Source: Auricularia sp. M13
Taxonomy: Eukaryota > Basidiomycota > Agaricomycetes > Auriculariales > Auriculariaceae
Assembly (NCBI GenBank): GCA_037042915.1
Contig: CM073195.1
Location: forward strand, 1,178,001-1,242,000
Length of the DNA: 64,000 bases
Direction of reading: 5' to 3'
In this document: positions 1 through 64,000 of the stretch, one piece after another
Position numbering within the stretch: position 1 is the stretch's first letter
Layout: every line of letters starts with the position of its first letter
The notes under the pieces: generated by a model
Told to the model about the DNA's origin: nothing
The model's input: only the letters and a program-made list of their open reading frames with translations
Databases searched by the model: none
Translations under genes and position numbers: made by a program

Positions 1-187
1 GACGGCGTCTTCGTCTTGACCTCGAGCGACGTCCGGTCGATGGGGAAGTCCTTGTTCAGCAGGTCGTTCGACGACTTGCCGACATCCTAAAAGAAAAAGA
101 AAGATTGTCAGGATAACGGGGACTCGAAGACGGAGCCACCGCAGGACTCGCCTTCCAGGCAGGCGGAACGGGTTGCGGGGCGGACAT
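1..187 (-). CDS. Mitochondrial outer-membrane porin (VDAC), 5' part only
   Basis: The visible protein starts MSAPQPVPPAWK and continues DVGKSSNDLLNKDFPIDRTSLEVKTKTPS before running off the left edge. This is the conserved N-terminal helix and first strand of fungal VDAC, the beta-barrel channel for metabolites in the outer mitochondrial membrane. Exon 1 is 187-152 and exon 2 runs from 86 to the edge. The intron (87-151, 65 bp) begins GCGAGT after AAG and ends TTTTAG, so it is a GC-AG intron; no GT donor keeps the K-D-V-G frame. Only about 40 residues are visible. The family call rests on the DLLNKDF motif and the following LEVKT strand, which are highly conserved in fungi. Confidence 0.85.
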
Positions 188-542
188 CGTTGCGGTTGAA
201 TGCAAGAGGAGAGGAGGAGACCGAGAAAAAAACGTCAGCGCGTCACAATTGATGCCGCCAGTCCCGTTTCCTTCCGACGTGAGCCCGTCCCCAACGCACG
301 TGCCCCACAAAAAAATCACACAGTCTCCAAGGAGATGACGGCGGCGGCGGCGACAATGAAACTGAAGTTATTGGTACAGCTGCATGCGCTAAGTACGTAG
401 GGAAGCTCCATTACAGCGATATTCGGTCAACGAGTCCGTCCAGCGTCGAGAGAAAATAACTCAAAGCGACAATGTATAAATGACGGCAATATCACAATGC
501 GGGGACCCATGGGATGGGAGGAAGAGAGGAAGGAAATCAAGT

Positions 543-2013
543 TCAGGGCGAGTAGAGAGGCGGGACCGGCCCATACTGCTGAGGCTGGATGTTGGGCGGC
601 ATCCCGCGTTTCTCGCGCATGACGGGCGGAGGGGCAGCCGCGACAATGCCCGCGTACGGCGAGGCGCTGGGAACGCCTCCTACGGGAACGGGCGCCGCGA
701 TGTCCATATCCTCGTCCGTGACCGACGACGGCACATGGGAGCTCGGCGCGAAGGGGTAGCTGGGGTTCGCGTACGTCGACCCGCCGCGCAGCTGGCCGGG
801 CGCGTACGGGTGGAACTGCACGGGCGAGCTGGGGTGGTGGTAGGACGCGATGGTCGACGGGCCTCCGGGGCCACCGTAGAACTCGGGCGGCGGCGGGATC
901 TGGGCGGCGGCCAGCACCTCGGCCTGGCGCCTTGCAGAGCGTCGGCGGAGCCACCAGAAGAAGACGGCGATGACGATGACAGCCACCAGGATTGGTATGA
1001 GCACCGCCAGCGTAATGGCCGTCTGCGTAGACAGCCCGCCGCCGCCGCTCGTGCTCGAGGGGCCGGGCAGCTGGGCGCCGACGCCGGTGGACTGTGCTGA
1101 CGAGTCGTGCGATGCGCCTGGCGCTGCGAACGAGTTAGTTGAACCATCGTTGGTGTTTGCGCCGCCGGTGTTCGCGTTATCATCCTTGTTGTCGTTGGTC
1201 GGCGGGTTGTTATCTGTGTCATTGCTGTTACCACTGTCCGTGCCGGTATTTCCAGTGTTACCGTCTGCGGGGTTGGTGTCCCCGGTGTTGGGATTGGTAC
1301 CGCTGCACGGATTCTCTCGTGAGAACGCCAAGGACAACGACGAGTGCTTTATTCATTTTGACTCACGCATTAGGATCAGTCGGAGGGTCTGGTGTCACTA
1401 CAGCTTCTTTCCTGTACACGGTGACGAAGCCATCAGAGGTCATCCCCCGAGACGCGTTTCAGAGCACTCACGTATAGACAAGATAATCGAGGAGGACAAA
1501 GGAGTGTGGTTGGAGCTCCATCTTCAGCGTATGGCGGCCGTTGGTGAGGCCTTTCTTCGTGAAGAACGGAACATTGAAGTGATAATCGGTGGTCGACGGG
1601 TCAGGCGTGTAGGTAAACGCGCCAGCATTGGCATCATCGTCAAGCGAGAAGACAAGGTCGACGTTCTTGATGAGCGGGCGCGGGCTGGTGCCATTGACCG
1701 TGATGCCGTAGACGGTCACGCCAGTGCCTAAAGCGCGTGAGCACCAGGATAATGGCCCGCGCCGGCACGCACCTTCGAACGTGTAGGTCATGCTGACCGG
1801 GTCGCCGTCTGTCTGACGCGCAGCGTCGTGCCAGGTGCCCTTATTAACGAACCGCATCTGGTCGGCGTTGGGTGCGGCGCTGCATCCATCGCAGTCTGCA
1901 GACGCCTTCCAGCCGGCAGAGTAGGTCATGTCCAGGTCATCGACGTTTACATTTTGCGCCTGCCAACCGATCAGCCGCGGCACACCGCCGGGATTCCGTC
2001 CAGGGCTCACCAT
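543..2013 (-). CDS. Single-pass membrane protein with extracellular domain and proline-rich tail
   Basis: Five exons: 2013-2011, 1959-1773, 1727-1472, 1411-1367 and 1302-543, giving 416 residues. Exon 1 is only the ATG, followed at once by a GTGAGC donor. The first ~150 residues form a cysteine-containing beta-rich ectodomain (MAQNVNVDDLDMTYSAGW start, then a DCDGC pair). Next comes a Thr/Asn/Asp-rich linker, then one membrane segment at about residues 255-280 ending in WWLRRR. The cytosolic tail has a PPPPEF stretch and many Pro/Ser/Tyr. No signal peptide is seen. This design, a lectin- or galactose-binding-like ectodomain with one membrane pass, is very common in agaricomycetes, and its function is not known. 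Cell-surface sensing or wall anchoring is inference. Confidence 0.8.
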
Positions 2014-2836
2014 TGCACAAGACTTGTTTCGACCTCAGGGCTGCACAGGAACACGGTGCTTGCACCTGGAAATAGAGGACGGCTGAGCTCAGAGATGTGA
2101 AAGCAGAAGCAAATGCTCGGTTTGATCCTGGATTCAGCCCAACTATCGACATCGTGATCCGTATTGACAACAGTCGCGTGAGTGCTCCAACCGCAGCCAC
2201 GCTACAGCATACAGCCTGCGTTTGCAGAAAAGCTGAGCATCGTGCAAGAGTATCTTGAAAGCACCCCGATAACTTTTTCGATTGCTATTTCCACCTCTGG
2301 CCGGCGATCTTCAACACCGCCGCTCCAAATCGAGCGCTGCATGCACGCTTCCCCGATCTGCAAACTATGTATAGCGTGACATGCATTCAGGACACTATGC
2401 TGGTTCGCGCAGAAATGGTGTTCACAGCTGGTAAGGGTTCATATTCGCTGACACTGGCAACAGCCTGGACCACGGTCACCGACGATTCCGAGCGTCAAAC
2501 AACCTGCATAACCGGCACCGACGTGCCAGCGTTAATGGGAGGCTTCGAGGCTTCTGGCACTCCTGTGCCTAAATGCTCCACGGGCCCGGCGTGCATTCGA
2601 GAACCTGACCCAAAGCGGCGTGCCTCGCGCACTCCCGCCACGAGCCACGATGCACGCTGAACCGTCATCCTCACCCTTGGGTTACCCATTCGGCGCGGAA
2701 AACGCCCGTCCAGCCTGCATGAGGGCTCCAGGCCGCCCCGGTTGGTGCCAGGCATAAGAACGAGCTGCTGCAGTTCCTCCGACTTCATCCTATCCTATCC
2801 CAGACTCCCGTGCTCGTGAAATCTCTGCACCTCGAC
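2014..2836. other. Intergenic region, nothing recognised
   Basis: About 820 bp between the start of the membrane protein on the minus strand and the small GTPase on the plus strand. It must hold both divergent promoters. The short open frames on both strands have no recognisable domains. Confidence 0.5.
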
Positions 2837-3794
2837 ATGCCGTCCACTCCGAGCACCAGCAGCTCTGTCTCTACCGACAAGCCACTTCTATTTGCCTGTG
2901 TCGGCCGGACCGGCGCGGGCAAGTCCTCCTTCATCCGGTCCATCACTGCTGCAAAACCCGCGGAGAACGAGGTAACCTTCTGCTCGTCGCGAATCGAGGA
3001 AGTGACGGTCGAGCTCGACGGCCGGCTGTTCACGCTCATCGACATGCCCGGCTACGACGATGCGAACGCCAACGACGCGGGCACGCTCCGGCTGCTCGCT
3101 AACCATCTCGAACTCGCGTGCGTCACCGCCTCCCACCCTGAGAAACTGTCTCACCTGATCCGGAAGGCATAAGGGCAAGCAGAAGCTGGCGGGAATTCTG
3201 CAGTTCCACCGTATCACGGCGTATCATTCGAAACGCATCCCCGCGGTCGACGCGCAGATGATACGCATGTTCCGTTCGCTCTGCGAGAGCAACTCGTGTC
3301 GCAGCGTCGCACTCTGCACAACGATGTGGGACCGCGTCGCGCCCGAGGTCGGCGAGCAGCGCGAACAGGAGCTCGGCGCGCGCTTCTGGCGCCCGATGCT
3401 CGAGCGCGGTGCCAAGTTCTACCGGCACAACAACACACCAGAGAGCGCGGTCAAGATACTCCAGCTGCTCGCATACTCCTCCCAGAGACAGCCAAGTCCG
3501 ACTCCCACCTTGGGCCGCCGCTCGCCGTCCCTTCGCAAGGAGCGACGCATAAGCTTCCAATTGCAGACGCCCGATCCGTCCGAGAAGCTCAGAGAGCTCG
3601 TGGACCACCAGCGAAACGAGATAACGGGCCCTCAGCACGAGCTGAAGGTGCTGTTCGACAGCATTGCGGGTGAGCTTGCGCGCCTGAAGCGTGCGCAGGA
3701 AGAGCAGAGAGGGATGCTTGCCGAGCGGGATGCGCAGATCGCGGATTTGCGACAGCAGTTGGTTCGTCAAACATCCATGGCGTCGGCGCATTGA
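2837..3794 (+). CDS. Small P-loop GTPase-like protein with C-terminal coiled coil
   Basis: Two exons, 2837-3117 and 3167-3794, giving 302 residues. The start is the ATG at 2837 (MPSTPSTSSS); the frame is open further upstream but offers only a GTG. The P-loop GRTGAGKS lies at residues 23-30, a DMPGYDD switch-II motif at about 80, and a TTMWD stretch can serve as the base-recognition motif. The last ~70 residues are charged heptad-like (RAQEEQRGMLAERDAQIADLR) and likely form a coiled coil. The 49-bp intron has a GTGCGT donor and restores A-H-K-G-K, leading into the GILQFHRIT strand typical of this agaricomycete family of AIG1/septin-like NTPases. It is not closely similar to the three long GTPases downstream, but being next to them is notable. 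Its cellular role is unknown. Confidence 0.8.
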
Positions 3795-3984
3795 CTCTTA
3801 GGACCTCGGTTCGCTGATATGTAGTTGCATATGTATTGATTGGTTCGATCCGCTGGTGGACGAGGCCGCTAATTAATCACCATGAATGAAATAGTATGAA
3901 TGAATTCGAAGATCCAGTGAACGTACATGGACCTATTGCACGCGACAGATTATGGAAGAGGGACAAATCCGTGAATCCACACGG

Positions 3985-6496
3985 TTACCAACCCTTGGGA
4001 ATCCAGCGAGCCATGGTATTCTTAATCTTGGTGATAGACCATTTGTTGCGCTTCTTCTCCTCGGTATCGCGCAGGACACGGATCTTCTCTTCGAATGACT
4101 CGATTAGCTCGGTGAGCTGGCGGACGCCCACAACGTCTCCGGAAGCCTTCTTAGATGCGAGACGGTACTCGAGTAGACGGATAGCGGAAGCCAGATGCCC
4201 CGCGAAGTTGCCGGACAGAGCTACAGCCTGGAATTCCTCGCAGAGACCGGAAAGGCGCTGCTGCTGAGAGAGAATGTCGGAATCGAGCGTCTCCAACGTC
4301 GTCTCGATGAGCTGCAACTGTGCCTGGTACTGGTGTACATCCTGCTCGGCGCCTTCGTAGGACCGCTTCGCCTCCTCGTCGATCACGCGTTCTTCTTTGG
4401 TTTCGAGGATCCAGTGAGAATGGAAGTGGCGATGGTCGCGCGCAGCGTGGCCGCATGAATCGCACGCCAAAGCGAGGGCGTTTTCGTCAGTCTTGAGAAG
4501 TCTGCTGTCGCCCATCAACGATGCGAACAAGCCAGATGACGGCGACGCCGCGTATCTGGCCTGCTTGAACGTGGTACAGTTACGCCCAATCTCAGCGGGA
4601 TCGAGGAGAAATTTAAGGTTGCATCCTTTATGGCAGTTGGAGTAGCAGTCGGCGACCGTGCACTGCGTGGTGTGGCGATCAGGAGTGTCTTCCTGAACGT
4701 GCATTTGGCGCTGCATAATCTTTTCAAACTGCTCATTGATCTTCATCGTCTTTAAAATCGATGTTAGAACGCGTTAACTCTAGTTCCAACATCCTGCTCA
4801 CCTGCCGAGATCTTTCGAGTTGCGTACGCAGTCGCGTCAGCTCATGCCTGCGAACCTCCGTCTGGTGTAAGCGTGCTATGACATCTGTGATGGCGGCTTC
4901 GATGCCAATGGTCTTGCTGTACAAGTTGCTGATTTCGGAAGTAGGACATGCAGCGCGTCCGTCGAGCCAGGCAAACATAGAGTTAAGCGTGTCGAGAGCG
5001 GTGTCGTAGCTATCGTGTAAAAACTTTTCATATACTCTTTCTTGTTTTGCCGTTACGGTGCCTCGGGCCAGTCGTTCACGGTATTTGACGACGAGAGCTA
5101 GTGGGTTCTGAATTGCCCACAAATCAGCGTCATGGAGGCAAGGCGGTAGAGAAGTCGGCTGGAAATTCCAGGTAAGCGGATTATCGACCATAGTGAACAG
5201 GAAGCCGATGTTTTTGGCGATGGACGCGGGGAACATAGCGCTGAGGGTGTTGAGCGCATAATCGGTTGGCACAGTCAGGCGCTCGTTCGTCCCGTTGGCC
5301 ATGATGATGATGGCATCGAGACGCGGTACGTGGTCGCGGATGGCGTTCGCAATGCTGGCCTTGTGAAGCCTGTCCTGGTCAATGCCGCGCGTGTCACACA
5401 GCCCAGGCGTATCCAGCACGCGCAGGAGGACGCCATCGTAGCGCTTCATTTCGTACACCATTGCGGTCTTCGTCTGGCTCTGCGACGCGTCGAGCTTGCT
5501 GTCGTTCGCCAGGTTGTGCTCGGGCACGAACTCCTTGACTGTCCTGTTGGCGCAGACATTGGCCAGCAGCGACATGAAGGTCGTTTTGCCAGTCCCCGTC
5601 TCCCCCACTAGCAATATCGTAATCTCTCTCTTCTTGAGCGGGGCCAAGGGGCCTTGCAGAGGCGTGTCATAGTGCTCAAAAGCCTGAAACGCGGGTTCCG
5701 GCGGTGGCGCAGCGGGAAGAGGAGCTGCAACGGCAACATCCGCAGCTTTCGACAGTATCTCTCTGCGTGTAAAATATTCAGTCAGTAGCTGCTAACACGC
5801 CAGAAGAGCACGCAGCATACCCAGTCTGTGGAGGCGGCTTGCTCTTAGTTCCTTCTTCCGCTCTGGTCGTGGAATCTGCGATTCCGAGTTTGGCCTTCGA
5901 GGAATCTGGTGGTCCGGCGAGAGCAACCATCGAGGAACGGCGTTGGACATCCGCCCTGGGCTCGTCGTCTCCCATGCTGGCTACAGACGACTGATCCTTG
6001 ACCGCGGGGACTTCGGCGCTGAAGATGGCATGTCATCAGCTCGCTCTTGGAATATCAACTGTACCACGTACGTCTTTGCGACGCGGTGCTGGATGTTTGG
6101 GACCTCCTTAGCAGGCTCGACGTCGACATGCTTGACGACTTCCGAGCCGGTACTGGGATCTACGACAGTGACGTCCTCGCCACGACTGCTAGGCGCATGT
6201 GGAATAGGGCTGCTTCTGCGCGGCGGTCAATGGGATCACAAGTGTGTCGGAAGCTCTACTCACGGAACCTCCACCGATTCCAGGTCATCAAAGCTAGATG
6301 ATGATGAACCGTCGCTGTCCATGAAGTCGCCCTCGTCATTTGCCAAAGGAGAAACAGCTCGCTCGAGTCCCGGCTTATTTCCGCCCGCAGATGCGCTGCT
6401 GCTGCTGAGATCAAGGCCGTTGTCTGGTGCATTTCGTCAGTTTGAACGTCCTCGGCTGTCTGGATTTATCCGACCTGAATTACCGCCTTTCATCAT
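3985..6496 (-). CDS. Large AIG1-like GTPase with Cys/His-rich module, paralogue 1
   Basis: Six exons: 6496-6475, 6423-6264, 6215-6072, 6018-5821, 5762-4802 and 4749-3985, giving 749 residues in phase. Residues 1-210 are acidic, Ser/Pro-rich and probably disordered. The G domain has P-loop GETGTGKT (228-235), switch II DTPGLCDTRG, the signature NGTNERLTVPTDYALNTLS and a TMVD base-recognition motif. After the last intron comes a Cys module (CTVADCYSNCHKGC, C-x4-C-x3-C-x3-C), then CDSC followed by HRHFH, then a long coiled coil. A ~20-residue insert separates the two Cys clusters, unlike the paralogues at 7570-9803 and 16943-19014. The family is widespread in fungi and has no settled function. 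Zinc binding and assembly on membranes, as in GIMAP GTPases, are inference. The first 22-nt exon is the least certain part; an alternative start is the Met at about 6340. Confidence 0.85.
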
Positions 6497-7569
6497 CGAG
6501 CTTTGCTCGTTGGTGTTCACGGTAAGTGAAGTCTGCCGGAGGCGTCGAAGGAAGGACATGACTGGTGCGATGTGTGGGCTCGAGGCGCTGACCTTCGCTT
6601 AAACCTAACTCTCTTTCAATGCGGCCGCTAATGACTGCCTTGAGGCATCGGTCTGTCCTACAGGTGCCTTGCAGGCCTTCGCGGCGACCCTTGAATGCCA
6701 CTTTGCAAACCGCTCAGTTCCCTCGTTTCTATGCAATCGCCCGAGTCATCGGTGGCGCAGCCTGGGGACAGACTATCTCGTCACTCGCAGCAGGCGTATC
6801 CGCTGCGCTGTCCAGTTTGGTACTGTGCGTCCCGTGGGACCCCTTTCGGGTGGGATAGAATCCCACACAGTTAAACCCGAGGCAGGTTGTTCCCCGCTTC
6901 ACTAGATGGGGATGACTGAGTCATCTTGGACTGCAGCCAGAATCGGCGCGTCAGGCAGTTGTAATCACTCTGAATTAAACATGCCCTCGCATGTATGAAA
7001 AGGAGCAACTTCCTGAATGCTGGAAACTGAGCGTCTCTTTTACCCGTTTCTGCCGGACAGGTGAAGTGCTGCTGCGTCGTGCTGGGGGTGCGAACTACAG
7101 CATACCGATCGAAACTTGATTCAGAGATGCAAGTTAGTTCGCGAGATTTGCAAGACTTCGCATCAAAATTTTATCTATCCTTTTCCCGCTAACTCTCACG
7201 AATTCGTGCCTGAGCGTCAAAGGGACTTGAAGGCTACGCAGGCGCATTCGCAAGCCAACTATTCGAGTTGTATATATCCGCCCGCCAGTGCCGGGCTTCA
7301 ATGTCGGCCAGTCTCTCTCACTCGAAAGTCGTAAAAGTGGTTAGTCGCACGCGCGGAAGAGATAGCTATACTATAACAACGTCGTGGTTGGAAGGAAGAG
7401 CAGGAGGCGGTGTGTTGGAAACTCGGAGATTGGAGCGCGGTGACGCGGTCCGGACCCAACTTTTCTCTTTGGATGTTCAGACCAAGTTCAGACCATGATC
7501 TTCAATCGGTATAAAGCATGCAAGTCAAGAAGAGGCAATATAAGTACATTTAGGGTAATGCCGGCGCGG
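6497..7569. other. Intergenic region between GTPase paralogues
   Basis: About 1.07 kb upstream of paralogue 1 and downstream of paralogue 2, both on the minus strand. Open frames here are short and lack recognisable domains. No remnant of a further GTPase copy was seen. Confidence 0.5.
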
Positions 7570-9803
7570 TCAAATCAAAATCTCTGGCAACTGCGGCGCA
7601 CGACCCTGGGCGATGTCGGCGAGCGTCCACTGCTCCTTCTTCTTCTCCAGGTCCTGCAAAACGCGCACCTTCATCTGGAATTTTTCTATCATTCGCGTGA
7701 GCGCAGTCACGCTGTCGGCGTCGCCCGCGGCAGTCTTCGACTCGCGGCGGAACTCGAGCAGGCTGATGGTCTTCAAGAAGTTGCCCACAAAGTTGCCTGT
7801 GAGCGCGATTTGCTGGAACTGCTCGCACAGCTCGTCGAGCAGCTTCTGCGACGCGTCAATCTCCTCGTCGAGCTCGTGCAGGCTGCGCTCCATGATCTCC
7901 ATCTGCGCGACGTAGTTGCCGGCGTCCTTCTTGGCCAGGCGGTACGACCTCTTGCGGCGCTCGTCGACCACGCGCTCCTCGCGCGTTTCCTCGACCCATA
8001 TCGCGTGGAAATGCCGGTGGTCCTGGGCGAGGTGTTTGCACTTGTCGCAGACGAGCTGCAGCGACTCCTTCCTGTGGTCGCCGTCGCGGTCGCCGTTGAA
8101 CGCCGTGCAGCCCTGTCCGATCTTCTCGGGCTCTTGGTGGTAGGGGAGGTTGCACGGCGCGTGGCAATTGCTGTAGCAATCCTCGACGACACACAGGGTG
8201 TTGTGCCGGCCAGGCGTATCCTTCTGGACGAAGAGGTTACGCCTCATGATCGTCTCGAACCGCTCATTGATCCGCATCGTCTGTGCTGCAGTCAGCCCTG
8301 GGCATCATCACCAAATCCTGGGTCCGGCTAACCTGTTTGCTCGTCTCGAGGTCCACTCGCAACTTGGCGATCTGACCGCGCTGCTCCTCCATTTGTCGCA
8401 GCCGCGCAATCACGTCTGTGATAGTCGACTCGATGCCAATCGTCATCTCGTACAACTGGCTAATCTCTGCCGTCGGGGACGGCTGCGTCCCGTCTATCCA
8501 AGCGAATAGGTCGTCGAGGGTCTCGAATGTATCGTTGTACGCCTCATTGAGCAGCCGCGTCCACCGCTTGCGCTGCGTGTCCGACGGGACCGGGTCACCC
8601 AACATCAGCTCCGTGAACTTCACGTGCAACGCAAGCGGGTTCTGGATGGTAAACAGCTCCGCGCCGTGGAGGATATCGGGCAGCGACGGCCGGTGGAAAT
8701 TGAATGCGAGGGGGTTGTCCACCATCGTGAACAGAAAGCAGATGTTGCGGGCGATCGACGCGGGGAACATCGCGGACAGCGTGTTCAGCGCGTAGTCGGT
8801 GGGCACGGTCAGCCGCTTGTTCGTCCCGTTCGCCATGACGATCACGGCGTCGACCTGGCCGACATGGTCGCGGATGGCGTGCGCGATGCTAGCCTTGTGC
8901 ACCGTGTCCTGCTCGACGCCGCGCGTGTCGCACAGGCCGGGCGTATCGAGCACCCTCACCCGCACGCCATCATAGCGCTCAAATTCGTAGAGCATGGCTT
9001 CGCGCGTCTGGCTCAGCGCCTCCGAGAGGCCCGTGTCGTTCTTCGGATTATGCGCGGGCCTGAAGTCGTGTAGCTCCTTTCCCGCGCAGACGTTCGACAA
9101 CAGCGAGAAGAAGGACGTCTTCCCAACGCCTGGTCACAGCGCAGTTTAGTTCCACGTCTGCCCACTCAAGACGGGATACCCGATGTACTTACCGGTCTCA
9201 CCGACGAGGATGATGGTCATTTCCTTTTTGTTGAGGGGTTTGAGCATCCTCACCGTATGGACTCTGCGATACCATTCAGCTCAAGGTCATTGCGCGCGAC
9301 GAAGGAGATGGCCTCACGGGGACGCGTCCGTGGAACCGGTGGGGCTTGTCACCACCGCCGCTGGTAAAATCGCACCACGGCGCGCTATAGTTGGCCTGCA
9401 AAGCAACTTCCCTTCAGCTCACATCAACGGAGATTCTGTTTCACGCACGAGCCCACATGGATGTTGATGACCGTCACGCCCTGAGGGGCCTCGAAAGCGT
9501 ATGCCTCGGCCGTAGGGGGGTGCGCCGCGTTGCCGATGGACGCGATGTTCACAAATAGAGGCGGTCTGTCGAGGCGTTGAGACATAATGCACAAAGCCGG
9601 ATCGCAAGCAAATCTCACCCGCTGTCGAGCGTGGACGCCGTCGCGCCCGTCGGGTGTCCGTTGACACGACAGTCGACGACGATGGGGCCGCGCCTGCCAG
9701 TGCGTACCGCAGACTCCCCCGAGCCCGACTCCGGCGGCGGCGGCGGTGTATGCGGTATGGGAATGCCAACGGACGCGGGGAGAGCAGGCCCATTGGACGC
9801 CAT
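7570..9803 (-). CDS. Large AIG1-like GTPase with Cys/His-rich module, paralogue 2
   Basis: Six exons: 9803-9619, 9565-9449, 9395-9318, 9263-9193, 9129-8333 and 8280-7570, giving 652 residues in phase. The start codon sits in a strong context (TCACCATGG). The N-terminal ~140 residues are Pro/Ser-rich. P-loop GETGVGKT (148-155) is cut by an intron after GETG, a position absent from the other two copies. Switch II DTPGLCDTRG, NGTNKRLTVPTDYALNT and TMVD follow. The Cys module is CVVEDCYSNCHAPC with CDKCKHLAQDHRHFH, then a coiled coil with DEEIDASQKLLDEL. The intron before the Cys module lies at the same Q|T-M-R-I-N site as in the paralogues. A TATATATA box lies about 110 bp upstream. Role unknown; GTP-driven assembly is inferred from the family. 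Confidence 0.88.
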
Positions 9804-9910
9804 GGTGAACTCGGCTTCGGGCATGGGGTCGGTGCAAAGGCAGGGAAAGCGAAGTTTTGGGAAATTGAGACGCATGCCAATGGGAGCCCTGAGGCGGGAT
9901 GCATGGCGCG

Positions 9911-9918
9911 TATATATA
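9911..9918 (-). promoter_or_regulatory. TATA box of GTPase paralogue 2
   Basis: TATATATA within a short palindrome (GCGCGTATATATACGCGC), about 108 bp upstream of the ATG at 9803. Its spacing suits a core promoter for the minus-strand gene. The site is symmetrical, so strand is assigned from context. Confidence 0.5.
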
Positions 9919-10472
9919 CGCGCAATTGGGTGCGGGCACGTTTTTCGCGGTACAATGGGCCTGGCATCTCGCAGACGCTGTCATCGGCTGTCCGGCGCGC
10001 AGCTTGGTTTGAACAGGGCAAGGATCGTCGCTCACATTGACAGTATCCGAGTCGCCTCATACTCTCTATTCTGACGCTACAGCTGAATCTGAGTAAAAAG
10101 ACATTGTCAGAGCAGAGTGTACAGCCTCCATTTTTGCAGTTTTCCTGCAGTCGCTACGCACCTCTTTACAAAGGCGCAACGCTCAAGCCCGGCCCAAGCC
10201 TCGGAATTCCTGGGTGATACTCTGGCATCCCGAGAGACACCCGCATTGATTTGCGTGCGCCGCCAAGGAGATTGGCGTGGACACCGGCCAATGCAATCGC
10301 GACTCGCCGCGGGCACGATGCGCGGTGCGAGCTCAGTTCAGGGCAGCACTCATCTCTTCATGCGCTGCGGGTCCAGGGCCTGCAAGACGCGATCACTGCC
10401 ATCTATGATTCTATCGAGCCACGGCGAAGAGCAATACATTTGATTCTCCGCCGTGGCGCGTCGTGGACACGG

Positions 10473-10484
10473 CACGTGACGTCA
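10473..10484. promoter_or_regulatory. Overlapping E-box and CRE-type palindromes
   Basis: CACGTG (10473-10478) overlaps TGACGTCA (10477-10484). The first is a perfect bHLH site and the second a perfect bZIP/CRE site. They lie in the 860-bp gap between GTPase paralogue 2, 670 bp upstream of its ATG, and the 3' end of the Vip1-like gene. Use in vivo is unproven. Confidence 0.3.
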
Positions 10485-10664
10485 TCTTCATCTTTGTCCG
10501 CTCTTCAAGCTTCAAGCTTCGAGCTTCATCCATCCGGTCCAAGACTCAGAGCCAAATATTATAAAAGTGTGCAAGAAAATACGAGTCCGTTAAATTTGCT
10601 TCAGTTCTGTCATAAGGGAGACCGTAACTTTACACAGACAAATACAGGTCCGAAAGAAAAGGGA

Positions 10665-11797
10665 TTACACGGACGGGGCAGTGGCAGGCGCGGGCGCAGC
10701 AGCAGTCTCGCTGGTGCCGGTCGTGGCGGCATGGTGCTTCTGCGCGTCGGCTATCCTGCGCGCCTCCTCGTGGATGTCGACGACCTGCTTCGTCGTCGTC
10801 GTGTAGAACGACAGGACCTTCTGGCCGAACGGCGACTTGATCGCCTGCTCATAGTACTATGATGCTGCGTCAGTGGAATGCTAAGGAACGGCGGATAAAA
10901 GGAACGCACGCTGGACAGGGTCTTGGAGACGCCCTTCTGCTCGTCAAAGGTCTTTGCGCGCGTCACTGCGTCGTGGACGACGGGCGTCGCCTTGGTCTGC
11001 ACGTGCTCGGAGAGCGTGTGGCCCTCGCCGGCGACCTTGTTGCCCAGGGTGCTGTCGAGCGACTGCAGGTACGCCAGGAAGCGCTTCGAGATGCCCTTCT
11101 TCTCTGCAGAAGCGTAAGCCATCGTCATCCTTCATGATACACCGGGATCCACGCACTGTCAAGCTCGATGGCGCGCTCGAGGATGCCGTCGGACAGGGTG
11201 TAGCCCTTCGCAAGGTACTCCGCAGCAACTGGATAGAGCACTCAGCAAGCAAAATAGGGCTAAAGAGTGGCGGAAAACTCACTGCCCGCGCGAGGCTTGT
11301 CGGCCTGGTCGATGTCGTGCGAGTCGGGGTGGTCGTCATGCTCCGGGTGCTCAACGTCCGAGTGGACGGAGATGTGAGCGCCGTCGAGCGTGCCGCCGTT
11401 CAGCATGAGCGCGGTGTTTGCCTGAAGCCCGCTCAGAGGTCAGCGGGGTGATGTCATCGGCAATGTCATGCACTGGTGCGCACCGAGGCAGGCTTTTCGA
11501 AGTGGATGTTGGCCGACTTGTCCTTGAGCTCGATCGACTCGATCCTGCACGCATCTCGCTTAGATCGCCCGTTGCGAAAGAATAATCTAATCTATGCGCT
11601 TACTTGCCGCAGAAGCTGGATGGGGGGCAGGGTCAGCCCGAGTCTGAGACACCGCCGCGAAGCGCATATACGCACGAGAAGAAGTCGTGGAGCTGCTGCT
11701 CCGTCGTCGAGGGCGAGAGGTTCGTAACCTGGATATTGGTGAGTATATGCGGCCCTATGTCGCCAGGCCGCCCACGCACAGTAACAGAGTACGGCAT
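10665..11797 (-). CDS. RRM RNA-binding protein, Vip1-like
   Basis: Seven exons: 11797-11676, 11615-11604, 11544-11484, 11421-11283, 11228-11157, 11103-10910 and 10856-10665, giving 263 residues. Exon 2 is only 12 nt. An RNA-recognition motif spans about residues 15-85: ITNIQVTNL-type RNP2 (here LTNIQVTNLSP), the core SFCGKIESIEL, and KSANIHFEKPASANTALMLNGGTL as RNP1 region. A His/Asp/Glu-rich stretch follows, then a helical C-terminal half (GISKRFLAYLQSLDSTLGNKV, YYEQAIKSPFGQKVLSFY). This order matches fission yeast Vip1 and its fungal relatives, cytoplasmic RRM proteins of poorly known function. The micro-exon is required to complete the RRM beta-strand and is phased exactly. Confidence 0.88.
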
Positions 11798-12447
11798 GAT
11801 GGGTGTGAGTGAGTTCTGAGTGGTTGGGAGTGGGAGTGGATAGCGAGTCCCGCGCGAGGAGCGCGCCCTTTAAGAGGAAAGGGGCAATGACGTTATCGGC
11901 ACAGCCACATCTCTCAGATCTGAGCTCATCGCAGTCGCCCGCGCGCCAGCTCGACCCCGGAGCACCACCCGCGGAGCTTCTCACTGCTCGATGGGGCCGC
12001 GCGGTATCTGCTGCACGTCGCGCTCGCCGTCCTGGGCAGTGGGAGGCAATGGCGAGCGCATCAATGGGCCCGCGGTCGAGCCGGCTGGACGCGTCGGGAC
12101 TGGAATGGCGAGTAGACTGATGTTGGGAATGTGATTGTTGGCGTGCGTTCTGCCGACGACGAGCATGCCCTGGATGGTTCTGGCTTTGCTCGATGCAGGA
12201 ACGGCCCGTCTGGAACTCCTGCCACCTCGCGCGCACGTATGATCGTATCAATGACGAGCGATACGGCCTGAAAGGATCGACGCCGACTGCGATAGTGACA
12301 GGCTCGGAGATCGTCGCGGCCCCTGACCGTCGTACTTATTCTTGCATTTGCATTATGAAAGCTCAAACATCAAACAATCGAAACAGCGTACAGTGAGAGC
12401 AACACTATCCCTATCCGTTCCCTCGCCTCGAGCTCTGTTCTCACATC
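11798..12447. other. Intergenic region, nothing recognised
   Basis: 650 bp between the 5' end of the Vip1-like gene and the 3' end of the methyltransferase, both on the minus strand. No domain-bearing open frame was seen. Confidence 0.5.
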
Positions 12448-13458
12448 TCACTCCGGCTTCTCCGCCCTGAACCTCAGCCGACAGTACATAATCGCCCAAT
12501 TCCCATCCGAGTCCTTACAATCGCGCTCGCACATATCCTGCACCTCCAGAATAATCTTCTCCGCCTCTTCGTCGCCCAACGCGCCGAGGATCGAGTGGCG
12601 CGCGAATAGGCGCAGCCAGTCCGCCAGGGGCCCGTGCAGCGGCGTGAGACGGGGGTGCAGGCCGATCGTGGGCACCGTGAAGCCGTGGGATTCGAGAATC
12701 TTGTATGATGTGTGAATTTGAGAAGAAAGGGGGAACGACGGTGTGAAGACTCGGAGGTGGGAAAAGGCACTGCGCTAACCTTGCGGTATTCGCTTACGGA
12801 CGGGAAGTACCACGGGTCGACCGGGACGGGGTCGTGCCCGTGCGCGCGCAGGACGGCGTACAGGCTCTGCACCACGCCTGGAGAGCGAATAAAGATTGTG
12901 AGAGCAGTCCATTGAAGTGCGTGCGCTCAAGTCTCACCGACGCAGTTCATGTACCCGCCCATCTCGCACACGAAGCGGCCGCCCGGGCGCAGCAGTGCGT
13001 ACGCGTTGCGTACGACCGCGGCGGGGTCGCGTTTGCACCAGTGCAGCGTCGCGTTGGAGAAGACGGCGTCGATGGCGCCCCCGCCGCCTTGGTCGTAAAA
13101 AGCCGGTTCCTGGAGGTCGGCGACGAATGCGGCCTTCACGCCGTTCGCGCGTGCCTTCTCGACCTACTCTCGGGATTAGAATGCAGACGTGAGGGCGCGG
13201 AGACAGCGCGGGACCGACCATGTTCGCGCTCGCGTCGTACCCGACGACCGACCCGCCCTCGCCGACGAGCGCGGCGAGCTGCAGCGTCAGCTCGCCCGTG
13301 CCGCACCCAAAGTCCACGATGCTCTCCCCGGGCTGGGCGCGCAGGAGATCGAAGAGGGGGCTGGTGTATGCGGCGGAATAGACAAAGTCGGCGGTCTTGT
13401 TGTACTTCTGCGACGACCAGCCGTCCTTGTTGTCCTTGTTATCGCTAGGAGATGACAT
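12448..13458 (-). CDS. Class I SAM-dependent methyltransferase
   Basis: Four exons: 13458-13219, 13163-12938, 12877-12780 and 12699-12448, giving 271 residues. Motif I is IVDFGCGTGELTLQLA (about 47-62), with the acidic residue of motif II in VVGYDASANMV and motif IV in IDAVFSNATLHWC. LLRPGGRFVCEMGG is the motif V/VI strand. The protein resembles UbiE/trans-aconitate-type small-molecule methyltransferases; the C-terminal half (LHGPLADWLRLFARHSILGAL) matches the lid typical of trans-aconitate methyltransferase relatives. The substrate cannot be read from sequence. Intron 1 has a weak GTCGGT donor but joins M|VEKARANG in phase. Confidence 0.88.
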
Positions 13459-14473
13459 GATCGACTGCGCCGATCTGTTACAGTCGAATGCAGGCTTCGT
13501 TCCAGGCGTTGTGTGAGGGCAAGGTGGGGACAAGCTGTTTATATGCGCAGGGTCGTTTGGGACAGAGATAGGGGCGAACGTCCGAAAGCCCGAAGAATGG
13601 GAGCAAGTGCAACGTTCGGCCGAACAGGAGGGCGTTACCACTTACGCGTGTACGTCACGCGTTCTCCAAGCGCGTGGGAATGACTCCGAATGAAATATCT
13701 GTTCGGATATAGGCGGAGCAAAGTCCGGCCGGTCGTTATGGCTGCGAGTTGAATGGGACACCGGACAGAGCGTGTGAGTGTGAAGAGTGCGGGTGTGAAA
13801 GCGACGGTCTTTTTACCTTTGTGCGCCTCGACGATCTGAGTTCCGGTCCCGGCTCCCAGGCGGGCCAGAATAAATTTCTTCTTAATTCTTTGCCGCTCGT
13901 TCGCGCCCTTCCTTTCCCTTTCCCTTCCCTCCTACCGGCTGTGAGTACGAGTTATCATACCCCTCGTAGTACCGGCGCTGACTGTATAGCGCGCGCCACA
14001 GTGATCCAGCCAGCCTGCCAGCCTACCCACACGCCAGCCCAGGGACCCAAGACCCCGGTGAGCGTCATATAGGGCCGTCAACAACGCGTTTTCTGACCCG
14101 CTACAGCACGCAATTGCGTTCTTGACCGTCCTAAAGCGCGCTACAGCGGTGCGTGTCGCGTCTAGCGTGGCGAGCACGGGCCGTGGCTGACAGTAGCGGC
14201 CTGGCCTCGGTGGCTTAGACTGAGGAGTCCCGACCTGCGCTCCGCTCTTGCCCCGCCTTTTCCTCTGCTGCCCTGGTTCGTAGTATCTGTGGTGTTTACG
14301 GCATTTGTTCTGATCACGGATTGGCAGGACAGCGTCGGCGTCTGTTTATCTACGCGGATTATACTCCCCGTGATCTCGCTGGGCGGCTCCGTACGCTGGA
14401 CCAGACGCCCGCCTTCACCGCCTGCGCCAGCCCAAGGGCAATAAAAAGCCAACAATCCAGCCGCCGTCCGCAG
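13459..14473. other. Intergenic region with divergent promoters
   Basis: About 1 kb between the methyltransferase (minus) and the disordered-protein gene (plus). A pyrimidine-rich run (CCTTTCCCTTTCCCTTCCC, near 13910) and an A-rich AATAAAAAG near 14441 are the only notable composition. No gene is seen. Confidence 0.5.
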
Positions 14474-15805
14474 ATGTGCGCGCTCTTCCCCCGGCTAACG
14501 ACTCTGCTTCTTCTAACCGATCCAACAACAGCCACTGCTCCCGCGTCCCCACAAAAGGCCCACTCCGCTCTCCCTGCAAGGCCTACGCTCCCCACCACAA
14601 GCCCGACGACGACGATGCGCCCTGCGCTGACCCTCATGCTCCCCGCAGGCCCGATCACCCCGCTCTCCAACCCCCCGCCGCGCATCCGCCGCCCGCGCTC
14701 GCCGCACCCCCAGGCCCTGGTCTCCGTCGCCCGCCGCGACCGCCCGCCGTCGCGCGGCGCCTGCGCAACACCGCCCCCGCCGGCGCCCGACGACCAGGAC
14801 GGCATCGGCGAGCCCATGATGTTTGAGATGTCGCCCATTGTGGCGTCTCGCGGCATCGAATCGCTCGCGGCCCATCACCACCATCTCCCGCGCTCCAGCG
14901 CCGCGGTCCCCGTCCCCGTCCCCCTCCCCATGCGCTCGCGCCCCGCCCCGCTGTTCGCCGGGTACGAGCTGCCCCGCCGCGCGCCGCCGGTCGCCGTGTC
15001 GCCGCCGATGGAGGGTGCTGTGCTTGATCCCGTCCCAGCCCTGCGCGCGCACAAGCATCAAAACCGCGTCGCGACCTTCTCGTCCGCTGGCATCGGCATC
15101 GGCGGAGGACTGCCCCCTCTGCAGGCGCCGGCCAACATTGCGCCGCCGCCGCCCCCGCTCAATGTGCGCGCGGTATCCTCGCCGTATCCGGCGGCCAGTG
15201 CCAGCAAACCGCCGTCGTTCCGCTACCCGCTGCCCAACTTCTTCCGCCGGCACACTGGCGGGGCGGCCACCGCGCCCCTGGCGATCCGCGAGGAGGCCCC
15301 GCAGCTGCAGCACGAGAGCGAGGAGCCTGAGCTGCCGGACCTCGTGCACCACTCGGCGCGCTGCGTGCAGTGCTCCGTGTCGGGTGTGCACGACCACCAT
15401 GCGCACGCCAGGGTCGCCACGCAGGCCTCCGCGCGGCGCAGCAGCACGCCCGACGCGTTCAAGCTCGAGATGCTCGCGACGCAGCTGCAGCTCGCGTCCA
15501 GCAGCGAGGACGACACGCCCATCACGCCCGAGCAGGCCGTCGCGGACGACGACGAGGACGACGAGGACTATGCCGAGGCGGACACGACGGTGCGCGCACA
15601 CCAAGCAAGCCGCGGTCGCAACAGGAGCCGTCGTCCGCTGGGCCGGCGCTCGGCACCGTTTGCGCTTGCGATGCCGACGCAGATGAGCGAGCTCGTGCTC
15701 ACCAGCCCCAGCTCCAGCGGCGGGAACGACGCCGATCGCGACTACGACCTGTCCGACACGGAGCGCGAGCGCGTCCCGCGTGGGCTGCGCCGCCGCTCCC
15801 GCTAG
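14474..15805 (+). CDS. Intrinsically disordered Pro/Ser/Arg-rich protein
   Basis: One exon. The frame is open from 14321, but the first ATG is at 14474 (MCALFPRL, 443 residues); a second candidate start is MRPALTL at 14615 (396 residues). The sequence is dominated by proline-rich stretches (APPPPPLN) and His runs (AAHHHH), with an acidic block near the C-terminus (VADDDEDDEDYAEADTT) and Arg-rich ends. A short ordered-looking segment, DLVHHSARCVQCSVSGVHDHHAHARV, holds a C-x2-C followed by several His. No domain is recognised. The long open frame in this composition makes it likely real, and a regulatory or scaffold role is only a guess. Confidence 0.6.
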   Translation: MCALFPRLTTLLLLTDPTTATAPASPQKAHSALPARPTLPTTSPTTTMRPALTLMLPAGPITPLSNPPPRIRRPRSPHPQALVSVARRDRPPSRGACATPPPPAPDDQDGIGEPMMFEMSPIVASRGIESLAAHHHHLPRSSAAVPVPVPLPMRSRPAPLFAGYELPRRAPPVAVSPPMEGAVLDPVPALRAHKHQNRVATFSSAGIGIGGGLPPLQAPANIAPPPPPLNVRAVSSPYPAASASKPPSFRYPLPNFFRRHTGGAATAPLAIREEAPQLQHESEEPELPDLVHHSARCVQCSVSGVHDHHAHARVATQASARRSSTPDAFKLEMLATQLQLASSSEDDTPITPEQAVADDDEDDEDYAEADTTVRAHQASRGRNRSRRPLGRRSAPFALAMPTQMSELVLTSPSSSGGNDADRDYDLSDTERERVPRGLRRRSR

Positions 15806-16891
15806 GCCTGCCTACAAAACGCCTACGCCACGGCCCAAAAAGCGACGACCCGCTCGTCGCACCTTGCATTGCATGTTTCGACTTTTCAAATTAGCACGAC
15901 AACGCCAACGACCACGCCACCGCCACTACTACTATTACTTTAGAGCTTTCTTTTCTTTTCCTCTCTTTCTGGTCTGCTTTTTTCTTCTACTTCTACATCC
16001 CCCCCGCTAGTTTTACCATCCGACGCCCATGTCACGTCCACAGTTCGCCATTCACGCGTGCATACTATGATGCCTTTTCACGAGGTTCCCTTCCCTTCTA
16101 TGTGTCGCCATAACCTTTGCTTTCCCCACCCCCTTGCTATCCCGTCGCTGCTGCTGCTGCTGTTTATCCGCCCCCGTGCCTATAGCTATTAGAGTGCCCG
16201 AACCCCATCCAAACCCCATATCAGCAAAAAACACCCTACGCATCGCATTTATACTTTCCCTTCCTTCTCCCGGTTTTCCCCCATAGAGCGTTGAGTATAT
16301 TCTGCTGCCGCCCCCATCCCCACCACCCCCACCAGTCTGTGTTCTTCGTCCGATCCCTACTAGTCCAGTGTATCCTACCTACCTACCCGTCTCGCCGATC
16401 CCCGACACCGGGGACATGCCTCGAATGGCAGTTGTTGCTGTTTGCATCATTTTTTTTTGGTTGCGATTGCGATTTTCTTGACCATGACTGGGCCTGTGCG
16501 CGCGCGGAATTCGTTCGTTGTCGTGTCGATGTCAGGGGCTACCGCCGGTCAACGTGTGGACATGGCGTGCGCTGCGCTTTCGGTATTGATTGAGGGAACA
16601 CTGAATGACCTAGGTACGGTTAGTGTTGCTTGTCAGGATGAAACTGTGCGGATTTGCGAATGCGCTGGACAACGTCGCCGACCTGCGGACCGGGACAAGT
16701 GCTGAGCATGTCCGGCCATATATGCACTACCCTCGTTGTCTTCCTTTTACATAGAGTGATAGAGTTGCATTCGCCTGGAATACAACGGCACTGCGGTGGC
16801 GTTCACTGCCAGGGCAGACACCACAAGGAATACCTTGTCCTCCTTTATTCCCTTAGTCGCCTCGGACGCCACATTGTGAATGAGCGCTATG
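15806..16891. other. Intergenic region and probable 3' UTR
   Basis: About 1.1 kb downstream of the disordered-protein gene. It is T/C-rich, with a (CTG)n microsatellite near 16149 and TTTTCTTTTCC tracts. An 87-codon frame at 16442 begins with hydrophobic residues but has no family match and poor context. Confidence 0.45.
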
Positions 16892-16900
16892 TATATATAA
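16892..16900 (+). promoter_or_regulatory. TATA box of GTPase paralogue 3
   Basis: TATATATAA, 43-51 bp upstream of the ATG at 16943. The close spacing implies a very short leader. Confidence 0.5.
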
Positions 16901-16942
16901 TGGTGCACTCACGCTGAGCCCCAACTTGACGTGAGTATTGTT

Positions 16943-19014
16943 ATGGCGCGTTACGGTGCTACGAGCCCGAGCCCTACACCAGGTGTCACAGCGCTTCCTC
17001 CAGGGACACATGCCAGTGACACTGCCTTGGACCCCGACGCGAGCCTTGACACCGACTTTGGCAATCTGTCGATTTCGGAGAGAAATGAGACGGCCACGGA
17101 CGGCGACGGGTACGTACTTGAAGCCTTTGTTGTTTGCGCGTTGTTTGGGGAAGCTTGACTCTGCTGCCACAACAGCGCGACCTTTGCTGCGCGCGTGGCG
17201 GATGAATCCAAGGGGTCGCGTCCTTTCAAACCTCTGCCTCGGCGCCGTCATGCTTCTGGAAATACCTCCAGCGGACTGAAGGAGGCAGCTGCAGCGTGCG
17301 TTGGGTCGCTTCAGCTCGGAGTGTGTGCCACTAATAGAGGCTCTTTTCACAGTCCAGCCGCGCCCCGGGCTCCCGCGTACACAGGTCCCCTGCGCCCTCT
17401 CCGGAAGACGGAGCTGACGATCGTGCTCGTGGGCGAGACGGGCGTCGGCAAGTCATGCTTCATGTCGCTGCTCGCGAACGTCTGCGCCGGGCGCAGCATC
17501 CTGCATTTCAAGCCCGAGCATAACCCGGAGAACGACACGAAGCTGCCGGAGTCGCAGAGCCAGACGAAGGCGGCGATGCTGTACGAGATGGAGCGCCCCG
17601 ACGGCGTGCGCATCCGCGTGCTCGACACGCCCGGGCTCTGCGACACGCGCGGCATCGAGCAGGACGCCGCGCACAAGGCTAGCATTGCGCATGCCATCCG
17701 CGAGCACGTCGTGCAGGTCGACGCGGTCATCGTCATGGCGAACGGGACGAACAAACGGCTCACCGTCCCGACCGACTACGCGCTCAACACGCTCTCCGCG
17801 ATGTTCCCCGCGTCCATCGCTAGCAACATCTGTTTCCTGTTCACGAACGTCGACAACCCGCTCACGTTCAATTTCTCCACCTCGACGCTACCGCCGGCAT
17901 TGCACGACGCGGAGCTTTTCATGCTGCAGAACCCGCTTGCGCTGCTCCTGAACTTCAAAGTCTTCAAGAATAAGGCGCGTGGCATGCACGCCTCGCAGGC
18001 TGAAGCGTACGAGAACCTACTTGAGGCTACGTGCGCTGCCACGATCACCATGCTCAACGATTTATTCAAATGGATCGACGAGCGCTCCTCCCAACCCACT
18101 TCCGACATCAGCCGTCTCTATGACATGACCGTCGGCATCGAGGCCACTATCGCGGATGTCATCGCTCGTCTCGACCAGATGGAAGCGAAGAAAAAGGAGA
18201 TCCAGGTGATTCACGCCAACTTGGCGACCAGCGCGCAGGTAATTACTCTGATATTTGTGCTTCAAGCATACGCATGCTCATCTTTCCCGCCTCACAGGTC
18301 ATGAAGATCAATGAGCAGTTCGAGAGAGTGATGTCTCGGAAGATGCACGTCCAATGCAACACGCCTAACTCGCACACGACGCAGTGCACCGTGGCGGGCT
18401 GCTACAGCAACTGCCACAAGGACTGCAATCTCGCGTTCCTTTTGGACCCCGCGGAACTCGGCCGGCACTGCTACGCCTTTACGGAGACCCGCAAACTCTC
18501 GCGGTGCGAAGACCCTCTTGACCAGCTCTGCACGGCGTGTGGTCACGAGGCCCGGGAGCACAGGCACTTCCACTCCGTCTGGGACGTGCAAACCAGGAAG
18601 GAGAAGGTGGTCGACAAGAAGGCCCGCCAGTCCTATTCCTCGGCGGAGCAGGAGGTCATCGCGCACGAGAACCAGATGCACCTCATCGGGACCTCGCTGG
18701 CAGCGCTCGACGTCGATATCGAGCGGCTGGAGCTCCGGCTGGACGAGCTCTGCACTGAGTTTCACGCGGTCGCGCTCACGGGCAGCTTCGTGGGGCATAT
18801 TGCCGCCACCATCCACCTGCTCGAGCTGCGCCGCGAGGCGAAGCGCGCCGCCGGCGACGTCGACGGCGAGCGCGCGTTGACCAAGACCATCGAGAGCTTC
18901 CAGGCGAGGATTCACGTCTTGCAGGAGGTCGAACGGAAGAAGAAGGAGAAGTGGAGCTTCACTCGGCTTGCCTCTGCGGTCGCGGACAGGCTGCCGCGCA
19001 TCCGCTGGAAATGA
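16943..19014 (+). CDS. Large AIG1-like GTPase with Cys/His-rich module, paralogue 3
   Basis: Four exons: 16943-17109, 17176-17295, 17353-18238 and 18298-19014, giving 629 residues in phase. The N-terminal ~110 residues are Thr/Ser/Asp-rich. P-loop GETGVGKS is at 123-130, then DTPGLCDTRG, NGTNKRLTVPTDYALNT and TNVD. The last intron falls at the same Q|V-M-K-I-N site as in both other copies. The Cys module is CTVAGCYSNCHKDC, then CTACGHEAREHRHFH. The C-terminus is a long coiled coil rich in Glu, Arg and Leu, ending basic (RLPRIRWK). It is on the opposite strand from the other two copies and closest to paralogue 2 in the G domain. Function unknown. Confidence 0.9.
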
Positions 19015-19116
19015 CGGCCTTGCATGTCGCACTGTATGTTTCTCTGGTTCTCCTCCTTTGACGGTCACGGTGTTGTTAGCAGAATACAGGTTAGAATACA
19101 GGATTGCACTAGACAT

Positions 19117-20207
19117 TTACACGGTCGGGCCCGGCACACCGGGGCTGCCTGCCGAGCGCCATGCAGCAAGAATGAGCTGGACAACGTCGTCGACGCCGGT
19201 GTTTTGCTTGACGCTGGCGAAGATCGTGGGACCGTCTCCTCGCATCTTCTTCGAGTCACGATCCATAACCTCAATGGAAGCCGACACGAGGGCCGCAAGG
19301 TCGATCTGGCATACCAATGATCAGCCAGCTTCAGGTATCAGGCTCAAGTGGCAAACTGAACCTTGTTGATGACGAGAAGGTCAGACTGCGATATTCCCGG
19401 CCCGCCCTTCCGCGGTATCTTATCGCCTCCCTGCAAAATAATTCTGAGCATGAATGCACGGCAAATCAGCAGGGAGAGCGTACCGAGACGTCAATGACAT
19501 ATATGATATAGTCCGCCAGCTCGCGCGAGTAATTCGCAGCTAGATTGTCGCCCCCGGATTCGACGAAGAGCATTTGGCAGTTGTACTGGGCCTGCAGTTC
19601 CTCCAGGGCTCCCAGGTTGGCAGAAATGTCCTCCCGAATGGCAGCATGAGGGCAACCTCCAGTCTCGATGGCGCGGATGCGCTCTGCAGGGAGCGCGTTA
19701 TGTGCGATGAGGAACTCTTGGTCCTCGCGAGTGAAGATGTCGTTCGTGCAAACCGCTGCGAAGGTTGTCAATGCACATATTGAGAGATATAAGTATCTAA
19801 CAGACCGATGTTGTAGTCTTTCCTCAAGCGCTGGCACAGTGCAAGCGTAAGAGCCGTTTTGCCCGAACCAACAGGACTACGATGGTAAGCCTCAGCCACC
19901 TGCGATAAGGATCTGAGATAAGCGAGCGCACCCGCCAATTCCAATCGTGAAGCCGCGTTCCTTGAAGTTACGGCCAGAGTAATCGGGCAAATCGCGCTCT
20001 GAGAACTTGCCTTTGCATTTCATAAGCCCACATAAGTATTCCAGCAAGAATGAACGTGCCAGGATGGTCCAGATGCTCGTGCGTATGGCCGTGCTCGCCG
20101 CCGTGGTCGTGAGAATGAAAACCCACGCCGTCGTGACTGTGCTCATGAGGAGCTGCAGCTGCAGGCGCCGACGGAAGCTGGTTGAAGACTCTGACAACGT
20201 TCGACAT
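19117..20207 (-). CDS. ureG: Urease accessory GTPase UreG
   Basis: Six exons: 20207-20060, 20010-19932, 19876-19806, 19755-19484, 19430-19362 and 19305-19117, giving 275 residues. UreG hydrolyses GTP to deliver nickel to urease. A His-rich metal-binding N-terminus (residues 21-48, [17 protein letters not shown] and more) precedes P-loop GPVGSGKT (76-83). The nickel-binding CPH motif in [13 protein letters not shown] is at 134-136, [10 protein letters not shown] follows, and the base-recognition motif is NKID. The length is usual for fungi, which fuse the His-rich segment to the bacterial-type core. Intron 1 starts GCACGT and ends CAAAG, a GC-AG intron; this choice alone gives the conserved H-P-G-K-F-S-E-R-D. 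The gene ends 102 bp from GTPase paralogue 3 (convergent). Confidence 0.95.
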
Positions 20208-20291
20208 GAATTTGATGGTGGCGGCACTGGAGCAGCTGACGGGACGCGTTGCGAACTCCGACGCTTTCCCTCTAACCACCACATACCTCGT
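20208..20291. promoter_or_regulatory. 84-bp divergent promoter, ureG / USB1
   Basis: Only 84 bp separate the two start codons. Both 5' UTRs and core promoters must fit here or overlap. There is no TATA box. Confidence 0.6.
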
Positions 20292-21247
20292 ATGAAGCGC
20301 GCGCTCGTCGCGTACACTAGCTCAGACGATGAGGACACGGGTATAGAGCAACAGCCACCCACGAAGAAAGCCGCCATAGAGCAGCCTCGCAAAAAGCTGC
20401 CCGCTTTGCCGTCTTCCGTTTATTCGCACGTCGATGACCCTGCCAAGCACCAAGGCCGCGTCCGCACCCACCGCCATGTAGACGGTCTCTTTGCGGCCTA
20501 CATATACACTGCTATACCGCTTGCGGACGTACCGCGACTCGCAGAGGTGCTAGCTCAGGCGACGCGGCTTGCGCAACCCAGTTTCCCGGGCCTGCATTCA
20601 GAATGCGCGAGCGAGGCTGACCTGCGTGCCGACGACCAAGGTGCTGCTGAGCTTCACATCTCGCTCTCTCGTCCGATTTACATCAGCACAAACCAGCGAG
20701 ATACCCTGCGTCGTGCGATACGAGAAGTTGCAGCTAAGCACCCACCGTATGTATTCGCCGGTCTACGTCAAGTATGCGCTTACATCTTTTAGGTTTAGAG
20801 CGTCTTTCGCTGAGTTTGCGATTCTCCAAAACGACGAGAATACACGTGCCTTCCTCGTCGCAGAAATCGGCGCAGGCCACCACAACGTGCGCAATCATCC
20901 AAGATACATTCGATGAACTTCTGATCGTGCCCCAGTTCGTCAGGATAACACGAGCCGTAGACACATTACTCACCTCCCTGGGCCATGAGCCATACTACGC
21001 CGAACCTCGCTTTCACGCTTCTTTCGCATGGTGGGTGCCTCAGATCTCGGCGGTGTCTCCAGGTGCTTCATCGACATCTACGTCTGGTCCTGCTATTCAG
21101 CACTTTCGAGTCCTGAAAGAGCTGCGCACCAAGTGTTCTGATGCTCTGCGCAAAGCCGGCACCGTCGATCTTGACTCCATTTCTCTTCGCATCGGCAAAC
21201 GTGTTGACTCTTGGGCGCTGACTGGGGAAACTGCCGGAGATTCTTGA
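20292..21247 (+). CDS. USB1: U6 snRNA phosphodiesterase Usb1
   Basis: Three exons: 20292-20746, 20793-20886 and 20936-21247, giving 286 residues. Usb1 is a 2H-family nuclease that trims the U6 snRNA 3' end in the nucleus. The two catalytic His-x-Ser/Thr motifs are HIS in ELHISLSRP (122-124) and HAS in PRFHASFAWW (210-212). The N-terminus carries acidic and basic stretches (SSDDEDTG, KKAAIEQPRKK) usual for the nuclear protein. Intron 2 joins EIGAGHHN to FVRITRAVDTLL, matching the family's conserved GAGH turn. Confidence 0.92.
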
Positions 21248-21407
21248 CATGTTCGATTCTCGCGAGGGCGTTATATCGTGCCTCTGACAGGCTCGGGTTC
21301 TTGGCTTCGCTCTTCTTGCTATTATGTGTAGCCCCTACAATCCTCTGGTCAACTAACTACCTAATAATCCAAAATGAGCGTGTTATAAAACAGTATCAAC
21401 GGGCCGA

Positions 21408-22195
21408 CTAGGATTCTGAAGGCATGTACGCCGGCGGCGGTTCCATACGCATGTCTCCTTTCCGCTCGTGCCGCCAGCCACCGTTCCAGCTCTCGGCAGC
21501 CCCGAGTGTGAGGGGTGTGGCAAACAGCTCGGCGTGCGGAGACAACGACTCCAGATGGAGAGCCTTCTCGGTACCTTGTCTGCGTCGCCTGCAAAGGAAG
21601 ACACCGAGCAGCAAGACGCACGTCGTGCCTGCCACACAGCCCACGACGACACCGGCCAGGAGGCCGGGCGACGTCCCACGTATATCGTTGGCGCAGCCGA
21701 AGCGCGCGCATTGCGCTGCATAGTCGCCAAATCGGACGCCGTGCGCGGGTTGACGATGAACACCATGCCCTCCGCACAGTGCGGAGCCGCGTACGCATAG
21801 ATCGGCGAGTCCTGGCCGGGGCATCAGCTTGCAAGCACGAGCGCGATCAGCGTGCGCGCACATACATCAAACACCGTCAGGTCAATCTTGCCCAGCCCAG
21901 AGACGGAGCGGAAGCCGCCAGGCAGCGGCGTGCACGGCGCGTCGAGGCCGGCGCTCTGGATGACGGTGATGTTGGGGTCGGGGACGATCAGGTGCAACGC
22001 GTCGTTCACTGGACACCGCCGCGGCGGAGGTCAGACAGGCGCGGAGATACTCGGAGCCTGCTGGTGCTACTCACCTGCGGCCACGACGGTCGCAGGGGTG
22101 AATGCGAAGCCTTGCACGCCGACGCCCACGGCATGCCAGACGGCGCGTGTCGCCGTTACTGTGTAGAGCAGCGCCGCGGCAAGGCATGCCCTCAT
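21408..22195 (-). CDS. Cupredoxin-like secreted/membrane protein, reading frame broken
   Basis: Exons 22195-22075, 22008-21866 and 21811-21408. It starts with a signal peptide (MRACLAAALLYTVTATRAVW), then the extracellular cupredoxin fold of fungal serine-rich proteins: VGVQGFAFTPATVVAA, DAPCTPLPGGF and PIYAYAAPHCAEGMVFIVN with the C-terminal copper-site region. The domain frame runs through RTASDLATMQRNARASAA. The membrane helix (GLLAGVVVGCVAGTTCVLLLG, then CRRRRQ) and the tail ending PPPAYMPSES lie in a different frame, one base out. No GT-AG or GC-AG intron bridges the two without deleting domain or helix, so a one-base indel near 21690-21730 is likely, either real or a sequencing error. 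Expected length is about 222 residues. A clear copper role is not established for this family. Confidence 0.65.
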
Positions 22196-23104
22196 GCTGT
22201 GAGAAGCGGAAGTGAAAGGAGCGGAAGTGATTAGGGAGGCGCAGGGGGGATTCTTCCGGATTTGAAACGTCTGTCTGTGGTACTTATCTGGAGTGGTCGA
22301 GTGAGAGGACAAACACGGACTCGATCGTGATGCCGCGCATCTGTCCTCCCACCGGTCAAAATGGCCACGGCGTCGGAGGTACGCTCTGTTGAGCACCGAT
22401 GACTTTCTGTCGCGTTTGGGATGTTTGCGACGAGGTTCAGGGAGCATGATGCTCTACTTGATGGCTTGCTTCGAGCTTTATTGTAAGCTTCAAATCCTGC
22501 GGCATTGGGTGGGGGAAATTGTGAGGTAATGGGCATACAATGATACATCTAGAGAGAACAAACTCCCCACTGACAAGCTGCAGCGGCACAGGTCAGCCTA
22601 AGTTATTACGGACCCAAGGATGAAATGGCGGCGGTCGAGTGCAACCGATCGAGGACTCAGATTCCTTGAACGTTTTCTCACCAGCGACGGAGAGAGACAA
22701 ACATTATCACCGAGCACATCAAGGGCTCGTTTACCACATGTCTGTTGCTGGGAACAACTCAGGGGGAGTGTCGGCAGTTGGGTGCACAATCTTTCTCCAC
22801 AGTGGTTGTATGCCTTATTCAAGGAGAGACAGCCAATTCACGGCATGATTTTCTCGTGCTTTTGCAGAGTTCTTTGGTTTGTTCAGTCTCGTTTGCGTTG
22901 ACTTTTGAATTACGGACAACAGGTGCGAGGGTGGCACCGGCGGCTTAAAGCTCCAGTGCACTGCATACACAGGAAATACTATGTAATTAAGAAGGGATAT
23001 AAGAGCTTCATACAAAGTGTGCGACAGCTAGCGCAGGAAGGGAAAAGCGCGAATTTGGAAGACAGGCAGGATACTGAACGCCTCCGCGTCCGAGTCCGAC
23101 TCTA
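22196..23104. other. Intergenic region, nothing recognised
   Basis: About 900 bp upstream of the cupredoxin-like gene and downstream of the inhibitor gene. Several short open frames occur on both strands, none with a recognisable domain. Confidence 0.45.
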
Positions 23105-23444
23105 TCATTTCTCCACGTCAATTCCCAACCCAACACCAAGCAGATTATAACGCATTCTCTGCTCACCAATGTACTCGATGATATTCCCCGGCGTGCCAAT
23201 CGCGGCCTGAAGCTCTGCCCTAAGGCCGCTGGGGATCGTAGCTGAGAAGCCTTTGAACTTCCCGAGGAAGTAGCGATGGCGGACTTCTCCTCCTGCAGTC
23301 CGTAGCACACAGGATGAGTGGGAGAGGAGTACGACGAAGGCGCGAAAGGTGAGGCAGACCGTTGATGGTCACGTGGTCCATGAGAGCCTCGAGTTGGCCG
23401 CGGGTGACACTGGGCTCGAGGACGATGATGACCGAGTCAGACAT
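23105..23444 (-). CDS. Small proteinase inhibitor, I9 (Pbi2-like) family
   Basis: Two exons, 23444-23360 and 23292-23105, giving 90 residues. It starts MSDSVIIVLEP and has GGEVRHRYFLGKFKGFSATIPSGLRAEL and IIEYIGEQRM, the beta-alpha-beta pattern of the inhibitor-I9/subtilisin propeptide-like fold. In yeast the equivalent Pbi2 inhibits vacuolar proteinase B. There is no signal peptide, in line with a cytosolic inhibitor. The tail (RYNLLGVGLGIDVEK) is longer than in yeast Pbi2, whose C-terminal residues insert into the protease, so the inhibitory tail is not typical. Confidence 0.8.
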
Positions 23445-24275
23445 TGTAGCTGAGAGCAGTGGTGTGGAGAGGCAAGAGTGGTGAGGGAGATGTGCCAGTC
23501 CGTGACTGTGCTTTATGGCGCTGCTGCATGGTGAGATGGACATTTTCTCATTTCTCCGGCGGAGCGTCCGCGGACGTGTCACCTCCAGCCGGGATTTTTT
23601 GACTCAACTGAGCAGACTGATAACGGAGGTTCTGGAGGTACATTCAAATGATTAAAAACTGGATGACTGCGTCAGCTACTGCATCGGCCACTGGCGCACG
23701 GTCGGGCGATGTGAAGTTCGAGTCGAGTGAATGGTTCCCCGTGAGGAATCCGTGCCACACCTCGGGAGCTCTCTCCCATGGTATCATTGCCACGATTTCA
23801 ACTTCCTTTGGTTGTTGGAGAATTCCTAGCGGTGGCGCTCTGCAGCACAACGGCCGCCATCGTCGCCAACGTCCCTGGTTGCATACTTCGCATGGTCACG
23901 GTCACTGCAGCGGACAATGTGCGGTTTGAGGAGCATATGACGCTTATCCAGAGCATGGGAGAGCCCAGGCCGTTTGCGTGCGTGGATCTGTGGATGACCT
24001 GTACGCGATTTGCGATATGATCTAATATGATGATCTATGCGAAAGTCAGGTACAGATCTTGCGATTTATGGTACACGAGGTATGACGCAATCTGCGGGAT
24101 TCCATGCAGCTGCTGAGAGAGGGTAGTGTAAAGGGTTGAGAGACTGTCAGATCACTGTCAGAAAAAAAGCAGCCGGCAGCCAAAATTAGGTGTCGGGACG
24201 GAATCAGTACATAAACGAGCTTGGGTTACACCGGCGCAGTACTGCTCCGAGTCTCAGGCTCATCCCCTCGCGTCG
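23445..24275. other. Intergenic region with one unplaced open frame
   Basis: About 830 bp. A minus-strand frame (23644-23850, stop at 23644) reads IPWERAPEVWHGFLTGNHSLDSN and APVADAVADAVIQFL, with protein-like composition. It has no good start, and no family was recognised. It may be the last exon of a small or decayed gene. Confidence 0.3.
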
Positions 24276-26188
24276 ATGGCGGCCGACTTTACGCTGGTGG
24301 ACCCCGCGGGCTGGGAGCTCGACCTGCACTCGGTCTACAGCGCGTACATGGGCCACTTCCAGCTGCACGGCGTGCCCTGGTGGGAGCGCTCCTGGGCCTC
24401 GCTCTTCACCTCCTTCGACGCCTTCCTCGCTTTCGGCTGGCCCGTCGTCACTGTCACAGACGCCCGCACAGGCAGGCCGCACATCGTCACGCGTCTCACC
24501 AGCGTCGGCGCCTTCGTCAAGATGGTCAAGACACGGTGCGCCGCCCGCCCGCGTCCGTGTCCGAGCGCGCCCGGTGCTCACGTTTCCGCTGCAGATTCGG
24601 CGAGGTCCTCCCGCCGCTGAACAATATCGTACGCGGCCTGATGACACCCAGGATCATGCTGACGCTATGCGCACAAGATGATGGTGCAGCCGTTCGAGAC
24701 GTCGCAGCGGCACCTGCGCACCATCTCGGACCTCGCCGCCTACAAGAAGCTCGCCACGACGCTGCCCGCCGCCGCCCTGGCCGCCCGACGCGCCCGCGTG
24801 CGCGCCGGGGACGTGGGCGCGATCCGCAAGCTGTGGGACGCGCGCGAGAGCGTCTGGCTCGCCGTCGCCTGCGAGGTCTCGGAGCGCAGCGGCAACGTCA
24901 ACGCCTGGGGCTATGCCGTCCTCCGCGCCGCCCATCTCGAAGGGTGCGCCCCCATTCCCCGCCTACAACACCGCAGCCCTGACCCACTCTCGCTAGGAGC
25001 GGAATATGGCCGCCAAACCCTGGCGACAATTACCGCAAGGGCCACTACGTCGTCGCTGAGGCTCTCGAGCGCAAATCGCTGCACTCGTCACCGCGAGATG
25101 TAGGCTTTACATATCACTTCGCATCCATAGTCACCTGCTGACTCCCCGCGCAGTATGTGTGGGCGGATCACAACATCGTGCCGCGCGCCCAGCTGCCCGA
25201 CATCGTCGGCGCCGTCGTGAGCTCGCTCGCGGGGCCCGAGATCGAGAGCCAGCCGAACCCGCTCGTCGTCGTCGCCCACGGGGACCTGCCCGGCTTTGCC
25301 GAGCTCAAAGTCAGTGCGTCCGAAGTGTTTCTCGTTCTAGCTGCTGTGATCGGCAAGGGTCGCGCTGACTTGCTGCCGCACGCAGAGCTCCCGAGCAATG
25401 CATTCGTCGTCGACACGAGCGCGCTCGAGCGCCAGATGTACGTCCACGGCATGCGCGGCCAGATGCTGGACCCTGCCGCGCCCCCGCCCGGCCGGCCGCG
25501 CGCTTCCTGTGCGTCCTCCCCGCAACCCAGCTTCTAACCAATTCCATCGAGCGAAGCTAACGCAACGTGTTATCTACCCCATGCAGCCGCGAAGCTCTCG
25601 CTCGACATGCTCCTGCGCAGCCTAGACGCGGACCTGCCCGCGCGCGGCGCGCCGGCGCACGTCGCGGGCAACGACGCCTTCGCGACGCTGCTCGCGCTGC
25701 AGCTGCTCATGGGCGACCGCCCGCCGTCGGGCGTCCCCGCGCCGCCGCGCCCGCGCTTCTCGCACCACGCGCACTCGACGCCGCTCGTGTCCTCCGTCCT
25801 GCGCCCCGCGCTCGACGGCCACCGGCACAGCAGCGCCTACGCGATGCCCGCCAGCGCCAGCGCGCCCGTCGTGCCGGTGGGCATGGGCGTCGGCATGGTG
25901 CCCATGCCGCTCGCGCCCGCGATGAGCATGCCCGGCATGCCAGTGGTCGGTGGGGGCCCGTTCCGCGGCGCCGCGCTGCTGCAGATGCCCGGCCCGCCGT
26001 CGCCTCGACGCGCACATGCCCAACCTGCGCCCGGGCCGTCGAGCCCGAGCCCCAAGTCCGCGACGCTTGGGCGGCGCAGCGGCAGTGACCGCGACCGCGA
26101 CTCACGCCGGCGTGCCAGTGCAGGCGGCATGGACGACATTACGCACGGCCTCAGCCACCTCAAGACCTCGTCTGCACAGGATGTGTAG
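24276..26188 (+). CDS. Gfd2/YDR514C-like protein with RNase H-like fold
   Basis: Seven exons: 24276-24535, 24595-24628, 24678-24943, 24997-25099, 25154-25309, 25388-25508 and 25587-26188, giving 513 residues in phase. It is recognised by LVVVAHGDLPGFAELKLPSN, then AFVVDTSALERQMYV, and after a break AKLSLDMLLRSL with VAGNDAFATLLALQLLM. This is the H-D-L ... D-T ... N-D-A-x-x-T-L-L pattern of the Gfd2/YDR514C C-terminal domain, an RNase H-like nuclease fold. An N-terminal ~150-residue helical region (VKTRFGEVLPPLNN) precedes it, and the last 170 residues are disordered (Pro, Met, Arg, Ser). Whether the nuclease residues are all present cannot be judged without alignment. The yeast relative is linked to mRNA export; the role here is inferred only. 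Confidence 0.72.
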
Positions 26189-26793
26189 GGATGGCTTGAC
26201 GATGAAACGGCTGCGCGAACACCGCGTGCATTATGAGTGACGCTATGCCGGTGCGAGCTTTGCTTTCTTTGCTATTCTACATTGGACTTGCGACATTTGA
26301 CACTGCTATGCTTGATTGTATGCCATGAAGGGACTTTGTGACTATACGCGCCTATGATCAGTTGTAATCAATACATGTTTCGTTCCAGTGCTTCAGCTGA
26401 ATGCATGAGATCTTCCCAAGCTTGAAGTTCACACAAAAATTTCGGGAAAACAGAATGGCTCGTTATATGGCAGCACTGACAGTGCGAGCGGAACTGGGAC
26501 AGACATTGGGTGGAAAAACGGCGGCGGCGAGACTTGACGATGGACTTGGTACTAGTGGAAGGCCGCACATTAATGAGAGGGTTGGACGACGAGCACGGGT
26601 CAGGACGACGTTTGGGGGAGGAGAGGAAGATGTCAGAAACGTGTGGTGAGGGAATTTGAGAGAAAGAAACGCCAACACTTCTAATGTACACAGAAAGACG
26701 AAGGCTGCATAGACAGGGAGGGGAGAGAGGGCAGCATATGTAACAAACCAGCATATTGACACATAGCCATCGACAGCAGGGGAAGCGAGCTGC
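26189..26793. other. Intergenic region between convergent genes
   Basis: 605 bp holding the 3' ends of the Gfd2-like and bZIP genes. No gene is seen. Confidence 0.5.
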
Positions 26794-28191
26794 TTAGAAG
26801 CTCTGAGCATCCACCTGGGCTTTGTAGTGGTCGCGCTCGGCGGTGACGACGCGAAGCTGCGTCTGCAGCACGTTGATCTCGTTCGTCAGCGCGTTGATGC
26901 GCTGCTCGTTCTCGAGCGCAGTCTGCGCCTTGCGCTGGCGAGAGCGACGAGCCGCGAGCGTATTGAGCCGACGCTTGGCCTCGATCTGGTCCTGGATGTC
27001 CGCGGGAATCTCGTCGTCGTCGAGCATCTCCTCGCGCTGCCGTTTCTTCGCCTTGTGCTGGAAGGCGGCAGGAATTTCCTTGCGCGCGGTCTTGGACTCA
27101 GACAGGTAGGTACGAGACTGAGTGGGCGCGTCGAAGGGGACCATGACGGCGGGCGTAACACCCTTGCGGAAGCCGGTGGGCTGCGGCTTGCGCGTCGACG
27201 AGGAGACGGGAGCAGAAAGTTCGGTCGGCTGCACCGTCGGCGTCTTGGGCATCGTGTAGAGCATGGCCGAGTCGATGGTGGCTGGCATGGTATCGTCTTT
27301 CTTGGTAAGGTTGGCGGGGTTGACAGCGAGGCTAGAGTAAGCGTCGTTGCCGAAGAGCGGAGGGAACTCGAAAGAATCGGCGTCCGCGAGGGCAGGAGAA
27401 ACCCAGGGGTCGAGCTGGGCGGTGCTGAAGGAGTTGAGCTCCGGTGTAAAGAGAGGAGTCTCCTCCGGGGGCGAGTCGTTCAGCCCCGGACCACCGAAGT
27501 CGGGGGTCCAGTCGGGCGTAACGAGCTCCATGAGGCTGCGCAGCTCGTCCGTGTCCGGCATGTCAGCCCAGAACGGGGATGAATCCGGAATGGCGGAGGC
27601 TGCTGCCGCTGCGGCAAGGGGCAGTGTCAACACCGCGCGTGTCCGTGGCGAGCGTCGGAGGCAGTACTCACTGGGCACAGGCGGCACTGGCACGAGCGCC
27701 GGCGCGGCAGGGTCCACGGCCGCAGATGTCGACTGATCGTACTCTGCTGGCTTGTTGTTGATCATGTCGAGATACGAGTTGCGGACGTTGTAGAAACGGT
27801 CTATGACGAAGTCTTGGGGAGTGGCGAATGGGTTGGCTTGGGCTTGGGCTGGGGCTTGGGCGGCCGACGGCGGGGGTGGTAGACGGAAATTCATGCCGGA
27901 GTGTGTGGGCGCCGGGAGGCGTTTGGATAGGTGTGTCAACGAGACATGGCGAGGGCGGTTGGAGGGTCTTGAGAGGGGGCTCGCAAGAGAGTATGCATGC
28001 TGGAATGCAGGCGGGCGCGCGGGGGGACGGGACGGATTTAGAGGCTCAGGCGGGACATTGCGACCGTTGTCGGGGTAGTTAACCTGGGCTGAGTGGGAGG
28101 AAATGGCTGACGCGGTATGCGAGGAGTGGCTCAGGGCGGGCGCAGACGTCCTTAGGGCGGGTCTGCGGGCGCTGCGTGTCACGGCGACCAT
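26794..28191 (-). CDS. Gcn4-like bZIP transcription factor
   Basis: Exons 28191-27672 and 27608-26794, giving 444 residues. The 63-bp intron has a strong GTGAGT donor but is a multiple of three, so retention would give 465 residues without a stop. The basic region KRRLNTLAARRSRQRK is at about 385-400, followed by a zipper with heptad Leu/Ile/Val (ALTNEINVLQTQLRVV). The N-A-A-R-R-S-R spacing matches Gcn4/Cpc1, regulators of amino-acid starvation responses. Acidic/aromatic activation-like segments (FWADMPDTDELRSLMEL, DSFEFPPLFG) lie in the middle. Residues 1-99 have low-complexity, leader-like composition. The next Met (MNFRLPPPP, 27894) could be the true start, leaving a long leader as is usual for translationally controlled GCN4 genes. 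Confidence 0.85.
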   Translation of the reverse strand: MVAVTRSARRPALRTSAPALSHSSHTASAISSHSAQVNYPDNGRNVPPEPLNPSRPPARPPAFQHAYSLASPLSRPSNRPRHVSLTHLSKRLPAPTHSGMNFRLPPPPSAAQAPAQAQANPFATPQDFVIDRFYNVRNSYLDMINNKPAEYDQSTSAAVDPAAPALVPVPPVPSEYCLRRSPRTRAVLTLPLAAAAAASAIPDSSPFWADMPDTDELRSLMELVTPDWTPDFGGPGLNDSPPEETPLFTPELNSFSTAQLDPWVSPALADADSFEFPPLFGNDAYSSLAVNPANLTKKDDTMPATIDSAMLYTMPKTPTVQPTELSAPVSSSTRKPQPTGFRKGVTPAVMVPFDAPTQSRTYLSESKTARKEIPAAFQHKAKKRQREEMLDDDEIPADIQDQIEAKRRLNTLAARRSRQRKAQTALENEQRINALTNEINVLQTQLRVVTAERDHYKAQVDAQSF

Positions 28192-28356
28192 CAGGAACCA
28201 GCCTGCGGGGCTTGTGCTTCCAACTCACTGAAACTCAGGCAAGAGTAGCTTGACTGAGCGGCCAAAGATCGAGGACGGAGCTCCAATTCGCTCGGTACTC
28301 GATGTGGATGGCGGGGGGGAGAGGGGCAAAACGGGGATTCAATTCGGCTGACTCGA

Positions 28357-28364
28357 CCTTTATA
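28357..28364 (-). promoter_or_regulatory. TATA box of the bZIP gene
   Basis: TATAAAGG on the minus strand, about 170 bp upstream of the ATG at 28191. No other ATG lies between the box and that codon. Confidence 0.5.
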
Positions 28365-31022
28365 CTCCGCTGCAACTTTCGTCCTCGAATGCCCCCGGCG
28401 CTCTGACTAAGCGCCCGCCCGCACTGCCGCACCGCTTGGCCACCCGGGACGTCCTCCGCCTGCCCGTCCCATCGCCACCCTCTGCCCAACCATCGCATTA
28501 GTTGCCACCCAGCCTTTTCATTTTCTGCGAATCGTCTGCCCCGACGGGGCCCAGTCTCACCATCTCGCCGGTCGGATCATGCACGCAACAAGGCGCTACT
28601 TAGATGCGTTTTCCCCTGTGCCCCGGGTGGGCCACCGACAGAAACCCGCGTCCCATGCCGATTCGGCGCGCCCAAGCTGATGGACAGCTGCTTTTCACCG
28701 CTTCCCGGGCGCGCTTCCAGGCACGCGTTCCCCGCGCGCCCTTCAGAACTGCAGAACACCGCATCCTGCTGCCAATCCCAGCCCGCGCTGAGTCACCCCC
28801 GGGCCCGCCCCTGAGAGCACAACTCCCGGAACGGCCGGAATACGTTCCTCTCACACTTTCGAACGTCACTCGCGCCCGGACGAAACCAGCCTGAGAGACG
28901 TGTCGCAGCAGCCAGAACGTTCGTGGTGTTAGTGCCGCTGCCGCAGCAACGCGAGTCAGTCGTGCCGTTCCGGGCGTCCGGACAGCATGCGCTCGAGTCC
29001 CTGACCACGCAGTTCCAGGGGCGTGAGAACAAATACACGGCACCGCAGGCGCGCAGCCATGAGGCGCGCACGTGCTGCGCAAATTCCAGAGAACAACGAC
29101 CAGAGCTAGCTTGCAGCATGCGAGAGGGACTGGAGTGGGACCACCGCGGCTGGCAAAGTTTTGCCAGCTCGCAGTCATTCACAGGCTGCGGCGTAGCTGA
29201 AAGAAACGCATTCAGAGGAGCATAAATACTAGGCGCCGACCAGAGACGCGACCAGCGCTCCTGGGAGGAATTCCGCAACATTCCGCGGGGCAGATACTGG
29301 AAGCGCTTCCACCTGTAAGCACCAGCGTCTAAATCCGACAGGAAGCGCCGACACCAAGCAGCTTGAATAATCCATGAGAAATGAGCGCATGAGGACGAGC
29401 GATCGAATAGAGCAGTGATCCCTAGTGACGGGAAAGCAGAGCACACCGTGCAGTATCAAATCACAAGCCCAAGCGCAGCCAGGCCTGTGAAGTTCCTCGG
29501 AGCAACGATAGTTCAGAAGGCCGATAACGCAAACTTTGCTCCAAGAAGTACACCAGAGGAGGTGCACAGGCGCACCGCGTTGACGGTGTAGTCAATGTAC
29601 GTGGTGGTAGCGCAAGTGGAACGAAACGCAGTCGTCGAGGAGTAGCGACTGGAGCACCTGGGCGTTCAGCTTGTGCTCGAGGTTGCGGTCGGCGGAGGGC
29701 AGAGGGAAGATAGCACAAACAAGCAGTAGAAGGGGCCAACGATATAAGCTTAACGGACGAGTCACGGGGTCGAGAGAGGCGAGAGCAAGCGCCGAGCATG
29801 CCTGTATAGCATTGACACGAACCAGACCGGACGAACAGCTCTACTCAAGTCTCGACCAGCCTTCAGTAAAAATTGCACTGGAGACTGGTCGAGCACTTGT
29901 GCATCGCCCAGAGAATGGAGAAGTAACACCGGTGCATTGTGCGTACGCGTCCACCAGTTGAAGAGCAGCCCGAAAAGCTCCAGATCGTTGAACAGCTCCA
30001 TATGCAAAGGCCAAGCGAGCTGAAACAGAAAGACAGCGCGCGAGCAGGACAGGCGTAGCGTTCGCGATATCGCGCAGCGCAGAATTGGCGCGTCGGCGAC
30101 GGGCGGGGGGCAGGGCAGGACGTGGGGGGTGCGACAAAGCGATGACTAGACGAACAAAGGGGATCAGGCTCTTATATACCCTGGGCCGAAGCACAAGTCA
30201 TACCGGCGCGCACGTTATCAGGGCCTCTGACTCCCACCAAGCGCGTGGTCATCGGCCGATATGGGTCATGACTGAAAACCGGCCTCGAAAAGGAGCTTCA
30301 AGCTCTTGTGGCGTGGTGGCTGTGTTACGCGTCAGGCTCCGAATCCCGCGGCGCGCCACATGCGCGAGGTGGACGGACGCTGCAACTGCTGGAAAGAAGG
30401 CAAGCTTGCCCAGAACTGCCAGGGTTGCCATGGGCCTTGAGTCTGTTGACTTGATTTGCCGCAGGCCTCATCGATGTCGTGATGGTGTTTCAGAACGAGG
30501 CTCGGACGCCTCCGGTGGGCCGTCGATGTGACTCCGTCGCCTCGTGGTCTCAGTCCTATCTTGGCCTCTCAGCGCGACATTGAAGGGGGCTTCTCAAGAC
30601 GCGCTGGGAGGTGGCTCGTTTATAGCTTCTGTGGCTGAGTCAGGACTCTCACCTCATCGCCATGCGCAGGCTCAATTTCAAGGTGAAGTTTGGGCCTTTG
30701 GTCATCGGGAGTCCGCTTGGCTTCTGACCAGCTTCTGACTCAAGCTTGGGACACGCTCTTGGGATTACGAGATGACTCGAGACTCAGACCAAACGGTATC
30801 ATAAGTATGCAAGAAAGCGGAGCATAGCGCTTGAGGCTTGTATAGCGGGGCTACCCAATTCATACACTGTAACGGAACGCAAGACTAGTAGGGCTACGAA
30901 GGGTATTAAGATGCTGTCGTGGGCGATTAAACGTGGAAGCATTCGTAAGAATTCGTCAGACGAGTCGGAAAATGGGCATGAGGGACAACTGCAAGAAAGA
31001 TCGACACGCGTCAAAGTCGACG
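28365..31022. other. Gene-poor region of about 2.65 kb
   Basis: No model with domains or convincing splice structure could be built. The longest frames are on the minus strand (28793-29446, 217 codons; 28600-29178, 192 codons), but their residue mix is what GC-rich non-coding DNA gives. The left third is the bZIP promoter and the right end is the P450 3' flank. A non-coding RNA or a small fast-evolving gene is possible. Confidence 0.4.
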
Positions 31023-32988
31023 CTAGCAGCGCGCGGAGGAGTCGACCATGTGCAGGATCGTCTCGCGCGCGGTGGGCGAGCGCGGGGTGATGACGCAGGC
31101 GAACGGTTTGGGCGCCGCGACGGCGCCGCTGGACATCTCGCCCGCGGGGACGATGTCGTTGCCCATATGGTCCTTCGGGCGGGCGATCGAGAAGGCCGCC
31201 AGGACGGTCGCGACGGCCAGCCACACGGACGCGTCCGCGAGATGGCGCCCGGGGCACACGCGCCGCCCGAAGCCGTAGACCGCAGTCGGCAGCCGCACGT
31301 CCGGGTTGAGGCGGCCGTCCTTGAGGAAGCGCTCCGGCCAGAAACACGAGGCGTTCGGATACTCCGCCTCGTCGCGCAGAATCGCCCTAAGAAGTGAAGT
31401 GAATGGTGGATCGCCAGTCAGCAATCTCGCCAAATTGAGAACGCACACAAACGAGCCAAAAACTCACCAAATATTTGGGATGACGGTCGTGTCCGCAGGA
31501 ATAAACATGCCCTCGTACTCGTCGTCGGAAGTTACTTGATGCGGCACGCAGAGGGGAACGACAGGATAAAACCTGAAGAGCTCCCGCACGATGGCGTCCA
31601 CGTACGGTAAGGACGGCCTGTCGCTGAAGTCCGGAAGTCGGTCAGGGCCAACCACTCGGTCGATCTCCTCCTGAGCCGCACGCTGAATTTCGGGGTTGAT
31701 AGTCATAGCCAAGAAGAAAGCCGCAATGGTGGACACAGTTGTGTCGGCACCGCCTGTAGGGGCGAGACGCAGATTAGCGTGCACGCGAGCGGTGACAGGG
31801 AAAACTGTTCTACCCACCCAAGTAAATGACTCCCGCCATATTCTTCATAATATCCTCAGCATCTACGTTCAACCCAATCATTTCTGTCACAAATGACGGA
31901 GGGGGTGGCTTCTCGGAGGCCTGCGGACAGTTCAGCGCGAATGTGGCAAACGGATTGCAGCCGACTTGCCAGCTGATCCTTGACCCACTGAAACGGTGCC
32001 TCCACCATCCTCGTGGAGTATCCGCGCCATTCCAATGCTTGCCGCTTGAAGGCTGCACCCGGAAACCAGGCAGGAACGTACTTCACTGTCGATCAGGGTC
32101 AGCTGTGGCAAACGCCGCGGAGGGGCAGAATCATAAAACTCACAGAAAGGTAACCAATCGATAGCGTATGAGCCTGGTATCCCTGCGCGAGACAGTGCGT
32201 CGACGGCCTTGTCCACCAGCTCGATCCACGGGTCGTTCTCCTCCGCAACGTCGATACCATAAGTTAGCGAAAGAATGTTGGCACCGGCGGAACTGTGCAA
32301 AGCGCACGTCAGCAAGGTTCGCATACAGAGTGCAGATGCTCAGCGCACCGGTGGATGTGGTCCCTAAATTTGTGGGGAGAGTGGAGAAGCGAGCGGAGGA
32401 AGATCGCGTTCGAGCTGATCAGTCTGTCGTGGTAGCGCGCCGTCATGTGTTCGTCAAGGAAACTCTGCATTCGTTTACGGTGCTGCCTCCAGCGCGGGCC
32501 ATATGGCATAATGACGCTGCTCCAGGACCACCCCGATCTGCAACCGCGGTGAGGCACGCGTGAGCAATCTCGATGCTGATGCGACGCGAAACTCTCCGTT
32601 CAAACTCACAATTCGAACATGGGGGACCGCGGGCGGCTCGAATAGATGGCGCTGCGCTTGTTAAGCAGGTCGTCGGCGGCCTTGAGCGTGTTGAGGACAA
32701 CGATGTGGCGGTTGAGAACGCGCAGGTGGACGACCGGGCCTGTGTCATCCCGGTGAGCGGCGAAAAAAGCTCGAGCACACTAGCCGGGCTACACGCACCA
32801 TAAACATCTCGCCATGCAGCAAAAGCAGCAGCCTCGTTTTCCTTGGGCATGTCGAACACGTTGCCCAGCAGGAAATTTCCGGGCGGGCCAGGCGGGTAGG
32901 GCAGGCCGCGGCGGCGACGGCGTGCGCGCAGGAGCAGCGCGGTGCCTTGCAGGGCGACGACGCCAAGGAAGATAGCAAGCTTGAGCAT
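31023..32988 (-). CDS. Cytochrome P450 monooxygenase, OrdA-like
   Basis: Eight exons: 32988-32799, 32739-32610, 32537-32349, 32292-32144, 32085-31970, 31920-31818, 31753-31468 and 31386-31023, giving 508 residues. An N-terminal ER anchor (MLKLAIFLGVVALQGTALLL) and the hinge LPYPPGPPG are followed by the I-helix GGADTTVSTI, the K-helix ExxR in ELFR, FWPERFL, and the haem loop FGRRVCPGRH with the Cys ligand at about 432. Intron 5 has the donor CTG|GCAAGT and ends CCGCAG, a GC-AG intron with a GCTGAAC branch site; no GT alternative keeps frame. The family acts on small hydrophobic substrates; the substrate is unknown. There is no linked terpene or polyketide synthase, so this is not obviously a biosynthetic cluster. 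Confidence 0.95.
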
Positions 32989-33441
32989 ATCGGCGTGCAC
33001 CCAGGGGGTGAGGGCCGCCGTGGCGGGAGGGGAAGAGGAGAAGGAAAGCCGGGCAGAAAAAACAGGCGTTAAGCGAGCCTGGCGCTTCTCCTCATATACG
33101 GATTGCCTCCGGAACGCGTTGTAACGGACTTTAGGCTCGCGTTTGGGGCGTTCGGGATGCCTGAATCGAGATCCGCGCGCTTCGAGGAATCAGATTTGAC
33201 AAAGCGTTTCGACGGCCGTTGTCATCGCCACGCGCGTAGCCGACCTTCCTCAGGCACCTCCATTCTTTTGCACGAGGGTCCCTTCTTCTGCTTGGCGTCT
33301 TTGTTTGACTTTGCTCTGTCCATCCTTCCCTTTTCGTCTTCAGGATCTCGGAGGTCTGTGGCAAACTGCACAACGCAACGCTTCCATCGCCGGACCCCCT
33401 TGCAGATATTGCTGCGCCTGATTGCCGTTCTGGAGCTCATA

Positions 33442-33450
33442 GATCTCATA
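33442..33450. repeat. Left 9-bp target-site duplication
   Basis: GATCTCATA, repeated exactly at 34284-34292 on the other side of the inverted-repeat element. Confidence 0.75.
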
Positions 33451-34283
33451 TAGGCTCAACTAAGCCGCCGGCTCCGCCCGGCGCCCTCCTCCGGAGGGGC
33501 TTATGCGTTTGTGCTCCGAACGGGGGTGTCTGAATTTCAGCCCTACATCCTCATTCTCATCCTTCTCCCCTCATGTTATATATATCACTAGAAAGTAAGG
33601 AACAGGTACTATTTTATGATGATTTATGCACGATTTTATAGCCGCTCTCCCGAGCAAACTGTGCTGGCTAAGCGGGGGTATCAACTGCAGACAACCACCG
33701 ACTTTTGGGTATTATCGAGCTCAGGAAATCGTTGTGACTTAACATACTGCATTATGGGACCCTGGGTGCCCATAAATCATGTGAATCAGGCTAGATATAA
33801 CAAGGGTTACTGCAGCAGAGACGTTGTGTGCTCGCCGGTGGCCGGCGAGCGTGCTATCGGCAAGGACCGAACGGGATCTGGGTTTCTCACGGTGTCCCTC
33901 GAGCACAAATGTGCCTCTAGGCAACCAACTCAAGCCCGATTGCTAAGAGACAACTTTTCTATGGGACATTATAAGCCTGGAGATGTTATACCTCGGTCGA
34001 TGTAAGCGGGGAAAAAGCTCTATGGATTATTTGTGTGCTAGGATGAATTTCCGGTGCTGCCACTTGCCGCCTTCCTGGGACCACCCACCTGTGATATTCA
34101 AGTGAAATAATTATACAGATCGGTAGAGAAGCTTCTCCTAAACAATATTCCCCAGTATAGCGAAGGGAGAAATGTAGGGGATGGAGAGCAAAGTGGCAAA
34201 TTCAGACCCCCTGTTTTCGAGCACTTTGTCACAAACCCCTCCGGAGGAGGGCGCCGGAACCGGCGCGGTTTGGTCCGAACCTA
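33451..34283. mobile_element. Non-autonomous TIR DNA transposon, Mutator-like
   Basis: 833 bp. The left end begins TAGGCTCAACTAAGCCG and the right end, read inverted, begins TAGGTTCGGACCAAACCG. The inverted match goes on through GGCGCCCTCCTCCGGAGGGG and GGGGGT.TCTGAATTT into CCCTACAT, so the ends are at least ~95 bp long and diverged by roughly a quarter. A perfect 9-bp duplication flanks it. Long inverted ends with 9-bp duplication are typical of Mutator-like elements. The interior has no transposase frame, so it depends on a partner element elsewhere. It lies between the P450 promoter and the GDPase gene's 3' end. Confidence 0.72.
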
Positions 34284-34292
34284 GATCTCATA
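34284..34292. repeat. Right 9-bp target-site duplication
   Basis: GATCTCATA, an exact copy of 33442-33450. Confidence 0.75.
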
Positions 34293-34482
34293 CACTGCCG
34301 GACAAATATTCTCCAAGGAACGGTTCTTTTGTGGTGATATCACTCAGAAAAGAAGGCAGTGCGTTGGATTATACAAGAGTGTGTGAATGTAGATGCGACA
34401 GCAAGAAAACGGCAAGGTTCGTCTTACATCTATAAGTATAAAGACGAACCGCGACACAACGAACGAGCGAATGAAGGGAAAC

Positions 34483-36439
34483 TCAGATTCGGCACTTCAG
34501 GTCGCCATGCAGCATGACCATTGTGGCACCCAGACACCATCCGAGTTCTGTGTCGCGAATCTGCTTCTGAATCTGCACCTCGCGCTCGTCCTCAAATTCG
34601 TAGCCGAGACGCAGCAACGCGTGCTGGAAGGTCAGGTCGAGACAGTACTCTGGCCGGTCGCGCAGCTCCTCCATCGCGGCCTTGTTCCCGCCCCAGTGCT
34701 GGTTCCAGGACTTCTCGCCGGCGCAAACGCGTTCGGCGAGCAGCGCAATGGAGCCGACCGTGAGCTTGGGCTGCAATGAGTCGACAACAGGGAATAGCGG
34801 CAGGAGTGGTGCCATGCGGTCGTAGAAGTAGGATAGCAGGACGACTTTGCCGCCTGCGAAGCTGTCGAGAAGCGAAGGCTGGTAAACGCCGTTGAACGAG
34901 CATGGCTTGACCTGGCAGACTCTGTGTACCGTAAAGATAAGTATAATGCCACCGCGCACTAGCAATCAGGACATACGCATCCTTCGCCATAACCAGCTCG
35001 ATGACACGCCGGCACGCCGCGAAGCTGCCAATATCCGCGCCGTCCATGGTGACGTTGCGCTTCTCGCCCTTGCGGCCGATCTCGACTTCCACCTGACGCG
35101 TCGTTCCGCTTGCGAGGCACGGATTGTGGATCACGTCCATGTTCGCCTCTGTCTCGTCTGGCGCCAGGTTGAGCGTGTGCATAAACTCGACGAGCCGGTG
35201 CACGCTCTTGCGCGCAGACATGAGGCCATAACCGAGGTACGAATGCTGGTACAGCTCGCGCTTGTCGGAGCCGAACGTCAGGGTGTATTTGTGTTCGCCG
35301 TCGACAACAGGGTTCTGCGCGAGCACGGACGGCTCGAATACGATTTGGGTCGAGCCGCCTCCGAGGTCGAGCACAGCGTAGCTCGAAGAATGAGACTTGA
35401 ACGCGTCCAATAGATAGTTAACGGTGATCCAAGCGTATACACCTGGTAATAGACACGTGAGCGAGGCTACGCTGGTGAGCGCGACAAGGGGCGTACCTTC
35501 ATCCTTCCCGTCCATAATTACAACGCCGTCCTTTTGAAGGACCGGGAATGGATATTTATTATGCAAGCGATCGGCGACAGCCTCTAATATCGCTTCGCTC
35601 TGCCTGTGTCCGAGTAAACGCAGGCCCGCAGTCGCCTTGACGGCCACCGGTGTGCACTTCCGCAGGCTCTCCGGCACCGCGTCCATCGCCACGTCCATAA
35701 GCGCATCGAGCGACTTGGCCGCGCCCTCGGCGTCCTCGCCGAAGCTGGACAAGCCCGGCCGTATCATCTTGAAGACCTCGTATTCGTATGCGGGGGACGA
35801 GCCGCAGTTGTTGAATTTATAGGCGTGAATGCGCGAGCCCGTCGAGCCCGCGTCGATCATGAGGGCCCATTGTACCAGGCGCTCCGCGGATGGATGGGCC
35901 GTCGTGCAGAATATCGTCTTGGCGCGGTCAGGGTCGGTTTCGAACGAGACGTGCTTGACGGGCGGATGCGGCATGTCGTCGTCGACCTCCGCCTCGACGT
36001 GGTGCGGTGGCACCTTCTCCGACGGCGACGCTTGTTGGGCTGCAACGTCATTCAGCCTGCAGAGCCATTATCAACGCGCTCAATAGACGCCACCATTGTC
36101 GTCTGCGCCGAATATTCTGTCTCGGTGCGAGCGCGGCCCCACGAGCCAGACGAGGCCAATGAGCACCGCAGCGCCTATGGCGAACTTTTTCCACGCAAAG
36201 GCAACGCGCTTGGAACTGCTGCTGCCGTCGGGGCTGCCGTTCTCGAGGCGTTCGTACAGGCCGCTGCTCGGCGGGCCGTTGCCGCCACCGGTCACTCGGG
36301 ACAGTATGGACAGCTTGTGGGCGTTGTTTCCGCGCATTCGGGACACGGTGGGCGAGGACGGGCTGCGCAGGGCAGACGTTACGGTCGTGGAAGAAGAGCA
36401 GTGGTCGACAGACGGCGACTGCGAACGAGGTCTGCGCAT
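34483..36439 (-). CDS. GDA1: Golgi guanosine-diphosphatase, GDA1/CD39 family
   Basis: Four exons: 36439-36094, 36039-35497, 35442-34977 and 34921-34483, giving 597 residues. It is a type II membrane protein: an 85-residue cytosolic Ser-rich N-terminus, anchor FAIGAAVLIGLVWLV (86-100), then the lumenal enzyme. Apyrase conserved regions are visible in order: MIDAGSTGSRIHAYKF, KATAGLRLLG, EGVYAWITVNYLL, and VLDLGGGSTQIVFEP. GDPase turns GDP into GMP in the Golgi lumen so that GDP-mannose can be exchanged in. A cysteine pair (VCQVKPCSFNGV) lies in the C-terminal half, as in the family. The anchor plus the fungal context favour Golgi Gda1 over an ecto-apyrase. Confidence 0.92.
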
Positions 36440-36654
36440 AGACAGATGTCAGTGCGGACACATCCGGCGCGGATTCTTTTGCCCTGGAGTGACCCCTCGG
36501 CATTTTTCAGTCTGTATCGTACTTTACACCTCTGAGAACTTGAATTCATACATTGAGTAAAATACATTGAGCAAGTCTGCAACGACTCATGCTACATTCC
36601 TAAGAAGGCGCCGGAATCTCACCCAAGGCCGGATAACAAGAATCGATGTCATAT

Positions 36655-37632
36655 TCAGCCCTTGACACCCCAAAGCGACTTGGTGACGATAGCCAGATTG
36701 ACAAGCCGCCGAGCGTACGCAAGTTCCTGAGGAGATTGAGGAGGAGCAGGCGTCTGGGCATCATACGTCCGCTTCCTTTTGAACCATTCGTTGACGTTCA
36801 GCGTCTGCATCATGGTGGCGATCTGGGCGTATTCTCCAGGACTAAGATCTCCGGGACGGCAGGCGACCTTCGGTCCCCACACCTGAGCGCCGGGGCCAAG
36901 AGGCAGGTTCCAGGTGGCGAGCGTGCGTTGCAATTGGTCGACAGTTTCGAGCGAGTTGGACGGAGACGGAGTCAACAAATGTATGAGGAACAGCCGGGCA
37001 AGCAGCACGATCGGTGTGCGATATTTGTGCGTTTGATGTTCGGGCGGGAGGCGCGTATACGACGCCGATGAGTATTCCGGCGCGAATTGGAGATCTACCG
37101 CACCACGACGAAACAGATCAACTTAAGCGTTACATGCAGAGGATGCAGCGGTGGTCCATGTATATCTATACGTACCTAGAAGAAGCTGGCTTTGTGGAAG
37201 CGTCGACGCCCTGAAAGCTTTCTCGCCGGCAGCCGCTCGTCCTTGAGCGTCGAACGCCTGTTCCCACTCGTGCAGCAGCATCGCGGCGCGCCGCACTTCG
37301 TCGTTAAGTTTCTGCGCCTGCTCTTCGCTCAGCGGCGCAAGATACGCGAGATCTCCGAGCGGAAGCAGCGAGCAGTTGTGCTTGTGGCTCTTCCAGTCCT
37401 TCGTCTGACATTTTGCACTCTACACTGGACAGGTTAGGCTATCATGATAACGTCGAAAGATGGGCATAGCTACACAGTAGAACTGATTCTTGCAAGTCGC
37501 GCAGCGCAAGAGCTTGACGCCGTCCTCCTCTTCCTCGCCACAGACGGCGCACCAGATATCGTCACCAGGAGGCGGCCTATTTAGCTCTTCTTTCGATGTA
37601 ATCGAGGACGAATTGCTGGGAAGATCAGGCAT
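36655..37632 (-). CDS. MYND zinc-finger protein
   Basis: Exons 37632-37474, 37419-37176 and 37121-36655, giving 289 residues. The MYND finger spans the first intron: CAVCG ... CATC ... FYCSAKCQTKDWKSHKHNC (about residues 20-60), with the Cys/His pattern C-x2-C...C-x2-C...YC-x3-C...H-x3-C. The rest is helical with no second domain recognised. The start is uncertain: frame stays open above Met 37632 up to a good acceptor (CCTCAG, before 37690), so an upstream exon may exist. MYND fingers mediate protein contacts. Confidence 0.82.
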
Positions 37633-37930
37633 CGAGGAACGGTGCTCAGGAACTGTGCCTTGCGGATGGCTCTGGATGGAGTGATTGTCTGAGGACAAAG
37701 AAGTAAGCGCCCGCTAGCCAGCCGAGATCAGATAGCTCATAATATTATGGAGTCTCGGTTTCAAATTATGGAGAGATAGTCATTCGAAAGAGCGGACACG
37801 AATTGCCGTAAACATTGTTTGCTAGTAATAAATCTTGACTTTACTGTTGCAATCGCTACAGTAGTGATTCGACGCCCAAAACCCATCGTTGATCTTTAAA
37901 CAACCAGAAAACAGCCCGAAACAAGACTAT

Positions 37931-39464
37931 CTATGGCGATATATGCTCTTCCGATGCTAGTATTCGTGCTAGGGTAGGTTGCAATTCTGCGAGGATGTTA
38001 GGGAAGGCGATATCCACAGTCAGCGTTGCCCTGCAGCGAGCCTTTGTCAGAATACATGCGAGATCGTCCAAATATGAGGAAGGATCATCGCAGCTAGCCA
38101 ATGTGACACGTCGTATGCGCTTACTGCTGGTTACGCCAACCGTGAGGACTTTCTCGCGTGAATATGTTACTCGTACTTCGACGGCAGAACCGTCCGTCGT
38201 AGCAGCGTCTAGGACAGTCCATCCTATCGGAATGCTGTCGTTACAGTCGCAATAGTACGCAAGTGCCAACTCGTGCCAGCCAGAGCCGCGGCAGAACGCG
38301 AGCACCCAGTCATCGACGGTGTCCGAGTCGGACAAGCCGACGAATGTGACAGACTGCAGATGCGCCACTGAGTCAGGCCATCGTGAGGCGCTGGGAGGGT
38401 CGAGCTCTGAGCCAGGTGCGTATAGCTGTACGTCGACTTTGAGTGTCCTGAGATTTGGGCAGCCAAAAAGCGCTCTGCGAAGTTCCAAATTGATGAATTT
38501 GCGCGGCGTCAGGACCAGCTCCCGCACGCTGGCCAGGTGACACCTATCGCGCGGCCAGACGAAGCCCATATCTAGGCGCACACGCTCCAGCACCGGCATA
38601 TTGACGTCCGAAACACAGAACGGAAAGGTGCGCATGTAGTTGCTGTCCGTGGGCACAGATAGCCGTATCACCTCGAACTCGTGCAGTGCGGGCAACATGC
38701 GGAAGTAGCGCATAACAAAGGCAGGCGCGTCAACGTGGCTCGAGCGCACACACAGGCGGATGATGCGCGCGGCCTGTGCCTGCAGCGCGTCTACGATGCC
38801 GATGAACGTCTCCTGCAAAGTCGACGTCTCGATAGTCACGTCGAGCGAAAGGTTACGGCTCAGATCCAGAATGTGTTGGACAGCGATGGCATTCGGCGCG
38901 CCGGCGCGCTCCTGGAAAGTGCAGAAATGCAGTCGTGTCCAGAGATATGGGCGGCCCAACATCGTGCGCTGCCAGCGGGTGCACACAGTGGTTGCTATGA
39001 AGCGGTCAACGAAGGGCAGTAGCTCCCAGACCGACACCAGAGTTCGTCGGGCAGCCGGTTCACCCACGACGCACGCTCGTTCTGCAGGCGGGCAGCCTGC
39101 GCAACGGCGGCGTATTTCTGGCGCGCAGCAGCTGCAACAAGATCTCGGGCGCTGGCTAGGAGGGCCTCCTCGACCGCAGTGGGTCCGGATGGTCTGGAAG
39201 GTCGTCAGCATGGGATAAGTATTCGATGGCATGCTCAAAGACCAACCCTGGTTCTAGGACATCCCAGGCTTGAGAAGATACTTCAAATATCGCTTCCGCA
39301 AACTTTCTTGCAGCTCTCCAGGTAACTGCACCATGTTTAGGGAATTTCGTTGGTGGAGGCCCCCAAATGAACTCGGGATCGCGCCTGAGCAGGCTTGGCG
39401 GCTCGGAATCAAGTCGTACAACAGGCGCCGCTCGAAACCGAACACCCAGATTTTCCTCTGGCAT
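37931..39464 (-). CDS. F-box protein with a one-base frame break
   Basis: Exon 1 is 39464-39247 and exon 2 is 39193-37931; the 53-bp intron has a GCTGAC branch site. Exon 1 and the start of exon 2 read through AVEEALLASARDLV to VNRLPDEL, the start of an F-box, in one frame. LVSVWELLPFVDRFIATTVCTRWQ, the rest of the F-box, lies one base out, so one base is missing near 39043-39046. The remainder is a leucine-rich-repeat-like ectodomain-free body usual for agaricomycete F-box proteins (about 493 residues if whole). These proteins select targets for SCF ubiquitin ligases. No intron can explain the shift. Pseudogene or sequencing error are both possible; the rest of the frame is intact. Confidence 0.75.
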
Positions 39465-39973
39465 TTTCGCATCTCAAGGAATACCTACGTCACTGCAGGA
39501 CAAGCGCTACAAAGAGCCGGCGGGTAGTCCTGAGCATATAGCATGGCCAACATAATCATATACTTGGCCATCAAGTTTTCACGTGACTACCAACTGAGTC
39601 CCAAATGTTCTAACAGAGCACGTGACTTGAGGCGAACTCAGCACTCCTATCTCAGTGTTGATAGGTTGCCAGTGTCGCGAGGTCTATGACAGGGTATTAT
39701 AGGAAGTGATTTTGATTTCCCCGAATACTTTCCACTGCTCCGGACGCACACCATCCATGAGACGACGTTCGGGAGATACATGTAAGCCGCAGTTTAAATG
39801 AAGTGGATGTCCAATGGCAGTGGAACGGTGGAGCCGGCTTATGCATTCTGCTGCACTGTTGCTGGCAGGCCCTGACAAAAATCCGATTCATAGCGGTGGA
39901 TTAATAGTAGTGTCTCTCAACGTATAAATGCGAATGATCGTGTTCGCTGCTGTCTCGCATTCACACAGCAGCC
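39465..39973. other. Divergent promoter region, F-box / DUF5519
   Basis: About 510 bp between the two start codons. It is AT-richer than its neighbours, and no further gene is seen. Confidence 0.45.
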
Positions 39974-40064
39974 ATGGTCCTAAACTTGAAGGAATTGGAG
40001 AACTTGATCGTGGAATCGCTGCGCGACCCGCGCGTGCTGGTGCTGACTGCGGTCGGTGTGTGGG

Positions 40065-40077
40065 CAGCGCGGGACTT

Positions 40078-40079
<2 letters not shown>
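40065..40079. repeat. 15-bp target-site duplication, left copy
   Basis: CAGCGCGGGACTTTC, identical to 45631-45645. It lies right beside the A tail of the LINE. Confidence 0.93.
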
Positions 40080-40120
<41 letters not shown>

Positions 40121-43100
40121 GTGGTGCTTAGTGTTACGAATTCATATATAATATGATCTTCACACATACATCAAGGTAGAGGCTCAGGACTCTTTGCCAC
40201 CGCTGGGGAAATGCTTTATGCACTTCAAACTGTGTGTGGGACTCCGGCAGTGGCTGTAGTCAAGGACTACAGTCTGGTGGGCGATCAATATTGCCGATAC
40301 CCACTAAAACCCCAGATTCTCTGTCTGAGCATAGGTGTTTTAGATGCATGTGCAAGGGCGTGTCCTGCCAAGTTTGTAAGACTAGCTTCCGTGGTAAGGA
40401 CTTTTTGTTATGTGCAACCTCAGACATGTAAAAGTCTAGATGCATGCGTTGTTCAATCATGTACATCCATTTGTGGAGGATTTCCTGATGTGTGGGCAAA
40501 ATTGTTGGGTCCTGATTATTAAATAGGCGTCTGCATCGTATTTTCCAGATAAGGTGTGCAGACTCTGAGATCAGGATACGGTAGAGTCTATTTGTTGCAT
40601 GAAGTTTTTTATTGTCTATATCCTTAAACTCCATTTGTGCACATGAAAGAATTGTGGCGAGGCAGGGAGTTGGCCAGTAAGGGTGTTTTTTCTCCCAGAA
40701 CTGTTTTGCTAGAGACCAGATTTGCGCTTGGCCATTACCAGGGCATTCTGTTAGTATGTGTTCCATTGACTCTTCGCATTCGCACACAGGGCATATTGCA
40801 CGATGCTCTTTCTCAGGAACATGTGACCAGTCACGCCCCAATTTGTATGCACCATGGAATAATTTCCACATATAGTCACGCACAGGGCGTCTGAGATCCT
40901 TTGTTCTGATGGATTTCCACAGTTTATCATCTGGAACAACATCACCAGATACTTCAGCATTAGCACATCTTGCCATTTCAATGTTCAATAGTGTGCGCTG
41001 TCTTTCAGGAACATTTTTTAGTGCCAGGATTTGCTTGTATGCAGTAGCCTGAGAGAGAGTTTGCAACTTAATTCCCCGTGTATCAAAATCTGCAGGGTAG
41101 TTGATATCAACTACATCAGGATTCTCACGATTTGAGGCCTGTTTGGCGCGCTCGTGAGTTTGGTGCATTTCTGTATCTGATTTAATTGGAACATATTGAA
41201 TAGTAGTTCTAGCTTCACGAGCACGTAGAAGACATATTAATGCCCTGTATAGGTGTGCACATTTATTTCCAAACCATCCATTATCATAGTTAGATGTGCA
41301 GCTTACAGTAATATTTTTAATGACACGCTTAGAGCAAGACTTTAGGTGAAGGATGCAGTCTATAGGGGCTGATTTCGCAGCCAGAATCAAGGCTAATATA
41401 TCTCCTTCCTCTTGTAAGTTAAAATTATTTGGAAGGCGATTGCTAAAGCGCTCAATTGAGTCATGGATTTTCATGGTCCAGGCCGAGGCAACTTTAGAGT
41501 CAACACATTTTCTGTTCCGAGCAAATCCTGCGCACCAGACAGTGTATTCGTCAGGGTTTTCAATTTGAGCCCCTCTGAATGCAGGTTGACCTTGTCCGAG
41601 GATATGTACAGCATGATCATCTTCAGGCATTTGAGTGAATATTCTAAAGGCATCTGCTAAGGAGCTGGGCGAAGCAGCAGGGTTAAATATTATGACCTTT
41701 CCCTGTTCAACGTCTGAGAGAGAGGGTTCAATGGCTGGCAGTCGATCAAGATCATAGTGTGGAGGTCGTTTAAGGGGATTCCATTTTGGTAGAAGGCTAT
41801 CCAGAATCTTTTTGGCTGCTTTCGCACATCTATGAGGATTATTACAAGTTGTGCTCTGCCTAATTTGGTTGCATTTGCGACATATACAGTTCTTATTGTT
41901 CCTGTGCCAAATTGAGTCGAGGATAGATGCTAGGGCGCAAGCGTCAGAGACTGTTTTGCACTTATGATTATCAAGTAAGCACGCAGTGCTGGCAGATTCC
42001 CTTGGTGATTTCTCAAGTGCAAAATGGCCCCATATTGGCAGTTCTCCTTGTACTGATGCTTCAAGATAGGGATGTGCGTCTAGTGTTACACCAAATTCTT
42101 TTGCTAGTGCGAGCATTTCTGCTAGATCGCGAGGCAGTTTAGAAGTTTTAGTTTTTCTAGTCTCAACTCCCCAATTTTGTACAAAGGGGTTTTCACGTAA
42201 GTTAGCGCACAACTTTTTTCTTGGGTCTTGAGAACATTTAACCTTAATAGTGCATCGGCAAGTTTTGTCCACGTGGGTCGAGGTGTCTGTGTCAGGTAGT
42301 CACGAAGCCAAGTCAGGGTGATTGCTTTGTTTCTGGCACGTATATCCAATAGTTGTTTACCACCTTGTCCTATTGGAAGTTGGAGCACATCAAGCGCCAC
42401 CGGTGGAGGGCCAGATTTATAGTTCCACATGAAGTCACGCACTATTTTGACCACGCGCTCTTCTATATGCTTAGGCATTCCTTGTGCTTTGGTAAGGAAC
42501 TGTGTACCGCCTCCCACTACCATTTGTACAATAAGTCTACGCCCTTCTAAAGTGGGTTGGCTCAGGTTCCAGAGTTTAAGTTTTCCTTCTATCTTTTGTA
42601 AAACTGGGAGCCAAGGCGCAGCACCGTCTACTTGGTTTCCTGGCCACGAACCAAGTATACGAACTGGTTCACCATCGCCAGCAATATGAATGTCTATGGG
42701 GATGGGTGGTGAAGTAGGAGACAATTGGCGTGTATTTATAAATTGTTGGCGAAAAGTTGAAGTGCCTATGGGCAGAATCTGTGTTTTATTAACATTGAAC
42801 TTGGCTCCTGAAGCTTTGCACCATTGTTTTAAGATTTTCTGCATACTAATAAAACTGTCATGTGAGGATAAGTAGATTGTGGTATCGTCTGCAAATAAAG
42901 TAGTGATTAACCTTTCAGCGGCACCTGGAATGTCAAGACCCTTCAGGTTTGACTTGCGCAGCGCCGATGCCAAGGGTTCAATCGCAATGTTGAATAATAA
43001 GCATGATAGGGGATCCCCTTGTCTAACGCCTCGGCGAACTGTGAAGGGATCACTTATGACACCATTTATAATTACCACTGTCTCAGCGTGTTCGTAGAGC

Positions 43101-45630
43101 GACTTAACAATATTAATAAAGTGATTGGGTAGATTGAATTTAGCCATTGTGCGCCATAAGTAATCATGCGCAACCTTGTCATAAGCTTTCTCTTGATCGA
43201 GGGCAACTATTATACCATTCTGGTTTGACGCTTCAGCGTAGTCTATCATAAGTTTAGTTAATTTGATATGGTCAAAAATGCTACGCCCTTTCATAAACCC
43301 AGCTTGATCGCGATGAATAATGGTGGGAGCGGCCAGGGTAAATTTAAAGGTTAAAGCTTTAGTGAAAGTCTTATAGTCAGTATTAAGCAAAGTAATTGGA
43401 CGATAGTTTGCAATGTCGTCCTTTGCGTTTTTCTTGTAAATGGGGCACATCCATCCCAAAGCGAATTTAGTCTCTGGTGAGACTCCGTATTTCTCAATAT
43501 CATTATATACAGTCGTGAGAATTTTGACAATATCACATTTCTTGTAGTTCCATCGCCATTTAGTTGGTCTCGTTTGAATTGTAGGTGTAGATATTTCCAT
43601 AATTCATAAGGGAGGCCATCCATGCCTGGCGCCTTTCCATTAGCAGAGGTCATGAGGGCAAGAGCTACGTCATCCTCAGTTAGATATTTTGCCAACTCAC
43701 TCTTTTCATGTGCAGGAATCTCAGCGTCTATCAGTTGATAGATCTGTTGGAAAGCAATCTCTCGCTCTATAGGGTCAGAACATAGATCTTGGTCCTGTAA
43801 TTCATCATGGTATTTACGCGCAATGTCAGCCATCTCAGATGACTTGGTCGTATATTTAGTAGGGGAGGAGTTGGGTACTTTTAGGCTAAACATAGTGTCA
43901 CGAGGTTTCTTCTCCTTATTTAAGCCGCTCCAGTATTTACTGATAGTCTCACCCTGTAGCGCATTCCTGACGTGCGACTGGATTCGTTGGTTGTCATGTT
44001 TCTCTTTAGCCAGCGCTTGGAGTCGATCTTGTAGGACAGCTGCAGATAGAGCTTTTTCATCATCTGACAGGCTTGGATCATTGAGAATTAGATCTAGTTG
44101 AATTTTAAGCTCTTTTGCTTTTTGGTCAATTCTAGGAATCACTAACTTAGCGCGTTGTCGTGCGACCTGGCACAAATGGGTTTTGAACTTTTGCCACAGT
44201 ATTTGCGGATTTTTAGAGTCACTGCGAGAGTGTTTACACCGCTCTAGGTCATCCTCAAGTTGAAGCGCAGAGGCTTGGATCTCCTTATTTAGTATTTTGT
44301 CCTTAATCAAGTATGTAGGCATGACCCAACGCCCTTTGCCAATGTATGGTTGTTTGAGATCGACTAGTTCTACAGATACTAATTTGTGATCTGTTATTAT
44401 TCCTACTTCGTTAATTTTCCAGGCGCGGCATGCATGGTGGATCTCATTAGTGCAGTAGATGCGATCGATTCGCGACTGTGATGTGTTGGAGAATTGTTTA
44501 AAGGTGTAGGATTTGGTGTCAGGGTATGTTTGGTGCCATCCATCTATGAGTTCGTATTTGCTGCGAAGTTCATTAAAGGAGTCAATTTTGTCTATTCTAT
44601 TTATGTGCGCAGGTAAACGATCAAAAGGTTCTTCTACATGATTGAAGTCGCCTAGCATGATATCAGGTTCAGGCAGATTGAGCGAGTCAATCTTGTGTAT
44701 GATATGTGTCCAGAAGTCTCGAGCTTCATTTGGATCATTTGGACCGTAGATAACCAGAATAGATAAAGTTAGCGATAGGTGCCAAGGTAGGACAGCAAGC
44801 AAGGCGCGGCCTGGTATGATCTCCCATGATTTGATGTTTGTGGTATTTGTGAATTGCTTATTTAGTACTAAGGCTACACCTTCAGCACTTGGCTTCAAGG
44901 GGTTCGACGACCACAATATATGCATTTGTTTTTGGAACAATCGATTTAACCCATCAGCAAATTGTTGATTGAGGTGTGTTTCCTGCAGTGCGAGCACACC
45001 TAATCTCTCTTCACGTAGCAGTTGATTAATATGATTCCATTTGTTATCAGGATGGTCAGGCGTAGGCGCTCCACGTCCCTTCATATTTAAGGAGCCTATT
45101 TTAAGATAGGCGCGTGTGTGTTTCACAGTTTTAGGCCGGTTTAAAATATAAGCATTTGTTACCGACGACCTCCGGCAAGTCACCTCAGTGATAGAGTCAA
45201 GTTCAAAGTCGGTATCATCAAGATTTGAAACATCTCTGCGGTCGTGGGATGTAGGGCCAGAATTGCCAAGTCCACTAGATGCACTGGGAATAGTTCCTGT
45301 CGCGTCCTGCAGACCCAGCATCGGGTCCTGCATCCCACGACGTGCAGGGATAGCTCCGCCACCGTACTCTCCAACTCTGTCATCAAGGTTGCAATCGGCG
45401 GACAGGTTGCAGTCCTCTCGAGAGTCGAAGAGGCGCATGCCAGTACCGTCATTCGTCACCGCTGATGCTATATTATTCCTCTGAGTTGTAGATGTGGTGG
45501 TTGCCCTGCTCGCTCCCCGGATAGCAACCATCTCCGGACGAGGACAGACATTCCCAGGCTGTCAAGGGGGGACTATGTCCAGCACGCTGACCCAATAGTA
45601 TCAGACAGCTACTGGAAGCGTGAGGGACTT
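40080..45630 (-). mobile_element. LINE (non-LTR retrotransposon), L1/Tx1-like, 5551 bp
   Basis: Reads on the minus strand, from a ~100-nt leader at 45630 to a 40-nt A tail (T run at 40080-40119). A perfect 15-bp duplication flanks it. It codes for an AP endonuclease, reverse transcriptase, RNase H-like domain and terminal zinc finger. No separate ORF1 with nucleic-acid-binding knuckles is present, so it is either 5'-truncated or belongs to a lineage that lacks it. The base composition is AT-richer than the host genes around it. Identical duplications and an unbroken A run point to a recent insertion. Confidence 0.93.
40260..45531 (-). CDS. LINE polyprotein: endonuclease, RT, RNase H, zinc finger (two frame breaks)
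   Basis: Begins at the ATG at 45531 and ends at the stop at 40260. The endonuclease (ALQETHLN, MLGDFNHVEEP, SRIDRIY, IITDHKLVSVEL) and the RT N-terminus (GKAPGMDGLPYELW) are in one frame to about 43560. The RT core (AGFMKGRSIFDHIKL, VALDQEKAYDKVAHDY, RRGVRQGDPLSCLLF, FADDTTIYL) is in a second frame to about 42200. The third frame holds a Cys cluster (CICRKCNQ ... CNNPHRC), an RNase H-like region (HAVHILGQGQ ... DNGWFGNKCAHLYRAL) and the terminal CPVCECEESMEHILTECP finger. The QEKAYDKV and DHIKL motifs place it near L1/Tx1. Two one-base shifts separate the frames, so it is probably inactive as read, unless they are sequencing errors. Confidence 0.88.
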
Positions 45631-45645
45631 CAGCGCGGGACTTTC
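45631..45645. repeat. 15-bp target-site duplication, right copy
   Basis: CAGCGCGGGACTTTC, identical to 40065-40079. Confidence 0.93.
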
Positions 45646-46652
45646 AGCGGTGGTGCCGCGTCGACGGCGGCTTCCCGCTCAACCCGCTCGTCTGGGCGCT
45701 CAGCCACATCGTCAAGCACACCCTCTCGTACGTCTCATGCCTCTTAGTTCACATCCTCTCGCTCCCTCCCAAGTATATGCTAACCTCGGCCTTGATTAAA
45801 GCACGCAATGGGCCACCGCGCGCTACACCCGCAAACTCGCCGCGCACCCCGACACACGCCGCAGCGCCGCCCTAGGAGAGCTTCCAGAGCGCGCGGGGCC
45901 ACGACCAGAGACGATTCCCTGGTGCGCTCCGAGTCCGAGGGGGGACTATGCGCCCGACCGCGACTGACACTCCACCCCGCAGGGGCCTCCCGCACCGGCA
46001 CGTGCCGCAGATGGTCTCCGCGGCATACCAAGCACGCACGACGGCGCTCCTGCGCGCGGGCGCGGCGCAGCACGGCCTGCTGCTCGCGCCGAGCGTGCGC
46101 GAGTTCCACCACGGCGTCGCGCTGTACGCCCAGCGCGTCGATCCCGAGCCGGAGCCGCGCTTCGCGTGCGACCTGCTGCACACGCACCCGGGCGACGGCA
46201 GCGTGCACGTCACGCTGCACCCGCGCGACGCCGCCGCGGTCATCCAGCAGGGCTGGGGCGAGCCGTTTGCCCTCGCCAACCTGCCCTACGGCGCGGGCAG
46301 GCTCGACCCCGGCCTGGTGCTGCTCTGGGCACCGCGTAACGAAGAGGAGATGCTGGTTGTTGAGCAGATCTTGCGAGCTGGCGTGGAGTTTGTCGTTGAG
46401 AAGGCGAAGCAGGAGGCGGAGAAAGCGTGATTACTGGATCTTCGGCCTGTTGACAAACATGCGCGTCCCGTTTCTGCAATGTATCATTGTCGAGTACTCG
46501 TGAGATACAAACCGGTCACTGAGGATAAACGGAAATTTCACTGCCTTGGATTACTTGTCAGCAACAGCCCGAGAGAACTTGTCGGCGAAGTAAAGAAATG
46601 CCATTTCGACCAGCGAAGAGAATTAGAAGAACTACACGTTGGCGCCGAAAGT

Positions 46653-47243
46653 TTATCTCGGCCCGTAGTTGGTGCTGTAGTACGCTGGCGGAGGCGGTGG
46701 AGGCAAGTGCGTCGTGGAGGGAAGATTGGCATACGGGAATCCATTACTCTTCTCATTTCGTCCTGAAGAGCACAGTCAGCGCCTATGGATCGCAGACCGG
46801 AAACTCAGTGCACACCGCTATTAACTGGCACCTGCGCGGCCTCTGCGTCAGATTGCGCGAACTTGCGACGTCTGCGCCGCATGCGGTGGAACTCCCACAG
46901 CACAAAAGCGAGCAGGAGCACGACTACGCCGGCAATGCTTCCCGCGAGCGCGATGTGGTTGGGCGAGTTCGTGCTGCTTGGACCTTGGACTGCTCGGTTG
47001 TCAGAACATCATAATGCAGAGTACGAAGGAGACACACATTGAACGGCAAGCCACTTTGGCGTTGACAGTGGGATGGATGCACCACTGGCAACGGGGGCTT
47101 TGTGGATGCTATTGACTATGGGATCTGTCCTGCGCTTGAGCAACTGACAATCAAGTCGTGGTAGGCGACTCACCTGCGTCGCTAAGCTGTATAGCGCCTG
47201 TATACCGGAAGGGAAGAAAATGAGTCTGGAGGACGGGGCACAT
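46653..47243 (-). CDS. Small single-pass membrane protein
   Basis: Exons 47243-47206, 47129-47038, 46989-46816 and 46762-46653, giving 137 residues in phase. One membrane helix (IALAGSIAGVVVLLLAFVLW) is followed by a basic stop-transfer (HRMRRRRRK) and a tail with PPPPPPAYYSTNYGPR. The last two exons are well supported: GTGTGC donor, GCTGACTG branch site and CTTCAG acceptor. The first exon is the weakest part. A longer ectodomain with other upstream exons is possible, since the usual signal peptide was not found. The layout resembles the gene at 543-2013. Confidence 0.5.
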
Positions 47244-47868
47244 GAGCTGGGAACGTCACCAGCTGTTTGCAAGCTCCTCCGTTGAAAATCAGGTTCATGA
47301 TTCATGACTGGAAGATACAATCGTCGACAAAGGATGCGTGAGGCAGCCGGGAAGAGCGTGAAATGTAGAAAAGAGGCAACGTAGCAGCGAACCCGCCGAC
47401 GTTGGGTAGTCGCGCAGCGAAAGGTAAGTAGAAGGAAGGGGTGCGGTCGCCTGGACGGACACGAGTGCGTGGCCGTGTAAGAGGAGCGCAGGGGTCAACA
47501 CTGCCTTCTTGTACGACTTTGCGGCGCCTGTTGCCTGCCGGGTCTGCCGCAAGCAAGGGTCTGGTCTCCATATACTGCTTCGCTTCGACCTACGGTACAG
47601 GGGGTTCTACGCTTAAGTGAAGTCGTGGATGCAGCAGTCTTGGTACGGGAGCGGAGCGACACGGATGCAGGCTGCAGCTAGCAACTTGCATGCATGAACG
47701 CACTGTCCCAATTTCTGAAGAGCGAAGGCGAGAGTATCTCCTTTTATAACAGCGTTCAGGCAGCAGCAATGGCCAACAGCAAAGGAGTGAGAACAAGAAA
47801 TGGGAAAAGACTTGAGAGAGGCGGTCGGCGTTCTCCGGCGCGTCTTCCGCAAATTTTGCTTTCTGGTT
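47244..47868. other. Intergenic region with divergent promoters
   Basis: About 625 bp upstream of both the small membrane protein and NOP56. Further 5' exons of the membrane protein could lie here. Open frames at 47295-47571 on the minus strand show no domain. Confidence 0.4.
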
Positions 47869-49748
47869 ATGGCGACGCACATACTGTTCGAGAGCGCCGG
47901 CGGGTACGCGCTGTTCGAGGTCAAGCAGCACGAGGAGATCGGAGCCAAGACCAAGGCCGTCCAGGAGTCGCTGCAGGACCTGCACAAGTTCGGCAAGGTC
48001 GTCCAGCTCGTCTCCTTCTCGCCCTTCAAGTCCGCCGCCCATGCGCTCGAGAACGCCAACGACGTCTCCGAGGGTCCGCCGTTTTCTATTGACCATTAGC
48101 TGACCTTGACGCTGGTGCTGCAGGCGTCCTCAATGACCATCTCAAATCCCTGCTCGAGCTCAACTTGGCCAAGGGCACCAAGAAGAGCGCGCCCAAGCTC
48201 GGCGTGTCCGACGGCGGCCTGGCGGCGAGCATCAAGGCGGCGCTCAACATCGACTGCGACACGTCCGAGCGCTCGCTCGAGCTCATCCGCGGCGTCCGGC
48301 TGCACGCGGGCAAGCTGCTCAAGGGCCTCGAGGACGGCGACGTCGAGAAGGCGCAGCTGGGACTGGGGCACAGCTACTCGCGCGCGAAGGTCAAGTTCAA
48401 CGTGAACCGGACGGACAACATGATCATCCAGGCGATCGCGCTGCTCGACCAGCTCGACAAGGACGTCAACACCTTCGCCATGCGCATCCGCGAGTGGTAC
48501 GGCCACCACTTCCCCGAGCTCGCCCGCCTCGTCCCCGACAACCACGCGTACGCCCGCGCGGCCAAGTTCATCGGCGACAAGGAGCTGCTCGACGAGGCCA
48601 AGCTGCCGGCGCTCGCGGAGATCCTCGGCGACGACGAGACCGCCGCCCGCAACGTGCTCGACGCCGCGAGAGGCTCGATGGGCAGCGCGCTCGGCGAGCT
48701 CGACATGCTCAACATCTCCGCCTTTGCGGACCGCGTCATCTCGCTCAGCGACTACCGCAAAAGCCTCACGACCTACCTCTCCGAAAAGATGCACCTTGTC
48801 GCGCCCAGCTTGACCTCGCTCATCGGCGAGCGCATCGGCGCGCGCCTGATCTCGCACGCCGGCTCGCTCACCAATCTCAGCAAATACCCCGCGAGCACGA
48901 TACAGATTTTGGGCGCGGAGAAGGCGCTATTCCGCGCGCTGAAGACCAAGGGGAAGACGCCGAAGGTATTGTCCGCGCCATTTTTGCCTTCGTCCTCTGC
49001 GACTGACCTGCCATTGCGATACAGTACGGCTTGATATATCACTCGACGTTCATCGGCCGTGCGGGACCCAAGTTCAAGGGCCGGATATCACGCTTCCTCG
49101 CCAACAAGTGCTCCATTGCATCGCGTATAGACTGCTTCACAGGTCTGTCACATCTCCGCATCGGTGCTCATTCTTGTCTTACTCAAGCGTGCACCTAGAT
49201 GCACCTACAACAAAGTTTGGCGAGGCATTAAAACAGCAGGTCGAGGAGCGCTTGACATTCTTCGAGGTACATGTCGCTCCCCTTTACCATCATACGGTAC
49301 CGCTGCTCAAAATGTTGACACTTTCCGCAGACGGGCGCACCGCCCTCGAAAAACGCGGACGCGATGCGCAAGGTGCTCGACTCGCTCGAAGCGGACGACG
49401 ACGCAAGCGACGTCGAGATGGGCGAGGCGCTCCCGAAGATCGCCGCGGACGCCGCGCCGGCGTCGAAAAAGAACAAAAAGGAGAAGAAAGACAAGAAGGA
49501 GAAGAAGGAGAAGAAGCGGAAGAGCGACGCCATGGAGGTGCGTATCCCCCTTTTGTGCGGCTGACGCGGTTTGTTGAACTTGGCTGTAGGTGGACGAGGA
49601 GCCGAGTCCGAAGAAGGCGAAGCTGAGCAAGGAGGAGAAGAAGGAGAAGAAGGAGAAGGTACGCAGTCGCCCTTTTTGTTGCTTTCTATGTTATTGACGC
49701 GTTGAGCAGAAGGAGAAGAAAAAGGAGAAGAAGAGCAAGGAAACATAG
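47869..49748 (+). CDS. NOP56: Box C/D snoRNP core protein Nop56
   Basis: Seven exons: 47869-48073, 48124-48965, 49025-49142, 49199-49266, 49331-49537, 49590-49658 and 49710-49748, giving 515 residues. Nop56 is a core protein of box C/D snoRNPs, which guide 2'-O-methylation of rRNA in the nucleolus. The NOP5 N-terminal domain starts [18 protein letters not shown]. The coiled coil and Nop domain follow ([96 protein letters not shown]). The tail is Lys/Glu repeats (KKEKKEKK), as in other eukaryotes. Short C-terminal exons carry the KKE repeats. The 'SKYPAS' signature separates Nop56 from Nop58. Confidence 0.96.
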
Positions 49749-50086
49749 GTTCCCTTCCGCCGTCGCTCTCATCTCCGCCCCCTGTGCTCTCGCTACATGT
49801 TTTGTATTGCGCGCTATGCTATGATATGTTTACATATTTCCGCACTCTATATTCAATTGGGAAACGTGCCTTTGGAAGAGATGTGGGAAGGGCAAGGAAC
49901 GGATGCGAACCTTGAGGGCGGCCGAAACTGTACAGTCGGCCGGCCGGAGTCAACCGGTAGTTTCCATCACAGGTTCCCTCTCCCAAAACCCGACCTACGC
50001 AAGGTCAGCCCGCGCGTCGCGTTGTAAAAGCTTGTACAATTTCCACTCACTCCCCGCGCCGTCCAGAGGTCCTTCTTCCCCCCGCA

Positions 50087-50760
50087 ATGGCAGCAACAAA
50101 AGCAACGAAGGCGCCGAAGACCGGTGCGTGTCCTGCTCCTCGCTGCTCGCTGCTCGCTGCTCGTAGTGCTGACGACGACTGCAGAGAAGAAGGCGGGGGC
50201 CAAGGCCGTGAAGGGCAAGGAGGCCAAGGCGAACGCGGCGAAGAAGGCGGCGCTGAAGGGCACGCGGTCGCACGCGCTGCGCAAAGTGCGCACGAGCGTC
50301 AGCTTCCACCGGCCCAAGACGCTGCGCCTGGCGCGCGAGCCCAAGTACCCGCGCAAGTCGTGCGTCCGCCCCCCGTCCGGCGCAGCCTCTATCCGTCGTG
50401 CTCATTCGCAACTGCTGGCAGGATCCCGCACGCGCCGCGCATGGACCAGTTCCGGACGATCGTCTCGCCGCTGAACACGGAGAGCGCGATGAAGAAGATC
50501 GAGGAGCACAACACGCTCGTCTTCATCGTCGACATCAAGGCGAACAAGCGCCAGATCAAGGACGCCGTCAAGAAGCTCTACTCCGTCACCGCGCTCTCCG
50601 TCAACACCCTCATCCGCCCCGACGGCAAGAAGAAGGCGTACGTCCGTCTCACGCCCGACCACGACGCGCTCGACGTTGCCAACAAGGTCAGCATTCCCGC
50701 GCTCCGTAAATATTATCTTACTGAGATCTGACTCTTTGCTTGCAGATTGGCGTCATATAA
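50087..50760 (+). CDS. RPL25: 60S ribosomal protein uL23 (L25)
   Basis: Four exons: 50087-50123, 50185-50359, 50422-50686 and 50746-50760, giving 163 residues. The basic N-terminal extension ([24 protein letters not shown]) is followed by [26 protein letters not shown] and the globular domain ([69 protein letters not shown]). uL23 binds 25S rRNA at the tunnel exit and contacts signal-recognition particle. The last exon codes only IGVI and the stop. The leader just before the ATG is pyrimidine-rich (CTTCTTCCCCCCG). Confidence 0.97.
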
Positions 50761-51710
50761 AAAGCGGACGAGCCTGCCTGCCTGCCTTCGGTCGTCTTCA
50801 TTGCTGTATGCCTCGCATGCTCCCCCGCCCGTCACGCGCTTTTCTTCTATTCTATGCCACCTGGAATGCAAATGCCATGCTACCAATGAATAGACCGACG
50901 GCCCGCTGAGGATTGTTTGCCGCCATATGGTGACCTACGAAAGAAGGCCTGGTCTCGCGCGAGGTTTGTGCCTCGCGAGTAAATGGGCCACGTTCCACGC
51001 AAGACGCGTTATCGCTTTAGAGCGCTCTTGCTTCATGAGATACTTGAGTCGTCGTTGGAGCACTGTCGCATTCCAAGTGGACGCACCGAGTTTGAATGCA
51101 AGTCAGGTTGCTCAGAGTGCTCGCATGCAGCTCAGTCTGAAACTTCAGAGCTCCAACTTCACTCATGAAGCATCTGAAAGAACCAAATCGCACCACGGCC
51201 AATACAGTACTGTACCAGCTCCCAAAAACAACACTCCATTCACATGCACCAGCAACAATACGTACTGTAACTTAAAAACTGCAATCCGCACGGCCTACAT
51301 AACATACTTAGGCAAGCCAGCCGAAACCAGTTCCTGCGGCGCACCAGCGGGCCGAGAGTGTAGTATTAACAGCCATGGGGGGGTGGGTAAACAAAAAAAG
51401 TGGGCTAGGGGTGGAAGGGGCAGAGAGTGCGACACGCAATGTGTGCACGCCAAAAAATACCGAGAGCAGCGAGGCAAACCAGACACGGGAGGGAAAACCA
51501 AGAGATGTATATGATGGAGAGGAGGATGACGAGGATGAGGAGACTCGTGGGCATCTAATGTTGGCACGGGCTGCAGCGCCGGGCCCGCCAAGGATCAGAG
51601 AGCGAACGAAGGGTGTGTGTGACGGAGGAGGCGGTGTCGGGACGGGGTCGTGGCGGGGTGCGGTCGTATCGGGGGCGTCGTACGAGGGGGAGGGTCCAAT
51701 GCGCGGTGCT
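50761..51710. other. Intergenic region between convergent genes
   Basis: About 950 bp between the uL23 and mucin 3' ends. No gene is seen. A purine-rich tract (51370-51560) probably belongs to the 3' UTR of the mucin gene. Confidence 0.5.
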
Positions 51711-54352
51711 TTACCAGTTGAGCGTGTTCTCGCGCAGGATGGGCGCGGAGATGTGGCTCGGGACGATGGGGCCCTGCTGCGGGCTGCGTGCGCCGCCGGC
51801 GGGCGCGCCGGCGCGGTGGTCGTACGTGTCGTCCTCGTACCGCATCGCCGCCGCGCCGCCGCCCATCCCGTCCTCGTACCCGCGCAGCGAGTCCGCCGCG
51901 AAGAAGAAGCTGTCGCGCCGCCCGCGCTCCTCCATGACGCCCGTCGCGCCGTACGCGCCGCCGGCCATGGCCGCTGCACCCAGGTTCGTGTCCGAGTTCT
52001 GCGACAGCCGCCGGTGGCGCATCTCGCGCGAGCGCTGCATGTACTTGTACAGCCACCACGCAAGCGCAAGCGCGACCGCGCCGCCGATGGCCGCGCACAC
52101 GCCGATGATGGCGCGCTTGCGCGCGTCGTCCTTGCCGTTGGACTCGTTGCCGTTGATGAGCGGCGCCAGCGGGCTGCCCCCGCCGGACGCCGCGCCGCCG
52201 CCGCCCGCGGTGAGCGGGTACGACGGGTCGACCTCCGCGACGAGCATCACCTCGACCTGGTTGGCCTGCTGCGTGTAGAAGGCCGAGTTGCGCGCGCGCA
52301 GCTGCTGCGCGAGCTCGTCGACGTGCTGGTCCGGGATGTACATCTCCACGAGCGTCAGGAGCGACTTGGGGTCACGGTTCCAGTTTTCTGGGATGAACGC
52401 CTCGAGCGCGAGCATGATCACGTTTTGCTCTGCACCGAAAGCGTGGTCAGAACAACTAGTTGCTTAGAGAAGGATCTGGGCCACTTACGCTGGAGACGGA
52501 GCGCGTTGACAACAGTCAAGGGCGCGAAGGTGATGATCTGGAGCGCGGTCTGCGAGTTGGACGCGACCCAGTCCCAGTTCAGGCGCTGCGACAGCATGAT
52601 GGTCACAAGCGTGTATCCCGCCGGCTGGCTCTGCGGGGCGGTGGCAGCAAGGATGAAGCTCGGCAGGTTGTTCGGGAGCACGTTCTTGGTGGGCTGCGAC
52701 GACGAGCTCTGCGCGATGGGCGTGGACGTCTGGACGGCGTCGGGGTCTGTGTTGGACGGCAGCGCGGTGGGTGTCGTCGGCAGGTCCGTCTCGATGAGCA
52801 GCTCGCTCGTCTGCGTGACGAAGACGGGGATCGTCACGGTCGGCAGATCGGTCGGGACGGTCGAGATGGAGGACGTGCTCGAGTACGTGATGCTCGAGTC
52901 CGTGTCGCTGCCACCCGGGAAGATGTCCGTCGGGTTCGGGTCGAGCGTGTTGGTCGTCGTGATCGACGTGGTGTCGGTGCCCGAGTCAGAGCCGGTCGTC
53001 GTGGGCCCAGTCGTCGTGGGGCCGTCGGACCCAGTCGTCGTAGGACCATCCGTAGTCGTGCCACCAGTGCCAGTAGGGCCGCCGGTGCCAGACGTGGACG
53101 TGGGAGTACACGAGGCGGGGAGAATGCCAAGGAGACCCAGGAGACCAGGGTCGCAAGGATCCGACGAGGTCGTCGTCGGGGTCGACGAACTAGACCCAGT
53201 TCCCGTGGGACCTGCAGTCGTAGTTGGGTCCTGACCGCCGCCAGTGCCGGTACCGGTACCAGCGTCCGTGCTGGTCGTGCCGGCGGTTGACGCGGACGTC
53301 GTGGGCGTCTCGCAGGGCAGGATGGTCGCTCCGAGGAGAACAAGCGGAGCACAGGAATCAGTGCTCGTCGGATCTGCCGTCGTCGTCGGGCCGCTGGTGC
53401 CCGTGGTGTCCGGCGGCGCAGTGGTAGTAGCAGGGTCGCTACCGGACGCGGTGCCAGATGCAGATCCAGAGGCAGTTCCAGAAGGAATCGTCGTGGACGC
53501 ATCGGTGGTGGTAGTGCCAGACGCAGACGTGCTGGAGGGCTCGCATTCCGAGAGCGTGATGCCGAGCACAACGAGCGGCGTGCAAGGCGCATCTGTGGAG
53601 GTCGGGGCGGCCGTAGTCGTCGTCGTCGGGGCAGGCTCAGCAGTGGTAGACGCCGAGCCGGAAGGAGTCGCAGTCGGGTCAACGGTGGCAGAATCAGATG
53701 CTGAGCCAGACTGGGACGCGGTGCCAGTAACGACGGGAGTGGTGGATGCCGGGGGCACGACGGTGGGCGTGACGGTTGTGGTGGCCGGGGACGTCGTGGA
53801 CGGGGTGCAGCCGCCGATGATGCCAATGATGCCGCCCAGCAGGCCGCCGTCGCACGGGTCGGACGTTTCCGTCGACGAGCTCGAGGCGGTCGTAGATGGG
53901 ACGGACGTTGGTGGCGGATCTGTTATTGCTGTGGGGGACGAGCTCGGGGCCGCGGACGGGGAAGTGCCTGCGGGCGCTGCAAAACCGGCGGGATCCAGCC
54001 ATCAGCGCTAGCGGTAACGGGAACAGCGACGGCACTACGCACTTGTTGTCGCCGTCGTCGACAGCGAGGAGGACGACGCAGACGTGTCCTCGTCGGGGTC
54101 GCCGCCGAGCAGCTCGGTGAGCGCTGGACCGATGAAAAATTAGGCGGATATTGGAAATGGCTGGCAACAGCAGGACGCACTGTCGAGCAGGCCGCGCAGC
54201 TCGTGCTGCTGTGCACGGGCCTTTGCGTGTACGACGTGGCGGCCGCGCGAGAGCTGGCGCTTAGCGGGGGTGTGGGCAGCCTGGGCGAGGGCGAGGGCAG
54301 CGGCGGCGTGGTGTGCGAGGAGCAGGAAGGTCGGGAGGATGGTGAGCTTCAT
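51711..54352 (-). CDS. Msb2-type signalling mucin
   Basis: Four exons: 54352-54181, 54123-54043, 53976-52489 and 52429-51711, giving 819 residues. A signal peptide (MKLTILPTFLLLAHHAAAAL) precedes a Ser/Thr-rich mucin region of about 450 residues. Next comes a folded ectodomain (YTLVTIMLSQRLNWDWVASNSQTALQIITFAPL, EAFIPENWNRDPKSLLTLVEMYIP, LAQQLRARNSAFYTQ) characteristic of fungal Msb2. The membrane helix (IIGVCAAIGGAVALALAWWLY, about 687-708) leads to a 109-residue cytosolic tail. Msb2 senses surface or osmotic cues upstream of Cdc42 and the filamentous-growth MAPK pathway. The mucin region holds four Cys-bounded hydrophobic modules (see findings). The mucin domain is shorter than in many homologues. 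Confidence 0.85.
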
Positions 54353-55377
54353 TGTGTGTAAAGGAGCGTGGTGACGGATTCAGTCTTGGGGGACCCCCAG
54401 CTCTGCTCTCTGGCTCTCTGGCGCCGATGGGCGGGACGCGGCAGGGCGACCGGGGCGGGTGTGCGAGGCGAGATGGAGGAAGGAGACAGTTCTTGCAAAT
54501 TCGGACTCAAAATTTCCTTCCACTTGATCCCATCCATCCCCGAGGACCTGATCTCCCTGCAGCCATCTTCCATCCTCCCTGCAGCTGAATTCATATTTCT
54601 ACATATCTGTTTCTCACCAGCCACAAACCCTCCCTGACTCCTGCGCTCGATCACAAGGCACGCGGTGCAGTCACGCGCCTTCCTCATGCACAAAATCATT
54701 TGTTCCCCATGCCTGCTGCTTCCCAAGCTGTGAACCACGCCCTGCACGTCCGGGCACTTCCCAAAACTCTCGTTTCCTGAGAGTTCACTAGCCGACGCCC
54801 TAGTCTCTGACTTTTGATAGTTGTATCACTCCCTTTTCCATTGCTCTTTTGAGCGGAGATCACCTCCTGTCAGGCTCCTTGCCACGGCGACATGATACTC
54901 TTTGGCTCCGAGATGAGAGACTTGTCTCAGCAGGAAATATATATGCTTCCTGACTCTTCCCATGAATCAGGAAATAGTCTCAGAGCAATTCTTGCGGATT
55001 TCCGCGCCTGGGGCATGGACGCCTTCGGAGGTAAAACGGGTGTAATTTTGCGATCTGGATTTGCTTGTCGATGGTGTGTAGTTCCTCAATGAACCCTCCT
55101 TATCTTATCTCTTTCTAACCATCCTAATGGTAAAATTTACCTGGGGGTCATTCTAAACCCAACTTCTGTAGAATCCACGCAAACTCCCAGCGCCTGCAGT
55201 TGGCCATTGCTGACACACACAGCTTCAGGCGTCAGCGTGCTTATCACCTTTCTGACTCAGCGCCGCGACTTGGAGCGCACCACGGTCAGAGTTCGAAGGG
55301 GGGAAGTCACAGCGTACGCTTCCATTGACAAATGAATTCCTAGCTGAATAAGCACAGCATCAGACTCGCAGCTACAG
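54353..55377. other. Divergent promoter region, mucin / SDR 1
   Basis: About 1 kb, with nothing coding recognised. It is less GC-rich than its neighbours. Confidence 0.45.
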
Positions 55378-55384
55378 TATAAAG
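55378..55384 (+). promoter_or_regulatory. TATA box of SDR 1
   Basis: TATAAAG, 62 bp upstream of the ATG at 55440. Confidence 0.5.
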
Positions 55385-55439
55385 ACAGGCAGCGACTGCT
55401 GACTTGTGCCCCGCAGTGACACTGACCGGGCTAGCACTC

Positions 55440-56500
55440 ATGGCATCCTCCTCCTCCTCTCCCCAGAAAGTTACAGTATTCCTCACGGGCGCATCCCGCG
55501 GCATCGGGCTGGCCATTGCAGAACAGCTCCTCGACGCGGGCCATCGCGTCGCAACGCTCTCACGCACCCTCACCCCGGAGCTGAAGGCGCTCGGCGCGCG
55601 CCACCCGTCTACGTCCCTCATCATCCAGGGCGACGTGTACGTCCACCGCACCATCGGGTATCCCGTACTGAGATGAGATGCCCATAACTGCAGCGCGGAT
55701 ACCGACGCGAGCGCAAAAGCGGTGGCCGAGGCCGCGGGCCGCTTCGGCGGGCTCGACGCCGTCATCCTGAACTCTGCGCTGGGCACCAAGGGCACGGTGC
55801 GCGCGGCGCCGCTGCGCGAGTGGCGCGCGTGCTTCGAGGTCAACGTCTTCGGCATGCTGCCCGTCCTGCAGGCCGCGCTGCCCCTCCTCGACAAGAGCCC
55901 CACCGGCAGCGCGCGCATCGTGCTCGTCTCCTCCGGCGGCGGCGTGACGCCCGGCGGCGGCCTCGCGCCGTACTCGGCGAGCAAGGCGGCCGTGAACAGT
56001 TTGGCGAGGTCCGTCGCGGTGCCGTCCTCGCTTGTCCTGCCAGTGTATTGATCCTGCGTGCTGCACCGGCAGGTCTCTGGGCGTGGAAGAACCGTCGATC
56101 ACCACCATGGCCGTCCACGTACGTACATTAACAAACTAGTTCTGTCACTCAGTACATAAAACCCGATGCTGAGACATATTTACAGCCGGGGCTCGTCTTG
56201 ACCGACATGCTGAAGGACATGGCCACCGCGGAGGGCGTCGTCGCAGACGGCATCCGCGGCTTCTTCAACGCCGGCATCGCAGCGCTCGAGGAGTCCGCGC
56301 GGCCCGCCTCAGATGCAGAGCCCAAGACGTCGGGGGAGAGGCTCGTGTGGCCCGGGACGGACACGCAGGTCGTCGCCATCACGCCGAAAGTGTCCGCCGA
56401 GCGACTTGTCTGGCTCACGCTCCATGCGCCCAAGGAGTTCTCCGGGAAATTCATCGACGTGCAGAGTCCTGAGATCGAAAAGCTTGTTTACGCGTCGTAG
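55440..56500 (+). CDS. Short-chain dehydrogenase/reductase 1 of a five-gene cluster
   Basis: Four exons: 55440-55636, 55694-56008, 56073-56118 and 56186-56500, giving 290 residues. Classical SDR fold: TGASRGIG (cofactor), GLDAVILNS (NAG-like), VLVSSGGG with the catalytic Ser, and Y-S-A-S-K (YxxxK). The residues after the first beta strand (HRVATLSRTL) suggest NADP(H), by the Arg. Introns fall after GDV, inside the LAR|SLGVEEP motif and before PGLV, positions shared with the other four copies. It differs from the rest by an insert near residues 245-260 (ARPASDAEPKTSGERLVWPGT), which partly repeats the following SAERLVW segment. The substrate is unknown. Confidence 0.93.
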
Positions 56501-56752
56501 ATCCGAGCTAACTAGTGCTGCGTCCCCGTATCTGATGCATGAATGATTGTACTAATGGCCTAGTGCTGTGATGAATTCAGGCCGGTATTGTGACCGGTTG
56601 GAGGATCCCGATGACCTGAGGTTGAGAAGAAGGCGTAGCCATATATGCCGGTGGGCGCGAGGCTGTCGAGATTGTCGCTGTAGCTTGAGCTGAGGTGACA
56701 TTACAGTGCAGTCGAACATGAAGGCTACTCGTATCAGTAGTACAACATCCGG

Positions 56753-57761
56753 CTACGCAAAGCCATGAGACTTCAAGAGCGCGACGATTTCAGGATCGTT
56801 CAAGTCGCCCACGTCCTTGTACTGGCCGGAAAACTCCTTGGGCATGTGCAGCGCGAGACACGCGAGCCTCTCGCCAGACACCTGCGGCGTGATGGCGACG
56901 AGACCGGTGTCCGCGGCGACGGCGGGGTCGTCGATGGCCGCGATGCCTTTGCTGAAGAGCTCCACCATGTCCTTCCCGATGCGGTCCTTCGAGTTGATCA
57001 TGCTCTTCACCATGTCGGTATCCACGAGCCCTGGCTGCAATGGGAGGGACGGTCAGAATAGCATAAGCAAACAGTCCGAGCATGCAATGCGCAAACTCAC
57101 GTTCACGGCGACGGTGGTAATGTTCGGCTCCTCCACTCCGAGCGACCTATACAAGGAGGGTGAGACTTGAACGATGAGCATGGATCAAACGTCACGAACC
57201 GCGCCAGGCCGTTGAGCGCCGCCTTGCTCGTGCAGTACGGCGCGAGACCGTGTCCAGACCGAATCCCGCCGGTAGAGCTGACGAGGACAATGCGAGCCCC
57301 GCGCGCGCTCTTGTCCAGGATGGGCAGTGCCGCCTGGAGAATGGAGACGTTGCCGAAGAAGTTGACCTCAAAGCAGTTCTTGAACTCCTGCACCGAGGCG
57401 TCGCGAACGGTGCCCATCGTGCCCAGGCCTGAGTTGAGAACGACCGAGTCGAGGCCGCCAAAATGCTCGGCAGCAGACTTCACAGCGTTTGCGCTCGTTT
57501 CGGCATTCGTCCTGGAAGGAAGGTTCGTCAGAGCCTGAGGGTGAGGGTGCAGAATGCTGGACACACGCACACGTCGCCACGAATGACAAAGCAGTTGTTC
57601 GGGTACTTCTCGCTGAGCGCCTTGAGCCCGGGAGTGAGGGAACGCGAGAACGTCGCCAGGTTGTGGCCGTCGGAAAGCAACTTTTCCGCGAGGCCCAAAC
57701 CGATGCCGCGGGAGGCGCCGGTCATAAAAACGTTAGCTTTCGAGCTGGAAGCAGAAGACAT
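56753..57761 (-). CDS. Short-chain dehydrogenase/reductase 2
   Basis: Four exons: 57761-57571, 57511-57200, 57146-57101 and 57034-56753, giving 276 residues. Motifs are TGASRGIG, LDSVVLNSG, IVLVSSTGG and YCTSK. Protein and upstream DNA are closest to SDR 3 (59086-60079), with shared stretches such as LAEKLLSDGHNLATFSRSLTP and SLGVEEPNITTVAVN versus SLAVEEPNITTVAVN. It is convergent with SDR 1. All residues needed for catalysis are present, so it looks functional. Confidence 0.93.
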
Positions 57762-57905
57762 GGCGATGAGCAATGGGTTGGAGCCTGGCCGTCTGAATCC
57801 TCGACACCTTTAAATGGTTGACCGGGTATGACAAATTGAGCAGTCTGCAATTGCTTTGTCAATATCAATTATCATCGCCGTCATGCCGGAGACCTCATGC
57901 GTCCT

Positions 57906-58016
57906 GATTGGCTCTTGAATTGCCGGTGATGAATAAGTGGTTGCATTTTGGCAGCATGTAATGTTGGTTCAAACTTTGGGATCGTTACAAAGCATCCCGA
58001 AGGGTACGAACCGCAG
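57906..58016. repeat. Duplicated promoter segment, copy A
   Basis: Starts GATTGGCTCTTGAATTGCCGG and contains TTCAAACTTTGGGAT and TTACAAAGCA; it matches 60197-60292. Similarity extends leftwards over the whole SDR 2 promoter and gene. It stops just before the TATA box position of SDR 4's promoter. Confidence 0.75.
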
Positions 58017-58303
58017 TATCCGGTCTTGGTCAACGACGTGCTGCGCAATTCGTCAGTCCAGGGACATAAACTTGATTAGTGTACTACTGAACACGCTCAG
58101 GTCAGAGCAGCCATACATATCTACATGCAGAAGCCGCCAACTCTGCGTAGCTGTCGACGAGCTTGCGCATGAACTGTTTCATCCGTCACGCGTCGCGGTG
58201 AGACCGGGGACTCATCGCAGCGGTTCAGCTGTGTGTTCGACAGTTCAAGTGTGAGCAAAGCTCGAACGCACTCGGTTAATCAGTCCAGTCGTTATGCCGT
58301 TAC
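58011..58303 (-). pseudogene. Fragment of an M28 leucine aminopeptidase gene
   Basis: Aligns by eye with 63322-63590 of the aminopeptidase at the right edge: CGGTCTTGGTCAACGACG against CGGCCTTAGTCCACGACG, GTCAGAGCAGCCATA against GTCAGAGCAGCCGTA, GTCGACGAGCTTGCGCATGAACTG against GTCGACAAGCTCGCGCAGGAACTG, and AAGCTCGAACGCACTCGG against AAGCTCGAACGTACTCGG. Two intron regions are kept, so it is a DNA-level duplicate and not a retrocopy. The exon frames are not maintained. It begins exactly where the SDR promoter duplication ends and stops at the edge of the inverted-repeat element. Confidence 0.7.
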
Positions 58304-58306
58304 ATT

Positions 58307-58970
58307 GGATGCCTTCCCGTACGCTATTCCGCTAAATCTGTGTGCTCCAAATTTCATCAAATGGATACATCCGAGAAATAGCGGAGGGTCCGCCAACCCG
58401 TAACGCACTTGCATCAACGGACACCGCAGATCGGCAAGGCTGCCTCAAACTCTCACTTCCCCGTTATATCCGTGCTATGTCCAACGACCTGCATGCGCAT
58501 GGAGCTTCATGTCCAACCCTGCCCAATCCAGACGCTACTGTAAGAGCACAGAACAACAGCAGATGACCTCTCAGCATACCAGGATGGCTTTAAGAGACTG
58601 ATTGCTTACTTAGAGTGAGAAATGTGCAAGAGAATGACACAGAACTTCCACCAGCATTCTCAGGCCTTGTCCAAGTGCACAAAAAAGTGCTCTTGGACTT
58701 TGAGTTATTCTCCATGGCTGGGACATTTGACTTGCCATCGAGACGTTGTCGGGTGTTACGGCCGTAATCAGCGCGGTTCACATCAATCCAGGTTTGCGGG
58801 AGCACGTTAAATCTGCGTGAGGGGGGTACCCCCCCTACGCAGACTTGCCTCTGGCCAGAGATTTACGCACGTCGACTTGGATCAAAGAAGCGTGATGGCC
58901 TTGCCTGCGGACTTCTTCCGTCGGTTTAGGGCACGTAGATTTAGCGGAATACCGTACGGGAAGGCATCCA
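58307..58970. mobile_element. Possible MITE: 40-bp inverted repeats 664 bp apart
   Basis: Left end 58307-58346 (TGGATGCCTTCCCGTACG...) and right end 58931-58970, read inverted, agree at 37 of 40 bases. The interior has no transposase and holds a strong hairpin at 58812-58843. No target duplication could be agreed on, so the true ends may lie a little further out. Confidence 0.5.
58812..58843. repeat. Near-perfect 32-nt palindrome
   Basis: Reads TCTGCGTGAGGGGGG, centred on GGTACC, and mirrors back to CTACGCAGA with one mismatched pair. A similar half-site (AGATTTACGCACG) follows at 58860. It lies inside the candidate inverted-repeat element. Confidence 0.6.
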
Positions 58971-59085
58971 TTAATCAATTTATGAGATGAGGACACTCCT
59001 CCGTGCACGATTTCCGTCGGGCGAGCTTGTCATTGTACATTGAGCCGAGCGTCATATCATAACATCTGGAACATCGAGGCTACAT

Positions 59086-60079
59086 CTACGCATGGTCATG
59101 AGACTTCAAGAGCGCCAAAATCTCAGGATCGTACAAGTCTCCCACGTCCTTGTATTGGCCCGAGAATTCCTTAGGCATGTGCAACGCCAGGCAAGCGAGC
59201 CTCGCTCCTGAGACCTGCGGCGTAATGGCGATGTTGTCCGCGGCCGCGGCGGGGTCATCGGCCGCTGCAATTGACTTGTTGAACAGATCGATGGTCCCCT
59301 CTGATAGGATGTCCTTCGAGTTGTTGGCCATGCTCCTCACCATCTCCGTAACGACTAATCCTGGCTAGCAGCGATTTAGAATACATTGGGAAGGTGGGAT
59401 AGCACGAATAAACGTACGTTCACCGCGACGGTGGTGATGTTCGGCTCCTCGACGGCGAGAGACCTGGTTCTAAAGTAAGGCGCAACTCGTCCGCAATGAT
59501 TGAGCATCGCTAACCTCGCCAAGGCGTTGACTGCCGCCTTGCTCGTGCAATAGGGTGCAAGACCATGGTTAGGCGTAACTCCACCGATAGAGCTAACCAG
59601 GACGATGCGAGCCCCGCGTGTGCTCTTGTCCAGGATGGGCAGTGCCGCCTGGAGAATGGGAATCATGCCAAAAAAGTTGACGTCGAAGCACTCCTTCCAC
59701 CCCGCAGGGGAGGCCTTACGAACAGTACCCATTGTACCAGCTGCGGAGTTGAGGATAACCGAGTCGAGTCCGCCAAAGTGGGCGGCAGTAGAAGCCACAG
59801 CGTTCGCGCTTATTTCAGCGTTCGTCCTGTTAGTGTTATGGAAAAGACGTCAGTGAGAGGGTGATGGTTGAGCGTTGAGAACTCGACGCACACGTCGCCG
59901 CGAATAACAAAGCAGCTCTTAGGGTACTTGTCGCTGAGCGCCTTGAGCTCGGGAGTGAGGGAACGCGAGAACGTCGCCAAATTGTGGCCGTCGGAAAGCA
60001 ACTTTTCCGCGAGCCCCCAACCGATGCCGCGAGAGGCACCGGTCATGAATACGGTAGCTTTCGAGCCAGAGGCAGACAT
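59086..60079 (-). CDS. Short-chain dehydrogenase/reductase 3
   Basis: Four exons: 60079-59892, 59826-59515, 59463-59418 and 59364-59086, giving 274 residues. Motifs are TGASRGIG, LDSVILNSA (Ala in place of the usual Gly of the NAG-like motif), IVLVSSIGG and YCTSK. The C-terminal half (LALHMPKEFSGQYKDVGDLYDPEILALLKSH) is nearly the same as in SDR 2. It is divergent from SDR 4, sharing a 271-bp promoter region whose left part is duplicated upstream of SDR 2. Confidence 0.93.
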
Positions 60080-60196
60080 GGCGATGAGCAGCGAGTTGCA
60101 GACTGCCTGTCTGAATTCTCGACGCCTTTTAAATGATGGACCGGGTGTTATGCTTTGCATACATAGCCGTCATTGGAGGTGATTGATCTACGCTAC

Positions 60197-60292
60197 GATT
60201 GGCTCTTGAGTTACCGGTGCTGAGTCAGTTGACGCATTTTGGCGCCATGTTCAAACTTTGGGATGGTTACAAAGCACCCGGGGCGAACCGCA
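60197..60292. repeat. Duplicated promoter segment, copy B
   Basis: Starts GATTGGCTCTTGAGTTACCGG and matches 57906-58016. It sits between SDR 3 and SDR 4, so it may serve both genes. Confidence 0.75.
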
Positions 60293-60297
60293 GGTGC

Positions 60298-60305
60298 TTT
60301 ATAAA
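60298..60305 (+). promoter_or_regulatory. TATA box of SDR 4
   Basis: TTTATAAA, 46-53 bp upstream of the ATG at 60351. Confidence 0.5.
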
Positions 60306-60350
60306 CAAATGGGGATAGCGACGCGTCTTGCAACCCAATCCTGAAGCACA

Positions 60351-61337
60351 ATGTCGGCTTCCGACACAAAGGCTACGATTTTTCTGACGGGCGCATCTCG
60401 CGGCATTGGACTGGCCATTGCCAAGAAGCTGTTGTCGGCTGGACATCGCGTCGCAACGTTTTCGCGGTCGCTGTCTCCGGAGCTCAAAGCGTTGAGCGAG
60501 GAGTATGCTTCAGCCATCTTCGTCGTTCAAGGCGATGTGTGAGCGAATTTTAACGTATTGTACCCGCGTATCCCTCAACTTACTTGGTCGTCAGGTCAGA
60601 TGCCGACGCCAGTGCGAAAGCCGTCGCTTCTGCCGCTGCCCACTTTGGCGGGCTCGACTCTCTGATTCTCAACTCGGGCGTTGCCACAACGGGCACGGTC
60701 AGGAATGCCTCGCTCAAGGAGTGGAGGGAATGCTTCGACGTGAACTTCTTTGGCGCGATCCCGCTCCTCCAAGTGGCTCTGCCAATCTTGGACAAGAGCA
60801 AACGAGGTGCTCGCATCGTACTGGTCAGCTCCCACGGCGGAGTCCATCCCAGCGGCGGCCTCACTCCATACACCACGAGCAAAGCGACGGTCAACGCCTT
60901 AGCCAGGCAAGTGACTGATGGGACGGGTTTGCATGTTCCTGTTATTGACGCGTCTACAGGTCTCTCGGAGTCGAAGAGCCCAATATCACAACCATCGCCG
61001 TGAATGTGAGTTATGTCTGCACTTGAGAGGTGTCCCATTGATGACTGACCTTTCCGTCTAGCCAGGACTGGTCGCAACCGAAATGGTGAAGGACCTCATG
61101 ACGGACGCGAAACACGTCCTCGCCAGCGACCTTCTCGACGCGTTTCACGTTGGAATGGCCGCGCTCAACGATCCCGCGATCGCCGCCAAGGCTCCGGTGG
61201 TCGCAATCACACCTGAGGTATCGGGAGGACGACTCGCGTGGCTTGCAATCAACGCACCGAAGGAGCTGTCCGGGCGGTACGTGGACGCAGGAGATCTCAA
61301 TGACCCCGAGATTGCTGCTCTGCTCAAACACGCATGA
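60351..61337 (+). CDS. Short-chain dehydrogenase/reductase 4
   Basis: Four exons: 60351-60538, 60595-60906, 60960-61005 and 61062-61337, giving 273 residues. Motifs are TGASRGIG, LDSLILNSG, IVLVSSHGG and YTTSK. Intron 2 has the donor CAG|GCAAGT and ends CTACAG, a GC-AG intron at the position where the other four SDR genes use GT-AG. The nearby GTGACT cannot restore the conserved R-S-L-G-V-E-E-P. The gene ends 83 bp from SDR 5 (convergent). Confidence 0.93.
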
Positions 61338-61420
61338 ATTCCTGAGCAGAAACTTTTTGTATCATGATGAGCAGTCGAATGCACTGGAAAATACACCACC
61401 ACCGCTCTTCTACCATGGCT

Positions 61421-62457
61421 TTATGCCCCAACGAGTGCATTGACCTCAGGAGCGTTGTAAACGACAAATTGACCATTGAGAGACTTGGGAGCGTTCGTTG
61501 CAAGCCACGCGATGCGCTTGCCGGGAACCTCAGGTGGAACGCCGGCCATCGGGCCCTCTTGGCCCACTGCCTCGACGCCTTGCTTGAACGCGGTGATGAT
61601 GCCCTGCGGCACCTTGCCAGCACCGTCCCGGATGAGCTCATGCACCATATCCGTGACGACGAGGCCAGGCTAATGTGCCGAATGTCAGCGCCGCGTTCAC
61701 ATCGAAGGATAACCACCAGCTATAGCGATACGCACGTGGACGGCAACAGCAGTGAGGTTGATTTCCTCTCCGGCAATGCTCCTACAACACCAATGAATAA
61801 AACATCATTCAAGACACACAAGGAGCAGCACGTACTTGGTCATGGAGTTCAGGGCGGCCTTGGTCGCCCCGTAAGCCGCCAGCCCGGGCGGCGGGTTGAC
61901 CGAGCCTGAGGAGCTGATGAAGATAACACGCCCATTGCTGGCGCGCAGGAGCGGCAATGCCGCCTGGATGAGTGGGATCATGCTGAACACGTTGACCTCA
62001 AAGATACGCCGCCAGTCCTCGACAGGGGAGATGGCCAGAGTGCCCATCACGGCTATGCCTGCGTTCAGCACGATGCTGTCAAGCTGCCCGAATTTCTCCT
62101 TGGTCTGCGCGAGGGCATTCTCCACGGCCTTGACGTCGGTGCTGAGAGGATGAACAGAGGAAATACAGGTTAATCAATGCCGATCAAAGCTGCGAGAAAG
62201 CGGGGCTTGAACGTACACATCGCCTTGGACGATTAGCGCGGCGTCCTTGTTTTCCTCACCGAGCGTTTTGAGCTCGGGCGTCAGAGAACGCGAGAACGTC
62301 GTGACGCGGTTTCCCTGTGCGAGGAGCTCGGAGACGATCGCGAGACCGATGCCCCTTCAAGTTCGAATTCTATCAGTATGATGTTCGCCGGGAAATGGGT
62401 GCCAATCGTCGGGACATACTTGGACGCACCGGTCACGAACACAACTTGGGAAGACAT
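61421..62457 (-). CDS. Short-chain dehydrogenase/reductase 5, divergent member
   Basis: Five exons: 62457-62420, 62354-62217, 62141-61836, 61781-61736 and 61669-61421, giving 258 residues. Motifs are TGASKGIG, LDSIVLNAG, VIFISSSGS and YGATK. It is the most divergent copy. It has an extra first intron inside TGASK|GIG and lacks the D-L-N-D-P-E extension, ending in APEVNALVGA. The other three introns match the cluster. SNGRVIFISSSG replaces RGARIVLVSS. Confidence 0.92.
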
Positions 62458-62522
62458 GGCTTGCTGGGTTGAAGGAGCTGGAGGAGAGGGGGACGGGTGA
62501 GATGCCGCAAGCACCCGTCTGC

Positions 62523-62530
62523 CTTTTATA
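62523..62530 (-). promoter_or_regulatory. TATA box of SDR 5
   Basis: TATAAAAG on the minus strand, about 66 bp upstream of the ATG at 62457. Confidence 0.5.
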
Positions 62531-63110
62531 CCACTTGCTGTTCCGGAGGCATCGAGCGATCCGACGGCTCATCCGCATACAGTGCGTTCCTAAGCACTGT
62601 GGGCCGCGTACCCCAAAGGCCACAAGCTGATTAAGCCCAGAAAACTTTCAATTTCTATCAGCTAAGCTCGCGTCAGCAGGATACAATGGTCATGATTTGT
62701 CATCACCGGGTGAAGATCGCCCAATAGGCGTCGCGCATTCTCCGTTTTACCACGGGAAAGGCGTAAGAGCAAACCTCAAAGTGGACTCTTCTCCGTGTCG
62801 GCAAGGCATCCCTACAGCCATCGTGAGACGGAAAATAAGTACCAGGGGTAGCTGTAGTTGTTCAGACGTACGATGATGTTCGGGTGCTTGAAGCTTGACG
62901 TTTGAACATTGCTGACCAAGTTCGGGCGCTGTAACAAAGGAGACAGCAGACGTGACAGGCAGCTCAGAGGTCCTCCTTTCAATGTGCGTGTATACGATGC
63001 GTGTTCAATTACTATATCGTCCATCACTCCAACTATAACATGCAAGAAGAAAGACACAGCTTCAAAGTTCATGTCGTGACCGTGTGCACATCGTCCTCAA
63101 GGTTCATCGA
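62531..63110. other. Intergenic region, nothing recognised
   Basis: About 580 bp between the SDR 5 promoter and the aminopeptidase 3' end. No coding signal is seen. Confidence 0.5.
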
Positions 63111-64000
63111 TTACTTCTGGCCGGCAAGTTCGATGGCGAACGCCGCGGCGATCTTGACGAAGTGCAGCAGGTGCTCGAAGCTGAACTCGGGCGAGATGTC
63201 GATGCGGCTAGTATTATTGGTCAGGGACCGGTGAATTACAAGAAGGAATGCGCAAACTGACTCGTTCATCGAGTGGACGTGGTTGTTGTCGTTCTTGAAC
63301 TGGCCCTCAAACGCGCACGAGCCGCGGTATCCGGCCTTAGTCCACGACGCGCTGCGCGGAATGTGAGTCACGGGACCAGCAAACGTTGAATTCGGGACGC
63401 ACTGGTCAGAGCAGCCGTATCCGCACGTAGTATCCGCGAACGGAATCTCGATGTACTTGTCGACAAGCTCGCGCAGGAACTGGGTGAGCCTTCAAGATGA
63501 TGACGGTTTAGCTGTGTGCTCAAGTCTGGACTAAGCTCGAACGTACTCGGGGTCGACGAAGTCAGTCATGATTCCGACTTCTTCGCGTGTTCCAGCCTTG
63601 ATCCAAGCCGTCATGTCAAACTAACAAAGACGGCTGAGTATCATCGAATGAAAACAAAGGCGTAAGTCTAACCTGTGTCTGGGCGTACACGGGCACCTCG
63701 CGGGACTGGTAGTCCTGCGCGATTGCCTGCGAGCCCAGCAGACCTGCTTCTTCGGCAGAGTACCTATTGAATCATTTCGTATGCTGAATGTAAAGCGATC
63801 ATGTTCGGCCTACCAGTGGAACTCGAGCGTCTTGGTCGGCTTGAAGTCTGCAGCGAGCAATCCGCGATATGCCTCGAGTATAGTCACGGTACCAGACCCT
63901 ACGCGTAGCCCATGAGGTCAATCCGACAGGGAGGGAAGAGACAATGCGAACGGACCATCATCATCGGCACCAGGGGCTGGCAGGAACGGGATGAGGTTCG
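63111..64000 (-). CDS. M28 family leucine aminopeptidase, 3' part
   Basis: Runs in from the right edge. Exons seen: 64000-63956, 63898-63814, 63763-63673, 63620-63547, 63489-63403, 63351-63262 and 63207-63111. The visible ~190 C-terminal residues carry the zinc-site segments PGADDDGSGTVT and EFHWYSAEEAGLLGSQAIAQ (catalytic Glu in S-A-E-E), then FDMTAW, and CGYGCSDHASWTKAGY with a likely disulphide. This is the Lap1/Lap2 type of secreted fungal aminopeptidase, which frees N-terminal residues from peptides. The signal peptide and first zinc ligand lie outside the window. A broken partial copy is at 58011-58303. Confidence 0.93.

What the first reader, a model, noticed from the sequence alone, without database searches (positions are those of the whole stretch)
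3985..19014. Island of three paralogous AIG1-like GTPases with a conserved Cys/His module
Three genes within 15 kb (3985-6496, 7570-9803, 16943-19014) share one architecture: a variable disordered N-terminus, a G domain with GETGxGK[ST], DTPGLCDTRG and NGTNxRLTVPTDYALNTLS, then C-x4-C-x3-C-x3-C plus C-x2-C...HRHFH, then a long coiled coil. A small, different P-loop GTPase sits beside them. The Cys/His module is perfectly kept in all three, which suggests a folded metal-binding unit with no name I know. Local expansion with divergent N-termini is the pattern of self/non-self or stress-sensing families such as GIMAPs; that role is inference.
Basis: partly seen in the sequence, partly recalled or inferred. 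Interest (0 to 1): 0.75.

Follow-up and report, generated by a model that had tools for sequence, protein, structure and literature searches.

The report
Three linked fungal AIG1-like GTPase genes
A fungal genome carries, at a single spot, three old gene copies for a GTP-binding protein related to animal and plant AIG1/GIMAP proteins, each followed by an unnamed, probably zinc-holding segment; the family is of a known kind, and nothing found here shows that it serves self-recognition or immunity.

Summary
Three intact, intron-split genes (window 6559-3985 and 9824-7570 on -, 16943-19014 on +) encode 770, 659 and 629 aa proteins: unrelated low-complexity N-terminus, AIG1-type G domain (PF04548 above cut-off in 3 of 3), Cys/His module, helical C-terminus. 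No Pfam model matches it above cut-off. Protein searches of the held 52 Mb genome found the family only here.

Added here: the invariant Arg of NGTN[K/E]RLT aligns, in g3, with a GIMAP7 arginine that by recall is the trans-acting finger; the G4 lysine is missing in 3 of 3; five N-terminal exons lie between phase-2 introns and could be skipped in frame. The duplicates are old and their G domains are under purifying selection.

Best reading: a septin-superfamily GTPase working as a GTP-dependent dimer, with a metal-stabilised neck joining it to a helical effector part. Immune or self/non-self function is unsupported. No relatives were found in the prokaryotic and viral collections searched; no eukaryote collection could be searched.

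The parts
3985..6559 (-). g1: AIG1-like GTPase gene, 770 aa; exons 6559-6475, 6423-6264, 6215-6072, 6018-5821, 5762-4802, 4749-3985
   Evidence: spliced model without stops; 4 near-identical splice chains possible for the N-terminal part; PF04548 35.2 bits (G domain to C-terminus given)
7570..9824 (-). g2: AIG1-like GTPase gene, 659 aa; exons 9824-9619, 9565-9449, 9395-9318, 9263-9193, 9129-8333, 8280-7570; an extra intron splits the P-loop
   Evidence: a single splice chain found for the N-terminal part; PF04548 29.9 bits on the piece after the P-loop intron
16943..19014 (+). g3: AIG1-like GTPase gene, 629 aa; exons 16943-17109, 17176-17295, 17353-18238, 18298-19014
   Evidence: 2 splice chains (one retains the 57-nt intron in frame); PF04548 43.3 bits (G domain to C-terminus given)
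4802..5762 (-). g1 exon holding the end of the N-terminal linker and the G domain
   Evidence: AIG1 profile hit at G000:C3:1183183-1183620
8333..9263 (-). g2 G domain, two exons (9263-9193 and 9129-8333)
17353..18238 (+). g3 exon holding the end of the N-terminal linker and the G domain
4420..4662 (-). g1 Cys/His module (with an 18-residue insert)
8005..8193 (-). g2 Cys/His module
18385..18573 (+). g3 Cys/His module
2837..3794 (+). neighbouring small P-loop GTPase of a different family (splicing not modelled)
   Evidence: MMR_HSR1 41.3 bits on its first 94 residues, no family for the second piece; relatives elsewhere in the genome

Best explanation
A septin-superfamily ('paraseptin') AIG1-type GTPase family of this fungus, kept as three old paralogues at one locus. 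Proposed working: GTP binding lets two G domains pair face to face; the invariant Arg of NGTN[K/E]RLT reaches into the partner's site and triggers hydrolysis; the Cys/His module, probably holding one or two zinc ions, is the rigid neck that passes the nucleotide state to the C-terminal helical part, which binds the target (membrane or protein). The disordered N-terminus is a variable, possibly alternatively spliced, tether. The three may form hetero- as well as homodimers. Shown: gene structures (as sequence models), domain order, family assignment of the G domain, Cys invariance among the three, sole locus found in the genome, purifying selection on the G domain. Inferred: dimerisation, arginine finger, zinc, target, splicing variants.
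For: PF04548 above cut-off in 3 of 3. Among PDB sequences GIMAP7 (3zjc), Toc34 and septins appear, all with weak E-values (GIMAP7 0.044, 0.011, 0.0079 for g3, g1, g2); in g3 GIMAP7 is the first row and the match spans residues 9-275 of 284. In that alignment R of KRLT falls on R of LGRYT (chain residue 108; by recall R103 of GIMAP7, the trans-acting finger); the Arg is invariant in 3 of 3 paralogues. PMC11238149 (passages) states that AIG1/GIMAP and TOC34 have such an R-finger and that opisthokont septin groups 1-4 lack it; PMC8201404 (passages) states that GIMAP GTPase activity is thought to be controlled by homo- or heterodimerisation. Cys invariance P 2e-4, 2e-4, 0.005. Intron at the G-domain/module junction is phase 0 and in the same place in 3 of 3.
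Against: G4 reads T-[M/N]-V-D in 3 of 3: the Lys that usually stacks on guanine (recall) is missing, so nucleotide preference may be weak or changed. The arginine match rests on one low-scoring pairwise alignment (domain E 0.32). Other proteins score better than GIMAP7 in the PDB for two of three paralogues: midasin for g1 (1.2e-6 against 0.011), and a designed lectin, Toc34 and midasin for g2 (0.0009-0.0076 against 0.0079); the three-row profile returned only midasin at E <= 0.01. Metal binding is inferred from residues only. No structure could be predicted.
Confidence: 0.5

Rival explanations
1. Fungal self/non-self or stress-sensing GTPases: the variable N-termini are recognition parts, and the G domain and helices drive assembly or cell death.
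For: Gene cluster, dissimilar N-termini, AIG1 relatives linked to immunity in animals and plants (PMC7053062, PMC3723955, passages).
Against: Only three members found, all at one locus; old duplicates with G-domain dN/dS 0.18-0.29; no HET row and only a sub-cut-off NACHT row (13.6 against 26.7 bits, g1) among the Pfam rows shown (25 of 32 for g1, 5 of 5 for g2, 10 of 10 for g3, N-termini not included); the N-termini given alone match no such family and look low-complexity by composition.
Confidence: 0.08
2. A septin-like or Toc34-like housekeeping scaffold on an organelle membrane, where the basic Trp-containing C-terminal segment (KWSxTxI/L...) of g1 and g3 touches membrane.
For: Weak Septin matches for g1 and g3 (24.4, 20.6 bits), Toc34 in the PDB searches with g3 and g2; net charge +4 in the last 18 residues of g1 and g3.
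Against: The hydrophobic moment of that tail is unremarkable (rank 78 of 753 and 76 of 612 windows; g2 225 of 642 and net charge -1). Septins proper are encoded elsewhere in the genome.
Confidence: 0.25
3. A degenerate (pseudo)GTPase in which the Cys/His module is the working part, such as a metal- or redox-responsive switch, and the G domain is only a dimerisation platform.
For: G4 Lys absent in 3 of 3; Cys invariant in a segment that otherwise diverges more (42-64% identity) than the G domain (62-66%).
Against: The G domain is the best conserved part, with P-loop, DTPG and the stretch RLTVPTDYALNTLSAMFPASIA kept in 3 of 3.
Confidence: 0.12

Closest known systems
AIG1 family, PF04548 (GIMAP/IAN GTPases; human GIMAP7 structure 3zjc)
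   Same: G domain above the Pfam cut-off in 3 of 3; aligned Arg and general G-domain order in g3; helical C-terminus; clustered genes.
   Different: Cys/His module between G domain and helices, which I know of in no described GIMAP (recall); G4 Lys missing; long low-complexity N-terminus; fungal.
AIG1-Hint proteins of Glomeromycotina (MEROPS C46; PMC8778642, one passage)
   Same: AIG1 domain in fungi, clade-specific expansion.
   Different: They carry a Hint domain; no Hint row appeared here, and no Cys/His module is described in that passage.
Septins (PF00735)
   Same: Same GTPase superclass; weak profile match for g1 and g3.
   Different: Below the Septin cut-off; the genome has separate septins.
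Uncharacterised fungal and animal 'AIG1-type G domain-containing' proteins with a Cys/His segment after the G domain (recalled from protein databases; not seen in any call)
   Same: By recall, DTRG-type G domain followed by a C...CH..C segment.
   Different: Not compared; no such sequence was fetched here.

Membership tests
AIG1 family (PF04548) | score above Pfam's gathering cut-off (27 bits) | tested here: met
   43.3 (g3), 35.2 (g1), 29.9 (g2) bits
AIG1 family (PF04548) | G1 P-loop GxxxxGK[ST] and G3 DxxG | tested here: met
   GETG[VT]GK[ST] and DTPG in 3 of 3
GIMAP proper (vertebrate/plant type) | G4 motif with base-stacking Lys (consensus recalled, not a strict criterion) | tested here: not met
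   T-[M/N]-V-D in 3 of 3; so not filed as GIMAP
GIMAP proper (vertebrate/plant type) | trans-acting arginine finger | tested here: inconclusive
   invariant Arg aligned to a GIMAP7 Arg in one weak alignment, g3; function untested
GIMAP proper (vertebrate/plant type) | C-terminal coiled coil | tested here: inconclusive
   heptad shuffle P 0.04, 0.45, 0.02
GIMAP proper (vertebrate/plant type) | binds GTP/GDP, dimerises | not testable with these tools
   needs purified protein
Septin (PF00735) | score above Pfam's gathering cut-off (26.2 bits) | tested here: not met
   24.4 and 20.6 bits for g1 and g3; no Septin row at E <= 1 for the g2 piece tested, which starts inside the P-loop
Named zinc-binding families of Pfam | match of the module to a Pfam model above cut-off | tested here: not met
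   3 C-terminal exons at E <= 10: one row for g1 (PriCT_1), two for g2 (TFIID_20kDa, Mis12), none for g3, all below cut-off
Fungal NLR/HET incompatibility proteins | NACHT, NB-ARC or HET domain | tested here: not met
   only a sub-cut-off NACHT P-loop row for g1 among the rows shown (25 of 32 for g1); N-termini alone match no such family

The most novel reading that the evidence does not exclude
A fungal GTP-switched sensor family in which a new zinc- or redox-responsive fold links a septin-like G domain to a helical effector, with N-termini diversified by in-frame skippable exons to tether it to different partners, used in an unrecognised fungal cell-autonomous defence or incompatibility pathway.
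Probability: 0.06. Interest if true: 0.75.

Novelty: new variant of a known kind. Interest (0 to 1): 0.4.

Why it matters
One published survey detected no AIG1 domain in the representative fungi it examined (PMC3723955, passages), and a later paper repeats in its background that GIMAPs are lacking as far as known in fungi like yeast (PMC7053062, passages); AIG1-Hint proteins of Glomeromycotina are the known exception that I saw (PMC8778642, one passage). An intact three-gene set in this fungus, with a constrained module that Pfam does not name, gives a small system (three genes at one locus, so a full-family deletion is feasible) in which to ask what AIG1-type GTPases do outside animals and plants, and whether the arginine-finger dimer mechanism lost in most opisthokont septins persists in a fungal relative.

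Tried and rejected
Relatives: peptide-pattern scans of viral contigs with the module (63 stretches matched a pattern, 0 confirmed) and the G domain (0), a DTPGxxDTRG-type DNA pattern in viral contigs (0 matches), GTDB genome contigs with the module (0) and the G domain (0), and the phage collection by tblastn (no match at E <= 0.01). These are prokaryotic and viral collections, so the result says nothing about other fungi. Further copies in the own genome: none beyond the three (the tool calls counts lower bounds). A PF04548 search gave 7 rows, 4 over the cut-off, of which 3 are these genes and one (C3:3443527, 27.1 bits) overlaps a relative of the small-GTPase neighbour. PDB profile search with the module: 2 chance rows, E 0.39 and 0.62. 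Amphipathic C-terminal helix: not remarkable. Sequence shared between the N-termini: none seen (BLASTP; DNA repeats of 40 nt or more lie within the G-domain exons only). Gene conversion was not tested beyond the regional distances. Literature: ten searches; in the rows listed I saw no paper on this Cys/His module or on a basidiomycete AIG1 family; those lists are partial, and two of the searches were too broad to be informative.
Full report
The window lies in a 52.1 Mb, 14-contig genome (G000:C3:1178001-1242000). GC is 57.5%, the 13 modelled introns are 48-66 nt, and ARAGORN and Rfam (gathering threshold) report nothing in the window.

Genes. Joining GT-AG introns gives three open models: g1 770 aa (6559-3985, -), g2 659 aa (9824-7570, -), g3 629 aa (16943-19014, +). 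g1 and g2 are in tandem 1.0 kb apart; g3 is inverted 7.1 kb away with other reading frames between, among them a methyltransferase. Enumerating intron chains from each ATG to the G domain left one chain for g2, two for g3 and four near-identical ones for g1 (a fixed list of donor types, acceptors ending CAG or TAG, introns 45-70 nt). The last intron, between G domain and module, is phase 0 and in the same place in 3 of 3; g2 alone has an intron inside the P-loop. Of the nine introns upstream of the conserved part of the G domain, eight are phase 2, so five internal exons (g1 144 and 198 nt, g2 117 and 78 nt, g3 120 nt) could be skipped in frame. No transcripts were available.

Domains. PF04548 (AIG1) is above its cut-off in 3 of 3 (43.3, 35.2, 29.9 bits; cut-off 27; the proteins were given without most of their N-termini, g2 from the P-loop intron on). 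Septin is below its cut-off. The C-terminal exons match no Pfam family above cut-off at E <= 10 (three sub-cut-off rows in all), and the g3 G domain plus C-terminus matches no NCBIfam model above its cut-off (five rows below it). The N-termini match nothing above cut-off and show no similarity to each other (BLASTP E 1.4, 1.9, 9.1). Among PDB sequences GIMAP7 (3zjc) is the first row for g3 (E 0.044, residues 9-275 of the 284-residue query) and the first GTPase row for g1 (0.011, after five midasin rows at 1.2e-6 to 1e-4); for g2 it is the seventh row (0.0079) after a designed lectin, Toc34 (0.0044) and four midasin rows. The three-row G-domain profile found only midasin at E <= 0.01 (five rows). 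The family call therefore rests on Pfam, not on the PDB.

Module. Aligned, the module reads C-x4-C-x3-C-H-x2-C-N ... G-x2-C-x2-F ... C-x2-C-x-H-x4-HRHFH. Seven Cys are invariant; g1 has an 18-residue insert between the fifth and the sixth. An eighth invariant Cys lies in the helical tail. Cys conservation exceeds the background of the C-terminal half (P 2e-4, 2e-4, 0.005 for g1, g2, g3); His conservation alone does not. The ligands would suffice for two zinc sites; metal binding is inference.

G-domain details. The invariant Arg in NGTN[K/E]RLT (g1 R357, g2 R263, g3 R231) aligns in g3 with R of LGRYT in the GIMAP7 chain. That this residue is GIMAP7's trans-acting finger is recalled (Schwefel 2013, not held). 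The septin-evolution paper PMC11238149 (passages) says R-fingers occur in AIG1/GIMAP and TOC34 and that opisthokont septin groups 1-4 lack them. Against full canonical function, G4 is T-[M/N]-V-D in 3 of 3.

Family size and age. Protein searches of the genome with the g1 C-terminus, the g3 G domain (E <= 1) and the g3 module (E <= 10; four rows, g1 split in two) return only these three loci; the tool warns that counts of large families are lower bounds. A PF04548 search adds one further row just over the cut-off (27.1 bits), at a relative of the small neighbour GTPase. Nei-Gojobori distances: G domain dS 0.93-1.68 and dN/dS 0.18-0.29 (3 of 3 pairs); tail dS 0.82-1.96 and dN/dS 0.27-0.63 (3 of 3); linker measurable in 1 of 3 pairs (0.67) and module in 1 of 3 (0.43), the others saturated; N-terminus measurable in 2 of 3 (0.62, 0.35) on an unreliable alignment. 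GC3 differs (g1 0.70, g2 0.86, g3 0.87 in the G domain), which biases dS. These numbers fit old duplicates under purifying selection; they neither show nor exclude diversifying selection at the N-termini.

Relatives elsewhere. None was found in viral contigs, GTDB genomes or phages. [quoted passage not shown] By recall, protein databases hold many uncharacterised fungal and animal proteins of similar layout, so I treat this as a variant of a known kind, not as a new kind.

Mechanism. Most likely: GTP-dependent face-to-face dimer with arginine finger, metal-stabilised neck, helical target-binding part, variable disordered tether. The mechanism as a whole is held at 0.5; the family assignment of the G domain and the reality of the conserved module are firmer. 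The self/non-self reading has no support here beyond clustering and dissimilar N-termini.

Noticed in passing
40263-45561 (-): LINE-type retrotransposon-like frames in a GC-poor stretch: endonuclease/exonuclease-like and reverse transcriptase frames, plus one frame without a match, with a 44-base T tract at 40076-40119.
   Followed up: partly
2837-3794 (+) and G000:C3:3406750-3443751: The small P-loop GTPase neighbour has 4 further matches at C3:3.41-3.44 Mb; two of them read with in-frame stops in the six-frame search, which may be introns or decay.
   Followed up: partly
6559-5821, 9824-9318, 16943-17295: Eight of nine N-terminal introns are phase 2, so five internal exons are skippable in frame; a 57-nt intron of g3 (17296-17352) can also be retained in frame.
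   Followed up: partly
9130-9192 (-): Intron inside the P-loop codons of g2 only, absent from g1 and g3.
   Followed up: no
19466-20789: A cobW/HypB/UreG-type frame (-) and an HVSL frame (+; by recall Usb1-like) lie beside g3.
   Followed up: no
26-58 kb: Ordinary neighbours: bZIP factor (26797-28224), GDA1/CD39 phosphatase (34595-36067), Nop snoRNA-binding domain (48093-49031), short-chain dehydrogenase (57106-57732).
   Followed up: no
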